From Lachnospiraceae bacterium (GTDB lineage Bacteria; Bacillota; Clostridia; Lachnospirales; Lachnospiraceae): DNA of 64,000 bases. Positions 1 through 64,000 of this stretch are shown here, piece by piece. Position 1 is the stretch's first letter. Each line of letters opens with the position of its first letter. The notes beneath the pieces were generated by a model. The model was not told the origin of the DNA, ran no database searches, and saw only the letters and a list, made by a program, of their open reading frames with translations. The translations under genes were made by a program, and so were the position numbers. The DNA is taken from NCBI GenBank assembly GCA_017441825.1, contig JAFRVD010000059.1:1-64000 (forward strand), given 5' to 3'.

Positions 1-2
1 AT

Positions 3-134
3 GCCAGATATCTATGGGTTGGACACGGAACGGCTAATCCGAATGCACGAGGATTCTGGAATAAATATTTTAAGACATATCAATATGAACTTGTAAGAAC
101 AATCAAAAATATTAAGTTTACAAATTCAGTTTGA
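3..134 (+). CDS. C-terminal fragment of a probable GNAT-family acetyltransferase
   Basis: This reading frame enters from the left edge and stops with TGA at 132-134, leaving 43 visible residues. The visible part contains N-P-N-A-R-G-F-W-N-K-Y-F followed by Y-x-Y-E-L-V-R-T-I. This matches the last strand and helix of many clostridial GNAT acetyltransferases, where an asparagine-rich segment precedes an F-W-x-K-Y-F helix. The acetyl-CoA loop would lie outside the window, so family assignment rests on this tail only. The region is more AT-rich than the rest of the window. A second frame running through 116-262 overlaps it and is described separately. Confidence 0.5.
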   Translation, partial: ARYLWVGHGTANPNARGFWNKYFKTYQYELVRTIKNIKFTNSV

Positions 135-506
135 TAAATTCGAGTTTACCGACGCAAAGGGATGACGCACTTATCTATCACCAGATTGCTGATTTTATGG
201 CACTTGTCGGACACGCTCCATCAGATTTTGGAGGTGATTTAGCGATAAAGCCTTATTTTTAAGAAGAAACGGCTGCCGCGGCAGCCGTTTTTTTGCGGCC
301 TTTTTCAGAAACCGGTCCCGGCAGATCCCGGGAGGATTATGGCTCAAGGCTTTTACAGATGAAAAAGATCGCATCTTTTTTAGCGTTGTGTTAAACTGTA
401 AGAGTATAATTAAAAGAGTATAACTGAGGGAGTACCCGAAAACTGAAAAATGATCTGCGGATGCGGGAAAATTCCCGTACCCGGATAACGAGAGAGAGGA
501 CAATAT
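135..506. other. Gene-free stretch with coding-like remnant and promoter-like repeats
   Basis: No complete gene is supported here. From 116 to 262 a plus-strand frame without a start codon reads to a TAA. Its end (D-F-G-G-D-L-A-I-K-P-Y-F) looks protein-like, so this may be a decayed or frameshifted gene tail. A clear terminator follows at 267-294. Two copies of AAGAGTATAA lie at about 400-409 and 415-424. They contain TATAAT (405-410) and TATAAC and could be alternative -10 elements for the lipoprotein gene at 507, but no good -35 hexamer accompanies them. Confidence 0.4.
267..294 (+). terminator. Rho-independent terminator
   Basis: An 11-bp perfect stem (AAACGGCTGCC with GGCAGCCGTTT, 2-nt loop GC) runs straight into a T-rich tail ending at 294. 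It closes the transcription unit that enters from the left edge. Confidence 0.85.
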
Positions 507-899
507 ATGAAGCGCAGAAAATCGTTCAGGCAGGTAAATAAGCTCATCCTGCTCACAGGAGTACTGTTATTGGTTTTATCCGCGTGCGGCGGAAAGAGAT
601 ACCGGCTGGATCTTGGCAATACCGGTCTGAAGTCCCGGAGAAAGACTTACGCTGCAGGAGCGGAAGTGACCGTTTATTATGACAGGATCGCTACGGATAC
701 GGATTATTATTTTACCTGTGACAGCGATGACGTCATACTGTCCCGGAGCTATGACGACAGGCACGGATTTGTGCTTACGTTCACCATGCCGTCGCATGAC
801 GTGAAGCTCAGTGTCGACCACAGGAACAGTATGGAACCGGAGCGAACGCGGGAGCCGAAGGAACCCGATCTCACGGAATCCTCAGAGAATAACGAATGA
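507..899 (+). CDS. Small predicted lipoprotein of unknown function
   Basis: This encodes 130 residues. The N-terminus is basic (MKRRKSFRQVNK), followed by a hydrophobic stretch and a lipobox L-S-A-C at about residues 24-27, so the mature protein should be a diacylated lipoprotein on the outer face of the membrane. The mature part is short (about 100 residues), rich in Asp, Tyr and Arg, contains a Y-x-F-T-C-D-S-D-D segment, and ends in a Glu/Pro-rich tail. I recognise no family. The ATG at 507 follows a purine-rich GAGAGAGAGGA ribosome site. It precedes the LCP gene by about 100 bp, but that gene has its own upstream elements, so co-transcription is uncertain. Confidence 0.65.
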   Translation: MKRRKSFRQVNKLILLTGVLLLVLSACGGKRYRLDLGNTGLKSRRKTYAAGAEVTVYYDRIATDTDYYFTCDSDDVILSRSYDDRHGFVLTFTMPSHDVKLSVDHRNSMEPERTREPKEPDLTESSENNE

Positions 900-953
900 C
901 GCGAATGCAACGAAATGGCGTATAATTATGTCTATATTGATGGATTTTCCCAA

Positions 954-981
954 ATATGTATGTTAGTATAGTCGTACATAT
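954..981 (+). promoter_or_regulatory. Inverted repeat upstream of the LCP gene
   Basis: ATATGTA (954-960) and TACATAT (975-981) form perfect 7-nt arms separated by 14 nt, ending just before the TGGAGGA ribosome site of the LCP gene. A TATAAT hexamer lies upstream at 921-926 without a convincing -35. The repeat could be an operator or an mRNA hairpin near the ribosome site; this is inference from symmetry alone. Confidence 0.3.
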
Positions 982-996
982 ACATGGAGGAGCATT

Positions 997-2172
997 ATGA
1001 AAGATCATTTGAAAGGAATGAAAAACGAAAGAAGCGTGCTGCGTTCCTTTGTCCTGGTCCTGTTATGCCTTATACTGGCAGCGGCGGCCAGCGCCTGCAT
1101 GTGCGCGAATCTCAATATTCCGACCGGCAGTACTGAAAAAGAGACCGTTGAATACGCATCCACGGAGGCGGAGGATTTTGAAACGCTTGCGGAGGAAGAG
1201 GAAGAGGAGCTGATCAAACAGATCGCGGAGGAACGGCAGGATGCCATCGACGAACTGACGGATCCTGAAGGAGAAACACCTGCAAAGACCAAAAAGAAGA
1301 CTTCGACCGATGGCTCGGGCAGGTCCTCCGGAGGATCGGGCGGAAAATCGAACGGAGACGGAAACGGAGGCGGAAACGGAGACGGGAACGATTCCGGATC
1401 CGGTACGGAAATTAAAAAAGAAGAAAAGGTGGACGTGATCTACAGCAGCAAGGTATACAACCTGATGATTGTCGGCGTGGACCGGAGAGACAGCAGCTGG
1501 AACGGCAATTCGGATACCATGATCCTCGTGTCCATCAATTATGAAAAACAGAAGGTCACGCTGACGTCCTTCATGCGCGACACCTGGGTCAACATTCCGG
1601 GTGTGGGCATGAGAAAGCTGAATGCCGCGTTCGCAATAGGGGGCGGTCCGCTTCTTACGAGGACGATCGAGCTGAACTTTGCGATTTCGGTCGACAATTA
1701 CGCATGGATCGATTTTGACAGAATGAAGGCTGTGATCGATACACTGGGCGGCGTGGACGTCACGCTGACCGCGGCGGAGGCTAAGCATATCGGCATCACG
1801 ATCACCGGCGAAAGCGCCGTGGTGCACCTTAACGGGGAGAAGGCACTCGCCTATGCCCGCGACCGTACCACCAGCGGCTGGGATTACGGACGCACGCAGC
1901 GCCAGCGGAACATCCTGATGGCCATCATAAACAAGGCGAAGGCCGGCGGTTTTTCCGACATGGTCGGGCTCGTTCAGACGGTCCTGCCTTATTTCACGCA
2001 CAACATCAGCGACGCGCGGATGGCGTCTCTTCTCATGGACATTCCGACGGTGGTCGGCTTCACGTTCCAGGAGCTGCGCGTGCCGTTTGACGGCCTGTAC
2101 CGGAGCGAAAACTACAACCTGATCCCGGACTACGGCGCCACCATCCGGCGGCTGTACAACGCGATCTACTGA
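997..2172 (+). CDS. LytR-CpsA-Psr (LCP) family cell-wall glycopolymer ligase
   Basis: LCP proteins transfer undecaprenyl-linked glycopolymers such as teichoic acids or capsule onto peptidoglycan on the outside of the membrane. This 391-residue protein has one N-terminal membrane segment (about residues 17-35), a Glu-rich stretch, then a low-complexity Gly/Ser/Asn/Asp linker (about 98-140). The catalytic LCP domain follows from about 150. It contains the hallmark N-L-M-I-V-G-V-D-R-R, the S-D-T-M-I-L-V-S-I strand, the S-F-M-R-D-T-W arginine-aspartate motif and the Y-A-R-D-R...G-R-T-Q-R-Q-R segment that binds the polyprenyl pyrophosphate. The start at 997 has a good TGGAGGA site. It stands alone, with a new promoter for the next operon behind it. 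Confidence 0.9.
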   Translation: MKDHLKGMKNERSVLRSFVLVLLCLILAAAASACMCANLNIPTGSTEKETVEYASTEAEDFETLAEEEEEELIKQIAEERQDAIDELTDPEGETPAKTKKKTSTDGSGRSSGGSGGKSNGDGNGGGNGDGNDSGSGTEIKKEEKVDVIYSSKVYNLMIVGVDRRDSSWNGNSDTMILVSINYEKQKVTLTSFMRDTWVNIPGVGMRKLNAAFAIGGGPLLTRTIELNFAISVDNYAWIDFDRMKAVIDTLGGVDVTLTAAEAKHIGITITGESAVVHLNGEKALAYARDRTTSGWDYGRTQRQRNILMAIINKAKAGGFSDMVGLVQTVLPYFTHNISDARMASLLMDIPTVVGFTFQELRVPFDGLYRSENYNLIPDYGATIRRLYNAIY

Positions 2173-2238
2173 TCGGGACAGGTGCTGAAAACTGAAAATC
2201 ACAGAGGCCCGGGGGCCGATAGTTTTTGTAAAAAACTG

Positions 2239-2268
2239 TTGACTCCCGGGTTTTTTCGGGAGTAAAAT
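2239..2268 (+). promoter_or_regulatory. Promoter with a palindrome between -35 and -10
   Basis: TTGACT (2239-2244) and TAAAAT (2263-2268) are separated by 18 bp. The arms ACTCCCG (2242-2248) and CGGGAGT (2257-2263) form a perfect inverted repeat that fills the spacer. MarR-family repressors usually bind such symmetric sites over their own promoters, so this is the likely autoregulatory operator of the MarR-ABC operon that follows. As RNA, the same repeat could serve as a weak terminator for the LCP gene. Confidence 0.6.
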
Positions 2269-2343
2269 AAAGTTTGTCAATGAACTGTTTTGCGTTAAAC
2301 GGTTTTGGATGAAACAATTCTTTCTATAGAAAGGATAAGCGGT

Positions 2344-2820
2344 ATGGAAAAGCAGGAACATCCAGTCATGAACCAGGTGGAGATCAGCCGGCTGCTGCAT
2401 GCGCTCAATTACCGGTGGCATCGGAACGTGGTATCCAGCCAGGAAAAAGCAGGCATCGACCAGGAAACCATCGTTAACGGGAGGATCCTGGGCCATCTGG
2501 AGTTTACAAAAGAGGACGTGTACCAGAAGGATCTGGAAAAGGTTGTCGGCCTGACAAAATCGGCCATTTCCGCGATCCTTTCACGGATGGAACAGAAGGG
2601 TTATATTGAACGGCAGTCCGTACAGGGGGACGCGCGGTTAAAACGCATCGTCCTGACCGAATACGGACACCGGATCACACATGACCTGAAGCAGGCGATG
2701 GATGAAGCTGATGCGACCTTTGTCAAAGGGCTAAGCGAAGCGGAGCAGCAGGAGCTGATCCGGATGCTCAGGATCATTCACACCAATATGAAGGAACTGG
2801 AGGCAGAGAGTAAACCATGA
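2344..2820 (+). CDS. MarR-family transcriptional regulator
   Basis: This is a winged-helix regulator of 158 residues that probably represses the two ABC genes behind it until a drug or metabolite ligand binds. The DNA-binding part carries the MarR signature: L-T-K-S-A-I-S-A-I-L-S-R-M-E-Q-K-G-Y-I as recognition helix and wing entry, then R-L-K-R-I-V-L-T-E-Y-G. I chose the ATG at 2344 because a GAAAGG ribosome site precedes it; an upstream TTG at 2305 would add 13 residues without one. The stop overlaps the next ATG (ATGA at 2817-2820), indicating translational coupling. The MarR plus two ABC half-transporter layout is common for clostridial multidrug-type exporters. Confidence 0.88.
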   Translation: MEKQEHPVMNQVEISRLLHALNYRWHRNVVSSQEKAGIDQETIVNGRILGHLEFTKEDVYQKDLEKVVGLTKSAISAILSRMEQKGYIERQSVQGDARLKRIVLTEYGHRITHDLKQAMDEADATFVKGLSEAEQQELIRMLRIIHTNMKELEAESKP

Positions 2821-4625
2821 TCAAGCAGCTCGTGGGATATTTCAGAGAATACAAAAAAGCCGCCTTTATCTGCATGTTTATGACGCTTGCAGAAGTCGTG
2901 CTGGAATCTCTGATCCCATACATTATGTCAGCCCTGATCGATAAAGGACTGACCCCGGGGGATATGGGCCAGATCGTAAAATACGGCCTGATCCTGCTGT
3001 TCTTCGCGGGACTCGCGATCACAGCCGGCCTTTTAAGCGCGAAATACAGCGCGGAGGCCACCACAGGATTCGCGAAAAATCTCCGGAAGGACATGTACGA
3101 GAACGTCCAGACGTTCTCCTTCGCGAATATCGACAAGTTTTCCACGGCGTCCATCATCACAAGACTTACCACGGACGTTACGCGTGTGCAGAACACGTTC
3201 GGCATGGCGATGCGGATGGCGCTCAGGATGCCGCTCATGCTGATCTTCTCGATCGTCATGACGATATTCATCAGCTGGAGGCTCGCGATCATCTTCCTCA
3301 TTGCCGCACCTATCCTTGCAGGGGCGATGTTCTTGCTGACGCGGTACATCCACCCCATCATGCACAGAGCGTTCCGGCGGTATGACGACCTCAACAAGAC
3401 CGTCCAGGAAGACCTCCGCGGCATGCGCGTGGTCAAGGCGTTCGTGCGCGAGGCCTTTGAGATCAAGAAGTTCGAATCGACCAACAAGGAGATCTACGCG
3501 GACTTCGTAAAGGCGGAAAAGCTGATCGCCTGGAACGACCCGATCATGATGGGCATCATGTACACCTGCATGCTGCTCGCGTCATTCTTCGGGGCGAAGA
3601 TGGTCATCGGCGGTGCGCCGGTAACGTCTCCCATCATGGGCACGGTCTTCACTACAGGCCTTTTAAACTCGATCTTCTCCTATTCGATGCAGGTGCTCAT
3701 GTCCTGTTCGATGGTCGGCATGCTGTTCATGATGTTCACGATGTCGCTCGAATCCATGCGGCGTATCGTGGCAATCCTGAACGAGAAGGCGGATATCGTG
3801 AATCCCGAGAACCCGGTCATGGAAGTGAAGGACGGCTCGATCGATTTCGAGAACGTGAGCTTCCGTTATCCCGAGGTCAACGATTACAGCATCATCCGGA
3901 GCGAACGGGACGCCCTCTCCGGCGTGAATCTCTCGATTCCTTCCGGGGCGACGGTCGGTATCATCGGCGGTACGGGTTCCTCCAAATCCACTCTGGTTCA
4001 GCTCATCCAGAGACTGTATGACGTTTCAGACGGCTCGGTCAAGGTGGGCGGCGTGGACGTCCGGGACTACGATATGACGGTACTCCGCGACGCGGTATCC
4101 ATGGTGCTCCAGAAGAACCAGATCTTCTTCGGCACTATCAAGGACAACATGCGGTGGGGCAATCCCGATGCCACGGATGAAGAGATCGAGCACGCCTGTA
4201 AGCTTGCTCAGGCCGATGAATTCATCCAGGAGCTTCCCGACAAGTACGATTACCATATCGAGCAGGGCGGCACGAACGTGTCCGGCGGCCAGCGCCAGCG
4301 CCTCTGCATCGCGAGAGCGCTCATGAAGAATCCCAAGATCCTGATCATGGACGACTCCACTTCCGCGGTCGATACGGCTACGGACGCGAAGATCCGTTAC
4401 GCGTTCAAGAACGAGATCCCGAACACGACCAAGCTCATCATCGCCCAGAGAATTTCCTCCGTTCAGGACGCTGATATGATCATCGTCATGGACGAAGGCA
4501 TGGTGAACGGCGTGGGTACACACGAAGAGCTTCTTAAGACCAACGAGATCTACAAGGAAGTTTATGAATCCCAGCAGAAAGGAGGCGGTGACGCAGATGA
4601 AGTCGAATACAAACAGGAAGCCTGA
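2817..4625 (+). CDS. ABC exporter half-transporter, degenerate-site subunit
   Basis: This 602-residue fusion has six membrane segments (about 1-320) and an ATPase domain (about 345-590). The ATPase is atypical in exactly the places seen in the weak subunit of heterodimeric exporters such as TM287/288 and BmrCD. Walker A reads G-G-T-G-S-S-K-S with Ser for the usual Gly before Lys390. Walker B is L-I-M-D-D-S-T, with Asp513 in place of the catalytic Glu. The H-loop is I-A-Q-R-I-S with Gln544 replacing His. Its own signature V-S-G-G-Q-R-Q-R is canonical and would complete the active site of its partner. The 3' end overlaps the start of the partner gene, so the two are made together. The substrate is unknown. 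Confidence 0.92.
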   Translation: MIKQLVGYFREYKKAAFICMFMTLAEVVLESLIPYIMSALIDKGLTPGDMGQIVKYGLILLFFAGLAITAGLLSAKYSAEATTGFAKNLRKDMYENVQTFSFANIDKFSTASIITRLTTDVTRVQNTFGMAMRMALRMPLMLIFSIVMTIFISWRLAIIFLIAAPILAGAMFLLTRYIHPIMHRAFRRYDDLNKTVQEDLRGMRVVKAFVREAFEIKKFESTNKEIYADFVKAEKLIAWNDPIMMGIMYTCMLLASFFGAKMVIGGAPVTSPIMGTVFTTGLLNSIFSYSMQVLMSCSMVGMLFMMFTMSLESMRRIVAILNEKADIVNPENPVMEVKDGSIDFENVSFRYPEVNDYSIIRSERDALSGVNLSIPSGATVGIIGGTGSSKSTLVQLIQRLYDVSDGSVKVGGVDVRDYDMTVLRDAVSMVLQKNQIFFGTIKDNMRWGNPDATDEEIEHACKLAQADEFIQELPDKYDYHIEQGGTNVSGGQRQRLCIARALMKNPKILIMDDSTSAVDTATDAKIRYAFKNEIPNTTKLIIAQRISSVQDADMIIVMDEGMVNGVGTHEELLKTNEIYKEVYESQQKGGGDADEVEYKQEA

Positions 4626-6690
4626 ACAGTTCGATCCTTCGAAGATGCCGAACGGCATGCCCGGCAGCGGACCGGCCCCCGAAGGCGAAAAGAAAGTCTA
4701 TAAGCGCACCTCGTCCCAGGGCGGAAGATTCGGCGGCCCCGGCGGCCCCGGCGGACCGGGCGGTCCCCGCGGAAGGCGCGGCGGTCCCGGCATGGACTTC
4801 AAGAGCATCAATTTCAAGGCGATGGATTTCTCCGTCATCAAAAGGATCCTCGGCTACCTCTGGAATTACAAGCTCCGTTTTGTGATCGCGGTCGCATGTA
4901 TCATTCTTTCGGCCGTCATGTCGGTTCTGACCGCCACGGCGTTCGGCACGCTCATCGACGATTACATCACTCCGATGATGTCCACCGGCTGGTCCGCGAA
5001 GGCCATGATCCCGTACGTCCTGAAGATCGGCACCATATATTTGCTGGCCATCTTCTCGCAGTTCTTCTACCAGCGTATGTTCGTGGTGATGACGCAGGGC
5101 ATCATGAAGGATATCCGCCAGGATATGTTCTCTCACATGCAGACCCTGTCCATCAAATACTTTGACACGCACTCCTACGGCGACGTCATGTCGTTCTACA
5201 CGAACGACGTGGATACGCTGCAGCAACTGATCGCCCGGTCGCTTCCGAGCATCCTGTCCGCAGTCATCACGCTGGTGACGTCCATCGTGACGATGCTCAA
5301 GACCTCCGTCTGGATGACGCTCTTTGCCTTCATCTTCGTGTTCGTCATCACGAAGATCACCACAAAGATCGCCGCCATCTCCGGCCGGTATTTCATGGCG
5401 CAGCAGGAGGCCGTGGGCTCCCTGAACGGTTTCATCGAAGAAATGGTGGACGGCCAGCGGGTCATCAAGGTCTTCAACCATGAAAAAGCGGCCATCAAGG
5501 AATTCAACGAAGAAAACGACAACCTCCGCGAAGTTGCGAAAAACGCGAACTTCTACGGCGGCCTGATGTGGCCCATCATGGGCGGTCTCGGAAACATCCA
5601 GTACGTACTGACGGCGGTCTTCGGCGCGGCACTCATCGCCTTTGGCGTGAAAAACCTGACCATCACCGGAATGAGTATGCTGACGCTCGGAAACGTGATC
5701 ATTTTCCTGAACCTCGGACGGCGCTTCAATATGACCATATCCAACGTGGCCCAGCAGATGAACTCGATCGTCCTGGCCATGGCCGGCGCGAACCGGATAT
5801 TCCGCCTGATCGACGAAGAACCTGAAGTGGACGAAGGGAGTGTGCAGATCGTCCGCGCGAACGTGGCGGAAGACGGCACCATCACGGAATCCGAAAAGCG
5901 GACCGGCAAGTGGGCCTGGAAGGTCGATATGGGCGGAACGCCGACCTATATCCCGCTGGAGGGCGACGTCCGGTTCAGCCACGTGGACTTCGGCTACAAC
6001 GATGAAAAGCAGATCCTCTATGATGTCTCCCTGTATGCGGAGCCCGGCCAGAAGGTGGCTTTCGTGGGTTCCACCGGCGCAGGCAAGACGACCATTACGA
6101 ACCTGATCAATCGCTTCTATGACATCATGAGCGGCGACATCACCTATGACGGCATCCCGGTCAAGGACATCAAAAAGAACGACCTCCGGCGGTCGCTCGG
6201 CATGGTGCTCCAGGACGTGAACCTTTTCACGGGAACCATCCGGGAGAACATCCGCTACGGCAAGCTGGACGCGAGCGACGATGACGTCATCGCCGCGGCA
6301 AAGCTCGCGAACGCGCACGACTTTATCTCCCGTCTGCCGCAGGGCTATGACACGGTGATCGACGGCAGCGGTTCGCAGCTTTCGCAGGGCCAGCGCCAGC
6401 TGATCTCCATCGCGAGAGCGGCCATCGCGAACCCGCCGGTCATGATCCTGGACGAGGCGACGTCGTCCATCGACACCCGTACAGAGATCCTCGTGCAGCG
6501 CGGCATGGATTCCCTGATGGCAGGCCGGACAGTCTTCGTCATTGCGCACCGGCTGTCCACAGTCATGAACGCCGACGTCATCATGGTCCTTGAAAAGGGC
6601 CGGATCATCGAGCGCGGCAACCATGACCAGCTGATCGAGAAGAAGGGCCGGTATTACCAGCTGTACACAGGAAACTTTGCACAGGGGTAA
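4597..6690 (+). CDS. ABC exporter half-transporter, catalytic-site subunit with Gly/Pro/Arg-rich N-terminus
   Basis: This is the partner of the preceding half-transporter, 697 residues from the ATG at 4597, which has an AAGGAGG site 11 nt upstream. The upstream in-frame ATG at 4564 has none. Walker A (G-S-T-G-A-G-K-T, Lys497), Walker B (I-L-D-E-A-T-S, Glu620) and H-loop (I-A-H-R-L, His651) are all canonical. Its signature is L-S-Q-G-Q (residues 595-599) instead of L-S-G-G-Q. The altered signature faces the degenerate site of the first subunit, so the pair has one active and one inactive ATP site. The N-terminus is about 75 residues longer than usual and low complexity (G-G-P-G repeats, R-G-R-R-G-G), predicted cytosolic. 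Confidence 0.92.
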   Translation: MKSNTNRKPEQFDPSKMPNGMPGSGPAPEGEKKVYKRTSSQGGRFGGPGGPGGPGGPRGRRGGPGMDFKSINFKAMDFSVIKRILGYLWNYKLRFVIAVACIILSAVMSVLTATAFGTLIDDYITPMMSTGWSAKAMIPYVLKIGTIYLLAIFSQFFYQRMFVVMTQGIMKDIRQDMFSHMQTLSIKYFDTHSYGDVMSFYTNDVDTLQQLIARSLPSILSAVITLVTSIVTMLKTSVWMTLFAFIFVFVITKITTKIAAISGRYFMAQQEAVGSLNGFIEEMVDGQRVIKVFNHEKAAIKEFNEENDNLREVAKNANFYGGLMWPIMGGLGNIQYVLTAVFGAALIAFGVKNLTITGMSMLTLGNVIIFLNLGRRFNMTISNVAQQMNSIVLAMAGANRIFRLIDEEPEVDEGSVQIVRANVAEDGTITESEKRTGKWAWKVDMGGTPTYIPLEGDVRFSHVDFGYNDEKQILYDVSLYAEPGQKVAFVGSTGAGKTTITNLINRFYDIMSGDITYDGIPVKDIKKNDLRRSLGMVLQDVNLFTGTIRENIRYGKLDASDDDVIAAAKLANAHDFISRLPQGYDTVIDGSGSQLSQGQRQLISIARAAIANPPVMILDEATSSIDTRTEILVQRGMDSLMAGRTVFVIAHRLSTVMNADVIMVLEKGRIIERGNHDQLIEKKGRYYQLYTGNFAQG

Positions 6691-6712
6691 GGGCAAACTC
6701 CCATCCAAAACC

Positions 6713-6741
6713 TTGACTTTATCTAGCCAAGGTACTATATT
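6713..6741 (+). promoter_or_regulatory. Promoter of the shikimate operon
   Basis: TTGACT (6713-6718) and TATATT (6736-6741) are spaced by exactly 17 bp. The site lies just after the ABC exporter operon and directs transcription toward the chorismate mutase gene, with a start expected near 6748. Confidence 0.7.
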
Positions 6742-6750
6742 GAACGAGAC

Positions 6751-6786
6751 GGCGGTTGTTCAGAGAATGAACAGCCGCCTCTTTAT
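6751..6786 (+). terminator. Hairpin at the very start of the shikimate leader
   Basis: GGCGGTTGTTC (6751-6761) pairs with GAACAGCCGCC (6769-6779) over 11 bp with a single G-T wobble, followed by TCTTTATAAAA. It would terminate read-through from the ABC operon. Because it sits a few bases downstream of the promoter at 6713-6741, it would also be the first structure in the shikimate-operon RNA. That makes an attenuator or stabilising 5' stem possible. The remaining leader is about 95 nt. Confidence 0.6.
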
Positions 6787-6873
6787 AAAAGTATACAAGC
6801 GGATCACCCGCGAGTATGATAATCGCGCAGGATTTGTCCCCTGCCTGATCGGGAAACACCGGAAGGAGAAGCC

Positions 6874-7200
6874 ATGGACGGACTGACAGAAGCCAGGCAG
6901 ACAATCGAAGAATGCGACCGCGAGATGGCGGCGTTATTTGAAAAACGGATGGCAGCGGTCAGGGAGATCGCGCTATACAAGAAGGAGCGCGGGCTGCCGG
7001 TGTATGTTCCCGAACGTGAGCAGGAACTTCTTCTCAAAAATTCCGCGCTGATCCGGGATCCGGCTGTCCTGAAATATTACAGGCAGTTCCTGCAGGAAGT
7101 GATGGACGTATCGAAACAGTACCAGGAGGCGCTGATCTCCGGTACGGAAGCACGGAACGGAGAAATCAGGCAGGGATCCGGCGGGGAGGAGATCTCATGA
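6874..7200 (+). CDS. Chorismate mutase, AroQ class
   Basis: This enzyme converts chorismate to prephenate, the branch point to phenylalanine and tyrosine. The 108-residue product is all-helical in the AroQ manner. It has the pattern A-R-Q-x-I-E-E-C-D-R-E-M-A-A-L-F-E-K-R-M (helix 1 with the catalytic Arg), I-A-L-Y-K-K-E-R-G-L-P-V-Y-V-P-E-R-E-Q-E (Lys and the E-R pair), and a last helix with F-L-Q-E-V-M-D-V-S-K-x-Y-Q. It has no fused prephenate dehydratase or DAHP synthase domain. A clear AAGGAG site precedes the ATG. The stop overlaps the aroC start (ATGA at 7197), so the two are translationally coupled. Confidence 0.88.
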   Translation: MDGLTEARQTIEECDREMAALFEKRMAAVREIALYKKERGLPVYVPEREQELLLKNSALIRDPAVLKYYRQFLQEVMDVSKQYQEALISGTEARNGEIRQGSGGEEIS

Positions 7201-8309
7201 AAAATACATTCGGAAACGTACTCGCCGTGACGATCTTTGGCGAAAGCCACGGTCCTTACATCGGCGCGGTCCTGGACGGCCTTGCGCCGGGGATCCCGGT
7301 CTCGGAAGAGTATATTAAAAGGCAGCTCTATTTCCGCCGGCCGCAGGGAGCCATCGGCACGGCCCGGCAGGAGCAGGATGAATTTTCAATCGTAAGCGGC
7401 GTGTTTGAAGGTAAGACCACCGGGACACCCCTCGCGATCCTGATTCCGAACAAGGATGTAAAGAGCCGGGATTACAGTGAGACGCGATACCTTGCGCGTC
7501 CCGGCCACGCAGACTATACGGCTCATATGAAATACCACGGCTTTGAGGATTACCGGGGCGGCGGACACGGAAGCGGGCGGATCACCGCAGCGCTTGTGGC
7601 GGTCGGCGCAGTTGTCCTTCCTGCACTTCGGGAAAAAGGTATCCTGATCGGGACGCATATCCGGACGCTCGGCAGCGTGTATGACAGGGATTTTTCGGAG
7701 GACCCGCAGGCACTTTCGGAGGAGCTCCGCGCGTTGAATGAGAAGGTCTTCGCGGTGCTTTCCGATGATGCCGGAGAAAAGATGCAGGAAGAGATCCTCC
7801 GGGCAAAGGAGGAACAGGACAGTGTGGGCGGGACCCTCGAAACTGCCGTCACGGGACTTCCGGCAGGTCTTGGCGAGCCCTGGTTTGACAGCGTGGAATC
7901 CATGCTTTCACACGCCCTATTTTCGATCCCCGGTGTGAAGGGAGTGGAATTCGGCGATGCCTTCGCCCGCGTCTCAGGACGCGGCGCCTTTTATAACGAT
8001 TCATTTGAGATCGATCCCGAAACCGGAAGCGTCCGCACCGGGACAAACCACAACGGCGGCGTCAACGGCGGGATCACAAACGGCATGCCGGTTGTGTTCC
8101 GGACCGCGGTGAAGCCCACGCCGTCCATCTCCCGGCCGCAGCAGACGGTCGATTTTGGGAAAATGGAAAATGCGGAGATCGCCATAGCCGGAAGGCATGA
8201 CCCCGCCATCATCCACCGGGCCCGGGTGGTCCAGGACAGTGTGACGGCTCTTGTCCTGGCGGATCTTTTGACGCTCCGGTACGGAACGGATTATCTGACA
8301 AACAGCTGA
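7197..8309 (+). CDS. aroC: Chorismate synthase
   Basis: This is the last step of the shikimate pathway: elimination of phosphate from EPSP to give chorismate, using reduced FMN. The 370-residue protein has the family signatures F-G-E-S-H-G-P near the N-terminus, G-G-G-H-G-S-G-R-I-T in the middle and G-R-H-D-P-A-I-I-H-R-A near the C-terminus, which carry FMN and substrate-binding His and Arg residues. Length is typical for bacteria. There is no NADPH-flavin reductase domain, so reduced flavin must come from elsewhere. Order in the operon is chorismate mutase, aroC, aroK, aroA. Confidence 0.96.
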   Translation: MKNTFGNVLAVTIFGESHGPYIGAVLDGLAPGIPVSEEYIKRQLYFRRPQGAIGTARQEQDEFSIVSGVFEGKTTGTPLAILIPNKDVKSRDYSETRYLARPGHADYTAHMKYHGFEDYRGGGHGSGRITAALVAVGAVVLPALREKGILIGTHIRTLGSVYDRDFSEDPQALSEELRALNEKVFAVLSDDAGEKMQEEILRAKEEQDSVGGTLETAVTGLPAGLGEPWFDSVESMLSHALFSIPGVKGVEFGDAFARVSGRGAFYNDSFEIDPETGSVRTGTNHNGGVNGGITNGMPVVFRTAVKPTPSISRPQQTVDFGKMENAEIAIAGRHDPAIIHRARVVQDSVTALVLADLLTLRYGTDYLTNS

Positions 8310-8333
8310 ATCAGGGGACAGAAGGAAAGACAG

Positions 8334-8882
8334 ATGAAACCAGAATGTACAGGCGGAAGGTCGTCTTCAGAAAGAAATATCGTGCTCGTGGGCATGTCCG
8401 GCGCCGGGAAGACCTCGGTCGGGAAGGCGCTCGCGGAGATGACCGGAAGGGACTTCGTCGATATCGACGCGGAGATTGAAGAGCATACCGGCATGACGAT
8501 CCCGGAGCTCTTCCGTGAGGGCGGAGAAGCATATTTCAGGGACCTCGAAGAAGAGGCGGTCCGGGAGACCGTGAAAAGAACCCATGCCGTCATCTCGACA
8601 GGCGGCGGCGCGGTGCTGAGACCAGGCAATATCTGCGAGCTTAAGAAGAACGGCATCGTCGTCTTTGTGAAGCGGGACGTGGAGACTATCCTTCCGGATG
8701 CGAACCGGCCGCTTGCGGACACCGTAGAAAAAATACAAAAGCTGTACAAAGAGCGGCTGCCCATCTATGAGGACGCGGCGGATTTAACCGTCCTGATGGA
8801 GGATACGCCGCAGGCGACTGCTAAGCAGGTGCTCCGCGTGGCAGGATACTGCCTCGCGGACCGCGAAGAGGAGACCATATGA
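8334..8882 (+). CDS. aroK: Shikimate kinase
   Basis: This enzyme phosphorylates shikimate with ATP. The 182-residue protein shows the P-loop G-M-S-G-A-G-K-T-S-V-G (about residues 23-33), the shikimate-binding D-x-D segment F-V-D-I-D-A-E-I-E, the F-R-E-x-G-E-x-Y-F-R-D-L-E-x-E motif and the G-G-G-A-V-L-R substrate loop. The lid region carries N-R-P-L-A-D. About 15 extra residues precede the usual start of the fold; a GAAGGAAAG site supports the ATG at 8334. The stop overlaps the aroA start (ATGA at 8879). Confidence 0.94.
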   Translation: MKPECTGGRSSSERNIVLVGMSGAGKTSVGKALAEMTGRDFVDIDAEIEEHTGMTIPELFREGGEAYFRDLEEEAVRETVKRTHAVISTGGGAVLRPGNICELKKNGIVVFVKRDVETILPDANRPLADTVEKIQKLYKERLPIYEDAADLTVLMEDTPQATAKQVLRVAGYCLADREEETI

Positions 8883-10135
8883 ACATCCGTATCTTTCCGG
8901 GAAAGGCAGCGGGCACCGTCAAGGCGCCGCCCGCCAAAAGCCTGACGCACAGGCTCCTGATCACCGCGGCGCTTTCAGACGGAGAGAGCCGCATTGAAAA
9001 CGCCGCGTTCCCCGAAGACATCCTCGCGACCATGGAATGCATCCGTACGCTCGGAAAAACGGTCCGCGTCGATGGAGACGCATTTGTGCTCTCGGGTCCG
9101 GGGATCGGACGGTACCGGTGGCGCGGGGAGACAGCGGATCTGCATTCGGCCCGGGACTGTGAGGCAGTCCCTGTGCTTCCGGTGCGGGAATCGGCCTCTA
9201 CGCTGCGGTTCCTGATCCCCACGGTGCTGACGCTGGGCTGCCCCGTCCGCTTTACCGGCGAGGAACGGCTCTTCCGGCGGCCCCTTTCCGTGTACGAAGA
9301 GCTCGCAGAAAGAGAAGGCTTCCGCTTTGAAAAGGAAGCGGGAGCGCTTTTAGTCTGCGGCAGCCTCCGGCCGGAGACCTATGAGATCCCGGCGAATATT
9401 TCGAGTCAGTTCATCAGCGGGCTTCTGTTCGCACTGCCGCGCCTTCAGGGCGATTCCATGATCCGCCTGATCCCGCCGGTGGAAAGCCGGCCGTATATCG
9501 ATATGACGCTTTCCGTTCTGGAAAAGTCCGGCGTTCGGACGGTACGGCTGTCCGAAGAGGAGATCCTGGTCCCGGGAGGGCAGGAGTTCCATGGCTTCAC
9601 GGAAACTGTGGAAGGCGGCTTCAGCAACGGTGCGTACCTCGCGCTCTTAAACGTCCTGGGCGGAGAGACGGAGATCACGGGCCTTCCGGATGAGACGGTC
9701 CAGGGAGACCGGGTCTTCCGGGCATATTATAAAAAGCTTCAGGAAGGCTTTGCCGAGCTCGACCTTACCGACTGCCCGGACCTCGGCCCGTGCATGTTCG
9801 CGGCGGCGGCTGCGCTTCACGGCGGCCGGTTTACCGGAACGGCCAGACTTCGCCTGAAGGAGAGCGACCGGTGCGAATCGATGCAGGAGGAGCTCAAAAA
9901 GTTCGGCATCCGGTGTAGCGTAGAGGACAACAGCTTTACGGTGGAGTCCGGAACACTTGCGGCACCCCGGGAGATCCTTTCCGGACATCACGACCACCGG
10001 GTCGTCATGGCGCTTTCCGCGCTCCTTACCGTTACGGGCGGGGAGATCGGCGGCACGGAAGCGGCCGCGAAAAGCTATCCGGAGTTTTTTGAGGTGCTGA
10101 AGCAGCTCGGGATCCGGTGGCTCGCGACCGTGTGA
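8879..10135 (+). CDS. aroA: EPSP synthase (3-phosphoshikimate 1-carboxyvinyltransferase) with Ala at the Gly96 position
   Basis: This enzyme joins phosphoenolpyruvate to shikimate-3-phosphate. The 418-residue protein has the expected N-terminal P-P-A-K-S-L-T-H-R (Lys20, Ser21, Arg25), I-S-S-Q-F-I-S-G-L-L, the K-E-S-D-R segment and the C-terminal D-H-R-V-V-M-A. The substrate loop reads V-R-E-S-A-S-T-L-R-F. By alignment from memory, Ala106 in this loop matches Gly96 of E. coli AroA (A-G-T-A-M-R). Ala at that position is the known basis of glyphosate insensitivity in enzymes such as CP4. Most clostridial AroA proteins I recall read E-S-G-S-T-L-R-F, so the Ala is a departure. It is the final gene of the operon, followed directly by a terminator. 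Confidence 0.93.
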   Translation: MNIRIFPGKAAGTVKAPPAKSLTHRLLITAALSDGESRIENAAFPEDILATMECIRTLGKTVRVDGDAFVLSGPGIGRYRWRGETADLHSARDCEAVPVLPVRESASTLRFLIPTVLTLGCPVRFTGEERLFRRPLSVYEELAEREGFRFEKEAGALLVCGSLRPETYEIPANISSQFISGLLFALPRLQGDSMIRLIPPVESRPYIDMTLSVLEKSGVRTVRLSEEEILVPGGQEFHGFTETVEGGFSNGAYLALLNVLGGETEITGLPDETVQGDRVFRAYYKKLQEGFAELDLTDCPDLGPCMFAAAAALHGGRFTGTARLRLKESDRCESMQEELKKFGIRCSVEDNSFTVESGTLAAPREILSGHHDHRVVMALSALLTVTGGEIGGTEAAAKSYPEFFEVLKQLGIRWLATV

Positions 10136-10204
10136 CCTTTTGGATACGGCCCGTTGATTCCGGGCCTCTGTCCCTATAACTATTCCATAATCACCTTATG
10201 AGCG

Positions 10205-10243
10205 GCGGCGCTCCGGAAAAGATCCGGGGCGCCGCTTTTTTTT
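10205..10243 (+). terminator. Rho-independent terminator after aroA
   Basis: GCGGCGCTCCGG (10205-10216) pairs with CCGGGGCGCCGC (10224-10235), 12 bp with one G-T wobble, and runs into eight T residues. Confidence 0.92.
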
Positions 10244-10264
10244 ATGGATCCTATACAAAAGGGG

Positions 10265-10294
10265 TTGAAATTTTTATCTCCATTTTGTTAAAAT
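10265..10294 (+). promoter_or_regulatory. Promoter and structured leader of the giant surface protein
   Basis: TTGAAA (10265-10270) and TAAAAT (10289-10294) are 18 bp apart. The leader that follows (about 10301-10400) contains a GC-rich nested hairpin: CGCGCGG (10355-10361) pairs with CCGCGCG (10368-10374), flanked by GCCGGC copies at 10349-10354 and 10383-10388. This places a strong stem some 12-50 nt before the first candidate start codons. Confidence 0.55.
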
Positions 10295-10400
10295 AAACTT
10301 AATTATGGGGTATTGCACCTTCTGATTGGACAACCATTCCCATACGGGGCCGGCCGCGCGGATCATACCGCGCGATATGAGAGCCGGCGATGAAGCATAA

Positions 10401-13400
10401 ATGTATAGAAGGAGAATCTTTTATGAAAAAAACACGAAAAAGATCCTCAGCCTGCTGCTTTCTCTTGTGATGATCTTTTCCTTGCTGCCGGTGAATTCAC
10501 TGGCCGCGGAAGCGGACACGGTCATCCAGGAGGAGACGGAGTATACGGCATCTATAGAGGAAGAGACAGAAGAGGAGGCGGCGCTGCCCGGAGAACCGGC
10601 TGAGGAAGAAGTGACTGCCTCGCCGGAACCGGCAGAGGAGAATAGACCTGTCCTGCCGGAAGAGCCCGCAGAGGAAGAGACGCTCCCGCCGGAGGAACCC
10701 GCAGAAGAAGAGCTTCTGCCTGAGGAACCCGAAGAGGAAGAGCTGCTTCTGCCTGAGGAACCGGACGAACCAGTGATCGAACTCTCTCCAGAGCCGGTAC
10801 AGGAGCTGCTGCTCCCGGAAGAAGAAAAAGCAGCGGAACCGGCAGATATGAAGGATGCCGGAGAAGTTGCCTCCGGCACCTGCGGCGACAGTGCGAACTG
10901 GGTTCTCACCGATGACGGCCTTCTGACCATCACGGGCTCGGGCAAGATCGCGAACTATGACGCGAGCAACAACAGAACACCCTGGTATGACTACAAAGCG
11001 CAGATCATGAGAGTAGATATGGCGGATACGATCACCAGGGTCGGCAACTATGCGTTCTGGACCTGCTCTTCCATTCAGGAAATACACCTCAGCAGCGGTC
11101 TGGAAAGCATCGGCATGCACGCATTCAGGAACTGCTCCAGCCTGACAAGTATAGTGATCCCCGGCGGATGCTCGACTACGGGCGGCTATGCATTTACCCA
11201 GTGCTTTAATCTTTCCCGCGTAACGATTCGGGAAGGTGTTGAATCGATCTCCTTCGGGTGCTTCCAGGACTGCAGCAGCCTGACGAAAATTACGGTCCCG
11301 GCAAGTGTGACGGAGGTCGGAAGTGAAGTGTTTATACGTTCCGGGCTCACTGAGATCACATTCCTGGGCAATGCGCCGGCCTTTGATGACCTTGCCTTCA
11401 ACGGCGCCACCGCTGCAGCTTATTATCCGGCCGACGATGCAACCTGGACCGCGGACGTTCGGCAGAATTACGGCGGCACGATCACATGGGTACCGTCGGT
11501 CGACTGTGACCTCTACATTCTGGGCACGGGGATCACGGACAGCAATCTGAGCGGAGTTATGGGCGACTCGCTGTTCTATACTTACGAGCCCATCACGAAG
11601 GTCCTTCATCTGCGGGGCGCCTACACCATGACGGCAGACGATACCCCGTATTTCATTCTGAATAAGGGCGTGGAAGGCCTGACTATCCAGATGGATGGCA
11701 CGGTAGTGATCAACGGCCCTAATGACGTGATGGAAGATGACGAGATCACTCACCTGATCCTGAATAAGGATACGACCATCAGGAGTAAGGAAGTAAATAA
11801 CCAGCTCCTGCTTTCCGGCGGCGGAGTGGGCTTCACGACGGGCATCGCCGTAAATGACGGCGCTGAACTGACGCTAGATCAGGCGGATCTCTATATAGCT
11901 TCCGTGACTTACGGCCTCATTGGCGGCGGAGGCGAGACCGGCACCAGTGAATTGTTCGTGCGCGACGGCACCAAGGCGATGATCGAGGGCTACTGGGGCG
12001 CTGTTGTGAATTTCCGCGGAGGACTTTCATGGACGCAGAACATGAAAATTACGGAGCCGGAGGGCTATACGTACAGTAACGGCAGCATCTGTAAGAGCAA
12101 CGGCACTACAGTCGCATCGTTCGTCATGATCATGCCGTACTATTATCTTGTGGTCGAGGGAGTGATAGTTAACGACGCGAACCGCGATGACATCCTGGGG
12201 AACGGCGTTTTCTCCTTTGACGGTAAATATACCCTGACAGTAAACGGCAATTACACCGGGGGACAGGACGTCCTGATCGACAGCGAACGTCTCACGCTGA
12301 TCATTGCCGGAAGCGGCACGCTGTCGAATATCAGCTCTTCTGACTACACCGCGCTGATCAGAAGTACCGGCGACGTATTTATTACAGGCAGGATCAACCT
12401 GAAGCATGAGAACAACGCCTCGGACAACAGCTACGGCATCCATATTAGCAACACATCAAGACTGGTCGTCTCGAACTTTTTATCTGTCAGAAATGTGGCC
12501 TATGGGCTGGCAGGCGCCGATGACAGGTGGGAGCAGACGCTTGAGATGTACGGCGCCAACGTCAACATTGAGTCCTTCAATACGGCTGTCTCAGGCTTTG
12601 ACGGAGGCATAATCAAGGAAGACTGTGAGTACGTCTGGCCTGCTTACACTACTGTGCAGGACGGCACGATGGGGTTGGATTCCATCATCGGCTTCGAGCC
12701 TCTCAAGAACGTTCAGATCACGAATTTTGACGCCTATGACCTGATCATCGACGGTTCAAGGGTCTATGCCGGCAACATGGACGATATCCGAAGTGCGGGC
12801 GTATTTTCCTTCGACCCGGAAACCAATACGCTGTCAGTTTCCGGCACCTATGCGCCGGACGCGGTATGGGCCCTGAATTCATACAACCGTTTCCAGCCCA
12901 TCATCGACAACAGCATTGACGGCCTGACGATCATATTGAACGGTGATACGACGCTGACCTCCCATCTCGAGAACTACAGCTCTTTCACACCTGTCATCAA
13001 CAGTACAGGCGCACTGACGATCAAAGGCGCGAGCAGCCTCGAAAAACCGAAGCTGAAGCTCACTGCACTTTCCGCCTCGTTCACTTTCGACGGTATTCAC
13101 ATTTCGGGCGGAAAACTGACTCTTAAGAATATCGATCTTGAGATCGGCGAAAGCGGGAATCTTCCGCGTAATGCTCTTCTGGGCGACGGCACAAGTAAAT
13201 GCAGCCTGTACTGCGATGACATCTGTGCCAGGCTCATCACGGGGCATAGCGGTGCGGCAGTTTCAGGCTTCAACGGCGGCATCAGTCTGCAGAACTGCTG
13301 GAACGTGAGCCCCGGAGGGCTTCCTTACAGCGGAGCCTTCATGAGTGACGGAAGCCCGGCTGCAGGCGTCATCATTGTGGATAAGGCCTATGAGCTTTAT

Positions 13401-16400
13401 ATATGGGGCCATCAGCTTTATGACGATAATCTGGAGACGTCCTTCTACCGGTACGATCCGGCAGCAAACGTTCTCAGGATCAGGTATCCGGAGGACTGGA
13501 GCGGCGCTTACTCAGGATCGACACTTCCCATTATAAGAAACTATATCGACGGGCTCACCATCATCGTAGAGAACAATCTTCCGCTGAAAACAACGTCCAC
13601 TGAAACGGGCTCTGCCATGATCGAAAGCCATGCGGACCTGACCATCAGGAGTGCGACTCTTGAAAATAACGAGCCCGCACGCCTGACCCTTTACGGAAAC
13701 AACGTGGCGGACGGTATCTACATGTTTGGAAACAGTACCCTGACGCTGGATCATGTGAAGCTGTATATATACGATACGCCTTGCTGTCTGGTAGGAAATA
13801 GTTACGGAGGAACACCTGCACTGGAGATCCAGTCCTCCAAGGTATCGCTTAATGCAACGGATAGAGTTGTTTCAAACTTTTGCGATATCACCCTTACGGG
13901 CTGCGAGATCGCTACTCCCGGCGTGACGATCGTAGGAACCTACTTCGAGTCCGGTGGCCTCCCGGCCAAATATGCCTACATAACGAACGAATTCTATGAT
14001 TTGTATATCAATGGCCAGCGGCTGAATGACGGCAATCGGAGCCTGTTTGGCGGCGCGATGGTCTACGACCCGGAGACAGAAACCCTCACACTGGACGGCT
14101 CCGGCGGCGATATTGAGTGCGCTATGCTGCCGTTTATAGAAAACCATATCGATGGGCTGACGATCAATGTGACCGGCGACACCAGGATCTTATGCGAATG
14201 CGAGGGGGATCATGCGATCATCGAAAGCGATAAAGATATAACCATCAACAGTGCAGTCAAGGAGGGAGGCACCCGGTACCGCCTGTTTTTGAGAGGACGT
14301 TGTGTGGTTGGGGACTATAGTATTCCACACTATGCGACAGGCGGCATCTGGATGACAGACGGGAGCGTCCTGAAGCTCTCGAACACGAATCTCTGTATCT
14401 ATGGCACTTACTCCCTGAGGGGCATCAGAGGAGCTGAACTCAGGGTCTTAAGCTCCACGGTGGATATTTCAGGTTATGACGGCACGGCTGTATTCGGATT
14501 TACAAAAGGCATCACATGTACGGACTGCCGGATCGTAAAGCCGGAAGAGTATCAGATCGATAACGGTCAGATCAAACAAAAATATTATGCGAATTATAAC
14601 GGTGCCGGCACCGTAGTGATCTATCCGAACGGCACCAGCTATGAAGGATATTACCTTACGCTGGGCGACACCAGGGTGACCAGTGAAAACAAAGACGATA
14701 TCCTGGGCGACGGTAGTGCGAGCTATGATCCGCTGACCAGAACGCTGACCATTAAAAATCTGGATCTTGAGGGCACACTTTATGCGGATACCCTCGATCT
14801 GAACCTGGTCGTGAACGGCAATGTGAGATTCTATGACATGCTCGGGAGATCCAGAGGCTATGGCATTTACATTGAGGACGGGTCGCTGAACTATTCGGGG
14901 TACGGCACACTCACCGCGGTCGGTATCAGCGGCGGTATCCGTGCAGATAACGGCATTACGATCACGACGACCGAAACGACCTCGGGCGGCGGAACTGTAA
15001 CTGCACAGGAATACGCCAATACCAGCGCTTCTCTTTCTAAAGAAGGTATGTATTCGCCCAACGGCGATATCACCATCAACGGAGGAAAGATCAACGTCAG
15101 CGGCGCCTTCGGTATCCGTGTGGGCAGCGGAAAGAGCCTGAACATCACAGACGGCAAAGTGATTGCCCATGGCGAGACTTCGGCGATCCGGTTCACCGAT
15201 GGCTCCTTCAATCTGGACAGGACGCTGTGGATCAATGAACCTCAAGGCGCGCGGACCGGCAACGGAGACATCTATCTCGGTTCGGACATCGTCAAGGATC
15301 TGGTCATCGGCAAGGCCGTCACGTATACAGTGAAGTTTGACGGAAACGGCCAGGTCGTAGTGATTCCTTACCAGTATCTGCATTACGGGGAAAAAATAGA
15401 ACAGCCCGAAAATCCGACCTATCAGGGATGGGCCTTTGGCGGCTGGTACACGGAGGCGGCGTGCATCAATGAGTATGATTTTGATACGCCGGTAACGGCG
15501 GACATCACGCTGTACGCGAAGTGGACCCGGATCACATGGACCGTCACGTTTGATGCGAACGGCCACGGTACGGCTCCTGCGGCCCAGACGGTGGAATACG
15601 GCGGAACAGCAACACGGCCCACGGATCCCACTGAAACAGGCTGGATCTTCGGCGGCTGGTACAAAGAGGCGGAATGCAGGAATAAATTTGATTTCAGCGC
15701 GATTGTTTGGGGCAACATCACGCTGTATGCGAAGTGGACGCAGATCCCATATACAGTGACCTTCAACGTGAACGGCCACGGTACGGCTCCGGATCCCCAG
15801 ACGGTAGGGTACGGCGGGAAAGCGACACGGCCCGAGGATCCTGTTGCGGAAGGCTGGGAATTCGGCGGCTGGTACAAAGAGCCGGCCTGCACGACGCTGT
15901 TCAGCTTCGATACGATCGTGACGGAAGATATCACAGTGTACGCGAAATGGATACGGATCACGTTCGTTGTCGGATTCAACGCAAACGGCCACGGTACGGC
16001 ACCGGATACCCAGACGGTAGAGTACGGCGGAAAAGCGGTGAAACCTCAGGATCCTGTTGCTGAAGGCTGGACTTTCGGCGGCTGGTATACGGAAGCAGCC
16101 TGCACGACACCGTATGACTTCAACGCGTCTGTCATGTCAGACCTGATCCTGTACGCGAAGTGGACGGAGGACGTGACGCTTACGCTGACCTTCAAACACA
16201 ACTGCGAGTTCTCGAGCAATATTGCACTGCACTATATCGTACCGCAGTCCGAGCTCCAGGGGTACAGCAACATTAAGCTGTATATCCAGATGGAGAAATA
16301 TGCGGAAAGTGCGAGTACGCCGACCCTGCAGGAGTACACGATCACAAAGTGGACCGAGTACAAGAGCGGAAGCACGCTGTATCACGAGTTCGTCTTCCCG

Positions 16401-17117
16401 GGCATCTTCGCGGCGGAGATGGGGAATCAGATCTACGCCACGATCGTGGCGGAAAAAGACGGCGTGGAATACAGGTCGCAGGCAGACGTATACAGCATCA
16501 AGGCATACGCATACAACCGTCTTGCCAAGACGGATTCCGCTACGTTCCGGACGCTTCTTGTGGACATGCTGAACTACGGTGCGGCGGCGCAGATCCATTT
16601 CAAGAAGAACGCGGCGAATCCGGTGAACGCTGACCTGACTGCAGAGCAGAAAGCGTACGGGACACAGACAGATCCGGAGCTCTTTGACAGTGAGAGCACT
16701 GTGACGCTTCCGGGTGCAACGGCACAAATCAACGGTAAGAACCTTGTCTTTGACTCGAGCGTATTCCTTCGGTACCGGATGGCTTTCGCGGAAGGCCAGG
16801 ACATGAGCAAGGTGAAGATCAAGTTTACCTACGTCAATAGGAAGAACGAAACGAAGACGCAGACAGTAAAGGCTTCGAAATTCGGAACCAGCGGATCGTA
16901 TTATACGGCGGACTGCACGATCATCATTCCGTCGGATATGAGATGCGTAGTCAGCGCGACGATCTATGACGGAAGCACACCTATCAGCGACACCCTGAAT
17001 TACAGTATCGAGACGTATGTGTATAACCGACTGCAGAGTTCGACCAGCGCGACCTTTAAGACGCTGATCATGCAGCTGATGAAGTACGGAATCTCTACGG
17101 AGAGACATTTCCAGTGA
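10401..17117 (+). CDS. Giant secreted repeat protein: BspA-like LRR, six ~210-residue modules, four InlB-type repeats, shared C-terminal domain
   Basis: The open frame gives 2,238 residues. A signal peptide (I-L-S-L-L-L-S-L-V-M-I-F-S-L-L ... N-S-L-A-A) is followed by: an acidic Glu/Pro-rich stalk (about 45-150); BspA/TpLRR leucine-rich repeats (157-362); six related modules beginning near 367, 580, 778, 996, 1198 and 1416 (motif Y-x-L-x-I-x-G-x-x-x-x-x-x-N, then Y-D-P-x-T-x-T-L and I-D-G-L-T-I); four InlB/Listeria-Bacteroides repeats (1642-1924); and a 310-residue C-terminal block. There is no LPxTG, SLH or dockerin. A surface adhesin or polymer-binding role is likely. The start is problematic: the ATG at 10423 has an ideal AGAAGGAGA site but is out of frame by one base. 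The in-frame ATG at 10401 has a weak site. Confidence 0.8.
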   Translation: MYRRRIFYEKNTKKILSLLLSLVMIFSLLPVNSLAAEADTVIQEETEYTASIEEETEEEAALPGEPAEEEVTASPEPAEENRPVLPEEPAEEETLPPEEPAEEELLPEEPEEEELLLPEEPDEPVIELSPEPVQELLLPEEEKAAEPADMKDAGEVASGTCGDSANWVLTDDGLLTITGSGKIANYDASNNRTPWYDYKAQIMRVDMADTITRVGNYAFWTCSSIQEIHLSSGLESIGMHAFRNCSSLTSIVIPGGCSTTGGYAFTQCFNLSRVTIREGVESISFGCFQDCSSLTKITVPASVTEVGSEVFIRSGLTEITFLGNAPAFDDLAFNGATAAAYYPADDATWTADVRQNYGGTITWVPSVDCDLYILGTGITDSNLSGVMGDSLFYTYEPITKVLHLRGAYTMTADDTPYFILNKGVEGLTIQMDGTVVINGPNDVMEDDEITHLILNKDTTIRSKEVNNQLLLSGGGVGFTTGIAVNDGAELTLDQADLYIASVTYGLIGGGGETGTSELFVRDGTKAMIEGYWGAVVNFRGGLSWTQNMKITEPEGYTYSNGSICKSNGTTVASFVMIMPYYYLVVEGVIVNDANRDDILGNGVFSFDGKYTLTVNGNYTGGQDVLIDSERLTLIIAGSGTLSNISSSDYTALIRSTGDVFITGRINLKHENNASDNSYGIHISNTSRLVVSNFLSVRNVAYGLAGADDRWEQTLEMYGANVNIESFNTAVSGFDGGIIKEDCEYVWPAYTTVQDGTMGLDSIIGFEPLKNVQITNFDAYDLIIDGSRVYAGNMDDIRSAGVFSFDPETNTLSVSGTYAPDAVWALNSYNRFQPIIDNSIDGLTIILNGDTTLTSHLENYSSFTPVINSTGALTIKGASSLEKPKLKLTALSASFTFDGIHISGGKLTLKNIDLEIGESGNLPRNALLGDGTSKCSLYCDDICARLITGHSGAAVSGFNGGISLQNCWNVSPGGLPYSGAFMSDGSPAAGVIIVDKAYELYIWGHQLYDDNLETSFYRYDPAANVLRIRYPEDWSGAYSGSTLPIIRNYIDGLTIIVENNLPLKTTSTETGSAMIESHADLTIRSATLENNEPARLTLYGNNVADGIYMFGNSTLTLDHVKLYIYDTPCCLVGNSYGGTPALEIQSSKVSLNATDRVVSNFCDITLTGCEIATPGVTIVGTYFESGGLPAKYAYITNEFYDLYINGQRLNDGNRSLFGGAMVYDPETETLTLDGSGGDIECAMLPFIENHIDGLTINVTGDTRILCECEGDHAIIESDKDITINSAVKEGGTRYRLFLRGRCVVGDYSIPHYATGGIWMTDGSVLKLSNTNLCIYGTYSLRGIRGAELRVLSSTVDISGYDGTAVFGFTKGITCTDCRIVKPEEYQIDNGQIKQKYYANYNGAGTVVIYPNGTSYEGYYLTLGDTRVTSENKDDILGDGSASYDPLTRTLTIKNLDLEGTLYADTLDLNLVVNGNVRFYDMLGRSRGYGIYIEDGSLNYSGYGTLTAVGISGGIRADNGITITTTETTSGGGTVTAQEYANTSASLSKEGMYSPNGDITINGGKINVSGAFGIRVGSGKSLNITDGKVIAHGETSAIRFTDGSFNLDRTLWINEPQGARTGNGDIYLGSDIVKDLVIGKAVTYTVKFDGNGQVVVIPYQYLHYGEKIEQPENPTYQGWAFGGWYTEAACINEYDFDTPVTADITLYAKWTRITWTVTFDANGHGTAPAAQTVEYGGTATRPTDPTETGWIFGGWYKEAECRNKFDFSAIVWGNITLYAKWTQIPYTVTFNVNGHGTAPDPQTVGYGGKATRPEDPVAEGWEFGGWYKEPACTTLFSFDTIVTEDITVYAKWIRITFVVGFNANGHGTAPDTQTVEYGGKAVKPQDPVAEGWTFGGWYTEAACTTPYDFNASVMSDLILYAKWTEDVTLTLTFKHNCEFSSNIALHYIVPQSELQGYSNIKLYIQMEKYAESASTPTLQEYTITKWTEYKSGSTLYHEFVFPGIFAAEMGNQIYATIVAEKDGVEYRSQADVYSIKAYAYNRLAKTDSATFRTLLVDMLNYGAAAQIHFKKNAANPVNADLTAEQKAYGTQTDPELFDSESTVTLPGATAQINGKNLVFDSSVFLRYRMAFAEGQDMSKVKIKFTYVNRKNETKTQTVKASKFGTSGSYYTADCTIIIPSDMRCVVSATIYDGSTPISDTLNYSIETYVYNRLQSSTSATFKTLIMQLMKYGISTERHFQ
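10423..10432 (+). other. Start codon and A7 tract out of frame with the giant gene
   Basis: The ATG at 10423-10425 is preceded by AGAAGGAGA at good spacing and followed by seven A residues. Translation from it stops after 15 codons. With one more A it would read M-K-K-N-T-K-K-I-L-S-L-L-L-S. That matches the N-terminus of the neighbouring giant protein (M-K-K-S-I-R-K-L-L-S-L-L-L-A), which starts at 17131. The natural gene start is therefore probably here, and the tract is a single-base contraction, a sequencing error, or a slippage/phase-variation site. Confidence 0.65.
15325..16167 (+). repeat. Four in-frame InlB B-type repeats with a 213-nt period
   Basis: Four copies begin at about 15325, 15538, 15751 and 15964, each 71 codons. 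Each has the pattern T-F-D-A-N-G-H-G-T-A-P, a Y-G-G-x-A-x-x-P strand, F-G-G-W-Y-x-E-x-x-C, and L-Y-A-K-W-T. These are the beta-grasp-like repeats known from internalin B and many clostridial and Bacteroides surface proteins (Listeria-Bacteroides repeat). Copies 2 to 4 are most alike; copy 1 has diverged (Q-V-V-V-I-P-Y for the H-G-T-A-P segment). Confidence 0.85.
16185..17117 (+). repeat. 311-codon C-terminal block, copy 1
   Basis: This segment and 21694-22626 are the same length (933 nt including stop) and highly similar in DNA and protein, with identical runs well over 25 nt around 16790-16820 and 22302-22332. Each block is itself a tandem pair of about 130-residue units. The first unit ends Y-A-Y-N-R-L...T-L-L-V-D-M-L-N-Y-G-A-A-A-Q-x-H-F; the second ends Y-V-Y-N-R-L...A-T-F-K-T-L-I-x-x-x-x-K-Y-G-I-S. 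The recent sharing suggests duplication or gene conversion between the two neighbours. Confidence 0.85.
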
Positions 17118-17130
17118 AAGGAACAGCTTT

Positions 17131-20100
17131 ATGAAGAAGAGTATCAGAAAATTGCTCAGCCTGCTGCTGGCGTTATGTCTTCTTTTGAGCCATGCGCCGC
17201 TTACAGCTTTTGCTGAAGAAGGCGGAGAAGCGGAACAAACCATGACAGTCCCGGCAGAAGAGCCGGGTACTGAAGAAGCACCGGCAGAGACAGACGCTGA
17301 GGCGGCCCCTCGGGAAGAGAAAGGCACTGAAGCCGTCCCGGAAACGGACGGAACGAAGGCGGATGAGTGCTTTACCAGGCAGCCGTCGGGCGGCACCGTT
17401 GCACCCGGGGGATCTGTTAAAATCAGCTGGGAAACCAGCTTCGTACCTGTCAAGGTCGAAGTCGGTATTTACCTCGTGCCCGGCGACCCGTCGTACTTTT
17501 CGGCCAGGCATACTATTGAAACCGGCCTCGCGCAGAGCATGAGCGATACGCTGACATATGATGAAGTGGATCCCGACATGCTTTTTAACGGCGGCTACTG
17601 GTACGTCAGGGCTTATTATACGGTGTCAACGTGGACGTATTATATTGACAGCAACGCAATCGATTTTACCCGTGAGCGCCGCCAGTTTACCGAGCAGCCT
17701 CAGGGCGGCACCGTCAACCCGGAAGGGTCGATCACGATCAGCTGGAAGACGAATTTCGTTCCGGTCAAGGTGGAAGTCGGGGAGCGTATAGAATTATCAG
17801 GCGAGCCGACGTACCATGTCACGCATACCATCACAAGCGGCCTCAGCAAAAGCATGAGCGATACGCTCAGGTATGATGAGATCGGCACGTTTTTAACGGG
17901 CGACTGGTTCGTCAGGGCGTATTACAAAGACGCTGAAAGCACTTACATAAGCAGCCAGTACTTTGATATCAACTGTGTGGACCGCAAGTTTACCAAACAG
18001 CCTCAGGATATCACTGTAGTTCCGGACGGGACGGCCGCGTTCAGCTGGACGACCAACTTTACCCCGGTCAAGGTGGAGATCAGATACTGGTGGGGTACGG
18101 ATTCACCGACCGATGCCCTCCATGAAACGCTGACTGAAGGCCTCAGCAAAAGCATGAGCTATTCTCTGCCTTATGACAGCGTGAGTTCTCTGGCTACTTC
18201 ATGGTATGTCAAGGCTTTTTACGGGGATGGGACCCTCTCTTTTGCAGCGAGTAAGAGTTTCCTGATCAATAAAACGGAGCGCCGGTTCACGGAGAAGCCG
18301 CAGAGCGGGACCGTCTATCCCAGAGGCTCGTTTAAGATCAGCTGGACCACCAACTATATTCCCGTGAAGATCGACATCGGTTACTACAACGGCCTCACAT
18401 GGGTCTCCGTGAGGACCCTCACGGACGTCCTTAACAAGTCGATGAGCTATACGATGGGCTATGATGCCCTGACGACCTCCGATAAGTGGCAGGTCAGGGC
18501 GTATTACGCCGACTACGCCACGAATTATGTATCAAGCGGAAACTTTTCCATAGAGAAAAAAGACGTTTATGACTGCGGCGATGACCTTACCGCCACCCTG
18601 GATGATGACGGCGTCCTAACGCTTACAGGCTCCGGCGAGATGTACGATTACAGTACGCTGAACCCGGCGCCGTGGTATGACTCACGCATTTACGTCAAGA
18701 AGATCGTGATCCCCGAGGGAGTGACCTACATTGGCGAATATGCTTTCAACGGCTGCTCAGCGCTTAAGGACGTCACCATTCCGACCAGCGTGAAATACAT
18801 TGGCGAGAAGGCCTTCTACGGTTGCAACAGCATTGATTACGTGCGCTACGACGGCATGAAAGCCCAGTGGTTCTATATCGACATCGACGGCGGCAATGCG
18901 GGCCTTGATAATGCGTATTTCGTTTATATTTACCGTTATCAGCAGATCGGCAGCACCGGCGTTTGGTGGAAGCTGGAAGGTGCGAGCAACAGGCTGACGA
19001 TCTCCGGTGCCAAGGCGATCCACGTCACCGCACCGTGGCAGGAATGGGGCGATTATATTACCGAGATCCACGTGGATTACGGGGATATCATCTGGGAAGA
19101 AGCGTTCCGGGACTGCCCGAACGTGAAAAAGGTCTGGCTTCCGGGCGACATTCAGAAGATCGACTACGACGCGTTCGCTGTCTGCACAAAGATCACCGAC
19201 GTGTACTTTGACGGCCTCCAACGCGACTGGGAAGATATCACGATCGAGTCCGGGAACACGCCGATCACGAACGCGACTCTCCATACCGCCCCGATTTATG
19301 AAATGCTGACCGACGATCTTTCCTGGACACTCGACGACGAAGGCCTCCTTACGATCTTCTATGACGACGGAAACATGGGCAGCGGGGAAGAGACGGATAT
19401 TCCCGATTATAAGAACATCGGCGAGGCACCCTGGTATGAATACAAAGACAATATTAAATCAGTCCGCATTGAAAGCGGAGTGACGGGCATCGGAGCGTAC
19501 GCCTTCAACGGATGTTCGAATCTCAGGACCCTCGAGATCGCGGACACCGTGACCATTATCGGCAACTTTGCTTTTTCGGGATGCAACTGGCTGGAAGATT
19601 TCACATTCCCGAGTGATCTTTTTTCCATTGGCGCCTATGCTTTCCAGGCCTGCAATATGCTGGAGATCCTCCGCCTGCCGGACAGCATCGTGTCCCTGGG
19701 TACGGGCGTCTTCTATAACTGCGGAAATCTGGAAAAGATCTGGCTCCCCGGCGAAATTACCGAGATCCCGATCAATTTCTGTACCAACTGTTATCTGCTG
19801 GATCTCGTCAGTATCCCAGTGTCTGTAAAAACGGTCAAAAAGAATGCTTTCTACGGCTGCGATTCGCTGACGGATAACTCGAGCTATGTTTACTACGGCG
19901 GCACCTCCGCACAGTGGGCGGCCATCACTGTAGACAGCGGCAACGAATGCCTCACAAATGCCGGAAGAATCCACTTTATTACCGAGGAGCTCCGTATTGA
20001 CGCAGTGAACTTCCCGGACGCCAATTTCCGCGGTTATGTATCCTTGAACTTTGACACGGATCACAGCGGCTGGCTGAATGAAGAGGAGATCGCGAACGCG

Positions 20101-22626
20101 GTCATTATCTACTGCGGAGCTCAGGATATCGAAACGCTCAAGGGAATCGAATTCTTTACGGAGCTCACGGAACTGGAATGTGAAGACAACCTCCTTGAAG
20201 AACTGGATCTCTCTGCCAACACGAAGCTCACGCATCTGGACTGCTCGTATAACAGCCTGACAGCGCTTTCGCTAGACGATGTGCCGAATATTAGCTATCT
20301 CGACTGTACCGGCAACCAGCTGACGTGGCTCGACGTAAGCGGGCTCAGCCTCAGGAAACTGTACTGCAGCAGTAATCCTTTAGGAGGCTTAAACCTCGGC
20401 AGCCAGCCGGAGCTGACCTTGCTGCACTGCTACGGCACGGCCGGTGCGGACGGCGAGACGAAACCGCTGAAGGTTCTGGACGTTCGGAGGAGCCAGTACC
20501 TGCTGGACGCCTATATGAACGGTGAATGCAGTGTTCCGGATTGGGGCTACCATTATGAAGGCCCGCTGGGCGGCGTACTTTTTGTGGACGTCGGGACGGA
20601 GGTCCTGACACCGGACTGCATCTCTATCGACGTGACGCATTTCCCGGACTACTGGTTCCGTGAGTATATTGCGGAATACATAGACAAGAACCTGACCCAG
20701 TGGCTCACTCCGGAGGAGATCGCTGAAGCCAAAGAGATCAATACCATGTATAACGAGGACTATGAGCAGATCGAAAGCTTCGAGGGTATTGAGTACTTCA
20801 CGGAGCTTGAGAAATTCTCTGTTCCCAGGTGTCCCGGCCTCACGAGCATCGACTTCAGCAAGAATACGAAACTCTATCACATTTGGCTGTCTAATACGGG
20901 CATCACTGTGCTCGATGTGAGCCAGTTGACACTCCATGAGATGCTCTGTGAATGGAACCCGCTTCAGACATTGACGCTTGGCGATCAGCCGATGCTCTGG
21001 TATCTGTTCTGTGCCGGCAATGACCTCGATGAACTGGATATTTCCGGATGCCCGCTTCTGCTTAAGGCGTATCACTTTGGTTCGAAGCTGGAAGGAACCA
21101 ATACAGGGGGATTCGAGTATGTGGAATACCGGATCATAAAAGACGATTCGATGACCAATTTTCTGTGTGTAAATACGGATACTGCCCTCATCGGCACAGA
21201 CAATTATTTCCAGTGCGGGGACAGCGTCACCTGGTCGTTTGAGGACGGCGTACTGACGATCTCCGGCACGGGAGATATGTGGTCGTTCTGGGAGACGTAC
21301 CCGGGTTTCTACGAGCTGCGGGACGTAATTACGTCGATCGTGGTCGAAAGCGGCGTGACGGACATCGGCGCATTTGCGTTCTTTGAGCTCAGCGAGGTCA
21401 CGCAGGTAACGCTTCCGGAGGGACTCACGAAGCTGGACACCGGCGCGTTCAATTATTGCTGCAGCCTGACGAGCATAACGATCCCGGCCAGTATGACAGA
21501 AATTGGCTACAGCGCGTTCGAAGAGTGTACGGGCCTCACGGAGATCAGGTTCCTGGGAAGTGCGCCTTCGTTCCGGATGGCCGCCTTCAGAAGGGTGGTC
21601 GCAGAAGCGTACTATCCCGTGGATGATCCGACCTGGACTGATGACGTCAGACAGGACTACGGCGGATCAATCACGTGGATCTCCTATCTTCCGCTGACGT
21701 TCAAGCATAACTGCGAGTTTGCGAGCAACATCGCGCTTCACTACATCGTGCCGCAGGCTGAGCTTAGCGGGTTTGACAGCTTCAAGCTGGTCGTGGAGAT
21801 GGAGAAGTACGAAGTGGGCGCGACCGAGCCCACACTTAAAGAGTACACGATCACGAAGTGGTCCGAATACACTTTAGGCGGCGAACCTTATTACCAGTTC
21901 ATCTTCCCCGGTATCTTTGCTGCGGAGATGGGCAACCAGATCTACGCCACAGTTGTGGCTGAAAAGGGCAGCACAGAGTACAGGTCGGCAGTCGACGTGT
22001 ACAGCGTAAAGGATTACGCGTATAACCGCCTGGGGAGGACAGCGTCGTCTACTTACCGGACGTTCCTCGTAGACATGCTGAATTACGGCGCCGCGGCGCA
22101 GACGCATTTCAACAAGAATGCGGCGAACCCTGTAAATGCGGAGCTCACGGCAGAGCAGCAGGCGTACGGGACGCAGGAAGCCCCGGTACTTGCAGATCAT
22201 GAGGATCCGGTGCCGAATCCTGGAGCGACGGCAGAAATCAACGGCAAGAACCTCGTATTTGACTCGAGCGTATTCCTGCGGTACCGGATGGCATTCGCGG
22301 AAGGCCAGGACATGAGCAAGGTGAAGATCATATTCACCTATGTCAACAGAAAGGGCGAAACAAAGACACAGACGGTAAAGGCTTCGAAATTCAAGACCAG
22401 CGGGTCGTATTACACGGCGGACTGTACGATCATTATCCCGTCGGAAATGAGGTGTGTGGTCAGCGCAACGATCTACGACGGAAGCACTCCTATCAGCAAC
22501 ACGCTGAACTACAGCATCGAGACGTATGTGTACAACCGGCTTATGAGTTCGACCAGTGCGACCTATAAGGCGCTGATCCTTGCGATGATCAAGTACGGGA
22601 TCTCTGCGGAGAACCACTTCTCATAA
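17131..22626 (+). CDS. Large secreted LRR protein with Ig-like repeats and the shared C-terminal domain
   Basis: This encodes 1,831 residues with a clear signal peptide (M-K-K-S-I-R-K-L-L-S-L-L-L-A ... L-T-A-F-A-E-E). After an acidic linker come four repeats of about 100 residues starting near 81, 186, 287 and 386 (F-T-x-Q-P-x-x-G-T-V...S-W-x-T-N-F-x-P-V-K-V-E). BspA-like LRRs follow (about 480-955). Next are two units that each join an EF-hand-like segment (first copy D-T-D-H-S-G-W-L-N-E-E-E-I) to internalin-style LRRs (L-T-x-L-x-C-x-x-N-x-L), from about 956 and 1165. One more BspA block (1362-1520) precedes the 311-residue C-terminal domain shared with the upstream protein. There is no sorting signal. 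Only 13 nt separate it from the upstream gene, so they are probably one operon. The likely role is surface binding. Confidence 0.88.
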   Translation: MKKSIRKLLSLLLALCLLLSHAPLTAFAEEGGEAEQTMTVPAEEPGTEEAPAETDAEAAPREEKGTEAVPETDGTKADECFTRQPSGGTVAPGGSVKISWETSFVPVKVEVGIYLVPGDPSYFSARHTIETGLAQSMSDTLTYDEVDPDMLFNGGYWYVRAYYTVSTWTYYIDSNAIDFTRERRQFTEQPQGGTVNPEGSITISWKTNFVPVKVEVGERIELSGEPTYHVTHTITSGLSKSMSDTLRYDEIGTFLTGDWFVRAYYKDAESTYISSQYFDINCVDRKFTKQPQDITVVPDGTAAFSWTTNFTPVKVEIRYWWGTDSPTDALHETLTEGLSKSMSYSLPYDSVSSLATSWYVKAFYGDGTLSFAASKSFLINKTERRFTEKPQSGTVYPRGSFKISWTTNYIPVKIDIGYYNGLTWVSVRTLTDVLNKSMSYTMGYDALTTSDKWQVRAYYADYATNYVSSGNFSIEKKDVYDCGDDLTATLDDDGVLTLTGSGEMYDYSTLNPAPWYDSRIYVKKIVIPEGVTYIGEYAFNGCSALKDVTIPTSVKYIGEKAFYGCNSIDYVRYDGMKAQWFYIDIDGGNAGLDNAYFVYIYRYQQIGSTGVWWKLEGASNRLTISGAKAIHVTAPWQEWGDYITEIHVDYGDIIWEEAFRDCPNVKKVWLPGDIQKIDYDAFAVCTKITDVYFDGLQRDWEDITIESGNTPITNATLHTAPIYEMLTDDLSWTLDDEGLLTIFYDDGNMGSGEETDIPDYKNIGEAPWYEYKDNIKSVRIESGVTGIGAYAFNGCSNLRTLEIADTVTIIGNFAFSGCNWLEDFTFPSDLFSIGAYAFQACNMLEILRLPDSIVSLGTGVFYNCGNLEKIWLPGEITEIPINFCTNCYLLDLVSIPVSVKTVKKNAFYGCDSLTDNSSYVYYGGTSAQWAAITVDSGNECLTNAGRIHFITEELRIDAVNFPDANFRGYVSLNFDTDHSGWLNEEEIANAVIIYCGAQDIETLKGIEFFTELTELECEDNLLEELDLSANTKLTHLDCSYNSLTALSLDDVPNISYLDCTGNQLTWLDVSGLSLRKLYCSSNPLGGLNLGSQPELTLLHCYGTAGADGETKPLKVLDVRRSQYLLDAYMNGECSVPDWGYHYEGPLGGVLFVDVGTEVLTPDCISIDVTHFPDYWFREYIAEYIDKNLTQWLTPEEIAEAKEINTMYNEDYEQIESFEGIEYFTELEKFSVPRCPGLTSIDFSKNTKLYHIWLSNTGITVLDVSQLTLHEMLCEWNPLQTLTLGDQPMLWYLFCAGNDLDELDISGCPLLLKAYHFGSKLEGTNTGGFEYVEYRIIKDDSMTNFLCVNTDTALIGTDNYFQCGDSVTWSFEDGVLTISGTGDMWSFWETYPGFYELRDVITSIVVESGVTDIGAFAFFELSEVTQVTLPEGLTKLDTGAFNYCCSLTSITIPASMTEIGYSAFEECTGLTEIRFLGSAPSFRMAAFRRVVAEAYYPVDDPTWTDDVRQDYGGSITWISYLPLTFKHNCEFASNIALHYIVPQAELSGFDSFKLVVEMEKYEVGATEPTLKEYTITKWSEYTLGGEPYYQFIFPGIFAAEMGNQIYATVVAEKGSTEYRSAVDVYSVKDYAYNRLGRTASSTYRTFLVDMLNYGAAAQTHFNKNAANPVNAELTAEQQAYGTQEAPVLADHEDPVPNPGATAEINGKNLVFDSSVFLRYRMAFAEGQDMSKVKIIFTYVNRKGETKTQTVKASKFKTSGSYYTADCTIIIPSEMRCVVSATIYDGSTPISNTLNYSIETYVYNRLMSSTSATYKALILAMIKYGISAENHFS
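21694..22626 (+). repeat. 311-codon C-terminal block, copy 2
   Basis: This is the partner of 16185-17117: same length and same internal two-unit structure. Differences cluster in the hydrophilic linker between the two units (around 22160-22230). Confidence 0.85.
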
Positions 22627-22639
22627 TATGCGGCAACAG

Positions 22640-22692
22640 AATCAAAAGGCCGCCGTCAGGATGCCTGCAGGCTGGCGCGCGGCCTTCTGATT
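22640..22692 (+). terminator. Long-loop hairpin after the surface-protein operon
   Basis: AATCAAAAGGCCGC (22640-22653) pairs with GCGGCCTTCTGATT (22679-22692), 14 bp with one mismatch; the loop holds a smaller GCCTGCAGGC palindrome. No T-run follows, so termination efficiency is uncertain, but position and symmetry suit the end of the operon. Confidence 0.6.
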
Positions 22693-22713
22693 GCTGTATG
22701 TGTTAATTATTAC

Positions 22714-22742
22714 TTGACAAACACGACGGAGTTCGCTATTAT
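22714..22742 (+). promoter_or_regulatory. Strong promoter of the RiPP-like cassette
   Basis: A consensus TTGACA (22714-22719) and TATTAT (22737-22742) are separated by exactly 17 bp, about 80 bp before the small peptide gene. It is among the best sigma-A matches in the window, consistent with high expression of a precursor peptide. Confidence 0.8.
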
Positions 22743-22823
22743 TGTTACATAATATTAAACATAATAGTCATTATGGGGAAAACGTAGCATAAAGACCATA
22801 AGGAAAAAGAGGGGATATCGGAT

Positions 22824-22928
22824 ATGAAGGAAAGATATGAATCAGCGGATATGGAAGTCATCGCGTTCGTGCATGAGGATATCATCACGACGAGCGGTGA
22901 TTTCGACGACGACGAGTGGGATGATTAA
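22824..22928 (+). CDS. Small acidic peptide, candidate RiPP precursor
   Basis: This encodes 34 residues beginning M-K-E-R-Y-E-S-A-D-M-E-V-I-A-F and ending in the strongly acidic G-D-F-D-D-D-E-W-D-D. The ATG at 22824 has an AGAGGGG site. The leader-like half resembles precursors recognised by PqqD/RRE proteins, where Firmicutes lasso leaders carry Y-x-x-P-x-L; here it is Y-E-S-A-D-M. The middle reads E-D-I-I-T-T-S-G: a Thr two residues before a Gly is the usual leader-core border in lasso precursors, which would make the core the last ten residues. That assignment is inference. The gene is followed by a hairpin, then a PqqD-like gene and an ABC exporter, which is the main support for calling it a modified-peptide precursor. 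Confidence 0.7.
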   Translation: MKERYESADMEVIAFVHEDIITTSGDFDDDEWDD

Positions 22929-22959
22929 TTCGATAGATGCATACGGATCTGCAGCATGA

Positions 22960-22997
22960 AAAAGAGGTACTGGGCGTTCGGTTCCGGTACCTCTTTT
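22960..22997 (+). terminator. Hairpin between precursor and pqqD-like gene
   Basis: AAAAGAGGTAC (22960-22970) pairs perfectly with GTACCTCTTTT (22987-22997) across a 16-nt loop. It ends in a T4 tract, so it is probably a partial terminator or RNA-stabilising stem that lets the precursor mRNA exceed that of the downstream genes, as in many peptide clusters. Confidence 0.75.
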
Positions 22998-23020
22998 CGT
23001 CATAAAGGAGCGTTTAGACC

Positions 23021-23281
23021 ATGAAATTGAACAAAGAATTCCTTCTCCACGAAAGCCGCGGGGAAGCCATCCTGGTCCCCACCGGGAAAGCGGATTTTTC
23101 CGGCGTGGTCCGCGGTAATAAAACGTTTGGGGCAGTAGTGGAGCTCCTTAAAAAGGATACGGATGAGGAAAAGATCGTTTCAGCCATGAAGGAGCGCTTT
23201 GACGCGCCGGAGGGAGCGATCGAAGCCGACGTTGCCAGGATCTTAAGGGAGCTTCGCGAAATCGGGGCCCTCTGTGAATAA
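23021..23281 (+). CDS. PqqD-family peptide chaperone (RRE domain)
   Basis: This 86-residue protein has the layout of stand-alone PqqD/lasso B1-type RiPP recognition elements: an N-terminal beta part (F-L-L-H-E-S-R-G-E-A-I-L-V-P-T-G), then F-S-G-V-V-R-G-N-K-T-F-G-A-V-V-E-L-L, a helix-turn region with K-K-D-T-D-E-E-K-I-V, and a last helix ending L-R-E-I-G-A-L. Such proteins bind the leader of a precursor peptide and present it to modifying enzymes. An AAAGGAG site precedes the ATG. No leader peptidase (lasso B2), cyclase (asparagine-synthetase-like) or radical SAM maturase lies beside it. The enzyme it serves must be elsewhere, or this cassette works in a reduced form. Confidence 0.85.
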   Translation: MKLNKEFLLHESRGEAILVPTGKADFSGVVRGNKTFGAVVELLKKDTDEEKIVSAMKERFDAPEGAIEADVARILRELREIGALCE

Positions 23282-23310
23282 CAGCTTCTCTTAAAGAGAG
23301 GGTGGAAAAA

Positions 23311-25026
23311 ATGAGGAACAGTGCCGTCCGCTGGCTCTTAGCCGTGCCGGGGAAGAAAAAGCTGTATATCCTTGCTTTAGCCGTGGTGCAGGCGCTCCAC
23401 GGCGGTTCCGGCGTGCTTTACGCACTCCTCCTCAGGGAGATCGTCGATGCCGCCTCCGCCCGCAGCAGCGCCGGCTTTACACGCGGCATCGTCCTGATCG
23501 TCCTTCTCGTCACAGCCCAGCTCGCCCTTCGCGCAGTAATCCGATGGCTCACGGAGCTTTCCAAGGCCACCTTTGAAAACTGCTTCAAGGGGAGGCTCAT
23601 GGATACGCTGCTGCACCGGGACTACCTGAGAGTCAGCAGCATGCACTCCGGCGAGTGGCTGAACCGCCTCACAAACGACGCCGTGGTAGTGGCGAACGGC
23701 TACGTAGAGATCCTGCCTGGTCTTGCCGGCATGATCGTCAAGCTCATCAGCGCGTTTGTGATGATCCTTGTCCTGGAGCCGCGCTTTGCGGCGATCTTTA
23801 TCCCCGTGGGAGCGGTCCTCGTCCTGTTCACCTGGTTCTTCCGGAGAGCCATGAAGCGGCTCCATAAAAACGTACAGGAAGCGGACGGGCGGCTCAGGGT
23901 ATTCCTGCAGGAACGGATCGGGAGCCTCTTTATGATCCGCTCTTTTGCCGCGGAAGCGCAGACGGAGAAGGAGACGGCAGCCAAAATGCAGGAGCATAAG
24001 GCCGCCCGTATGCGCCGCAATCTGTATTCAAATCTTGCAAACATCGGCTTTGGCGCCGCCCAGAGTGGCCTGTATCTTTTAGGCGTCATCTGGTGTGGGT
24101 ACGGGATCCTGAAGGGGACCGTAAGCTTCGGCACCCTGACGGCCATCACCCAGCTCATTTCACAGATCCAGTCCCCGTTCGCAAACATCACAGGTTATCT
24201 GCCCCGCTGGTACGCCATGCTTGCCAGTGCGGAGCGGATGATGGAGGCGGAGGTCTTTCCGGGAGATCCGGAAGAGCCGAAACCGCTTGACAAGCTTGTT
24301 GATTTCTATGAAAATGAGCTTGAGAGCTTCGGTCTCTCCGATGCTTCGTTTACGTATCTGCCCATAGCGGAAAGCCTTGATGAAGCCGGCCGGGAAAGAA
24401 TGCCGGAGGTGCTTACGGACATATCTCTTGAGATCCGGAAAGGGGAATACGTCGCATTTACCGGTCAGAGCGGATGCGGCAAGTCCACAGCGCTCAAGCT
24501 TCTCATGTGTGTCTACTCCCCGGACAGCGGGGAACGCTATTATAAAAGCCGGGACGGGAAGCGCGGCAGCCTGACTTCTGCCGACCGCCGCCTGTTCGCG
24601 TACGTCCCTCAGGGGAACGCGCTGATGAACGGCACCATCCGTGAAGTGGTGAGCTTCGCGGAGCCTGCGGCCGCCGATGACGACGCCCGCCTCGCGGAGG
24701 CGCTCCGCATTGCCTGCGCCTATGATTTTGTTTCCGAGCTTGAGCAGGGCGTGGATACCCTTCTGGGCGAGCGCGGGACCGGCCTTTCCGAAGGACAGAT
24801 GCAGCGCATCGCCATCGCGCGGGCCGTCTTCTCGGGAAGCCCTGTGCTGCTTCTGGACGAAGCGACCAGCGCTCTCGACACGGGCACGGAACGCCGGCTC
24901 CTGGAAAATCTCCGCGATATGACGGATAAGACGGTCGTCATCGTCACCCATCGTCCGGCAGCGCTCACGATCTGCGACCGTGTGCTGGAGTTTACGGAGC
25001 AGGGCGTGGCGAGCCGCAATGCATGA
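23311..25026 (+). CDS. ABC exporter, probably for the modified peptide
   Basis: This is a 571-residue half-transporter with an N-terminal membrane domain (about 1-310) and a C-terminal ATPase. Walker A is G-Q-S-G-C-G-K-S-T, the signature is L-S-E-G-Q-M-Q-R-I-A-I-A-R-A, Walker B is V-L-L-L-D-E-A-T-S-A-L-D-T and the switch is V-T-H-R-P. All catalytic residues are present, so it should work as a homodimer. There is no N-terminal C39 peptidase, so it does not cut leaders itself. I chose the ATG at 23311, five bases after GAGAGGGTGG; the GTG at 23302 lies inside that site. It follows the PqqD-like gene by 29 nt and is the last cassette gene before a strong hairpin. Confidence 0.9.
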   Translation: MRNSAVRWLLAVPGKKKLYILALAVVQALHGGSGVLYALLLREIVDAASARSSAGFTRGIVLIVLLVTAQLALRAVIRWLTELSKATFENCFKGRLMDTLLHRDYLRVSSMHSGEWLNRLTNDAVVVANGYVEILPGLAGMIVKLISAFVMILVLEPRFAAIFIPVGAVLVLFTWFFRRAMKRLHKNVQEADGRLRVFLQERIGSLFMIRSFAAEAQTEKETAAKMQEHKAARMRRNLYSNLANIGFGAAQSGLYLLGVIWCGYGILKGTVSFGTLTAITQLISQIQSPFANITGYLPRWYAMLASAERMMEAEVFPGDPEEPKPLDKLVDFYENELESFGLSDASFTYLPIAESLDEAGRERMPEVLTDISLEIRKGEYVAFTGQSGCGKSTALKLLMCVYSPDSGERYYKSRDGKRGSLTSADRRLFAYVPQGNALMNGTIREVVSFAEPAAADDDARLAEALRIACAYDFVSELEQGVDTLLGERGTGLSEGQMQRIAIARAVFSGSPVLLLDEATSALDTGTERRLLENLRDMTDKTVVIVTHRPAALTICDRVLEFTEQGVASRNA

Positions 25027-25032
25027 ATTACG

Positions 25033-25077
25033 AGGCCTCGGAATGACGTGGGAGATCACGTCGTGCCGGGGCCTTTA
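25033..25077 (+). terminator. Strong hairpin after the ABC exporter
   Basis: An 18-bp stem (25033-25050 with 25057-25074; two G-T wobbles, one mismatch) with a 6-nt loop is followed by TTTAA. It separates the peptide cassette from the glycosidase pair. Confidence 0.75.
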
Positions 25078-25125
25078 ACGTCGGTTCGGGCCGACCCATA
25101 AAATTACGACAGGGAGGTATATGCC

Positions 25126-27516
25126 ATGAACATTGCTGTTATAGGAGCGGCAGGGAAAGCCGGCAGCCTGATCGCAGCCGAAGCGGAAAGCCGCGGGCAC
25201 AGGGTGACGGCCATCGTGAGGCCGGGGTCTCAGGACCGGCTGCCGCCGGGGTACACGGTCCTCGAAAAGAGCCTCTTTGACCTTGCGCCGGAGGACCTTA
25301 AGGGGTTCGACGCAGTCATCGACGCGTTCGGGACAGCGTCTTACGGGCCGGGGGCGGAGAAGCTGCACGTCACGTCCGTTGAGCACCTGATCACGGTGAT
25401 GGAGAAGCTTCCGGACGTCCGTCTCCTCATGGTGGGCGGCGCGGGAAGCCTTTATACGGATGAGACGGAAAAGGGCCTCGTCCTGGACACCATCCCGGAA
25501 GCGTACCGGGCGGTTCCGGCTGCCATGGCGGAAGCCTTTGAAAAGCTGAAAAAGAGCAATATCAACTGGACGTATTTCAGCCCGGCGCCATCGTTCCTCC
25601 CGAACGGGCCCCGTACCGGGAAATATATCCTGAGTACAGATTACAGGATCCTGAATTCCATGGGGGAAGCGGCCATCTCTTATGCGGACTATGCCGCAGC
25701 CATGGTGGACGAGCTTACGGAACGCCGGTTTGTTAAGAAGAGATTTACCGCCGTATCGGACACGACCGACGTCCAGGGGGATATCAGCAACAACCTGTTC
25801 AACATCGCCACCACGCCTTTTACAAGGCGCGGCGCGTTCTTCGGCGTATACACGTCGAGGGCCGGCTTCTCCCGGGGCGGGCTGGGCTTTGCCTCGGGAA
25901 GGCTCATGATCCAGTCAAGGAGAGGCGGCACCACCAAGGCCCAGGGACGGGACTTTGCTGGCATCTACCCGGTATATAACGGCGTCAAGGTTCCGTATGC
26001 CGTCCATACCACGGCATATGAGCTCACGCTGACCACCGCGTACGGAAAGATCACTCTCTGTTATCCGGAAAGCCGGCTGCTCTATATCAAGGGCGAAAAC
26101 GGGTTGTCTCTCCGGTTTGAGAAGAACATGGTCATCCATGAGGTCATGAAGCCCCGCCCGAAAGGCGCGTGGGAGCAGGTCCTCCGCTGGGTCGCGACCG
26201 CCGTTTATACGCCTTTAAAGGGCAATATAAAGATGGACGCACCGTGGCAGTGGGAGCGCCTTTCCACTCCCGTCGTAAAGGGTGAGATCTTCCCGGACGA
26301 AAGCGGTTCGTTCCTGCTTGCCGTGGAGGAGTTCCGTCACGCAGGCGCGGTCCGGGACAAGTACCCGACGTACGAGGAAGGCCTTCAGGACGCCCGCGCG
26401 GACTGGGAGGACTTCCGGGATCGGCTGCCGAAGCTCAGGGGACCCTTTGAAGAAAACAAGGATCGGGCTGCGTATCTCCTCTGGGCGTACCTTGTGGGCG
26501 CTTCGGGAAAGATCAGGCGGCCGATGATCTTCATGACCCCCTACGATATCGCCTCTTCCTGGCAGATGAGCCAGAACGCCGCGGCCCTCCGCAGCGATAT
26601 CGGCCTGTCCGCGGAGCTGCTCCTCAATATGACCGACATGCAGAGCCCGGACGGCCAGTTCCCGGATTTCTACGACGACGTCAAAGTGATGGGCCAGTGC
26701 ATCAAGCCGCCGGTCCAGGGCTGGGCGCTCAAGTGGATCATGAAGGACCACGACCTTAAACGTGAGATCCCCGAGGAAAAGCTCAGGACGATGTATGAGG
26801 GCTTCGGCCGCTGGGCCGACTGGTTCACGAACGTCCGGGACGACGATCATGACGGCATCCCGCAGTATGAGCACGGGGATGAGACCGGCGCCGATGACAG
26901 CAGCCTTTTCGAAAAGTCCAACGTGATCGACAGCCCGGACCTGTCTGCCTACCTCGTTCTTCTCTATGAGGCGCTCTGTGACCTTGCCGGCATGCTCGGG
27001 AAAGCAGAAGAAGCCGCAGACTGGAATGAACGTTCAAAGGAACTCCTTCGCAAAATGATCGCGAAGTTCTGGAACGGGAAGAAATTCGTCGCGTTTGTCC
27101 ATAAGACAGGAGAGGCCATCGACACCGGGAGCTTCATGCACTATATCCCGCTGATCCTCGGAAAACGCCTTCCGCAGGAGATCATTGACAGAATGGCCGC
27201 CGATCTTTCCGTTGAAGGCGGGCTCCTCACGTCGTACGGCTTTGCCAGTGAAGAGCTCATGAGCGACAACTTCAGAGCCTCCGGGTTTGCGAGAGGCTTT
27301 ATCCTTCCGCCGGTCAACACGTTCCTGATCACCGGCCTGTACGACTGCGGCAAGACGGAGCTTGCGAAGAAGGCCGCGGAGAGATACTGCAAGGCATTGA
27401 TCCGCTCCGACTTCAACCTGCTGCTCGACCCCACGAACATCGGTCCGGGCGGCTTTGGCTGCAGCTGGCCCGCCTGTGCCTATATGATCCTGGCCGACCT
27501 GGCCTCGAACTTTTAA
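25126..27516 (+). CDS. Fusion of an NAD(P)-binding SDR domain with an MGH1/GH63-like glycosidase domain
   Basis: This encodes 796 residues. Residues 1 to about 210 look like a complete atypical SDR/NmrA-type oxidoreductase: M-N-I-A-V-I-G-A-A-G-K-A-G-S-L-I, V-T-A-I-V-R-P-G, then I-S-Y-A-D-Y-A-A-A-M-V-D-E-L and R-F-T-A-V-S, where stand-alone relatives usually end. From about 218 the sequence aligns with the whole of the next gene product, an (alpha/alpha)6 glycosidase-like domain carrying D-D-D-H-D-G-I-P-Q-Y-E-H-G-D-E-T-G-A-D-D-S. That resembles the GH63/MGH1 motif H-G-N-D-S-G-W-D-N-S. There is no signal peptide, so action is cytosolic. The junction has no ATG with a ribosome site that would restore a separate glycosidase. 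The substrate is unknown. Confidence 0.8.
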   Translation: MNIAVIGAAGKAGSLIAAEAESRGHRVTAIVRPGSQDRLPPGYTVLEKSLFDLAPEDLKGFDAVIDAFGTASYGPGAEKLHVTSVEHLITVMEKLPDVRLLMVGGAGSLYTDETEKGLVLDTIPEAYRAVPAAMAEAFEKLKKSNINWTYFSPAPSFLPNGPRTGKYILSTDYRILNSMGEAAISYADYAAAMVDELTERRFVKKRFTAVSDTTDVQGDISNNLFNIATTPFTRRGAFFGVYTSRAGFSRGGLGFASGRLMIQSRRGGTTKAQGRDFAGIYPVYNGVKVPYAVHTTAYELTLTTAYGKITLCYPESRLLYIKGENGLSLRFEKNMVIHEVMKPRPKGAWEQVLRWVATAVYTPLKGNIKMDAPWQWERLSTPVVKGEIFPDESGSFLLAVEEFRHAGAVRDKYPTYEEGLQDARADWEDFRDRLPKLRGPFEENKDRAAYLLWAYLVGASGKIRRPMIFMTPYDIASSWQMSQNAAALRSDIGLSAELLLNMTDMQSPDGQFPDFYDDVKVMGQCIKPPVQGWALKWIMKDHDLKREIPEEKLRTMYEGFGRWADWFTNVRDDDHDGIPQYEHGDETGADDSSLFEKSNVIDSPDLSAYLVLLYEALCDLAGMLGKAEEAADWNERSKELLRKMIAKFWNGKKFVAFVHKTGEAIDTGSFMHYIPLILGKRLPQEIIDRMAADLSVEGGLLTSYGFASEELMSDNFRASGFARGFILPPVNTFLITGLYDCGKTELAKKAAERYCKALIRSDFNLLLDPTNIGPGGFGCSWPACAYMILADLASNF

Positions 27517-27534
27517 GAGAGGAGGATACCCATC

Positions 27535-29268
27535 ATGAAAGAAGCAGAAAACGCGTTCCGCATAGGAGGCACTCCCTTCATGAGAGACGGCTCCTTCTTC
27601 GGCATTTTCGCGAAGCCGCACGCCTTTGGCTCGCCCGCGTCCGTAGGGAGCCGCGGCGCAACAGACCTCTACATAGGCTCCTACAGGGGCACGGCGCTCG
27701 ACCTTCCCAATAACGCGCTGATCCCCTTCTGTCCTGTATACAACAAAAAACGGATCCCCTTCGAGGTAGTGACTTCCCCTACGGAGCTCACGATCAGGAC
27801 CTCGTACGGCGAAATCACCTGCTGCTTCCCCGAGGCGGACCTCCTCTACATGAAGAGCGAAGACGGGCTCGGGCTCCTCATCGACATGGACATGGAAGAG
27901 CACCAGCTGATCAAGCCGAGAGGAGATAAGGCATGGGAGCTCACCTTCCGCTGGATCGCAAGCTTTGTGGCGAATCCCCTCAAAGGGTATATGGACGTAG
28001 ACGCCCCGTGGGATTACGAAAGGCTCAGTACGCCGCACGTGAAGGCTTATATCCTTCCTGATGAAAACGGAGAGCTGCTTTTAGCGCTCGAGGAATTCGA
28101 GCAGTCCGGCCGCGTCCGGGAAAGCTATCCGGCCTGGGAAGAGGGCCTTCGGAACGTCACCGCGGACTGGGAAGCCTTCCTGGAAAAACAGCCTGAGCTT
28201 CCGGAAAAGTATGTTCACGCCCGGATCGAGGCAGCCTACAACACCTGGTCGCACCTTGTGCATCCGTCCGGACGCTTCAAAAGACGGTCTATCTACATGT
28301 CCGGCATGATGGCCGCCACCTCCTGGCAGATGTGCGAAAACGCGGCCGTCTTAAAGAACAACCTCCCGCTCGCGATGGACCTTCTCACCAACATGCTTGA
28401 TGAGCAAAGCCCAAGAGGGCAGCTCCCGGACTTCTACGATGATACCCACGGCATGCTCGCCTATGTGAAGCCGCCCATTCAGGGCTGGGCGCTCGACTAC
28501 CTTATGAGGATGCGCGACCTCACGGCCGAGGTTCCGAAGGAGCAGCTCGCGAGGCTTTATGAGGGCTTTACAAAGTACGCGGACTGGTTCATGACATACC
28601 GCGACGATGACCACGACGGCGTCCCGCAGTATGAGCACGGGGACGAAACCGGCAACGATGACTCCGCCGTCTTCCGGTACAGCAACGTGATGGACCTGCC
28701 GGACCTCGCCGCCTTCGTCGCGCTCCTCTACGATACACTCGCGGACCTTGCCGTCATGATCGGCCGGGAGGACGAAGCGCCTGCACTTAAGAAAAAGTCC
28801 CGGGACCTCATTAACAATATGATAAAGATCTACTGGAACGGCGAGCGGTTCATCGGGCGCGTCCACGGGGACCATGATCATATCATCGACGACACGTCCC
28901 TGCTTTTCTACCGTCCGCTGGTGCTCGGAGACCGGCTGCCCGCGGAAATAGTTGACAAAATGGCGGCGGATCTCTCGAAAGAGGGCTTCTATCTCACTCC
29001 GTACGGCCTGTCCGTGGAAGCCTTGATCAGCCCGGAGTACAGCCGGGCGAGCTTCGGCAACGGCGGCATCGGCACGTCCGAGAACATGCTGATCGCGACC
29101 GGTCTCTTCTTTGCCGGGAAGAAGGAGCTTGCGCAGGAGATCGCGCGGCGGTTCGTCGATGGAGTGGTGAACGGGGGCTCGCCTTATTACGGCGTACGCC
29201 CGGGACTGTCCGGAAGCTGGCCGTCCGCAGGCTTCCAGTTTATGGCGAACCTGGCGTTTAACCTGTAA
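27535..29268 (+). CDS. MGH1/GH63-like glycosidase, paralog of the preceding gene
   Basis: This 577-residue cytosolic protein is homologous along its length to residues 218-796 of the upstream product. Shared landmarks are G-G-T-P-F-M-R-D-G-S-F-F-G, the E-R-L-S-T-P strand, S-W-Q-M-x-x-N-A-A, Q-L-P-D-F-Y-D-D, and the acidic motif D-D-D-H-D-G-V-P-Q-Y-E-H-G-D-E-T-G-N-D-D-S (about residues 361-381). That motif corresponds to a catalytic-acid region in GH63-type enzymes. It lacks the SDR domain. Translation starts at ATG 27535, 18 nt after the upstream stop, behind GAGAGGAGG. The pair probably arose by tandem duplication and may act on related intracellular glycosides; GH15- or trehalase-like functions are alternatives. 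Confidence 0.82.
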   Translation: MKEAENAFRIGGTPFMRDGSFFGIFAKPHAFGSPASVGSRGATDLYIGSYRGTALDLPNNALIPFCPVYNKKRIPFEVVTSPTELTIRTSYGEITCCFPEADLLYMKSEDGLGLLIDMDMEEHQLIKPRGDKAWELTFRWIASFVANPLKGYMDVDAPWDYERLSTPHVKAYILPDENGELLLALEEFEQSGRVRESYPAWEEGLRNVTADWEAFLEKQPELPEKYVHARIEAAYNTWSHLVHPSGRFKRRSIYMSGMMAATSWQMCENAAVLKNNLPLAMDLLTNMLDEQSPRGQLPDFYDDTHGMLAYVKPPIQGWALDYLMRMRDLTAEVPKEQLARLYEGFTKYADWFMTYRDDDHDGVPQYEHGDETGNDDSAVFRYSNVMDLPDLAAFVALLYDTLADLAVMIGREDEAPALKKKSRDLINNMIKIYWNGERFIGRVHGDHDHIIDDTSLLFYRPLVLGDRLPAEIVDKMAADLSKEGFYLTPYGLSVEALISPEYSRASFGNGGIGTSENMLIATGLFFAGKKELAQEIARRFVDGVVNGGSPYYGVRPGLSGSWPSAGFQFMANLAFNL

Positions 29269-29323
29269 ACAACATGATTTTGATATTTTTTACAGGAAAA
29301 GTGAGAAAATATTCCTGATCTCG

Positions 29324-29332
29324 TGGTATACT
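29324..29332 (+). promoter_or_regulatory. Extended -10 promoter
   Basis: TGGTATACT (TG at 29324-29325, -10 TATACT at 29327-29332) is a good extended -10 element without a clear -35. It lies about 57 bp ahead of the acyltransferase gene and behind the glycosidase pair. Confidence 0.5.
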
Positions 29333-29388
29333 GTGTAGAGTAAAATACAGGAAGACTGCACAGGATCTTTACGGGATACTTAAAGGAC

Positions 29389-30540
29389 ATGGAAAAGAAA
29401 GAAAAAGTGCTTTGGCTGGACGGGCTCAAAGGACTGGCATGCATGGGGGTGTTCGCGCACCACTTCATGCTGGCGTTCTTCCCGGCAAGCTATTACGGAA
29501 CAGGGGCGAAAAGCCTCCTGAACGGCTTCGATACGGCGCTGGCAACGGCGCCGTTCGGCGCGCTCATTAACGGCAACTTCTGGGTGTGCCTGTTTATCCT
29601 GATCTCCGCGTACCTTGCGGCGCGGAGCATCATGCGGAGCCCGGACGAAAAAAAGGGGGAGCGCGCGGGCTCGATCGTTCTCCGCCGCTACCCGCGGCTC
29701 CTGATCCCGGTGCTGGCGGTCTGCGTGCTCAAATTCGTGCTGATCCATGTGCTTGACAGGCTCGGGTGGAATTACATCGGCGCGGTGCTTCCGTACGGCC
29801 TGAAGGACTGGCTTAAGCACAGTGCGGTCCTCGTGTTCTTTACGCAGGACGATACACTGATCGGCCCCTTATGGACCATCCACTACCTGTTCTTCGGGGT
29901 GCTGCTTGCGGTGCTCCTGGCGCTTCCTGCGAAAAAGACCCGGCCGTGGATGATCCTCGTGTACGTCCTTCTCCTGTACCCCGCGGCCGTCCTGAACGTA
30001 CATTACACGTCCGCGATCTTAGGCGTGCTCCTTGCGGATATTGAAGTGTTTGAGCGGTTTGGGAAGCTTTCGGAGAAGTCAGGGCTTCGGGACCGCCGGA
30101 CGCTTTCGGCGGTGCTTGCGGCGATTCTCATCGTGCTCGGCGGGTTCATCGGCGGATACCCGAGTTACGCGGAGCCTGAGAATATTTACCGGGTGCTTAC
30201 GCCCTTCGTGCACCTGTTCGGGCGAGTCACGGACACACCCGCGGAATTCATGCACGCGTGCGGGGCGTTCGTTATGATGCTCGGGATCCTGTACTGGAAC
30301 AGGCTTTCGCTGCCGTCCGTCCTTTCCACGAAGGTCATGCGGTACCTGGGCAGCATCTGCCTGGGCGTGTTCCTTCTGCACATCCTGTGGATCGAGCAGC
30401 TGGGGTATTATCTCAACGACCTGCTGGTTTCAAAGCTTGGGAGCCGCGCGGGGGCCGGAGCAGCCGTATTTGCGATCCTCACGGTGCTCCTTGTTGCGTC
30501 GTCCGAGCTGTTCTGCCGGGTGCTGCGGCAGAAAAAATAA
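29389..30540 (+). CDS. Membrane acyltransferase (acyltransferase-3 family)
   Basis: This 383-residue integral membrane protein has about ten hydrophobic segments. It opens with L-W-L-D-G-L-K-G-L-A-C-M-G-V-F-A-H-H-F, the family's start motif, where the His is thought to be catalytic. It also carries W-T-I-H-Y-L-F-F-G, another typical segment, and W-x-x-x-L-L-H-I-L-W near the end. Such enzymes (OafA-like) O-acylate sugars of cell-surface polymers. Here it could modify wall or exopolysaccharide; a link to the glycosidases upstream is only positional. A promoter with an extended -10 precedes it. Confidence 0.85.
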   Translation: MEKKEKVLWLDGLKGLACMGVFAHHFMLAFFPASYYGTGAKSLLNGFDTALATAPFGALINGNFWVCLFILISAYLAARSIMRSPDEKKGERAGSIVLRRYPRLLIPVLAVCVLKFVLIHVLDRLGWNYIGAVLPYGLKDWLKHSAVLVFFTQDDTLIGPLWTIHYLFFGVLLAVLLALPAKKTRPWMILVYVLLLYPAAVLNVHYTSAILGVLLADIEVFERFGKLSEKSGLRDRRTLSAVLAAILIVLGGFIGGYPSYAEPENIYRVLTPFVHLFGRVTDTPAEFMHACGAFVMMLGILYWNRLSLPSVLSTKVMRYLGSICLGVFLLHILWIEQLGYYLNDLLVSKLGSRAGAGAAVFAILTVLLVASSELFCRVLRQKK

Positions 30541-30591
30541 GTGCATCATCAGTCGAGGCTGAATGATTATATATTTCAGAGGAGGGAAACC

Positions 30592-31536
30592 ATGAAAATG
30601 ACAATGCAAAAATGGCTGGCTGTGCTGGCTGCGGCGCTTCTTTTAGTGTCGCTTACGGGATGCCTTTCGGTCACCGTGACGCCTGTTGATACGGCGGCGG
30701 AAGCAGAAGAGGATACGTCCATCCATCTGACGGATATGATGGGTCATGAAGTGACGCTTGAGAAGCCGGCGGAGCGCATTGTGGCGCTGTCCGCGGCGGA
30801 CTGCGAGATCGTTTATGCGTTAGGCGCGGGCGACCTTTTAGTCGGCAGAGGCGAATACTGCGATTATCCTGCGGAAGTGTACGACGTACCGTCCGTGGAA
30901 TCCGGCGGCAACACGAATATCGAGCAGATCCTGGCGCTCGACCCGGACGTTCTTGTCATGAGCAGCATGGCGCAGACCGAGGACCAGGTCAAACAGCTTG
31001 AGGACGCCGGCGTGGCTGTAGTTGTCAGCAATGCGGCGGACATCGAAGGCACGTACACCTCTATCGAGATCCTCGGCAAGCTTCTTGGCAAGGATGCCGA
31101 AGCAGAGACGATCATCTCCGATATGAAGGCCGCTTTTAAGGAGATCGAAGAGAACAAGCTGGACGGCGAGACCATCTACTTTGAAGTCTCTCCGCTCGAG
31201 TGGGGCCTCTGGACCGCCGGCAAGGGCACGTTCATGAACGAGATCGCTGAAATGATGGGCCTTAAGAACTGCTTCGACGACGTGGACGGCTGGGCACAGA
31301 TCTCCGAGGAGCAGGTCCTCGAAAGGAATCCGGACTACATCATGACCATCACGATGTACTGGGGCGAAGGACCCACACCGGAAGAAGAGATCATGTCCCG
31401 CGCCGGCTGGGAAAATGTGACCGCTGTCAAGAACGGCGCGATCCTGAACCTGCCGAACAACGAGCTTTCCCGTCCGGCTCCCAGGCTTGCGGATGGCGCG
31501 AAGCTGCTCTATGACTTTGTAATGCAGTATAAATAA
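30592..31536 (+). CDS. Periplasmic-type binding lipoprotein for iron-chelate or cobalamin import
   Basis: This encodes 314 residues from ATG 30592, preceded by GAGGAGGG. The signal peptide ends in lipobox L-T-G-C (about residues 21-24). The mature fold is the helical-backbone BtuF/FepB class: M-M-G-H-E-V-T-L-E-K-P-A-E-R-I-V-A-L, L-G-A-G-D-L-L-V-G-R-G, N-I-E-Q-I-L-A-L-D-P-D-V-L, and I-L-G-K-L-L-G. The ligand could be cobalamin, heme or a siderophore. No cobalamin riboswitch fits in the 51 nt upstream. The permease and ATPase follow in the same operon. Confidence 0.88.
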   Translation: MKMTMQKWLAVLAAALLLVSLTGCLSVTVTPVDTAAEAEEDTSIHLTDMMGHEVTLEKPAERIVALSAADCEIVYALGAGDLLVGRGEYCDYPAEVYDVPSVESGGNTNIEQILALDPDVLVMSSMAQTEDQVKQLEDAGVAVVVSNAADIEGTYTSIEILGKLLGKDAEAETIISDMKAAFKEIEENKLDGETIYFEVSPLEWGLWTAGKGTFMNEIAEMMGLKNCFDDVDGWAQISEEQVLERNPDYIMTITMYWGEGPTPEEEIMSRAGWENVTAVKNGAILNLPNNELSRPAPRLADGAKLLYDFVMQYK

Positions 31537-31560
31537 GCGGAACTGTTCGGCGGACGGACG

Positions 31561-32601
31561 ATGAAACGGCTTGGTGAGCATTTCCGGGGATGGATATACG
31601 TCGTATTCGCACTGGTGACCCTGTGCGTGTTTTTTGCGTGCGTCTGTCTCGGGAGTGTGGCGATCCCCTTAAGGGACACGGTGCGTGTGGTGTTTGACGC
31701 CATACGCGGCACGTCTTCCCCGGAGGAGCTCACGCTCGCCCGGTCCGTCATCGTCCCCGTCCGTCTGCCGCGCGTCCTGTGCGTGGCTTTGGTCGGCGCG
31801 TCTCTCGCGCTGGCCGGCGCCTCCATGCAGGGACTTCTCAAGAACCCGCTTGCGGACGGCTCCACTTTGGGCGTATCCTCGGGAGCGTCCTTAGGCGCCG
31901 TGATCTCCATCGCGTTCGGGATCACCTTCCCTGCGCTCCCCTTTGCGGGCACCATGATCATGGCGATTTTGTTTGCGCTGCTGTCGCTTCTCATCATCCT
32001 GGGTCTTGCGTACCGGCTCGACTACACGCTTTCCACAAACACGATCATCCTGATCGGCGTGATCTTCTCCATGTTTGCGTCCAGTGTGATGAGCATCGTC
32101 ATCACGTTTGCGTCCGACCATCTGAAAAGCATCACGTTCTGGACGATGGGGAGCCTGCAGGGATCGAACTACAGGAACGCTCTGGTGGTGGCGGGGACGC
32201 TTGTTATTTGCGGCGCGGTGCTTCTCCGGTACGCAAACGAGCTCAACGCGTTTGCGGTAGGGGAGGACAACGCGAGGCAGATCGGCGTCAATGTGCGCCG
32301 CGTGCGCCTCACCGTACTTATCATGGTATCGTGCCTCATTGGCGTCTGCGTTTCCGTGGGCGGCACCATCGCCTTTGTGGGCCTGGTCACGCCGCACATG
32401 GTCCGGATGATCGTAGGACCCAACCATAAGCGGCTGCTGCCGGCGTCGTTATTCTCCGGCGCGGTCTTTCTGATGCTGGCCGATTTGGTCTCGCGGACGC
32501 TCTTAAATCCGCGCGAGCTGCCTATAGGCGTCGTGACGAGCATCGTAGGCGCAGTCGTATTCGTATGTATCTATTACCGGTCGAGACGGGGGAACGCATG
32601 A
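31561..32601 (+). CDS. FecCD/BtuC-family ABC permease
   Basis: This 346-residue multi-spanning permease has the family landmarks R-L-P-R-V-L-C-V-A-L-V-G-A-S-L-A-L-A-G-A, L-L-K-N-P-L-A-D-G-S-T-L-G-V-S-S-G-A, and G-T-I-A-F-V-G-L-V-T-P-H-M-V-R-M-I-V-G coupling to the ATPase. It forms a homodimeric channel for the iron-chelate or cobalamin-type ligand captured by the preceding lipoprotein. Its stop overlaps the next start (ATGA at 32598-32601). Confidence 0.92.
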   Translation: MKRLGEHFRGWIYVVFALVTLCVFFACVCLGSVAIPLRDTVRVVFDAIRGTSSPEELTLARSVIVPVRLPRVLCVALVGASLALAGASMQGLLKNPLADGSTLGVSSGASLGAVISIAFGITFPALPFAGTMIMAILFALLSLLIILGLAYRLDYTLSTNTIILIGVIFSMFASSVMSIVITFASDHLKSITFWTMGSLQGSNYRNALVVAGTLVICGAVLLRYANELNAFAVGEDNARQIGVNVRRVRLTVLIMVSCLIGVCVSVGGTIAFVGLVTPHMVRMIVGPNHKRLLPASLFSGAVFLMLADLVSRTLLNPRELPIGVVTSIVGAVVFVCIYYRSRRGNA

Positions 32602-33356
32602 TGCTGGAGCTTGAACATCTCAATGTACAGTTCGGGACGCTGACTGCGGTGGACGACCTTTCCGTGTCGGTCGAAGAGGGGCAGTGGCTGATGATCGCCG
32701 GGCCCAACGGGGCGGGCAAATCGACCATTCTGAATGCGGTATCCCAGGGGGTGGCGTACACCGGGACGGTCCGCTTTGAAGGGGCGGACGTCCGGGAGAT
32801 GGACGCGGCGGCGCGGGCGAGAGCCATCGGCGTGCTGTCGCAGAACCATTACGTAGGCTACTCATTTTCCGTGGAGGAAGTGGTGCGGCTGGGCCGCTAC
32901 GCGCACCGGGACGGGCTGTTTTCGAGGAACAAGGCCGACGATGAAGCCGCCGTCACGGAAGCGCTCACGCTCACTGGCCTGACCGAACAGCGCCGTCAGT
33001 CCGTACTGACGCTCTCCGGCGGCGAGCTGCAGCGGACCTTCCTTGCGCAGGTCTTTGCGCAGAGTCCGCGTCTCTTACTCCTGGACGAGCCGACCAATCA
33101 CCTGGACCTCGTGTTCCAGAAGCAGATCTTTTCGCTCATCTCCGACTGGCTGAAAACGCCGGGACGGGCAGTCGTTTCGGTCGTACACGATCTTTCGCTC
33201 GCGAAAGCCTACGGCTCCCACACGCTGCTTTTAGACCGCGGGCGTGCGGCAGCATACGGCGAGACGAAAACGGTGATGACGCCCGAAAACCTGAACGCGG
33301 TCTATGAAATGGATGTTTATGAATGGATGCGCACGCTGCTCGGCCAATGGCAGTGA
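32598..33356 (+). CDS. ATP-binding protein of the iron/cobalamin-type importer
   Basis: This encodes 252 residues. Walker A is G-P-N-G-A-G-K-S-T, the signature is L-S-G-G-E-L-Q-R, Walker B is L-L-L-L-D-E-P-T-N-H-L-D-L and the switch is V-V-H-D-L-S. The pattern is typical of FecE/BtuD subunits. An ATG-ATG pair at 32598 and 32601 offers two adjacent starts, overlapping the permease stop. It completes a three-gene importer with 30592-32601. Confidence 0.92.
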   Translation: MMLELEHLNVQFGTLTAVDDLSVSVEEGQWLMIAGPNGAGKSTILNAVSQGVAYTGTVRFEGADVREMDAAARARAIGVLSQNHYVGYSFSVEEVVRLGRYAHRDGLFSRNKADDEAAVTEALTLTGLTEQRRQSVLTLSGGELQRTFLAQVFAQSPRLLLLDEPTNHLDLVFQKQIFSLISDWLKTPGRAVVSVVHDLSLAKAYGSHTLLLDRGRAAAYGETKTVMTPENLNAVYEMDVYEWMRTLLGQWQ

Positions 33357-33377
33357 CGGCAAAGAAAGTGAGAGGAT

Positions 33378-35066
33378 ATGAGGCACTATTTACGATCCTT
33401 TACGGCGATCCTGCTGGCACTCACGGTTTTGATCTGTGTTTTTTCCGGCTGTGCCCGGAAGGAGACCGGACCTGAGCCGGAGACAGAGAACAGCGAAGCG
33501 GAAGACGAAGTGAGCCGCGGCCCCATCGAACAGGGACTCGTGCGTCTCGCTCTTTCGGATTCCGTCAGCACCATGGACGTACATAAAGACACAGAAGACT
33601 ACATGCTCCCGCTCAACATCTACGAGCGGCTGTTTGACATCCGCGTGAACGAGGACGGCTCCACCGGGCTTTCTTACGGTCTCGCGGAGGCCTGGTCCGT
33701 TTCCGGCGATGGCCGCACCTACCGCTTCACCCTGCGTGACGACGCCTTCTTTTCCGACGGCACGAAGGTCAGGGCCTCCGACGTCGCGTTCACCTTTACG
33801 CGCATGCTGGCGCTTCCCGACAGCCAGCAGACAGACTTCGCCGATATGATCCTGGGCGCCGCGGAAGTGATGAACGGGAGCACGGATACGCTGAAGGGTG
33901 TCGAGGTGATCGACGAAAGGAACATCGAGGTCACACTTTCCAAGCCCTTTTCGGGTTATCTCTACCAGCTGGCCACGCCTTCCTGCAGCATCCTAAGCGA
34001 GAAGTGCGTAACGGAAGCCGGAGATGAATTCGGCCTTTCCGCGGAAACGACGGCCGGCTCCGGTCCGTACATGGTAACGGAATTTACGGATTCCAGGATC
34101 GTTCTCGAGAAAAACCCCTATTACCATCCCCATGAAGGCGAAGAACTGACCGTCCGCCGGGCGGAGTTCCTGATCCTCGCCCCGGCGCTCATCGACCGCA
34201 TGTTCCGTGAAGGCGGTCTCGACCTTCTGGACGTGAACCAGATCAACCCGGACGTGGTGCAGAAGGTTTACAAGTCTTCCGAGTGGGCGGACCGGCTGAT
34301 CTCCAAGAACCGCGTAGAGGTCCAGTATCTCATGCTGAACGTGGAAGCAGCGCCGCTCAACGACGTCCGTATCAGAAAGGCCGTGCAGATGGGCATTGAC
34401 CGGCAGCGGATCCTCGACGAGCTCTACAACGGAGACGGTGTCCTTCTCGACGGGATCTTTCCGAGAGGACTGATCGGCTTCTCCGGGGAAAACCAGGGAT
34501 GGCTCCGGTATGACCCGGACGAAGCCAGAGAGCTGGTCAGCGAGGTGCCGGAGGCGCAGAACGTCCGGCTGGAGCTGGCCGCAAATTCAGAGAGCAGCAC
34601 GCGGACCATCCGCATGCTGGAGATGATCCGCGACGATCTTGCGGCCATCGGGCTCAACGTCTCCGTAGTGAGCTATGATGATGAAAGCCGCATGTATCTT
34701 CGGAGAGCGGGCAGGCTTATGGCCTATACCGGTGAATGGAGCGCGGATTTCAACGACCCGGATAACTTTATCTATACCTTTTTCGGCAGCAGGGCGAAGA
34801 CCCTCAGCCGTTCCGGCAATTTCAGCGACAGGAAGGTGATCTCCCGCATCGCGGCTGCCAGGACGATACAGAATGAAGAAGAAAGGCTCGCGGAATACGC
34901 GGACCTTGAGCGGATCCTTGTGAAGAACAAAGCGGTCTGGGTACCGCTGTTTTCGACGGATCATCTGTTCGTACTGGGCGAGCGTGTGGAGAGTTTTACC
35001 CCCTTCTGGGCGGGATGGAGTTCCCTGTACTTAAAGGACATCGTCCTGAAACCGGATGCCAGGTAA
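33378..35066 (+). CDS. Oligopeptide/nickel-type ABC substrate-binding lipoprotein (SBP family 5)
   Basis: This 562-residue lipoprotein has lipobox F-S-G-C (about residues 22-25) and an acidic linker. The family-5 pattern follows: Y-E-R-L-F-D, G-L-A-E-A-W-S-V-S-G-D-G-R-T-Y-R-F-T-L-R-D-D-A-F-F-S-D-G-T-K-V-R-A-S-D-V-A-F-T-F. Later come Y-x-x-L-N-V-E...D-V-R-I-R-K-A-V-Q-M-G-I-D and the C-terminal W-S-A-D-F-N-D-P-D-N-F. The usual permease and ATPase genes are absent around it. It sits between an iron-type importer and a membrane-bound PP2C phosphatase with an extracellular Cache sensor, so it may feed a distant transporter or act in sensing. The start at 33378 follows GAGAGGAT. Confidence 0.88.
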   Translation: MRHYLRSFTAILLALTVLICVFSGCARKETGPEPETENSEAEDEVSRGPIEQGLVRLALSDSVSTMDVHKDTEDYMLPLNIYERLFDIRVNEDGSTGLSYGLAEAWSVSGDGRTYRFTLRDDAFFSDGTKVRASDVAFTFTRMLALPDSQQTDFADMILGAAEVMNGSTDTLKGVEVIDERNIEVTLSKPFSGYLYQLATPSCSILSEKCVTEAGDEFGLSAETTAGSGPYMVTEFTDSRIVLEKNPYYHPHEGEELTVRRAEFLILAPALIDRMFREGGLDLLDVNQINPDVVQKVYKSSEWADRLISKNRVEVQYLMLNVEAAPLNDVRIRKAVQMGIDRQRILDELYNGDGVLLDGIFPRGLIGFSGENQGWLRYDPDEARELVSEVPEAQNVRLELAANSESSTRTIRMLEMIRDDLAAIGLNVSVVSYDDESRMYLRRAGRLMAYTGEWSADFNDPDNFIYTFFGSRAKTLSRSGNFSDRKVISRIAAARTIQNEEERLAEYADLERILVKNKAVWVPLFSTDHLFVLGERVESFTPFWAGWSSLYLKDIVLKPDAR

Positions 35067-35093
35067 GACGCTTTACGACTGCAGGAGATATTC

Positions 35094-37295
35094 ATGAAAG
35101 AAAGCCTTCGTGTAAAAATATTCAGAATGAACATCATGCTGATCGCCGTGGCGCTGGTGCTGTTCACGGTACTCGGCATTTATCAGGTACGGCGGTATTC
35201 CGGCTCGATGGAGGAAACGAACCGCGACCAGAACGCGATTATCGTAGGCTCCCTCTCGGATTCCATGCGGGACATGGCGACGGAGAGCTTCCGGAAATAC
35301 GTGGTGTCTGAGGCGAAGATCATCGACGGGGAGTTCTGGACGATGCGCCATGACCTGGAGATCCTGGCAAGACAGGTGCAGATGGTGATGGAGGAGCCTT
35401 CGGCGTACTCCCCTGTGGAAGTACCCCTGCCTTCACAGGCGGACGCCGGAAAGCTGACGCTCCAGCTGCTTTACTCCGACGAAGCCAGAAAAGACGATCC
35501 GGAGATGAAGGAAAAGATCCTCCGGATCGGCGGGCTCCGGAACATGATGCTCGAGATGGTGGACGGCAGCGAGACGATGCTCGACTGCATGGTGTCGCTT
35601 CCGGGCGGCGCCAGCATTATAGTGGACAGGACGCCGGAGGGCAAGGTCGGCCCGGACGGGCAGCCGCAGTACTACAACGCATACCGGCGGCCCTGGTACG
35701 TAGGCGCTGTCGTCCACGGGACTACGTACTTTACGCCGGTGAACAAGGATAATTATTTTGACAATTATGAGGTCATGGTGGGCGTTCCGGTGTATGTGGA
35801 CGAAGAGCTTGCGGCCGTGTGCGGCGGCTCGATCCATCTGGATTCTCTCGCGGATATCATCGAAGACGCAAAGCTCGGCGAACATTCCGAGACCTGCCTG
35901 ATCAACGAAAACGGAAACATCATCTACTCTTCAAAGGAGGACGGCGAGCTTGGGGTCCGGGGCATGGAGCTCAAGAACCTGTTGGAGGGCAGCAACGCGG
36001 ATCTCGTGACGCTCACGGAGGAAGCGCTGGAAGGCGGCACGGGCTTTTCCCTTCTGGACGTGGACGGTGAACAGACCTTTGTTGCCTACGCGCCGGTCGA
36101 TACCCTCGGATGGACGCTGTTACTCAGCATTTCGCAGGAGAACCTGAACAAGACAGCGTATCTTCTCGCGGAGCAGACGGACACGGTCATGGAGGAGTCG
36201 CTTGCGAAGCTCCGCAAGGGGGAAGGCAGGACCGTAGCGACCACGCTGATCATCGCCGGTATTCTGCTGATCTTTGCGGGGATCCTGTCTCTGGTCTTTT
36301 CAAAGCGGCTGGTCAACCCCATTAAGAGGATGACGCTCCGCGTTTCAGAGATCGAGGGCGACAATATGAGCTTCCAGGTCGAAGACGTGCTGCTTACGGG
36401 CGACGAGATCGAAGTGCTGGCGCGGGCTTTTGCGAATATGTCGGAAAAAATGCGGGGCTACGTCCGGGAGATCGTGGAGATCACCTCCGAAAAACAGCGG
36501 CTGGATACGGAGCTCTCCGTTGCGGCCGACATTCAGCTTGACATGCTTCCGACGCGCTTCCCCGCGTTTCCGGACCGGAAGGAATTCGACCTGTACGCAG
36601 TCATGGACCCGGCCAAGGAAGTGGGCGGAGATTTCTATGATTTCTTCCTGATCGACGACGACCATCTGGCTGTTGTGATGGCGGACGTGTCCGGCAAGGG
36701 CGTGCCGGCGTCGCTGTTCATGGTCATTTCCAAGACGCTGATCAAGAATTCGGCGCTTTCCGGGCGTCACGAAAGCCCGGCTGCTATCCTGAACGACGTC
36801 AACGACAGCCTTTGCGAAGGAAACGAAGAGAGCATGTTCGTAACCGTCTGGCTGGGGATCCTGACGATCTCCACCGGCGATCTGATCTCCGCCTGCGCGG
36901 GACACGAGTATCCGGTGTTCTACCGGAAGGGCCGCGGCTTTTCCGCAGAAAGGGATCCGCACGGCATCGCCATGGGATCGATGGCAGGCATACGGTACCG
37001 GAACGCGGAGTGGCATCTTGATCCCGGCGACATGCTCTTCCTGTACACAGACGGTGTCCCGGAGGCAAACAACAGCGAACATGAGCTTTTCGGCAGCGAA
37101 CGGATGCTTCAGGCACTGGACCGCTCTGTCGGGGAAGCGGGAGAGGATGCTGCCGGCGGGACGGACCTTAAGGCGCTCCTCAATATCCTGCGGTCGCAGA
37201 TCGACGACTTTGTGGGCGATACCCCTCAGTTCGACGACCTGACGATGATGTGCCTTGAGTACCGCGGCGGCAAAGATCCCGCAGAGAACGCGTGA
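35094..37295 (+). CDS. Membrane sensor phosphatase: Cache - HAMP - PP2C (SpoIIE/RsbU type)
   Basis: This encodes 733 residues. A membrane segment (about 13-30) is followed by a large extracellular dCache-like sensor (about 40-375, with R-R-P-W-Y-V-G-A and V-M-V-G-V-P-V-Y), a second membrane segment (about 382-405) and HAMP (about 405-460). A short coiled linker then leads to a PP2C-type serine/threonine phosphatase (about 510-730). Metal-binding motifs are present: E-V-G-G-D-F-Y-D-F-F, V-M-A-D-V-S-G-K-G, F-L-Y-T-D-G-V-P-E-A and Q-F-D-D-L-T. Proteins of this kind dephosphorylate anti-sigma antagonists in partner-switching pathways. No anti-sigma or antagonist gene is nearby, so the target is unknown. 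It follows the binding lipoprotein by 27 nt. Confidence 0.9.
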   Translation: MKESLRVKIFRMNIMLIAVALVLFTVLGIYQVRRYSGSMEETNRDQNAIIVGSLSDSMRDMATESFRKYVVSEAKIIDGEFWTMRHDLEILARQVQMVMEEPSAYSPVEVPLPSQADAGKLTLQLLYSDEARKDDPEMKEKILRIGGLRNMMLEMVDGSETMLDCMVSLPGGASIIVDRTPEGKVGPDGQPQYYNAYRRPWYVGAVVHGTTYFTPVNKDNYFDNYEVMVGVPVYVDEELAAVCGGSIHLDSLADIIEDAKLGEHSETCLINENGNIIYSSKEDGELGVRGMELKNLLEGSNADLVTLTEEALEGGTGFSLLDVDGEQTFVAYAPVDTLGWTLLLSISQENLNKTAYLLAEQTDTVMEESLAKLRKGEGRTVATTLIIAGILLIFAGILSLVFSKRLVNPIKRMTLRVSEIEGDNMSFQVEDVLLTGDEIEVLARAFANMSEKMRGYVREIVEITSEKQRLDTELSVAADIQLDMLPTRFPAFPDRKEFDLYAVMDPAKEVGGDFYDFFLIDDDHLAVVMADVSGKGVPASLFMVISKTLIKNSALSGRHESPAAILNDVNDSLCEGNEESMFVTVWLGILTISTGDLISACAGHEYPVFYRKGRGFSAERDPHGIAMGSMAGIRYRNAEWHLDPGDMLFLYTDGVPEANNSEHELFGSERMLQALDRSVGEAGEDAAGGTDLKALLNILRSQIDDFVGDTPQFDDLTMMCLEYRGGKDPAENA

Positions 37296-37299
37296 CCGA

Positions 37300-37327
37300 T
37301 TTACATAAAGGATCAGCATGGTATAAT
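37300..37327 (+). promoter_or_regulatory. Promoter of the polyferredoxin gene
   Basis: TTTACA (37300-37305), a 16-bp spacer and TATAAT (37322-37327) preceded by TGG make a consensus-like extended -10 promoter. Confidence 0.75.
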
Positions 37328-37358
37328 AAAAATAAACAACGGACCGGAGGAACTTCCG

Positions 37359-37748
37359 ATGAAAAGAGTAAATGTCATATCCATGAAGGACTGCGCGGCG
37401 TGCCGCCAGTGCGAGGTTTCCTGTTCCGGCGCATTTTACAAGACGTACGACCCGGATCTTTCGTGCATCCGCATCTCTGCAAAGCCGGACGGCAGCCCGA
37501 AGATCAGCTATTGCGTCCAGTGCGGAAAATGTGCCAGGACCTGCGAGCATGAAGCGATCACTGTGACCCCTCAGGGCGTCTACATGATCAATAAGAAAAA
37601 ATGCGTGGGCTGCGGCAAGTGCGCCGAAGTCTGCCCAATGCAGGTGATCGTCTATAAAGAAGGCGCGGAATACGCTTCGAAGTGCGTTGCCTGCGGCATC
37701 TGTGTCAAGGGCTGCCCGATGGGCATCCTGGAGATCCTGGAACAGTAA
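37359..37748 (+). CDS. Polyferredoxin with four 4Fe-4S motifs
   Basis: This 129-residue protein contains four C-x2-C-x2-C-x3-C motifs: C-A-A-C-R-Q-C-E-V-S-C, C-V-Q-C-G-K-C-A-R-T-C, C-V-G-C-G-K-C-A-E-V-C-P and C-V-A-C-G-I-C-V-K-G-C-P. That predicts four [4Fe-4S] clusters, as in HycB-type electron-transfer subunits. It has its own promoter, a GGAGG site and a terminator behind it, so it is monocistronic. It might supply electrons to redox enzymes such as the glycyl-radical activase in the island to the right, but only proximity suggests this. Confidence 0.9.
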   Translation: MKRVNVISMKDCAACRQCEVSCSGAFYKTYDPDLSCIRISAKPDGSPKISYCVQCGKCARTCEHEAITVTPQGVYMINKKKCVGCGKCAEVCPMQVIVYKEGAEYASKCVACGICVKGCPMGILEILEQ

Positions 37749-37808
37749 GCGCTGTCCGCGGAGGGCAGATCCTCTCAGGATCACGGGAAAACAGCAGGAA
37801 AACAGCAA

Positions 37809-37850
37809 AAACAGGAGGGATAAGGCATATAAGCCTCATCTCTCCTGTTT
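37809..37850. terminator. Bidirectional terminator
   Basis: An 18-bp stem (37809-37826 with 37833-37850, one mismatch and one wobble) with a 6-nt loop lies between the converging polyferredoxin and GH4 genes, with A-rich flank on the left and T-rich on the right, so it can serve both. Confidence 0.85.
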
Positions 37851-37889
37851 CTGTTTCCGCCGGCCGGTCCCGGCTTCAGCGGTATACGG

Positions 37890-39212
37890 TCAGTCTGTAT
37901 ACTTTGGCAGATAGTCCCCGTGCGCGTCGATGAGGTCGTCCACCATCTTTTTGATGGTATCGATATCAAGCTCGCTTCCGGTATGCGGATCCAGCATTGC
38001 TGCCTGGTAGATATGCGACTTTTTCCCGGTGACCGCCGCCTCTATGGTCAGGAGCTGCACGTTGATGTTGGTCATATTCATGGCTGCGCACTGTACGGGC
38101 AGCGGGCCTACGCTGCACGGAAGAATGCCGCGCGTATTTACGAGGCACGGGACCTCCACGCACGCTTCCTCCGGAAGGTTACTGATCAGGTGGTCCTTAT
38201 TCAGCACGTTTCCGCCGATCTCATCCGGCACCCCCGTCACGATCGCTTCCATGATGCGGGACGCGTACTCCCTCGACCTTGTATGCTCCTTCACGCCGTT
38301 CTCCACGAGCTCCGCGTATTCCTTCTTCCAGCCTTCGATCTGGTTGATGCACCGCCGCGGGTACTCGTCGAGCGGGATGTTGTACCGGTCGATGAGCTCG
38401 GGATAGTTCTTTTTGATGTAGAACATGTTGTACTCCGAATTGTGCTCGGAGGACTCCGTGCAGTAGTAGCCGAAGTTCAGGATGTAATCCAGCCGGACCT
38501 TGTCCCTGAAGTCCGGGTCCGCCATCTTTTCGGGGATGCGCCGCCTGATCTCCGGATACAGGTCGTTCCCGTCCTTGTCTTCTAAACGGAGCAGCCAGCC
38601 CATGTGGTTGATGCCCGCGATCAGCTCTTTTCTTCCCGGGAGCTTATCCTCCATGCCCATCTCCCGGAGCAGGCCTTCCGAGCAGACCTGCACGCTGTGG
38701 CAGAGGCCCACCGTCTTAATGCCGGTATAGCGCTGCATATAGCCCGAAAGGATGGCCATCGGGTTCGTGTAGTTCAGGAACAGCGCGTCCGGGCAGACCT
38801 CCTCCATGTCCCGCGCAAAGTCGCGGAGCACCGGGATGGTGCGAAGCCCCCGCATAATGCCGCCGATCCCAAGCGTGTCGCCGATGGTCTGCCTTAACCC
38901 GTATTTTTTGGGCACTTCAAAGTCGATGATCGTGCACGGGTCGTAGAGGCCCACCTGGATCGCGTCCACCACGAAGTTCGCGCCCCGGAGTGCGTCCTTC
39001 CGCTGTTCGACTCCTAAGTAGCACTCGATCTTTCCGTGGCCGCCCAGCGCCGCCCTCATCGCGTTCAGGATCGTTTCGCTCTCTTTAAGCCTTTCCCCGT
39101 CGATGTCATAAAGTGCGAACACACTGTCGCGGAGCGCCTCCGTACACAGGCAGTCGCCTATGACGTTACGTGCGAATACGGTGCTTCCGGCGCCCATAAA
39201 TGTGATCTTCAT
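37890..39212 (-). CDS. GH4 family glycosidase, alpha-galactosidase (MelA)-like
   Basis: GH4 enzymes cleave glycosides by an NAD+- and Mn2+-dependent redox-elimination mechanism in the cytosol. The 440-residue protein starts M-K-I-T-F-M-G-A-G-S-T-V-F, the Rossmann strand for NAD. It also has N-Y-T-N-P-M-A-I, G-L-C-H-S-V-Q (metal-binding Cys and the alpha-galactosidase/galacturonidase-type variant, not the C-H-x-x-R of alpha-glucosidases) and A-G-I-N-H-M-G-W. Alpha-galactosidase is the closest fit, with alpha-galacturonidase possible. The ATG overlaps the stop of the upstream glycyl radical enzyme gene, and its GGAGG site is inside that gene, so they are coupled. Confidence 0.85.
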   Translation of the reverse strand: MKITFMGAGSTVFARNVIGDCLCTEALRDSVFALYDIDGERLKESETILNAMRAALGGHGKIECYLGVEQRKDALRGANFVVDAIQVGLYDPCTIIDFEVPKKYGLRQTIGDTLGIGGIMRGLRTIPVLRDFARDMEEVCPDALFLNYTNPMAILSGYMQRYTGIKTVGLCHSVQVCSEGLLREMGMEDKLPGRKELIAGINHMGWLLRLEDKDGNDLYPEIRRRIPEKMADPDFRDKVRLDYILNFGYYCTESSEHNSEYNMFYIKKNYPELIDRYNIPLDEYPRRCINQIEGWKKEYAELVENGVKEHTRSREYASRIMEAIVTGVPDEIGGNVLNKDHLISNLPEEACVEVPCLVNTRGILPCSVGPLPVQCAAMNMTNINVQLLTIEAAVTGKKSHIYQAAMLDPHTGSELDIDTIKKMVDDLIDAHGDYLPKYTD

Positions 39213-41530
39213 TCTTGTAAACCTCCATATCTTGAAATGATCTCGTTCTGTGTGACTTCCTCCAGCTGGACAAACTGACAGCTGTAGCCGCCCACCCGGA
39301 CGATCAGGTCCTGATGCTGGTCAGGACAGCGCTGCGCTTCCTTGAGAAGCTCTACGTCTGCGGCAGTGATCTGGGCCATCTGGCCGCCGTTCATAAGATA
39401 TGACGTGATCACGCCGGCGATCTTCTCCCGGTTCCCGGGCGTTGCGATGAGCGAAGGCAGAAGCGTCACGTTGAGCGTTGTCCCGCCCACACCCTTTTCA
39501 AGCGGCAGGTAAGAGACGGACTTCAGCATGGCGGTCAATCCGTTTACGTCCGAACCCGGACGCGGTCCCATCGTGTTTCCGAGAGGTTCTCCCGCATTCC
39601 TGCCGTCCGGCAGGGCCCCGGTCTTTTCGCCGTCGTAGATGCCGCCCTCCAGAAGAGAGCACGCCCCGGTGAAGACGTCTCCGCGGACCGACTTGTACTC
39701 GCCGATCATCGTCCAGAACAGGTCCAGGACGCGGACGGCCATCTCATCGGCCTCCGGGATATCGTTTCCGAACTTCGGCACGCTCTTTAAGAGCTTCTGC
39801 ACGTCCTCATAGCCCTTGAAGTCTGCCTTCAGCGCGGAAACGAGCGTTTCCTTGCTGATCTTTTTCTCATCAAAGACGAGCCGTTTCACAGCAGTGAACG
39901 AATCTGCCACGGCTGCGAGGCCCGAGGTCTCGATTACGCCGTAGTTGTAAATGGTTCCGCCGCAGTCGTGCGGGATCCCGCGTTCGATGCAGTTCAATGT
40001 AAACGGTGTCTTCACGAGCTTCGCGTAGTTTGCGCCGCGGATCTCCTGGCCCTTGTTGGTCAGCGTTACGAAGAGCTCGGTAAAGAATCGGAGCTGTTTT
40101 TCGAATGCTGCAAAGAAATCCTCAAAGGTCTCAAAGTCCGTAAAGTAACCAGTCTCCGGGCCGATGGCGTACTCCGGATGACGGATACTGTGGCCGTTGT
40201 TCATCGTGTACTCAAAGATCCGCGCGAGGCACATGGAGCCGTCCTCGCAGCCGAAATTGCTCTTTCCGGGGATCTCGATCTCCTGGCACCCAAGCATCGT
40301 ATAGTCACGCGCATCGTCAAGCGGTACACGGATGGCCGTGAGCCCGTTGATGACGGTTTTGTCACTCACAACAGTCGGATCGGACATCCCCTCCGCCCAC
40401 ATTTTAACAGCCAGGAGAAGAAGCTCCGGCGGCGTGTTTTCGTGGATACGGATGGACATCCTCGGATGCGTGTCGTGGATGATCCGAAGGACCTGGAGCA
40501 GCAGGAACGAAAGTTCGTTGGTCGCGTCCTGAGGCTCTCCGAAATCAGGCAGGAGGCCGCCCAGCGTCACGTTGTGCGACCCGTTCTCCCAGATCTTGAA
40601 GACCATGGAGGCGATGGCGTCCTCCGGCGGGATGACGTCTCCGTGCTCCTTTGAATACTCATAGAAGGGCAGCAGATACTGGTCCATCCGGCCCATGCAG
40701 TCGACCCAGTCCCAGAGGGACAGGCACCACGTGAGCTGCACCGCCTGATACAGGGTCACCGGCTTTTTGTGCGCTGTGTACGCGCAGTTTTCAGCGATCT
40801 CCTGATACCGGCGCTGCTGTACGGGACCCGCTTCCTCCGAAGAGAGCCTTAACGCCTCACGTGAGTAGAGCTCGAGGTATGAGCTCATGCCGCGAATGAT
40901 GATCCGGCACGCTTCATAGAAATCCTTCTTTGCGGGATCGAAGCCGTTTTCCTTTTCATAGAAATCGATCTTCCGGAGCACGCCGTCAAGGCCCAGCGTG
41001 AGCAGCACGGGATAGCCCGGTACGGTATGGCCCTGGTAGCCGCCGGCCCAGAAGACGCCGTCGTCACGCATGGCCGCGTACTTTTCCTTAGACAGCAGGC
41101 GGTCGCCTTCGTCGTGCATATAAGACATGTCGAGCGGCTCCATGCGTTTAAAGAGAGCGGCACGCTCCGCACGTTCATCGTCGTCCCTGCATTCCGGGAA
41201 CAGCTCCTCGTTGATCTGGAGGCCCCAGCTGAAATGCTCCATGACAGGGTAAATAGGCCGTGTGATCCCGCTGACGGCTTCGTCAGGGTAGATCATGACA
41301 GGCGTCTCCATCCAGGACCGAACGATGCCGTTCGCCAGGTTGATGACGTAGCAGGTGTCCGGATGCTCCCTGAATTCATCGTAGATCGGGTTGCGGGAGC
41401 CCGCAGCGATCTGGCTGGAGTGCGTATCCTCCAGGTCGTAATAGCCCTTTACCCTGGCACGGATGGATGCGAGGACCTTCTCCATGCGCGGGGACAGGGT
41501 GATCTTCTCATCAATACCTGTATAGTTCAT
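39209..41530 (-). CDS. Glycyl radical enzyme 1 (pyruvate-formate-lyase superfamily, C-x-E type)
   Basis: This is a 773-residue anaerobic radical enzyme. The glycyl radical loop is I-V-R-V-G-G-Y-S, with the radical on Gly748 by analogy to R-V-S-G-Y of PFL. The active-site thiyl is Cys415 in M-L-G-C-Q-E, and Glu417 provides the C-x-E pair typical of diol dehydratases and C-N/C-S lyases; PFL itself has Cys-Cys. The activase is encoded across the divergent promoter at 43515-44420. The operon partners are a nucleoside-hydrolase-like protein upstream and a GH4 glycosidase downstream, which suggests a sugar-derived substrate with a vicinal hydroxyl. It matches none of the named classes well enough for me to assign it. 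An AAGGAGGG site supports the ATG. Confidence 0.88.
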   Translation of the reverse strand: MNYTGIDEKITLSPRMEKVLASIRARVKGYYDLEDTHSSQIAAGSRNPIYDEFREHPDTCYVINLANGIVRSWMETPVMIYPDEAVSGITRPIYPVMEHFSWGLQINEELFPECRDDDERAERAALFKRMEPLDMSYMHDEGDRLLSKEKYAAMRDDGVFWAGGYQGHTVPGYPVLLTLGLDGVLRKIDFYEKENGFDPAKKDFYEACRIIIRGMSSYLELYSREALRLSSEEAGPVQQRRYQEIAENCAYTAHKKPVTLYQAVQLTWCLSLWDWVDCMGRMDQYLLPFYEYSKEHGDVIPPEDAIASMVFKIWENGSHNVTLGGLLPDFGEPQDATNELSFLLLQVLRIIHDTHPRMSIRIHENTPPELLLLAVKMWAEGMSDPTVVSDKTVINGLTAIRVPLDDARDYTMLGCQEIEIPGKSNFGCEDGSMCLARIFEYTMNNGHSIRHPEYAIGPETGYFTDFETFEDFFAAFEKQLRFFTELFVTLTNKGQEIRGANYAKLVKTPFTLNCIERGIPHDCGGTIYNYGVIETSGLAAVADSFTAVKRLVFDEKKISKETLVSALKADFKGYEDVQKLLKSVPKFGNDIPEADEMAVRVLDLFWTMIGEYKSVRGDVFTGACSLLEGGIYDGEKTGALPDGRNAGEPLGNTMGPRPGSDVNGLTAMLKSVSYLPLEKGVGGTTLNVTLLPSLIATPGNREKIAGVITSYLMNGGQMAQITAADVELLKEAQRCPDQHQDLIVRVGGYSCQFVQLEEVTQNEIISRYGGLQE

Positions 41531-41560
41531 AGGATATCATCCCTCCTTGGCATATTTCAA

Positions 41561-42436
41561 TCATTCTTTTGAAAAAAGCTGAAGCTTGCAGTAAAAATCT
41601 TCCATGATGAAGCGCGCGTTCAGCGGGCCGTACACCCGGATGGGGTGGACGCGGTCCGTTTCCTCGTACCGCATGTCCGGCAGGAACCTCGGCGCGTTTC
41701 TTACGGTATATACCTGGTCGTGGTCATCCAGAAGCAGTCCCGGTGCAGCCATGTCGCAAAGCGTCCAGGTCTCCCGCGGGGCGCCTTCCGCGATCCGGAG
41801 GACCCACTCGTACCGGTCGCAGAGATATTTCCCGAGTGTCCCGTACGGCTTCACCTTGAGCAGGATCTCGTAATAGCTCGGCTTGATCACTGTGGACGCG
41901 TCCAGCGGGATCTGCCAGAGCGGGAGAGTGGAATCCATGAGTGCGTTGCCCGCGGCCTGATCGTTCTGCAGGTTGAATTCGGACCCGCCCTCCGGGTATT
42001 TTGCGCCGCCCAGCCAGAGGACGCCGGCGATCCCCTGAGAGATCGTGGGGTCCATCAGGAAAGCGGAAGAGACGTCTGTTGCGGCGCCCTGGACCGTGAT
42101 ATACAAAGGAGGGCCGTCGCGGTGCGCTTCCTCAATGATAAAGCGCGCAGCTTCACTGGGCTCAGGCACGTCTTCGCGGGACATCGGGACGGGAGAGCCG
42201 GAAAGGACCGGGATCCTGTCCGAAAGCCCCATACAGCTGAGGAGCTTAAGGATCTCCTCCCGGCTTTCCTCCATGCTGCCGGGCGTCAGGAAATGTGCGG
42301 CGGCAATACCCTTTACGTCAAGTGTAGGAGAGAGCAGCGTCTGCGCGATGGCAAAAAGGTCGTCCACCTCACAGGCGGCGTCCGTGGATATGATCACCCT
42401 TTTTGCGGTCGGGTTCTTTATGGGATGGGTAAGCAT
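41561..42436 (-). CDS. Nucleoside-hydrolase-like (IUNH fold) protein
   Basis: This encodes 291 residues, starting at M-L-T-H-P-I-K-N, where the minus strand carries an AAAGGAGG site; a longer start at 42463 has none. The N-terminal calcium site reads I-I-S-T-D-A-A-C-E-V-D-D-L-F-A-I, a variant of the D-T-D-P-G-x-D-D of inosine-uridine hydrolases. The middle shows L-Y-I-T-V-Q-G-A-A-T-D-V. The N-D...N-A segment (Q-N-D-Q-A-A-G-N-A) matches the family's metal/ribose site. Related clostridial proteins occur beside sugar-catabolic genes and may hydrolyse N- or O-glycosides other than nucleosides. It is first in the leftward operon, 30 nt before glycyl radical enzyme 1. Confidence 0.75.
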   Translation of the reverse strand: MLTHPIKNPTAKRVIISTDAACEVDDLFAIAQTLLSPTLDVKGIAAAHFLTPGSMEESREEILKLLSCMGLSDRIPVLSGSPVPMSREDVPEPSEAARFIIEEAHRDGPPLYITVQGAATDVSSAFLMDPTISQGIAGVLWLGGAKYPEGGSEFNLQNDQAAGNALMDSTLPLWQIPLDASTVIKPSYYEILLKVKPYGTLGKYLCDRYEWVLRIAEGAPRETWTLCDMAAPGLLLDDHDQVYTVRNAPRFLPDMRYEETDRVHPIRVYGPLNARFIMEDFYCKLQLFSKE

Positions 42437-42487
42437 CAAACGCCTCCTTTCGTTAACAAACAAAAACGTTCGGTAATCTTTAACAAC

Positions 42488-42516
42488 AGTTTAACACAAA
42501 CCCGGAGACCATTCAA
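42488..42516 (-). promoter_or_regulatory. Promoter of the leftward glycyl-radical operon
   Basis: On the minus strand TTGAAT (42516-42511) and TAAACT (42493-42488) are 17 bp apart. A run GTTAACAAACAAAAACG (42452-42468) lies between the -10 and the ribosome site and may be an operator. Confidence 0.6.
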
Positions 42517-42591
42517 GTCCTGTCATGGCAGAATCAGGGAGTTATTTTATGTCTAAAATAGATAAATAAAGGACGAATATAAGAATGGATA

Positions 42592-42620
42592 TTGACAATG
42601 TGAACAAAAAGAAATAGTAT
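42592..42620 (+). promoter_or_regulatory. Promoter of the DeoR-activase operon
   Basis: TTGACA (42592-42597) and TAGTAT (42615-42620) are separated by 17 bp, the spacer holding GTGAACAAAAAGAAA. An AACAAA-rich element also lies by the divergent promoter, so the DeoR protein encoded next could control both. Confidence 0.65.
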
Positions 42621-42700
42621 GTTAACAGGGATGAAACAAATCGATTCGGAAGTAAATCGTATCATCCAAAAGGATATGACTGGCGTGGAGGAGCATCGAT

Positions 42701-43486
42701 ATGGAGATTTATGCGATAGAACGGAAGAACAGGATTCTGTCACAGCTTCAGCAGCGCGGGCGCGTGGAAGTTTCCCGCCTCGCGGACGAGCTGAACGTAA
42801 GCAAGGAGACCTTAAGGAAGGATCTGCGCGAGCTGGAGGCGGAAAATCTGCTGAGCCGCGTACACGGAGGCGCCGTTCCCGTCAAGGAACAGTATCTTGA
42901 CAAACAGCGTTCGGCCATCTACCGGGAGCAGCAGCACCGTGAAGAAAAGATCCGGATCTGCAAAAAAGCGGCTGCCCTGGTACGTGACCAGGACACCATC
43001 TTCATCGATAATTCATCTACCAACTATAATCTTGTAAGATATATCGACCCGAAGCTTCATGTGACCATCATCACGAATTCCGTTAAGGTCCTGATGGACT
43101 CCGCCTATCTCGACCCGAACAACTTTACGTTTATTTCCGTGGGAGGCATTTTCCGGAAGGAATTCTTCTCCCTTGTCGGGGAGCCGGCGCTGTCCGCCGT
43201 GAACAGCTATCACCCCAACATCACGTTCCTTTCCTGCTTCGGGATCGGGAAGGAAGGCATCCTCTACGATATCAGCATCTATGAGACGGATATCAAAAAG
43301 GCGGCCATGTCTATCGCCGACCGGGTAGTCCTCACAGCCGACCACACCAAGATGGGAGTGGCAGGCGGCGCCCTGCTTTCCACGCTGAACAATGTGGACG
43401 ACCTGATCACGGATATAAAGCCCGGTACGGCAGAGCTCGAGTGTCTGAAGAGCTGCGGGACCGCACTCATCCTTGCCGATGAGTGA
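42701..43486 (+). CDS. DeoR/GlpR-family sugar-responsive regulator
   Basis: This encodes 261 residues. The N-terminal helix-turn-helix (E-R-K-N-R-I-L-S-Q-L-Q-Q-R-G-R-V-E-V-S-R-L-A-D, then V-S-K-E-T-L-R-K-D-L-R-E-L-E) is the DeoR signature. The C-terminal sensor has D-N-S-S-T-N-Y-N-L, V-T-I-I-T-N-S, G-G-I-F-R-K-E-F-F-S-L-V-G and A-D-H-T-K-M-G, typical of sugar-phosphate-binding DeoRC domains. It is the first gene of the rightward operon with the glycyl-radical activase and lies opposite the leftward operon, so it is the probable local repressor. The inducer is likely a phosphorylated sugar of the pathway. Confidence 0.9.
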   Translation: MEIYAIERKNRILSQLQQRGRVEVSRLADELNVSKETLRKDLRELEAENLLSRVHGGAVPVKEQYLDKQRSAIYREQQHREEKIRICKKAAALVRDQDTIFIDNSSTNYNLVRYIDPKLHVTIITNSVKVLMDSAYLDPNNFTFISVGGIFRKEFFSLVGEPALSAVNSYHPNITFLSCFGIGKEGILYDISIYETDIKKAAMSIADRVVLTADHTKMGVAGGALLSTLNNVDDLITDIKPGTAELECLKSCGTALILADE

Positions 43487-43514
43487 GCCTCCGGCAGGCG
43501 CAGAAGGGGGACGA

Positions 43515-44420
43515 GTGAAAGCGTTTATTTTCAACATCCAGCGGTTCTGCCTGAGCGACGGGCCGGGCATCCGGACCACCGTCTTCTTCAAGGGGTGCCC
43601 GCTCAGGTGCGTCTGGTGCCACAACCCGGAATCACAGCTCCCAGCGCGCCAGCTCATGTATTATGAATCCAAATGTACGGGCTGCGGCAGGTGCCTTGCC
43701 GTCTGCAGCAACCGGCGGCGGGACCCGGAGGATCCGGCGCGGATCCTCATCGACCGGGACTTGTGCACAGGCTGCGGGAAATGCGTGGACGTCTGCTTCG
43801 CGAACGCGAACGCCTTTGCGGGCTACGAAGAAGACGCGGAGAAGATCATGGAGACGGTGCTTCTTGACAAGATCTTCTACGGGACCGGGGGCGGCATCAC
43901 ATTGTCCGGCGGGGAGCCCTCCATGCAGCCGGATGCCGCGCTGTATCTTTTGCGGCGCGCAAAGGAGGAGGGCCTGTCCGCGGTCATGGAGACCTGCGGC
44001 GTGGGCAGCAGTGAATTTTACGAAAAGGCGGCAGACCTCGGTACGGTGTTTTACTATGACCTGAAGTCCGGCATCCCCGAAAAGCACCGGGAATTCACCG
44101 GCGCCCCCCTTTCGCGGGTGCTTGAAACACTGGACCTCCTCATCGGAAAACGTGCGGAGATCGTGCTCCGGCTCCCGCTGATCCCGGGAATGAACGACTC
44201 GGACGAGGACCTTATGGCACTCGCCGGGCTGATCCGGGAGAGAGAGCAGGGCATTTCCCATGCGGAGATCATGAAATATCACATCCTGGGCAGCAGCAAG
44301 AGCAGGGCGCTCGGGAAGAAATACGAAGCGCCGAAGGAAAACGCAGGGAAGGAAGACGCAGCACGATGGCTTGAGTTCCTCAGAAAATACGGGACGGAGC
44401 GCACCGTGATCTCAGAGTAA
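43515..44420 (+). CDS. Glycyl radical enzyme activase (radical SAM)
   Basis: This enzyme installs the glycyl radical by hydrogen abstraction with S-adenosylmethionine. The 301-residue protein from GTG 43515 starts M-K-A-F-I-F-N-I-Q-R-F, as activases usually do, behind AAGGGGG. An ATG at 43479 inside the upstream gene has no ribosome site. The radical SAM motif is C-P-L-R-C-V-W-C. An inserted ferredoxin-like domain has two C-x2-C-x2-C-x3-C motifs (C-T-G-C-G-R-C-L-A-V-C and C-T-G-C-G-K-C-V-D-V-C), as in activases of dehydratase-type glycyl radical enzymes but not in PFL activase. It is the only activase in the window, although there are two glycyl radical enzymes, so it probably serves both. 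Confidence 0.93.
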   Translation: MKAFIFNIQRFCLSDGPGIRTTVFFKGCPLRCVWCHNPESQLPARQLMYYESKCTGCGRCLAVCSNRRRDPEDPARILIDRDLCTGCGKCVDVCFANANAFAGYEEDAEKIMETVLLDKIFYGTGGGITLSGGEPSMQPDAALYLLRRAKEEGLSAVMETCGVGSSEFYEKAADLGTVFYYDLKSGIPEKHREFTGAPLSRVLETLDLLIGKRAEIVLRLPLIPGMNDSDEDLMALAGLIREREQGISHAEIMKYHILGSSKSRALGKKYEAPKENAGKEDAARWLEFLRKYGTERTVISE

Positions 44421-44500
44421 AACCTGAATGCATCGATCCCAGGAAAGAGACAGTTGCCGGACAGCAGAAGGATCACAAAAAGAAAAAGAGGAGCAGCGGA

Positions 44501-45838
44501 ATGTCTGGATTTGTTTATGAAAAGCCGAGGAATACGCCGGTAGTGTGGGAAGGCGACCTCGTTGTAGTGGGCGGAGGCGTTACGGGTGTCTTTGCGGCGG
44601 TTCGGGCCGCACGCCTCGGGCTCCGCGTGGCAATCGTTGAAAAGCAGAACCTTTTTGGCGGCACGGCTACAAGCGGGCTCGTGTACATGTGGCACAGCCT
44701 GTATGATTTTGACCTGAAAGAGCAGATCATCTCAGGACTTTCCGAGGAGGTCATCGACCGATTGGACAAAGACGGCCAGGTCGACAAAAAGCCCTGGGCG
44801 AACCCGTTCAACCCCATGGCGCTTATCCGGGTGCTGGACCTTCTCATTACAGAGCACAGGATCACTCCGTTCCTGCACACGATGTACGCAGGGATCTCTT
44901 CTGAGGACGGGAAACGCGTACAGTATGTATTCGTTGAAAACAAGGACGGGAGGGGCGCGCTGAAGGCGGAATTCTTCATCGACGCTTCGGGCGACGGGGA
45001 CCTGTGCCGGGACCTCGGGCTCCCGCGCTACTCGCACGGGGTCATGCAGCCGCCGTCCTACTGCTTCTTCATGAAGGGCAATACGACGAACGACGTGATC
45101 GAGTGGGCGGTACGGAAACATGGCGCGGAGTTCGGTCTTGAAGACGACTGGGGGTGGTACGGGGAAATGCCCGGACAGGAGGGGCTTTCGTTCCGCGCGG
45201 ACAACCACGTCTTCGGCTACGACCTCTCAAAGGCGGAAGACCTTTCCGAAGCAGAGATCGAGGGCCGGCGGAGAGCGTTCATGTTTGAAGCGATGCTGCG
45301 GAAATACGTGTCTCCGGAATACCGGATCGTGAACATCGCGTCCACCATCGGCATCCGGGAGACCGTCCATTATAAGACGCGTTTCCAGGCCAATGAAACA
45401 GACCTCCTGACCGGCGTCAGGTACGAGGACGCCGTCATGCAGGGGACATACGGCGTGGATATCCATCACGAGGAAGACAACGGCATTACGTTCAAGGACC
45501 TGGACGGGTCGCTTCGGATCGAATACGGCAAGGGATGCGAAGCCGTTGAAGGCAACTGGCGCCATGACATGGGCCTTGACGACAACTACGCCCGGTTCTA
45601 CCAGGTGCCGTTTTCCGTGCTTGTGCAGGAGCAGTACGACAACCTGATCCCCGTGGGCAGGATGATCAATGCGGACAAAGGCGCGTTCGGCGCGCTCCGC
45701 GTCATGCTGAACCTGAACCAGCTGGGCGAGGCTGCCGGCGTGGCCGCCGCGCTTTCACTGAACGGGGGACTCCCGGTCCGGGAGCTCTCGGGTATTAAAG
45801 TAAGGGAGGTGTTAAGAGAAGGCGGTTCCTGCCTGTAA
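44501..45838 (+). CDS. FAD-dependent oxidoreductase (FAD_oxidored family)
   Basis: This 445-residue flavoprotein has the dinucleotide-binding motif V-V-G-G-G-V-T-G-V-F-A-A-V-R-A-A-R-L-G (about residues 21-39), followed by the acidic residue binding ribose (V-E-K-Q). A second FAD contact segment, F-F-I-D-A-S-G-D-G-D-L, lies near 160. The C-terminus (N-L-I-P-V-G-R-M-I-N-A-D...R-V-M-L-N-L-N-Q-L-G-E-A-A-G) is characteristic of the family, often found in polysaccharide-utilisation loci. The substrate is unknown. It follows the activase by 80 nt and precedes the sugar-binding lipoprotein in one apparent operon, suggesting oxidation of a sugar or sugar-derived intermediate. Confidence 0.85.
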   Translation: MSGFVYEKPRNTPVVWEGDLVVVGGGVTGVFAAVRAARLGLRVAIVEKQNLFGGTATSGLVYMWHSLYDFDLKEQIISGLSEEVIDRLDKDGQVDKKPWANPFNPMALIRVLDLLITEHRITPFLHTMYAGISSEDGKRVQYVFVENKDGRGALKAEFFIDASGDGDLCRDLGLPRYSHGVMQPPSYCFFMKGNTTNDVIEWAVRKHGAEFGLEDDWGWYGEMPGQEGLSFRADNHVFGYDLSKAEDLSEAEIEGRRRAFMFEAMLRKYVSPEYRIVNIASTIGIRETVHYKTRFQANETDLLTGVRYEDAVMQGTYGVDIHHEEDNGITFKDLDGSLRIEYGKGCEAVEGNWRHDMGLDDNYARFYQVPFSVLVQEQYDNLIPVGRMINADKGAFGALRVMLNLNQLGEAAGVAAALSLNGGLPVRELSGIKVREVLREGGSCL

Positions 45839-45959
45839 GGAAGACCGCCGGAGAAGACGGAGGACGTTTAGTTCTTGCGGCTGTAAATTCGTTTGTCCAT
45901 AGGTGGTTTTTCGGAGAAACGAGTGGAGCATAAAGTTAAAAAAGAAAAGGAGGACGAAT

Positions 45960-47510
45960 ATGAAACGGAAACTTGCATTACTGCTGGCCTTTGTCATGAT
46001 GATCATGGCGGCAGCGGGCTGCACGACCATCACGGTGAATCCGCAGCAGGAAGGCGAAAAAGAGGAAGCGCCGGCTGAAACGGCGGAGAAGGTGCCGGAG
46101 GTGGAATGGTACATCAGCGAAGAGCCGTTCCCGGACAGCGAAATGGTCGCGGAAGCGCTCAGCGCTTACTTCCTTGAGAAGCTGAACATCAAGGTAAACA
46201 TTCACTATGTGCAGGATTATTCGAGCATCGGTACGGCGCTGAGCGCCGGTGAGGACAGAGGCATCGTCACCGTGGGTGAGGACATCAACTTCATCACATA
46301 CGCAAATGCCGGCGCGTTCTATCCGCTCGAGGACCTTCTGGACAAGTACGGCCAGGGCATCAAGGCGCTCTTCAACGATGACGTCTGGGGCTCGATGACT
46401 ATCGACGGACACATTTACGCGATCCCGATCAAGAAGGACAACGCCTACATCATGGGTATCGTTTACAATGAGGACCTCGCGAATGAGCTGGGTCTCGACA
46501 TGGAAAGCGTCCACTTCAAGAACTGGAACGACCTGGACGAGGACATGCTCATGGAGGCCATCAAGAAGAGGGACGAGCTTCATCCTGAGTACGCGGGCGA
46601 GCCGCTCATCGGCAGCTGGCTGACCATGGAGGTTCCGTATTTCTTCGGTCTGGAGTCCTTCCTCGGCAACAACTACGCGGTGTGCAACATCGACGGCTAC
46701 AACAGTGTGGAAGGGTTTGACATCGACACGGTCTTCGACCTTTATGAGACCGACGAGTACCGTGAATTCGCGAAGAAGAAACAGCGCTGGGTCGCGAACG
46801 GCCTGCAGGCTTATGACTATTCGAAGATCTCCGGCTTTAACTCGAGCCCGGCGGTCCTCCTGGTCGGCGGCTGGGGACTCGTTTATGCACCGGATCATCT
46901 GTACGGCGAAAACTACACCAGCAAGCTGATCCTTCCGGACGAGGTCTGGGCTGACGCAAGCTGCTACCAGCTCGGCAGCGCGATTTGCGCGAACTGCAAG
47001 GAGCCGGAAGCTGCGATGAAGGTCCTGGAAATGATCAACACGGATCCGTACGTCGCGACCATGTGCCGCTTCGGTATTGAAGGCGTTCATTACACAGTGG
47101 ACGAGAACGGCAAGATGGAGATCGCTCCGGACAACAGCGATCCCGACAACAGGAAATATTATCACTGGTACGGCGCGTCCATCGGCAACCTGATGGTAGT
47201 CAACGCACCGGAATCCCTGACGGGCCCGGACAACACCCTGATCGAAAAGCTTGAATACTACAACACGAACGCGCTGAACGCGGCTCATATGGGCTTCGTT
47301 CCGGATACGTCCAATATCGTCAATGAGATCGCCGCGTGCGACAACGTGGTGGACGAGTTCACGACGACCCTGAACCAGGGCCAGTACGAGAGCGAAGAGG
47401 CGGTGGACGCGGCAATCGACGAGTTCATCGAGAAGCTGAAAGCCAACGGCGTGGACAAGATCGTGGAAGAGATGCAGCGCCAGATCAACGAGTGGAAGGC
47501 TGCCAACTAA
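45960..47510 (+). CDS. CUT1-type sugar-binding lipoprotein, copy 1
   Basis: This encodes 516 residues from ATG 45960, behind AAAAGGAGG; an upstream in-frame GTG lacks a site. The signal peptide ends in lipobox A-A-A-G-C (Cys about residue 21), then T-T-I-T-V-N-P. The mature protein belongs to the large LplA-type binding proteins. By eye it is about two thirds identical to the second copy at 50855-52378 across its whole length, for example N-W-N-D-L-D-E and P-L-I-G-S-W-L. No permease gene adjoins it. It may share the permeases at 52418-54293, giving that transporter two interchangeable receptors. Confidence 0.88.
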   Translation: MKRKLALLLAFVMMIMAAAGCTTITVNPQQEGEKEEAPAETAEKVPEVEWYISEEPFPDSEMVAEALSAYFLEKLNIKVNIHYVQDYSSIGTALSAGEDRGIVTVGEDINFITYANAGAFYPLEDLLDKYGQGIKALFNDDVWGSMTIDGHIYAIPIKKDNAYIMGIVYNEDLANELGLDMESVHFKNWNDLDEDMLMEAIKKRDELHPEYAGEPLIGSWLTMEVPYFFGLESFLGNNYAVCNIDGYNSVEGFDIDTVFDLYETDEYREFAKKKQRWVANGLQAYDYSKISGFNSSPAVLLVGGWGLVYAPDHLYGENYTSKLILPDEVWADASCYQLGSAICANCKEPEAAMKVLEMINTDPYVATMCRFGIEGVHYTVDENGKMEIAPDNSDPDNRKYYHWYGASIGNLMVVNAPESLTGPDNTLIEKLEYYNTNALNAAHMGFVPDTSNIVNEIAACDNVVDEFTTTLNQGQYESEEAVDAAIDEFIEKLKANGVDKIVEEMQRQINEWKAAN

Positions 47511-47560
47511 AGTTTTTCACGCGGGAGGATCACTCCTTTCTGATCACATAGAGGACCGTT

Positions 47561-48991
47561 ATGAAAGAGAAAGAACCGGCACTTCCTGAGAAGCTCATGG
47601 AGCAGGAGGCGTTCTCGGAGGCCAACGTCGTGGACGGCTATACAAAAGCGGATGGATACCTGGTCCCGGATTCCCCGGAGGTCAGGCGGAAGCTTGAATG
47701 GTTCCAGGACCAGAAGCTCGGGCTGATGGTCCACTGGGGACCCTATGCCCAGCTGGGCATCGAAGAGTCGTGGATCCTGTCCGACGACGACAGGGAAGAG
47801 GAACGGATGGAGGTCTTCGGGATCCGTGACAGGGTCCTTTCAAGAGAACGGTACTTTGATCTTTCAAAAACGTTTTACCCGATCCGCTTCCGCCCGGAGC
47901 AATGGGCGGAGGCGGTCTCCCGCGCGGGCTTCCGGTACCTGATCTTTACCACGAAGCATCACGACGGCTTCACCATGTGGGATTCAAAGCTCACGGACTA
48001 CAAGATCACTTCGCCGGACTGTCCGTATCACACGGCGGAATACGCGGACGTGTGCCGGCATCTGTTCGCGGCGATGAGGGCGAAAGGGATCGCCATCCTC
48101 CCGTACTTCTCAAAAGCGGACTGGCACTGTAAGGATTACTGGAATAACGGTTACGAAAGAGGCACCAGGACGTTCAAGGGCCCGTCCTACGTGGTCGCGG
48201 ACCACCCCGACATGTGGAAGCGGTTCGAGGACTTCACACGCGGGCAGATCCTGGAGCTCGTGAACGAATACGGCCCGCTTGACGGCCTCTGGATGGACGC
48301 GGGCTGGGTCACGGCGCGGCGCGGAGAGGACATCCACATGGAGGACCTCGTCCGCGAGATCCGGAAGACGAACCCGGACATGCTGTTCGTGGACCGCGGG
48401 GCCGGCGGCATTGCGGAAAACTATTCCACACCGGAGGTCACAGTGCCCGAAACGCCTCCCGGGATCCCCTGGGAGAGCTGCTTCCCGATGGGCACTGCGT
48501 TCGCGTACCGGTTCGAAGAACGGTACAAGTCCCTCCGGGAGATCGTGCGCTTACTTACGGAGGTCGTGGCGAAGGGCGGCAATCTTGCCCTGAACGTGGC
48601 TCCGCAGCCGGACGGGCGGATCCCGAAGGAAGCCCTTCAGAGAATGGAGGAGCTCGGCAGGTGGCTTCGCGTTTACGGCGAAGCGATCTATGAGACACGG
48701 ATGGCCGACCCGTATCAGGCCGGAGACGTGTATTTTACGAAAAACAGGAAAACAGGGGCGGTATACGCGGTCGCATGCTTCCGTACACAGCGTGAAGCGG
48801 AAAGCGACAGGCTGCTGATACCGTGGAAGAACACGGAAGAGATCGTCTCTTTGGAGGAGATCGTTCCCTCCGGCGGGCGTCCCGGATACCGGGCCGCGGA
48901 GTATCGGAAGACAGACGAAGGGATCCTGGTCCCGGGGCAGGGCCCGAAGCGGGCGGTGGCAAGAGTGTTCAGGCTCGCGCTCCGCACATGA
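47561..48991 (+). CDS. GH29 alpha-L-fucosidase-like glycosidase
   Basis: This 476-residue enzyme without a signal peptide is cytosolic. GH29 landmarks are G-L-M-V-H-W-G-P-Y, F-T-T-K-H-H-D-G-F-T-M-W-D-S (active-site histidines), and G-L-W-M-D-A-G-W with the nucleophile Asp. Also present are W-E-S-C and the N-L-A-L-N-V-A-P-Q-P-D-G strand near the end of the barrel. The C-terminal part (about 370-476) looks like the usual beta-sandwich. It probably removes alpha-L-fucose or a related 6-deoxy sugar from imported oligosaccharides, linking the operon to host-mucin or plant glycans. L-fucose catabolism could supply a diol substrate for a glycyl radical dehydratase, but that link is inference. Confidence 0.87.
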   Translation: MKEKEPALPEKLMEQEAFSEANVVDGYTKADGYLVPDSPEVRRKLEWFQDQKLGLMVHWGPYAQLGIEESWILSDDDREEERMEVFGIRDRVLSRERYFDLSKTFYPIRFRPEQWAEAVSRAGFRYLIFTTKHHDGFTMWDSKLTDYKITSPDCPYHTAEYADVCRHLFAAMRAKGIAILPYFSKADWHCKDYWNNGYERGTRTFKGPSYVVADHPDMWKRFEDFTRGQILELVNEYGPLDGLWMDAGWVTARRGEDIHMEDLVREIRKTNPDMLFVDRGAGGIAENYSTPEVTVPETPPGIPWESCFPMGTAFAYRFEERYKSLREIVRLLTEVVAKGGNLALNVAPQPDGRIPKEALQRMEELGRWLRVYGEAIYETRMADPYQAGDVYFTKNRKTGAVYAVACFRTQREAESDRLLIPWKNTEEIVSLEEIVPSGGRPGYRAAEYRKTDEGILVPGQGPKRAVARVFRLALRT

Positions 48992-49046
48992 GACCTCGGG
49001 GAGATGAGAAACACACGGTAAACGTACAAAAAACAGGAGCGGCTTT

Positions 49047-49778
49047 ATGGAATACGGAATTCAGATGTACAGTGTACGGGATATAACGGAAAATGATCTT
49101 GGCGGCGCATTGAAAAGGATGGCTGAGATCGGCTATAAGAAGATCGAATTCGCGGGCTTTTTCGGCCACACGGCGGAAGAGGTCAGAAAGATGCTGGATG
49201 ACAACGGCCTTGAAGTCTCCGGCATCCACGGAGACCTGGACGACCTGATCGATGATTTTGAAGGCACCGTACGGTATCAGAAGATCATCGGCAATAAGAA
49301 CTATATCCTGCCCGGCGCGGACTTTTCCTCGCTTGAACGGATGGCGGAGACCATTAACAACATGAACAAGTACCGGGAGCTGCTCGAGAAAGAAGGCATC
49401 ACTCTCGGATATCATAATCATTACGCGGAATTTGAGCCTGTAGAGGGCGGGCCCACCCCGTACGAGGAAATACTCGGGAAGACTTCCGTAAAGCTCGAAA
49501 TCGATACATATTGGGCTTATTACGCGGGTCAGGACCCGGTCGCGATGATGGAAGAACTCAAGGACCGGCTGTTCGTGATCCACATCAAGGACGGCATGGA
49601 GAACGGCGACGGAATGCCGCTCGGCAGAGGGACGGCGCCTGTCAAGGACGTCTACCGGAAGGCGCTTGAACTGGGCGTGCCAATGGTGGTCGAATCCGAG
49701 ACTCTCACTCCGAGCGGCGAAGAGGAAGCGCGCATCTGCTTCGAGTATCTCAAAAAGATCGAGAACGGCGAAGCGTAA
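49047..49778 (+). CDS. Sugar phosphate isomerase/epimerase-like TIM barrel, copy 1
   Basis: This 243-residue protein belongs to the xylose-isomerase-like TIM-barrel (AP endonuclease 2) superfamily. It has I-Q-M-Y-S-V-R-D (first strand), G-Y-K-K-I-E-F-A-G-F-F-G, L-G-Y-H-N-H-Y-A-E-F-E (metal His/Glu), E-I-D-T-Y-W-A-Y-Y-A-G-Q-D-P and F-V-I-H-I-K-D-G, with the final metal Glu in M-V-V-E-S-E. Relatives isomerise or epimerise keto-sugars, or oxidise inosose-type compounds. It is the last gene of the rightward operon, behind AGGAGCGG and ahead of a strong terminator. Confidence 0.85.
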   Translation: MEYGIQMYSVRDITENDLGGALKRMAEIGYKKIEFAGFFGHTAEEVRKMLDDNGLEVSGIHGDLDDLIDDFEGTVRYQKIIGNKNYILPGADFSSLERMAETINNMNKYRELLEKEGITLGYHNHYAEFEPVEGGPTPYEEILGKTSVKLEIDTYWAYYAGQDPVAMMEELKDRLFVIHIKDGMENGDGMPLGRGTAPVKDVYRKALELGVPMVVESETLTPSGEEEARICFEYLKKIENGEA

Positions 49779-49803
49779 GAAACGACAGCGGCAAAGCGTA
49801 AAA

Positions 49804-49839
49804 GAAGGGGCCGGCACACGTAAGTGCGCCGGCCCCTTC
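49804..49839. terminator. Bidirectional terminator between the converging operons
   Basis: A perfect 12-bp stem (GAAGGGGCCGGC 49804-49815, GCCGGCCCCTTC 49828-49839) with a 12-nt loop lies between the two converging TIM-barrel genes. It lacks long T-runs. Confidence 0.75.
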
Positions 49840-49856
49840 CTGACGCCCGCAGATCA

Positions 49857-50786
49857 TTACTGAAGCATCAGGTCCCGGATAAACCGGATCGTATACATGA
49901 GGCCCTTTTCACCGAGCTCTCCCTCCCACGTCGCGGAATGCGGCTCGATCGACAGGTCTCCGTCATAGCCGCACTGATAAAGCGCCGCAAAGAAGGATTT
50001 CCAGTCGATCATGTCGATCCCCGCCGGCGGATTGTCGTAAGAGGACGGGTAGTAGGTGAACGGCGGACTGTTCGAGAACATCGGCATCTGTTCAAGCGCA
50101 TCCAAAAGTCCCGGGAACTTTTTGTAAAGCCCTTCCAGAGCGACGTAGACGGGCTCGTCCGAACGCCCGAGCTGCACTACGCCTTTGATATGGACGTACC
50201 CGAAGTACCTGCCCCACGTAAGGGCTTCCTCCAGATACCGCCCCTTTTCGCCGTGGACAAAGCTGTGCGAGGGGTCGTACTTGATCCTTAAGCCCGGCAC
50301 CTCCGGCAGGATCAGGCTCCACTGCTCCGGCGTCCGGATGTAGTGGCCGCCCATCATGCAGTTCACTACGGACACAGTCATCCCGCGGGAGCCGGCGTAT
50401 GCCACGATCTCCCGGAGCACCCGGATGGCCGCGGTGATGTTCTGGTAGTAAGTGAGCTCCGGCACCCAGACCACGCTCGCGAGATAGTTCTTCGCCCCCA
50501 GCTTTTCACCGAAATCGATGACGCCCGTCACGTTCTTCCATTCTTCCGGGTCGATCTCCCCGTCGCTTTTCAGGATAGTGCTCGCCCACCGTCCCACGGC
50601 GCTCACCGGGATCCCGGTCCGCGCGGATGCCTCCTGACACGCCGGGACCTGGGCCATGAGTTCGCTCGTGGGCAGGCCTCCGAACTCGGGAGCGTTGCAG
50701 TCGTATTCCACAAATTCCAGCCCGAGTCGCTTCGCGTAGTCAAAGCCGTCCGCGTACGGCGGCTCTATAATGATCCCAAGTCTCAT
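49857..50786 (-). CDS. Sugar phosphate isomerase/epimerase-like TIM barrel, copy 2
   Basis: This 309-residue TIM-barrel protein is of the same superfamily as the gene at 49047 but only distantly similar and longer. Landmarks are M-R-L-G-I-I-I-E-P-P (strand 1), L-G-L-E-F-V-E-Y-D, V-S-V-V-N-C-M-M-G-G, L-R-I-K-Y-D-P-S-H-S (metal Asp/His) and Y-V-H-I-K-G, then L-S-I-E-P-H at the last metal Glu. The reaction is likely sugar isomerisation or epimerisation. It is the last gene of the leftward operon behind the second binding lipoprotein; an AAAGGAGG site on the minus strand supports its ATG. Confidence 0.83.
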   Translation of the reverse strand: MRLGIIIEPPYADGFDYAKRLGLEFVEYDCNAPEFGGLPTSELMAQVPACQEASARTGIPVSAVGRWASTILKSDGEIDPEEWKNVTGVIDFGEKLGAKNYLASVVWVPELTYYQNITAAIRVLREIVAYAGSRGMTVSVVNCMMGGHYIRTPEQWSLILPEVPGLRIKYDPSHSFVHGEKGRYLEEALTWGRYFGYVHIKGVVQLGRSDEPVYVALEGLYKKFPGLLDALEQMPMFSNSPPFTYYPSSYDNPPAGIDMIDWKSFFAALYQCGYDGDLSIEPHSATWEGELGEKGLMYTIRFIRDLMLQ

Positions 50787-50854
50787 AAGAAGTCCTCCTT
50801 TGATGAAGAGAGCCGCGGACGTCCCGCCCGCGGCTCTCCGGCTTTTTCAGCACT

Positions 50855-52378
50855 TTATTTGCCGGCCATGAATTCGTCGATCTGGCGCTGGATCTCTTCG
50901 ATGATCTTGTCAACGCCGTTCGCTTTCAGCTTTTCAATAAATTCGTCGAGCGCCGCGTCCACCGCTTCTTCGCTCTCGTACTGGCCCTGGCCAAGGGTCG
51001 GCACGTATTCCTCTACAACGTTGTTGCAGGCCGCGATCTCCGTCGCGATGTTCGTCGTATCCGGAATGAAGCCTAAGTGCGCGGAGTTGATGGCATTGTT
51101 GTTGTAGTATTCGATCTTCTCGTACAGCAGGCCGTTCGGTCCGGTCAGGCTTTCCGGAGCCTCCACCACCATGAGATTGCCCATGGAAGCGCCGTACCAG
51201 TGATAGTACCTTCTGTTTTCGGGATCGCTGTTCTCGGGAGTGATCTCGATCTTGCCTTCTTCGTTCCGCGTGTAGTGCTTGCCTTCAATACCGAAACGAA
51301 GCGTGGTAGCGAGCCACGGATCCGTATTGATGAGCTCCAGAAGCTGCATCGCCGCCTCCGGCTCCTTGCAGTTGGCCGCAATGCCCAGGCACTGCGTGTA
51401 CGAGCCGGTCTCAGCCCAGACCTTGTCCGGCAGAAGAAGCTTCGTGGTGTACGCGTCGCCAAACAGATGATCCGGTACGAAGACCAGTCCCCAGCCGTCT
51501 ACAAGAAGTACGGCAGGACTCGTGTTGTAGCCGGTGATCTTGGAGTAGTCATAAGCCTGTACGCCGCTTGCGACCAGGCGCTGCTTTTTGTGAAGGACCT
51601 CTCTGTACGCGTCCGTCTCGTACAGGTTGAACACCTTATCGGAGGGGATGCCGTCCACGTCCTGGTACTTAGGAACGGAGCAGACTGCGTAGTGATAGCC
51701 CAGGAAAGACTCCACGCCGAAGAAGTGCGGGACCATGTCGTCCAGCCAGCTGCCGATGAGCGGCTCGCCCTTCCACTCAGGATGGAGTTCGTCTCTCTTT
51801 GCCAGCGCGTCGTAGAGCATCTGTTCGTCGATGTCGTTCCAGTTGTTGTAGTGAAGCGATTCGAGATCGAGGCCGAGCTCTTCCGCAAGATCCGCGTTAT
51901 AGACAAGGCTCATCAGATAGCAGTTGTCCTTTTTGATCGGGATGCCGTAGATATGGCCGTTCACCGTCATGGCCTTCCAGACTTCGTCAGAGAAGAGAGC
52001 CTTGACTCCCTGGCCGTACTTCTCAAGCACCTCATCCAGAGGATACAGTGCACCCGCGCCTACGTAGGTCGCGAAATCCAGCTCATTGCCGAATGTGACG
52101 ACACCGGCGTCCTGGCCGGCTGCCAGCGCCGTTCCGACGGTGGAGTAGTCCTGCGGATAATGCACGTTGACCTTAATCTTCAGCTTGTCATAAATGTAAT
52201 CCGCCATGGCCTTGCCTACTTCCTCGCAGTCCGGCAGTGCCTGTTCGTTGATGTACCACTCTACCTCGGGTACGTGCTCTTCAGCCGTGTCCCCCGGGTT
52301 GACCGTGATGGTGGTGCAGCCTGCCGCGGAGACCAGCATAATCAGCGCAAGAAACAAACAACACAGTTTACGATACAT
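50855..52378 (-). CDS. CUT1-type sugar-binding lipoprotein, copy 2
   Basis: This 507-residue lipoprotein has lipobox S-A-A-G-C and the same T-T-I-T-V-N-P start to the mature chain as copy 1 at 45960. The two align end to end, including the C-terminal coiled segment E-E-A-V-D-A-A-L-D-E-F-I-E-K-L. It follows two CUT1 permease genes (LplB- and YtcP-like), so it is the dedicated receptor of that importer. No ATPase gene is in the operon; as usual in Firmicutes, a shared MsmK-type ATPase elsewhere would energise it. Confidence 0.9.
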   Translation of the reverse strand: MYRKLCCLFLALIMLVSAAGCTTITVNPGDTAEEHVPEVEWYINEQALPDCEEVGKAMADYIYDKLKIKVNVHYPQDYSTVGTALAAGQDAGVVTFGNELDFATYVGAGALYPLDEVLEKYGQGVKALFSDEVWKAMTVNGHIYGIPIKKDNCYLMSLVYNADLAEELGLDLESLHYNNWNDIDEQMLYDALAKRDELHPEWKGEPLIGSWLDDMVPHFFGVESFLGYHYAVCSVPKYQDVDGIPSDKVFNLYETDAYREVLHKKQRLVASGVQAYDYSKITGYNTSPAVLLVDGWGLVFVPDHLFGDAYTTKLLLPDKVWAETGSYTQCLGIAANCKEPEAAMQLLELINTDPWLATTLRFGIEGKHYTRNEEGKIEITPENSDPENRRYYHWYGASMGNLMVVEAPESLTGPNGLLYEKIEYYNNNAINSAHLGFIPDTTNIATEIAACNNVVEEYVPTLGQGQYESEEAVDAALDEFIEKLKANGVDKIIEEIQRQIDEFMAGK

Positions 52379-52417
52379 AACGTCCTCCTTCCCCTTCCGG
52401 GTTTTTATTTTCTTTTT

Positions 52418-53344
52418 TTATTCTTTTATGCTTCCAACCGTTAATCCCTGAACGAAATACCGCTGGAAAAACGGATATGCAGCCATCATCGGCAGGGTGG
52501 CGGCGATCGTGCAGGCCATCCTGAGCGAAGAGGACGGGAGCCTCTTCAGCATTTCAATGCCGTCCATCGTACTCATGATCTTGGAGTTTTTCTTGAGGTA
52601 ATCCACGGAATTCTGCAGGTTCGTGAGCAGCGTCTGGATCGGTATCAGGTTTTTGTCTTCGTTGTACAGCATGGCGGTGAACCAGTCGTTCCACCGGTCG
52701 ATGAAGACGAAGAGGGCGATGGTCGCGATCCCCGCCTTTGACAGCGGAATGACGATCCGTAAAAAGATCGTGAAATGGCCGGCGCCGTCGATTTTTGCCG
52801 AGTCATACAGGGCGTCCGGAATGGTCGTCTTGATGAAGGTCCGGAGGATGATGACCTTGGAGGCCTGCATGATCTCCGGCAGCAGCAGGATCCATACCGT
52901 ATTGTTGATATGGAGATAGCGAACGTTCAGGATATAGGAAGGCACCAGGCCGCCGCTGAAGAGCAGTGTGATGAACAGGAACCAGGTCAGGAACCTCCTG
53001 TAGGGGAAGTCCCTCACGGCGATGACGTACGCGTACATCGCCATGACGAATACCGAAAGAATGGTCCCCACCACGGAGGAGAAGATCGTGATAAAGTAGG
53101 ACCTCCACAGCTGGTCGCCCATCCTGAGCAGGTACCGGTAGCCGTCCAGCGTCCATTCAAGCGGGAAGAAGGAATAGCCGACCTTTGCGATGCTGGCTTC
53201 ACTCGTGAAGGAGATAATGAAGATCAGCACGACGGGCAGGATCACGGTGAACATGACGATGGTCAGCAGGATCAGGAACACCACGTTCCAGCGCGCGTTG
53301 AGTTCGTTCAGATGAGAGTTTTTTCTGGTCACGGTCGTCTTCAT
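52418..53344 (-). CDS. CUT1 carbohydrate ABC permease (LplC/YtcP-like)
   Basis: This is a 308-residue permease with six membrane segments. The cytoplasmic EAA-type coupling loop reads D-G-A-G-H-F-T-I-F-L-R-I-V-I-P-L-S-K-A-G-I-A. The C-terminus (Q-R-Y-F-V-Q-G-L-T-V-G-S-I-K-E) is the family's typical ending. It pairs with the permease encoded 16 nt upstream (53361-54293) and the lipoprotein downstream to import oligosaccharides or glycosides. Confidence 0.92.
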   Translation of the reverse strand: MKTTVTRKNSHLNELNARWNVVFLILLTIVMFTVILPVVLIFIISFTSEASIAKVGYSFFPLEWTLDGYRYLLRMGDQLWRSYFITIFSSVVGTILSVFVMAMYAYVIAVRDFPYRRFLTWFLFITLLFSGGLVPSYILNVRYLHINNTVWILLLPEIMQASKVIILRTFIKTTIPDALYDSAKIDGAGHFTIFLRIVIPLSKAGIATIALFVFIDRWNDWFTAMLYNEDKNLIPIQTLLTNLQNSVDYLKKNSKIMSTMDGIEMLKRLPSSSLRMACTIAATLPMMAAYPFFQRYFVQGLTVGSIKE

Positions 53345-53360
53345 GGCATGCCTCCCTTCG

Positions 53361-54293
53361 TCAGAACATCGAGCTGTCCGGGTCGATTTTGTTCACTATG
53401 GCATTCACGACCAGGATCATGACCATGCCGACCACGGACTGGTAGAGACCGGCAGCCGTCGTCATGCCAAGGTTTGACATGTTCTTGAGGCCCCGGTAGA
53501 TGTAGGTGTCGATGATATCGGTCACCGGGTACAAAGGACCCGAGTCCTGAGTGACCGTATAGAACAGGCCGAAGTCGCCCCGCATGATGCTGCCCATGGA
53601 CATGATGAGCGTGATGCCGATGATGAACCTTAAGTGCGGGAGAGTGATGTATTTAGCCTGCTGGAACCGGGTCGCCCCGTCCAGGACGGCCGCTTCATAA
53701 TACTCCCGGGAAATACCCGAGATCACTGCCAGATAGAGTACCGTCCGGTAGCCAACCTCCTTCCAGGCGTTCACGAATACGATGAGCGGCGGCCACAGGG
53801 ACTTTCTCTGGTACCAGTCCACCAGGTTGGTATAGCCGGCCTGGCCCCGGAGATGGTTGACCACGCCGTTGGACCGGTCCAGGAATGCGTTCGCGATGAT
53901 GGCGACCACGGCCCACGAAAGGAAGTAAGGCAGCATATAGACGGTCTGGAACAGCTTTGCGGCGTTTTTCGAGCGGATCTCGCTGAGCATCATCGCGAGG
54001 ATGACGGCGAGGAGCATGTTCACTACGATGAAAACAAGGTTATAGAGGACCGTGTTCCTCGTGATGACAAATGAATCCGTGGTGGCAAACAGGAACTCAA
54101 AGTTTCTGAAGCCTACAAAGGGGGAGCCGAAGATGCCTTTCACAACATTGAAGTTCTGGAAGGAGATGATCACGCCCACCATAGGAAGATACCGCCAGAT
54201 CAGGAGGCAGATGAACCCCGGGAGCGCCATCAGGAAGAGTGGGATGTATTCTTTTTTAAACAGCTTGACCTTCTTCTTTTTCTTGTTCATCAT
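53361..54293 (-). CDS. CUT1 carbohydrate ABC permease (LplB-like)
   Basis: This 310-residue permease has a basic N-terminus (M-M-N-K-K-K-K-K-V-K-L-F-K-K) and six membrane segments. The coupling loop is A-A-V-L-D-G-A-T-R-F-Q-Q-A-K-Y-I-T-L-P-H-L. It also has the family's P-L-Y-P-V-T-D-I-I-D-T-Y-I-Y-R-G segment and the ending N-K-I-D-P-D-S-S-M-F. It lies 45 nt behind glycyl radical enzyme 2 in the same operon. Confidence 0.92.
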   Translation of the reverse strand: MMNKKKKKVKLFKKEYIPLFLMALPGFICLLIWRYLPMVGVIISFQNFNVVKGIFGSPFVGFRNFEFLFATTDSFVITRNTVLYNLVFIVVNMLLAVILAMMLSEIRSKNAAKLFQTVYMLPYFLSWAVVAIIANAFLDRSNGVVNHLRGQAGYTNLVDWYQRKSLWPPLIVFVNAWKEVGYRTVLYLAVISGISREYYEAAVLDGATRFQQAKYITLPHLRFIIGITLIMSMGSIMRGDFGLFYTVTQDSGPLYPVTDIIDTYIYRGLKNMSNLGMTTAAGLYQSVVGMVMILVVNAIVNKIDPDSSMF

Positions 54294-54338
54294 GAGAGTC
54301 CTCCTCTCCGCGCCCGGCGCGGGAGCATCCGTTCCCGG

Positions 54339-56513
54339 TTAAAATTCCGTCCTCTGTATGACGTTCTCACGAAGTTCCGGCGTCAGGTTCAGGAAATAGT
54401 CGCTGTAGCCGCCCACCCGGACGATCAGGTTCCCGTACTTTTCGGGCTCCTTGTATGCCTTGAGAAGCGTTTCACGGTCCACTACGTTGATGGAGAGCTG
54501 CTGCCCGCCGTTTCCGAAGTAGGCCCTTACGAGATCCAGGAACGAATCCCTTCCTTTTGCGGTATTGAACAGCCCCTGGCTGAATTTCATCTGCGCCACA
54601 AAGCCGGAGCAGGCCTGCGTCTGGTCGTAGTTCAGCATGGACTTGACGGATGCCGTAGGGCCGTTTTTGTCGTTGCCGGGCGTTGCGGCAATACTGTCCG
54701 CGTACATGCTTTCACAGCAGTGCTTGCCGTTCGGGAGCGCCGCAACGGCCGCGCCGTTTTCCGCTGCCCGGACAAAGGGGCTGCACCCGCCGGTGAACAC
54801 GCCGCCGCGGAACGTCCGCTTCGTTTTCAGGTACCGGAAGAAGTGATCCACCACCTGCGCGGTGAGGCTGTCCACTTCCTTAATGTCGTTTCCGAATTTC
54901 TCACAGGCGGAAAAATCCTTATAGAGGGCGTCGTGGCCTTTGTAATCGTCGCGGAGCGCCTCCGTGAGCTCGTCCATTGTGTATTTTCTGCTGTCAAAGA
55001 TCAGCTTTTTGATCGCGTAAAGCGAATCGCCGGCGTCTGCAACGCCTTCGGCCAACACCTGCCCGTCTCCGTAGAGCGGGCCGCCGCACTTGTAATCCTT
55101 ACCCTTTTCGAGGCATCCCTGGATCAGGCACGACCGGTAGGGGTCCGGATAGAATTCGGCAAACATCTGCTGGCTGATGTTCGACATTTCCACGGCGATG
55201 TCCGTGCATTTGTCCAGATACCGGTAGTAGAGCGCGAGGAACGAATCAAAGTCTTCGCACTCCGCGGGATCGCCGAACGGCGGGAGCATCATCTCCGGTT
55301 CCCCCGAGGAGAGATCGTAGCCCGTAAACAGCGTAAGCGACAGGACCTTCCCGAGGTTCACCTCGCCGTCCTCCAGGCCCATGTGGGACTTCCCCATGAT
55401 ATCGATCTGGTTGCAGCCGTTCATGCAGTAGTCGTGGCTGTCCGCGGGCGGGATGCCGATGTCCTCGAGCGCGGGGCAGACCACTTCGTCGTTGTATAGT
55501 GCGGGCAGTCCCGTTCCGGTGCCCAGGGATTCCGCGCAGGCGCGCAGGAGCCTTTCGGGGGTGTTCCGGTGGACGCGGACCGTGAGGTTCGGAGTGTTGT
55601 AGCGGAGCTCCGTGACCTTTTCAAGGACCAGGTAGGAGAGATCGTTCGTTTCGTCGTTCCAGTTCTCATCTGAGCCGGAGAGGCAGAGGTTCCAGCCGCG
55701 TACGTTGTGCATGGCCTCCAGGAACCGGGTGATCATCTCTTCATTCTCTTCCTTGGAAGAGGCGCGGTAGTAATCGTACATGAACTGGTCGAACCGGCCG
55801 GGGGAATCCACCCCGTCCATGGTATAGACCATCCAGAACTCCATGATAGCTGAGTACATATCGTAGGCGGGCTTTCTGGGAACGATCCGGAATGTCTCTG
55901 CGATGCGCCTGAATTCCGCCTTGCGTTCAGAATCGTCCGTCTCTTCGGAAAGTGCGAGAGCCTTTTCCGACACCCGGTCCCCGAGAAGGTCCACCATGTC
56001 CATGGAGATCCTGCACGCGTCATAGAATTTCGCGCTTTCCGGGTGTGTCTTCCGGCACTCTTCGATCAGCTCCCGGATGCCGTCCGTCCCCAGATGGAGG
56101 AGCCGGTCATAGTCCGGATTCGCATGGCCGCCCCAGCCGCCGCCCCAGAGGAGATGTGTCCGCGCGATGTGGATGTACCGCGGGGGGATGGCTGCGTTGT
56201 ACATCGCGTCCGTGTTCTCTTTCTTCATGATCTCATAGATCTCAGAGAGTTCTTCGCGGTGCTCCGGGTGCTTCTCAAGGATCTCTTCGGCTTTTTCGGG
56301 GAAATACATAATGCCGCAGCCAAAAGTATGGCCGACGGCACCGTTTTCAGGGACAAAATTAACCGTAGGAAGAAGACAGTTCTCCGGGAAATCGATCGGG
56401 AGATACTTTGCAGCCTCATAAGACGCGAGTGCCATCCGCTCCTCCGTGGAACGGCCCCGGCTCTCAAGATAGGCCCTTCCGTAGGGCTCTTCTTCAAATC
56501 CGTAATGCTTCAT
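54339..56513 (-). CDS. Glycyl radical enzyme 2 (pyruvate-formate-lyase superfamily, C-x-Q variant)
   Basis: This 724-residue protein is related to glycyl radical enzyme 1 but clearly divergent. The radical loop I-V-R-V-G-G-Y-S is intact (Gly702). The active-site loop reads D-Y-C-M-N-G-C-N-Q, so Cys367 is followed by Asn and Gln. The Glu two residues after the thiyl Cys, conserved in dehydratase- and lyase-type members, is replaced by Gln369, and a second Cys (363) lies four residues earlier. This suggests different chemistry or an altered proton path. No activase is in its operon; the one at 43515 probably activates it. The AAAGGAGG site supports the ATG. It is co-transcribed with a sugar importer, so the substrate is probably sugar-derived. 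Confidence 0.85.
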   Translation of the reverse strand: MKHYGFEEEPYGRAYLESRGRSTEERMALASYEAAKYLPIDFPENCLLPTVNFVPENGAVGHTFGCGIMYFPEKAEEILEKHPEHREELSEIYEIMKKENTDAMYNAAIPPRYIHIARTHLLWGGGWGGHANPDYDRLLHLGTDGIRELIEECRKTHPESAKFYDACRISMDMVDLLGDRVSEKALALSEETDDSERKAEFRRIAETFRIVPRKPAYDMYSAIMEFWMVYTMDGVDSPGRFDQFMYDYYRASSKEENEEMITRFLEAMHNVRGWNLCLSGSDENWNDETNDLSYLVLEKVTELRYNTPNLTVRVHRNTPERLLRACAESLGTGTGLPALYNDEVVCPALEDIGIPPADSHDYCMNGCNQIDIMGKSHMGLEDGEVNLGKVLSLTLFTGYDLSSGEPEMMLPPFGDPAECEDFDSFLALYYRYLDKCTDIAVEMSNISQQMFAEFYPDPYRSCLIQGCLEKGKDYKCGGPLYGDGQVLAEGVADAGDSLYAIKKLIFDSRKYTMDELTEALRDDYKGHDALYKDFSACEKFGNDIKEVDSLTAQVVDHFFRYLKTKRTFRGGVFTGGCSPFVRAAENGAAVAALPNGKHCCESMYADSIAATPGNDKNGPTASVKSMLNYDQTQACSGFVAQMKFSQGLFNTAKGRDSFLDLVRAYFGNGGQQLSINVVDRETLLKAYKEPEKYGNLIVRVGGYSDYFLNLTPELRENVIQRTEF

Positions 56514-56533
56514 CTGCTGCGATCCTCCTTTCC

Positions 56534-56564
56534 TGTGTTTTGTTGTGATTTATTGTGTTTTGTT
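56534..56564. repeat. Direct repeat TGTGTTTTGTT, candidate operator
   Basis: TGTGTTTTGTT occurs at 56534-56544 and again at 56554-56564, exactly 20 bp (about two helical turns) apart, in the leader of glycyl radical enzyme 2. Two-turn spacing suits a dimeric regulator on one DNA face. On the minus strand the core is AACAAAAC, similar to elements near both promoters of the DeoR region. Confidence 0.5.
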
Positions 56565-56597
56565 CCGATATGTTAAATTAAACTATCCATCGTTGTT

Positions 56598-56626
56598 ATG
56601 ATACTCGCAGAACCGCTCTTTGTCAA
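56598..56626 (-). promoter_or_regulatory. Promoter of the leftward glycyl radical enzyme 2 operon
   Basis: On the minus strand TTGACA (56626-56621) and TATCAT (56603-56598) are spaced by 17 bp, about 85 bp before the start codon. Confidence 0.75.
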
Positions 56627-56731
56627 TAAAAAAGACCACTTTATTCCCCAATCTGTCAACATAAAGCGCATTATGGCCATGGTTTTTGTGAAATATTACT
56701 TAACTAAATGCTCCGGACATGTAAATAAGGG

Positions 56732-56760
56732 TTGCCTGAAACGGATATCGGTAGTATAAT
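56732..56760 (+). promoter_or_regulatory. Promoter of the Gfo/Idh/MocA gene
   Basis: TTGCCT (56732-56737), 17-bp spacer, consensus TATAAT (56755-56760). The leader of about 95 nt includes a GTTTTTGTTTTGTTTTG tract (56807-56823) that may be an operator. Confidence 0.75.
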
Positions 56761-56863
56761 CCTGTATCATATATGAACATTTTTACGTAATACACGAAGT
56801 GCATTTGTTTTTGTTTTGTTTTGATTAGTACCGAATTTGAATGAATAAAAGGAGGTTTATGGC

Positions 56864-57970
56864 ATGAAAAAACTGAAGATCGGCATTATCGGCTGCGGCG
56901 GTATCGCGAACGAGAAGCATATGCCGTCGCTTGCGAAGTGCAGCGACATGTGCGAGATGGTGGCGTTCTGCGATATTATCGAAGAAAGGGCTGTAAAGGC
57001 CGCCAAAGAGTACGGCACGGAAGACGCGAAGATCTACACGGATCATCAGGAACTCTTAAAGGATCCGGAGATCGACGTGGTCCACGTCCTCACCCCGAAC
57101 GTTTCCCACTGCGAGATCACGGTACACGCGTTTGAAGCCGGAAAGCACGTCATGTGCGAGAAGCCGATGGCCGCGAACACCGCCGACGCGCAGAAGATGA
57201 TCGATGCGTGGAAGGCGTCCGGAAAGATGTTCACGATCGGCTACCAGAACCGTTTCCGCGGGGAGATCCAGCACGTGAAGAAGGCGTGCGAAGCCGGAGA
57301 CCTCGGCGAAATATACTACGCGAGAGCCCATGCGCTGCGGCGGCGCGGCGTCCCGACCTGGGGCGTGTTCACGAACAAGGCGCTGCAGGGCGGCGGACCG
57401 CTTATCGACATCGGAACACACGCACTGGACATGACCCTCTGGCTGATGGACAACTACGAGCCTGACCGGGTCCTCGGGAGCGTATACCACAAGCTCGGGA
57501 ACCTGCCGGACGCTGCCGCATGCAACGACGGCGGACCGTGGGATCCGGAGACCTTTGACGTGGAAGACAGTGCAATGGGCTTCATCAAGATGAAGAACGG
57601 TGCGACCATCCTTCTGGAGTCCTCCTGGGCGATCAACCTGACGGACTGCCGTGAGGCATGCACGACGCTCTGCGGCACAAAGGCCGGCGCCGATATCCTC
57701 AGCGGGGACAGCTACCCCATCAGCAAGCTCGTCTATAACCGCGGCATTTATGGAAAGAAGATGACCGAGGAGACGCTGATCGAGGAAGAGGATACCTATT
57801 ATGAAGGCGAGATGCTGAACCCCTGCGTGATCGAAGCGAAGCAGTGGATCCGTGCGATCCTCGAAGGAACCGAGCCCCTCGTGAAGCCTGAGCAGGCATT
57901 TGTGGTGACCCAGATCCTGGAAGCGATCTATCGGTCCTCGGAGACCGGGAAAGAGGTCGTTTTTGACTGA
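56864..57970 (+). CDS. Gfo/Idh/MocA-family NAD(P)-dependent sugar dehydrogenase
   Basis: This 368-residue protein has N-terminal Rossmann motif I-G-I-I-G-C-G-G-I-A-N-E-K-H. It also has D-V-V-H-V-L-T-P-N, the catalytic H-V-M-C-E-K-P-M-A (Lys of the E-K-P motif), and G-G-G-P-L-I-D-I-G-T-H-A-L-D with the active-site Asp/His pair. Such enzymes oxidise or reduce hydroxyls of sugars, inositols or glycosides with NAD(P). It has its own promoter, facing away from glycyl radical enzyme 2, and a strong terminator behind it. The neighbourhood suggests it handles an intermediate of the same pathway. GGAGG precedes the ATG. Confidence 0.92.
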   Translation: MKKLKIGIIGCGGIANEKHMPSLAKCSDMCEMVAFCDIIEERAVKAAKEYGTEDAKIYTDHQELLKDPEIDVVHVLTPNVSHCEITVHAFEAGKHVMCEKPMAANTADAQKMIDAWKASGKMFTIGYQNRFRGEIQHVKKACEAGDLGEIYYARAHALRRRGVPTWGVFTNKALQGGGPLIDIGTHALDMTLWLMDNYEPDRVLGSVYHKLGNLPDAAACNDGGPWDPETFDVEDSAMGFIKMKNGATILLESSWAINLTDCREACTTLCGTKAGADILSGDSYPISKLVYNRGIYGKKMTEETLIEEEDTYYEGEMLNPCVIEAKQWIRAILEGTEPLVKPEQAFVVTQILEAIYRSSETGKEVVFD

Positions 57971-58000
57971 CCGGCTACACCCGTAAATAACAGCACGTAA

Positions 58001-58031
58001 CGCCCCGGGAGCTTCCCGGGGCGATTTTTTT
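58001..58031 (+). terminator. Rho-independent terminator
   Basis: CGCCCCGGGA (58001-58010) pairs perfectly with TCCCGGGGCG (58014-58023), 3-nt loop, followed by A and seven T residues. Confidence 0.93.
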
Positions 58032-58073
58032 ATACAGACTGCTGTTTTTTGTTCTGTTAATTTCCCGGGAATA

Positions 58074-58082
58074 TGGTACACT
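58074..58082 (+). promoter_or_regulatory. Extended -10 promoter before the esterase-like gene
   Basis: TGGTACACT (TG 58074-58075, -10 TACACT 58077-58082) lies about 60 bp ahead of the start codon; no clear -35 is visible. Confidence 0.45.
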
Positions 58083-58142
58083 GAAGGTAACGGGAAACCT
58101 TTGACTCAGCACTTTGGAAAAACACATAAAAAGGAGAATACT

Positions 58143-59021
58143 ATGAAACTGCGCTTCAACTACCGCTCCGAGCTCCTCGGACACTACGTGGACGTCACCG
58201 TGGTGATCCCGACGCAGGAGTACCGCTGCAACGGAGACTACTTCAGGAAGCTGACGAACCGGAACCCTCATAACCACGACGAGGGGAAGCCGCATTTTGC
58301 TCCGGGGATGAAATTCCAGACGGTCTATCTCATCCACGGCGGCGGAGACGACGATACCCTGCCCTACCGCTTCACAAACGTGGAGGAAGCGGCAGAGCGC
58401 AATCACGTGATGCTGGTCTCCCCCAACATCACAAACAGCTTCGGCATCAACACGCGCTACGGGGTGCGTTACATGGATTTTGTCTGTGAGGAGCTGCCTA
58501 TCGTGCTCCAGACCATGTTCCCCTCAAGCCCGGCCCGGGAAGACAACTTCATCATGGGCTTCGCAATGGGCGGGAACGCGGCGCTCGGGATGGCGGTCAA
58601 CCATCCAGAGCTGTACGCGGCCTGTATCGATATGTCAGGCGGCATCGGCATGACCTTCTGCCCGGAGACGCTTGCGGAAGAGATCGAAAGCGACCACTTC
58701 CGGCTCACGTTCCCGCTGTTCTGCACGTCCTTCGGGCCCTCGAACGAGATTATTGGCTCGGAGTACGATCTTCGCGCGGTCACGAAGCGCCATCAGGAAA
58801 ACGGCACGAAGATGCCCGACTTCACGGTCGTCCTCGGCACGGAAGAGTTCATCCGGGAGCGGGTGGAAGCAGACGTCCGTGCTATGCAGGAGCTGAACCT
58901 CGACCCGAAGTTCATCCTGGTGGAAGGCGCGGACCACGATTTCAAGCTGTGGAACGAATATCTGCAGAAGGCACTCGATGAGCTGCTGCCGTTAAAGCGT
59001 GCGGCGCTCACGGAAGACTAA
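58143..59021 (+). CDS. Esterase-D-like alpha/beta hydrolase lacking the nucleophilic serine
   Basis: This encodes 292 residues from ATG 58143, preceded by AAAGGAG; an earlier in-frame ATG at 58101 has no site. The fold matches FrmB/esterase-D proteins: T-V-Y-L-I-H-G-G-G, H-V-M-L-V-S-P-N, and I-M-G-F-A-M-G-G-N-A-A-L at the nucleophile elbow. Family members read G-x-S-M-G-G; here Ala141 (GCA at 58563-58565) replaces the Ser. The candidate catalytic His is still present in G-A-D-H-D-F-K-L-W. It may therefore be a non-hydrolytic carbohydrate-binding homologue or use another mechanism. It lies 20 nt before the beta-lactamase-fold hydrolase. Confidence 0.82.
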   Translation: MKLRFNYRSELLGHYVDVTVVIPTQEYRCNGDYFRKLTNRNPHNHDEGKPHFAPGMKFQTVYLIHGGGDDDTLPYRFTNVEEAAERNHVMLVSPNITNSFGINTRYGVRYMDFVCEELPIVLQTMFPSSPAREDNFIMGFAMGGNAALGMAVNHPELYAACIDMSGGIGMTFCPETLAEEIESDHFRLTFPLFCTSFGPSNEIIGSEYDLRAVTKRHQENGTKMPDFTVVLGTEEFIRERVEADVRAMQELNLDPKFILVEGADHDFKLWNEYLQKALDELLPLKRAALTED

Positions 59022-59041
59022 GCGAGTCAGGGAGGTTGAGA

Positions 59042-60553
59042 ATGGAGAATTTTACCCGGCAGGAATTTGAACGCTGCACCCCGGAGGAAGCGGGGATCCG
59101 TTCCGAGGCGCTTCTTAAGCTCCTCGACCGTCTTGAATACGGCGGGATCACGGAGATGCACGGCCTCATGATCATGCGTCACGGCAAGGTGTGCCTGGAG
59201 GGCTGGTGGACGCCGTATGCGGCAGGACAGCCGCATATGTGCGCGTCGCTTACGAAGACCTATATGGGCACGGCCATCGGCATGGCGATTTACGAAGGGC
59301 TTCTTACGCTGGACACACATCTCACAGAGATCTTCCCGGAATTCGTTCCGGAAAGCCCCTCGGAGTACTTCGATGAGCTCACGATCCGCCACGTGCTGAC
59401 CATGGGCTCCGGCATGACGCAGTTCCCGACCATGGAAGGCAACTGGGTACAGAACTTCATCGCCACCCCGCTCACGAACCGGCCGGGCACGAATTTCTGG
59501 TACAACAGCGTGGGCTCGACGTTCCTCGGCAAGGTCATCGAAAAGCTGACCGGAAAGACGGTTTACGAGTATCTTGAAGAGAAGCTGTTCCCGAAGATCG
59601 GCATCAACGGACGGACCGTGATGCACGGCATCGCGCCGGAGGGACAGGACATGTGGGCATGGCGGACCGTCTCTTCCACGGAAGACAATCTGCGGCTCAT
59701 GAAGCTTTATTTAGACGGAGGCTGTGTGAACGGCGAGCGGCTGCTGCCGGAGGAATACGTCCGTCTTGCGACGTCTAAGCAGATCGAGAACGATAACGAG
59801 CCTGCGCGGGAGCGCGGGGAGATCGATGGCTGCGTGGGCTACGGCTACCAGATGTGGATGTGCCAGCCGGCGCATTCGTACCGCGCGGACGGCGCGGCGG
59901 GCCAGTATTCGATCGTGCTGCCGGACCAGGATATGATCATCGCGATGAACCAGAACGCGCTGGGCTCGAACCCGTACCGGGTGCTCCAGTCGCTGTGGGA
60001 CATCGTCCTCCCGGCGCTTTCGGATGAGCCGATCCCCGCCGATGACGCCGCGAAGGCCGCGCAGGAGAAGCTTGCGCTTAGGCTTAAGACCCTCGCGATC
60101 CCGGGGCCGGAGTACCGGCCGTATTCGCCCGCAAAGCTTGCGGCATCAGGCACCTATCAGGTGAAATCCGGGACGTTCGACGTCTACTGCCTCGGCATGT
60201 ACGCGCCGGAGGCGAACCCCGCGAAGGGCTTCCGGATCCGCTTCGACGATATGGAAGGCGAGCTCGTCTGGGAGTGCACGGACAACACGTGCTGCCGCGT
60301 GGAGTTCGCGCTGGACGGCACGCGCCGCTACAACCGGTTCCGTTCGCCCTGGCAGTTCGCCACAAAGTGCTACGCGAACGGTGTCTGGGAATCCGACGCG
60401 GTCTTCCGCTTAGAAGAGCTCTGGCCCGAGAACAACTCCCGCAAGACGACCTGGTTCACCTTCACGGACGGGGCCTGCACGGTCTCCCAGGTGAAGGGCG
60501 GTCTTCCTGGTCAGCCCGTGGAGACACTCACGACGCTCGCTGTGCGCCTGTAA
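59042..60553 (+). CDS. Beta-lactamase-fold serine hydrolase (class C/esterase type)
   Basis: This encodes 503 residues from ATG 59042 behind GGGAGG. The S-x-x-K nucleophile motif is Ser69-Leu-Thr-Lys72, and the Tyr motif is Tyr154-Asn155-Ser156 (W-Y-N-S). Both are as in class C beta-lactamases, EstB-like esterases and D-amino-acid hydrolases. There is no signal peptide, so it is cytosolic and an esterase or amidase on small molecules is more likely than antibiotic resistance. The last 130 residues form an additional beta-rich, lipocalin-like tail. It probably forms an operon with the esterase-like gene upstream, perhaps deacylating imported sugars. Confidence 0.87.
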   Translation: MENFTRQEFERCTPEEAGIRSEALLKLLDRLEYGGITEMHGLMIMRHGKVCLEGWWTPYAAGQPHMCASLTKTYMGTAIGMAIYEGLLTLDTHLTEIFPEFVPESPSEYFDELTIRHVLTMGSGMTQFPTMEGNWVQNFIATPLTNRPGTNFWYNSVGSTFLGKVIEKLTGKTVYEYLEEKLFPKIGINGRTVMHGIAPEGQDMWAWRTVSSTEDNLRLMKLYLDGGCVNGERLLPEEYVRLATSKQIENDNEPARERGEIDGCVGYGYQMWMCQPAHSYRADGAAGQYSIVLPDQDMIIAMNQNALGSNPYRVLQSLWDIVLPALSDEPIPADDAAKAAQEKLALRLKTLAIPGPEYRPYSPAKLAASGTYQVKSGTFDVYCLGMYAPEANPAKGFRIRFDDMEGELVWECTDNTCCRVEFALDGTRRYNRFRSPWQFATKCYANGVWESDAVFRLEELWPENNSRKTTWFTFTDGACTVSQVKGGLPGQPVETLTTLAVRL

Positions 60554-60554
60554 A

Positions 60555-60592
60555 CAGAAACACCCGGGGCCTTACGGCCCCGGGTGTTTCTG
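60555..60592. terminator. Bidirectional terminator with a 17-bp perfect stem
   Basis: The arms 60555-60571 and 60576-60592 pair perfectly over 17 bp (CAGAAACACCCGGGGCC on the left) around the loop TTAC. The stem includes AAAC/GTTT at its base, so it can work in both directions for the converging genes. Confidence 0.9.
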
Positions 60593-60606
60593 TGGTGTAT
60601 TAAAAC

Positions 60607-61680
60607 TCACCCGAACAGCTTCGGGTCGTAGCCCACGAACAGGTCGCGGAGGAACACGTCCGCGTGCGTGATCCAGAGGTCGAAGTTGTAGTCGCCCTTG
60701 CCGTCGATGAGCTTCCAGCCCGCGTAGCCGTGCGGATGCCCGGCGAATGTGTGGATCTCCACCGGGACCTCCTTCGCCCAGAGCCACGGGAGCAGCCCGT
60801 TCATGTTGGCGATGCAGCCGAAGTCCTTCCGGCCGATCGCGAAGAACGTGGGCGGGTACTTGAAGTCCGGACGGGACAGCACGGTGCCTAAGTGCCGCGC
60901 GCCGTACACGCAGAGATACGCGTTCTCCGCGCCGTACTCAAGGTCGATATCGTCCGGAACGTAGTCCGGGAAATAGTCCGCGATCTTCTGGTCCTCTGAG
61001 AAGAACTCGGCGCAGGCATCGCCCGTCACGCCGCCGTTACTGAAGCCGGCGTAAGCCAGGCGGTCCTTCTTCAGGCGGTACTTGTCCGCGTTTGCCCGGA
61101 TCAACCGGAAGCAGCGGGACGCGTCCGCCGCGGTCTCAAGCCGAGACCACGGGCACATGTTCGGACGGCACTGCAGGATGAAGCACTGGTAGCCGAGCGC
61201 GTTGAACTCGAGGCCCACCTCGTAGCATTCGTTCATCGTCCCCGCGCCGTGCGAGCCGCCGGCCACCAGCACGATGCCGCCGATGGGCTCCCGGTCCTCC
61301 GGGATCAGCATCTCGAGGTAATACGGCTTAAAGTCCGGCTCATGATCGTACTGATGCTCCGAGTTGTCCGTGTACTCCGTCTCCGCCGGCATGTTGCCTT
61401 CAGTCCAGAGATAGACCCTGTCCGGCGCACCCGGCAGCAGCCTGATCGCGTCGCGCTTTTCGGCAAAGTCCTTCTTGAGAGCGTCCTTTTCCTCCCGGGA
61501 GAGGTCTGGATTCCGGAATTTCATCTGAAATTTGAACAGGTCCACGAGCTCCGATATCGGATAACGCGTGGGATCCTCGTACTTCGGAATGGCCTTGTTG
61601 ATCTCCCCGCCGAATTCTTTGTTGAATTCCAGCATGGCCTTCCTCATGGCTTCATATTTGTTTTTCACATTATCTTCCAT
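60607..61680 (-). CDS. Alpha/beta hydrolase, acyl-sugar esterase-like
   Basis: This 357-residue cytosolic protein has an N-terminal helical extension (about 1-100) and then an alpha/beta-hydrolase core. Landmarks are G-G-I-V-L-V-A-G-G-S-H-G-A-G-T (oxyanion strand), L-A-Y-A-G-F-S-N-G-G (nucleophile elbow with Ser present), F-F-A-I-G-R-K-D-F-G (acid) and F-A-G-H-P-H-G-Y-A (His). The G-F-S-N-G-G elbow and H-P-H-G segment are typical of acetyl-xylan-esterase and related sugar deacetylase-like hydrolases from rumen clostridia. It has its own promoter on the minus strand. It is a likely partner of the neighbouring esterases in removing acyl groups from glycans. Confidence 0.8.
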   Translation of the reverse strand: MEDNVKNKYEAMRKAMLEFNKEFGGEINKAIPKYEDPTRYPISELVDLFKFQMKFRNPDLSREEKDALKKDFAEKRDAIRLLPGAPDRVYLWTEGNMPAETEYTDNSEHQYDHEPDFKPYYLEMLIPEDREPIGGIVLVAGGSHGAGTMNECYEVGLEFNALGYQCFILQCRPNMCPWSRLETAADASRCFRLIRANADKYRLKKDRLAYAGFSNGGVTGDACAEFFSEDQKIADYFPDYVPDDIDLEYGAENAYLCVYGARHLGTVLSRPDFKYPPTFFAIGRKDFGCIANMNGLLPWLWAKEVPVEIHTFAGHPHGYAGWKLIDGKGDYNFDLWITHADVFLRDLFVGYDPKLFG

Positions 61681-61711
61681 TGACGTACTTCTCCCTTCTT
61701 GTCATACCTGC

Positions 61712-61740
61712 ATTATAAAATACAGTACGTCACTTTCCAA
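61712..61740 (-). promoter_or_regulatory. Promoter of the leftward hydrolase
   Basis: On the minus strand TTGGAA (61740-61735) and consensus TATAAT (61717-61712) are 17 bp apart, about 30 bp before the start codon. Confidence 0.7.
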
Positions 61741-61813
61741 AGGAAAAAGTAAGACCAATTTACATTTTTATCAGAACAGCCGTGTTTTTCAAATGTCCCG
61801 GGGGATCGCCAGC

Positions 61814-61822
61814 TGATACAAT
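61814..61822 (+). promoter_or_regulatory. Extended -10 promoter of the SASA-type esterase
   Basis: TGATACAAT (TG 61814-61815, -10 TACAAT 61817-61822), 37 bp before the start codon, with a weak -35. Confidence 0.5.
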
Positions 61823-61858
61823 ACAAAGTGGAAATTTATATCCGTAAAGGAGATCACC

Positions 61859-63409
61859 ATGAAATTACAGCTTCCGATCATTTTCGGCGAAGGCATGGTC
61901 CTTCAGCAGGGCAAGAAGATCCCCGTCTGGGGAACGAGTGTGAAAAACGACCGGATCACCGTCTCATTAGGCGATGTGACCGCAGAAACTGTGAGCGATT
62001 CACAAGGCGCCTTCATGGCGGAGCTCCCGCCTTTTGAGGCTTCGGAAAAGCTCGGCTTTTCCGTGCGTTCCGGGCGCCTCGGGGAAGAGATCCGCTTTTC
62101 CGACTGTGCCGTGGGCGAAGTTTTTCTCTGCGGCGGCCAGTCAAACATGGAATTCATCCTGAAATACGACGTAGGCGCGGAGACGGAATATCAGACCGAC
62201 GATGACCCGTATCTTAGAATGTTCACCTGCCCCCAGGTGAATTTCAACGGAGCGGAGAAATATATCGACTGCACAAACTGGGGCTTCTGGCGCCGGTGGG
62301 AGGACCGCGAGGACCGCGAACAGTTCGGCGCGATACCGGCCTACATGGGGAAGATCTTAAGGAAAGAGCTCGGTGTGCCTGTGGGCATGATCGCCTGTAA
62401 CTGGGGCGGCACCCCGGCGGCGGCCTGGGCATCAATGGAAGAGATCGAAAACACCCCTTCCATGCGGCCCGTCCTCGACTTCCAGGAGAAAGCCGTTTCA
62501 GAGCTTCCCTGGCGGGCATATTACGAAGCTTCCGAGCAGCCGGTCCCGCCGGTTCCCGAAGAAATGAAGAAGCGGATGGACGATTTCATGATGGGGATCG
62601 GCCTCAAGGAGTTCATGGAGCGGATGGCGGCGAATCCTCAACCCATGCCCATGCCGGTCTATTCCGCGTACGTGCCGGGACCGCGCGCCTGCATCCGTCC
62701 CGCAGGACTCTATGAGACCATGCTGAAAAAGATCGCGCCGTACGCCGTGGCCGGAGCCATCTGGTACCAGGGCGAGGACGACGATTTCCGCGACTGGCAC
62801 GAATTCTACGGCGAGTCCATGAAGGCCGTGATCCGTTCCTGGCGGAAGCTGTTCCGGGACGAGATCCCCTTCTACCAGGTGGATCTCGCGCCGTTTGAAG
62901 GGCGCGGCGCCACCGGGGCCAAGCATTATCCGCTGATCCGTTTTCTCCAGCACGAGAGCTCGAAGGAGATGCCCAAGGCGAAAGACGTCAACATCATCGA
63001 CCTGGGCGACGACATCAATATCCATTTCCGCGACAAACGGAAGGCGGGCGAACGGCTTGCGGGCCTTGCGCTCAAATATATCTACGGAAAAGACGTGAAG
63101 GCGGACTTCCCGGAATTCGCATCCGCGGAGCGTGACGGAAAAGACGTCGTCCTCCGGTTTACGGACGCCGGGGACGGCCTTGTGATCGACCGGAGCCCGG
63201 GAGACACAGAGCACTCTCTTGTGGTGACCGCGGACGGGCAGGAGGTCGCGCCGGAGCTTCGCGTTGAAGGCGACCGCTTCATCTTAACGGCCGGCGCATT
63301 TGAAAACGCAAAGGAGATCAGCATCTCCTATGCGGAGCAGAATTACTGCCGGGGCTTCCTGTTTGACACATGCGGCCTTCCGGCCTTCCCGTTCCATACG
63401 GAAATCTGA
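61859..63409 (+). CDS. Sialate O-acetylesterase-like SGNH hydrolase
   Basis: This 516-residue cytosolic protein has the fold of SASA-type carbohydrate esterases: L-P-I-I-F-G-E-G-M-V-L-Q-Q-G-K-K-I-P-V-W-G at the N-terminal beta domain and V-F-L-C-G-G-Q-S-N-M-E-F with the nucleophilic Ser. It also has M-I-A-C-N-W-G-G-T-P and A-I-W-Y-Q-G-E-D-D-D-F, where family members usually have W-Y-Q-G-E-S-N. The catalytic His is not obvious in a D-x-x-H arrangement near the C-terminus, where the sequence reads L-G-D-D-I-N-I-H-F-R-D-K. It probably removes O-acetyl groups from sugars. AAAGGAG precedes the ATG at 61859. Confidence 0.85.
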   Translation: MKLQLPIIFGEGMVLQQGKKIPVWGTSVKNDRITVSLGDVTAETVSDSQGAFMAELPPFEASEKLGFSVRSGRLGEEIRFSDCAVGEVFLCGGQSNMEFILKYDVGAETEYQTDDDPYLRMFTCPQVNFNGAEKYIDCTNWGFWRRWEDREDREQFGAIPAYMGKILRKELGVPVGMIACNWGGTPAAAWASMEEIENTPSMRPVLDFQEKAVSELPWRAYYEASEQPVPPVPEEMKKRMDDFMMGIGLKEFMERMAANPQPMPMPVYSAYVPGPRACIRPAGLYETMLKKIAPYAVAGAIWYQGEDDDFRDWHEFYGESMKAVIRSWRKLFRDEIPFYQVDLAPFEGRGATGAKHYPLIRFLQHESSKEMPKAKDVNIIDLGDDINIHFRDKRKAGERLAGLALKYIYGKDVKADFPEFASAERDGKDVVLRFTDAGDGLVIDRSPGDTEHSLVVTADGQEVAPELRVEGDRFILTAGAFENAKEISISYAEQNYCRGFLFDTCGLPAFPFHTEI

Positions 63410-63414
63410 TCCCG

Positions 63415-63434
63415 GCGGGGCCGTGAGGCCCCGC
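63415..63434 (+). other. GC hairpin between the SASA gene and the sensor gene
   Basis: GCGGGGCC (63415-63422) and GGCCCCGC (63427-63434) form a perfect 8-bp stem with loop GTGA. No T-run follows, so it may stabilise or attenuate rather than fully terminate transcription into the next gene. Confidence 0.5.
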
Positions 63435-63460
63435 GGAAAACCAACTGAAAAAGAGGTGTC

Positions 63461-64000
63461 ATGGGCGAAGAGAACAGAAAGGAGAATACAAGGCCGCGGC
63501 GGTCCTGGATCAGGACGGCGCTCTTGTTCCTTGTGCTCATTTTTGTGGTCAGCCTGGCGCTCAACATCTATACGAACCTGAATTTCATCAACGCGCTGCG
63601 GCGCCAGACCGTCGATGAAAACACGAACGCCGCCAAAATCTGGACGCGGACAGTGGACACGGAGCTCGCATCGATGAACGAGAGCCTCCACGAGCTCCTG
63701 ATCATGATCTACAATAAGACAGAGCTCCGGGTCGGCTCGGAGATGATGAAGGCCTCCCTCAAGCAGGAGATCTACACGACCATGACCAACAAGATGATCT
63801 CGAACCCGCACATCGATTTCTTCTGCCTCATGGACACGGACTCGGATCTCTATCTTTTCAACGCGAACAGCCTGATCCCGGGCTTTGAGGCCGGGGAAAT
63901 GAAGAAGATGACCGCGGAGTTTATCCCGGGACACGAAAAGAATTTCCGGGACACGTCATGGAACCTGTGCCGTGGAAACACCGGGACGTTCTTCATCAAG
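63461..64000 (+). CDS. N-terminal part of a membrane sensor protein (probably a sensor histidine kinase)
   Basis: The frame opens at ATG 63461 behind AAAAAGAGGTG and is still open at the window edge, giving 180 residues. A basic cytosolic start (R-P-R-R-S-W-I-R-T) leads into one membrane segment (A-L-L-F-L-V-L-I-F-V-V-S-L-A-L-N-I-Y) and then an extracellular helical domain with I-W-T-R-T-V-D-T-E-L, repeated hydrophilic helices, and L-M-D-T-D-S-D-L-Y-L-F-N. This is the usual opening of YesM-type sensor kinases or membrane-bound AraC regulators that control polysaccharide-utilisation genes. The signalling domain is outside the window, so the class is inferred. Confidence 0.65.
   Translation, partial: MGEENRKENTRPRRSWIRTALLFLVLIFVVSLALNIYTNLNFINALRRQTVDENTNAAKIWTRTVDTELASMNESLHELLIMIYNKTELRVGSEMMKASLKQEIYTTMTNKMISNPHIDFFCLMDTDSDLYLFNANSLIPGFEAGEMKKMTAEFIPGHEKNFRDTSWNLCRGNTGTFFIK

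Follow-up and report, generated by a model that had tools for sequence, protein, structure and literature searches.

Three adjacent genes, encoding an acidic 34-residue peptide, a stand-alone PqqD/RRE protein and an ABC exporter, probably form the precursor-RRE-exporter (A, B, D) part of a clostridial RiPP system similar to the linear polyphosphorylated peptides (LPP), with the remaining enzymes acting in trans, which we prefer, or lost. This reading is drawn from gene content and sequence comparison. LPP were reported for the lppAKBSDN genes of Paenibacillus alginolyticus (Nat Commun, May 2026; PMC13381572), and the portion of that paper used here names a precursor (LppA), an RRE protein (LppB), an HprK-like kinase (LppK), a SipW-like peptidase (LppS), an MsbA-like exporter (LppD) and an NTP transferase (LppN). 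According to the same portion, LppK phosphorylates Ser3 of the core, LppS together with LppB cuts off the leader, and P-13A lowers binding in LppA.

The locus lies in the window, by which we mean the whole stretch of 64,000 nucleotides that was analysed, from a Lachnospiraceae assembly (GCA_017441825.1, contig JAFRVD010000059.1). Its features are as follows:

17131..22626, + strand: secreted BspA-type LRR surface protein, a giant of 1831 residues, directly 5′ of the peptide gene
21694..22623, + strand: C-terminal domain of the surface protein, about 310 residues, delimited by sequence comparison
22628..22700, + strand: hairpin 3′ of the surface-protein gene (-39.4 kcal/mol, z -4.38)
22714..22742, + strand: sigma-70-type promoter match TTGACA-17-TATTAT, 11 of 12 positions
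22824..22928, + strand: LppA-like precursor peptide, 34 residues, from profile search
22824..22895, + strand: conserved N-terminal part of the peptide, residues 1-24, with Tyr5, Asp19 and Ser24 near-invariant in the family
22896..22925, + strand: variable acidic tail GDFDDDEWDD, read from the sequence
22955..23010, + strand: hairpin between the peptide and RRE genes (-24.1 kcal/mol, z -5.05)
23021..23281, + strand: LppB-like stand-alone PqqD/RRE protein, 86 residues (Pfam PF05402, E 2.9e-10)
23311..25026, + strand: LppD-like ABC exporter, 571 residues (ABC_membrane, E 3e-29; ABC_tran, E 1e-25)
25026..25090, + strand: hairpin 3′ of the exporter gene (-32.8 kcal/mol, z -4.38)

The peptide gene lies about 200 bases 3′ of the surface-protein gene and is preceded by a Shine-Dalgarno-like AGAGGGG at 22808-22814. 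An earlier, sequence-only reading of this DNA had placed the gene under a consensus promoter; the match is indeed close, but taken alone it is weak, since three promoter-like sites were seen in the 2.7 kb scanned where 1.1 were expected. The hairpin between the peptide and RRE genes, equalled by none of 200 shuffles, may be an attenuator or a terminator, and those following the surface-protein and exporter genes are likely terminators. Given hairpins both before and after it, the peptide gene is probably transcribed as a unit of its own, from which transcription would continue into the PqqD and exporter genes. The RRE and exporter genes are separated by 29 bases, and the exporter likely starts at ATG 23311, after AGAGAGGG, rather than at GTG 23302. 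An Rfam search of the window returned no matches.

The peptide family and its RRE protein

By its sequence, the window peptide, MKERYESADMEVIAFVHEDIITTSGDFDDDEWDD, looks like a leader-core precursor with the stand-alone RRE and the exporter as its partners. The sequence-only reading had described just such a peptide, PqqD protein and exporter without a peptidase domain, and all three are in place, as are the seven acidic residues that it counted in the ten-residue tail. Our starting profile combined the window peptide with a peptide from a same-genus genome (L031) that has the same leader and adjoins a PqqD gene, and gave as many as seven matches in a single genome at E values no worse than 1. 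Refined profiles recovered the family in 11 of 200 genomes of the window's taxonomic family and, in a larger sample, in 23 of 397. With the same leader beside PqqD in L031 and the family present in this many genomes, the resemblance is beyond chance, and the half of the peptide that had been called leader-like is shared across these genomes. Conservation of the small reading frame next to homologous PqqD genes, on which the earlier proposal had been staked, was seen in L031, L123, L161 and L176. The window's own genome holds three leader-peptide copies, on contigs C33, C77 and C40.

The family leader reads Y-E-x-P-x-x-E-V-x-x-F-x-x-E-D-V/I-I-T-T-S and is followed by variable cores. Among the 83 distinct peptides in the loci examined, and counting aligned columns, Tyr5 is present in 76 of 77, Asp19 in 77 of 80 and Pro8 in 52 of 78, while threonine occupies the two positions before Ser24 in 52 of 79 and in 47 of 75. 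Ser24 itself is found in 75 of 75, an invariance that is partly built in, as the seeds were picked by eye and all had serine. The window peptide has Ala at residue 8, where the family usually has Pro8. Cores vary widely, and strong acidity is seen in some of the 83 peptides only; the acidic tail is thus not a family trait, and the metal binding that had been suggested for it is left without support. We therefore rejected a metal-binding acidic peptide as an explanation.

The window RRE carries Asn33 and Asp70, with the same residue numbers as in LppB. Both residues are present in 21 of 21 rows of the RRE alignment, and both align with LppB (9x8z) in a profile alignment. The RRE fold is common to several RiPP classes. 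Against solved structures, the single window sequence gave no RRE match, and the 21-row profile matched lasso RREs as well as LppB, with a better value for lasso TbiB1 (E 3e-6) than for LppB 9x8z (E 0.04). NCBIfam lasso RRE models also match the window protein, but far below cut-off. Its predicted structure (pLDDT 90.7) resembles lasso RREs such as TbiB1 in fold; LppB 9x8z was not among the best 50 matches listed in either structure search, whose entries date up to April 2026, and we place no weight on this absence. The modelled fold supports a function in recognising peptides, and it suits LPP and lasso systems alike.

Companion enzymes in related genomes

The PqqD and peptide loci of relatives encode an ABC exporter, an NTP transferase (NTP_transf_5, PF14907), an HprK-like protein and a peptidase of the S26/SipW type. 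L132, L123 and L145 combine all four with the peptide and the RRE, and the same set minus the NTP transferase was found in the stretch examined of L110 and L133. Around the Walker motif, the kinase profile aligns with HPr kinase (1ko7, E 6e-4), and the kinase-like protein is weakly similar to SynChlorMet ScmC (TIGR04249; E 3e-11 and 8e-8) and to HprK-related kinases A/B, in matches far below the curated cut-offs. The peptidase profile aligns with signal peptidase I (E 3e-4) and SEC11 (E 1e-3), and the GxSM serine, HR histidine and GD aspartate are invariant in a six-row alignment. Inspection of conserved neighbours, which the sequence-only reading had recommended with a B2 protease and a nucleotidyltransferase in mind, thus yielded the nucleotidyltransferase together with an HprK-like kinase, and an S26-type peptidase instead of a B2 protease. 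The peptidase is fused to the exporter in four genomes (G065, G167, G235 and G361) and to the NTP transferase in two (G115 and G146), which suggests that cleavage is tied to export and to later modification.

The exporter leads to the same gene set. Its nucleotide-binding motifs are intact, and no peptidase domain was among its Pfam matches. Scanning genomes for its relatives gave 35 loci, from which L185-L187 (28-35% identity) were dropped as other exporters; the remaining 32, mostly from assemblies of rumen and gut Clostridia, have best-segment identities of 54-75%. Within the stretches examined, many of which end at contig ends, these loci hold an RRE in 22 cases, a peptidase in 20, a kinase in 19, an NTP transferase in 22 and a leader peptide in 12. 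Kinase, RRE, peptidase and exporter are found together in 17 of the 32, and nine have none of RRE, kinase and peptidase. Two loci, L169 and L181, have an RRE and an exporter without the peptidase, as the window does, with L169 keeping the kinase.

Co-occurrence across the 397-genome sample was assessed at E up to 1e-12 for the peptidase profile, which matches 73 genomes, and at E up to 1e-20 for the kinase profile, which matches 87. Twenty-two of the 23 peptide genomes carry the peptidase (p 7e-17) and 22 the kinase (p 6e-15). The sole exception for both enzymes is the window's own assembly, which consists of 94 contigs and whose completeness, 81.6%, is the lowest among the 23. Some of the 23 genomes seeded the profiles; the 12 that were newly found in the 397-genome step gave no seed, and both enzymes are present in 12 of 12. 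Gene content, conservation and co-occurrence are in this respect direct observations. The leader profile finds nothing in 51 of the 73 peptidase genomes and 65 of the 87 kinase genomes, indicating that the two enzymes have other precursors as well, or ones that went undetected.

No strong match to the HprK-like kinase was found in the window or its own assembly, where the only match was a weak one (C65, E 2.7e-5); weak kinase matches are common, with 49 of 61 genomes matching at E 0.001, mostly weakly. The window and its assembly likewise gave no SipW-like S26 peptidase of the type seen in relatives, and the one weak S26 match (C37, E 4e-7) is probably the housekeeping signal peptidase. PF14907 had no match in the window's own genome. 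The kinase and peptidase genes are adjacent in many operons, so one missing stretch could hide both. These two enzymes may be in trans, unsequenced or lost; we prefer action in trans from the unassembled part, although true loss may also account for their absence from the assembly. A distant maturase acting in trans, as the sequence-only reading had proposed, is therefore the alternative that we retain, while its identification of the missing parts as a lasso B2 protease and cyclase is not supported.

Phosphorylation, leader cleavage and export are proposed here by the similarity of the gene set to that described in the consulted portion of PMC13381572. By this analogy, the RRE would bind the leader around Tyr5, and the HprK-like kinase would phosphorylate a serine, most likely the conserved Ser24, which we offer as the likely counterpart of the phosphorylated serine of LPP. 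An RRE-guided SipW/S26-type serine peptidase would then cut off the leader, before or after Ser24, and the ABC exporter would release a short linear peptide. The kinase, peptidase and nucleotidyltransferase would act from the part of the genome missing in the 82% complete assembly, unless they have been lost.

Likeness to LPP and alternative readings

Relatives of the window carry the whole LPP gene set, from precursor to NTP transferase, and the window itself has a stand-alone RRE with the Asn and Asp of LppB and an MsbA-like exporter. Clostridial leaders are of the YxxP type and precede variable cores, as in LPP, with the window copy keeping the Tyr and having Ala for Pro. However, they read YExPxxEVxxFxxED(V/I)ITTS whereas the published leader is YxxPxVLxHQxIxFETxxS, and by eye none of the 83 peptides contains the VLxHQxIxFETxxS portion, as they have no HQ and a different spacing. 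Unlike the LPP genes, clostridial precursors are often multi-copy, scattered and 3′ of secreted-protein genes, some genomes have the peptidase joined to the exporter or to the NTP transferase, and the window locus is without kinase, peptidase and NTP transferase. Because the leader differs past YxxP and three enzymes are missing, we liken the locus to the A, B and D portion of LPP without counting it as a member. The enzymes unfound in the assembly count against an LPP-like reading, as do the many enzyme-bearing genomes in which the leader profile finds nothing, the lack of the published leader motif, the closer match of the RRE profile to TbiB1 and the Ala at residue 8.

The consulted main text of PMC13381572 does not mention 'clostridi', 'lachnospir', 'surface protein' or 'leucine-rich'. 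In the open-licence literature, searches on the leader motifs or on the name LPP found only that paper, searches for related systems found it again and otherwise unrelated work, and searches for a link between surface proteins and such peptides found nothing relevant. The leader motif, the adjacency to secreted genes, the peptidase fusions and the anchored proteins with core-like tails were not found in print in that literature and seem to be new.

The presence of kinase and peptidase in nearly all peptide genomes, and of the LPP set in more than half of the exporter-related loci, suggests that this is not a class without maturases, and not a lasso cluster either; it looks like a reduced or dispersed clostridial LPP-like locus. 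It is unlikely that the window represents a minimal class in which the RRE hands an unmodified acidic peptide to the exporter and the peptide is secreted whole. The locus is tidy and intact, with good ribosome sites, a short RRE-exporter gap and complete exporter motifs, and L169 and L181 resemble it in the stretch examined, L169 with its kinase; yet the only peptide genome without both enzymes is the least complete assembly, and the conserved serine would need a different reason. The lack of a maturase, which the sequence-only reading had treated as a trait of the class, is thus not supported for the family. We give slightly less credence to a decaying LPP locus, from which the kinase, peptidase and nucleotidyltransferase have been deleted and the rest is being lost. 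In its favour, many of the closest exporter relatives sit in fuller operons, the usual leader proline is gone from the window peptide, and nine related loci have none of RRE, kinase and peptidase in the stretch examined; we rejected it on the open frames and intact key residues of peptide, RRE and exporter, and the own genome retains its three leader peptides.

Lasso systems share several of these traits. In the sources as consulted, paeninodin-like lasso systems resemble the clostridial loci in an aromatic-xxP leader, a stand-alone RRE, an HprK-like kinase and an NTP transferase, rumen lasso clusters also hold an HPr kinase and a nucleotidyltransferase (PMC7533575), and the discrete lasso RRE model of RRE-Finder recovers almost 8,000 proteins of which about 4,000 co-occur with lasso enzymes (PMC7470986), so that orphan-looking RREs appear to be common. 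Despite the lasso-type leader pattern and RRE fold, a lasso locus with its B2 protease and cyclase encoded elsewhere is highly improbable, as the lasso B2 peptidase PF13471 has no match in the window's own genome and passes its cut-off in 2 of 61 genomes only, where frames of 464 and 471 residues match it partially, over positions 54-95 of 117, and the operons of relatives hold an S26-type peptidase with the LPP set. For the preferred LPP-like reading, it follows that a locus with an RRE and an exporter and no maturase need not be a new class, since partner enzymes can lie elsewhere in the genome.

Secreted neighbours and core-like tails

Precursor genes lie directly 3′ of a same-strand secreted gene of at least 300 residues for 30 of 65 peptides, the window included, compared with 31 of 386 control genes taken from these loci (odds ratio 9.8, p 8e-13), where secretion was called by a simple hydrophobicity rule made for this analysis. 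The other 35 peptides have no such neighbour. The 65 are the 83 peptides minus 8 that lie at the edge of a contig and 10 whose upstream gene is cut, and the 386 controls remain after removal of 108 edge genes and 15 cut ones. In G296, each of the 7 peptides examined (10 were found) is 3′ of a gene of 406-565 residues.

The domain of about 310 residues that ends the window surface protein is 78% identical to that of a tandem paralogue (16185-17114) and 40% identical to that of a surface protein whose gene precedes another of this genome's peptide genes (C77). Further peptide genes also have a surface-protein gene on their 5′ side in which the domain is found again, though often as a weak match. 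The domain was found in only 4 of 61 genomes (G000, G009, G012 and G021), all of which have peptide matches. Copies on C21 and C31 of the window's own genome adjoin no peptide gene in the stretches examined, so the link between domain and peptide is not strict. A model of the domain had a mean pLDDT of 52.9 and was not used for fold search. A surface role for the peptide, suggested by its neighbours only, is speculative.

Some small membrane-anchored proteins encoded next to the peptides end in almost the same way as a peptide core of their own genome, as in EVDEDGWTTIIVKP / ETDEDGWTVIIVKP (G021) and GEILLPEVP / GDILMPEVP (G011). For 17 anchored proteins, none of 20000 label shuffles reached the observed tail similarity; four of the 17 had been added by hand (L127, L035, L110 and L072), L035, L127 and L110 after their tails were seen, and three picked by rule had been dropped (L059, L097:7079 and L146). 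The 16 rule-picked proteins alone, under a rule written after examples had been seen, gave 5 of 20000 shuffles, rising to 14 of 20000 without two near-identical proteins and to 932 of 20000 when the two best pairs were removed as well. In G115, G063, G362, G249 and G157 the best score within the genome is low, so the effect rests on few strong pairs. A hydrophobic-Pro tail motif, a regular expression devised after looking, occurs in 5 of 16 anchored proteins and 18 of 543 controls (p 2e-4); peptide cores have it in 5 of 83 (p 0.21), and it was therefore not used. In the window's own genome, DEWDD-stop with at most one mismatch occurs once, in the peptide itself, and the best tail among the window's open reading frames, GDADEVEY, is unconvincing as an anchored twin.

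We tentatively suggest, as a possibility that we hold to be less likely than its negation, that the precursor is half of a matched pair, in which a processed soluble core and an anchored stalk protein with nearly the same tail may each be bound by the secreted neighbour. In that case the RiPP would not be an antibiotic; in its soluble, phosphorylated form it would compete in surface docking or act as a signal for it, and the window would hold a copy of the locus that has the surface protein and the peptide and lacks the anchored twin. The secreted-protein neighbours, the anchored same-tail proteins and the peptidase fusions of this clostridial branch provide testable clues to the role of LPP. 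As with LPP, some clostridial loci also lie near apparent capsule genes, which were recognised by eye.

Peptidase fusions and other features of related loci

Among the loci from genomes of relatives (L numbers, with positions within the locus after the colon), the S26-type peptidase was found as a fusion: four genomes have it joined to the ABC exporter, and two have it joined to the NTP transferase (PF14907).

L108:4906-7191 (the same as L193:2906-5191), peptidase-exporter fusion
L188:3838-6195, peptidase-exporter fusion
L189:3793-5907, peptidase-exporter fusion
L190:1-2028, peptidase-exporter fusion
L191:3793-5538, peptidase-NTP transferase fusion
L192:2296-3945, peptidase-NTP transferase fusion

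In some clusters of the PqqD type or resembling those for linear polyphosphorylated peptides (LPP), one reading frame has cysteine patterns that by eye are radical-SAM-like.

L040:3056-4153, radical-SAM-like frame
L042:6291-7421, radical-SAM-like frame
L149:2868-3977, radical-SAM-like frame
L168:8609-9706, radical-SAM-like frame

Separately, in L072, L082, L113, L035 with L060, and L097, the C-terminal tail of small membrane-anchored stalk proteins or lipoproteins is almost a copy of the core (variable C-terminal part) of an LPP-like peptide from the same genome.

Other genes of the window

Two giant surface proteins lie in tandem (10401-17117 and 17131-22626) and have in common a C-terminal domain, 78% identical, that has the appearance of an internal tandem repeat. 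Near the window start (3000-6585), two more ABC proteins show 24% and 27% identity to the LppD-like exporter. By inspection, the genes at 30541-33356 look like the lipoprotein, permease and ATPase of a siderophore or cobalamin ABC importer. A single reading frame at 25126-27516 has an NAD(P)H-binding domain (PF13460) at its N-terminus and also a glycoside-hydrolase-like domain (PF22422), a combination that struck us as unusual.
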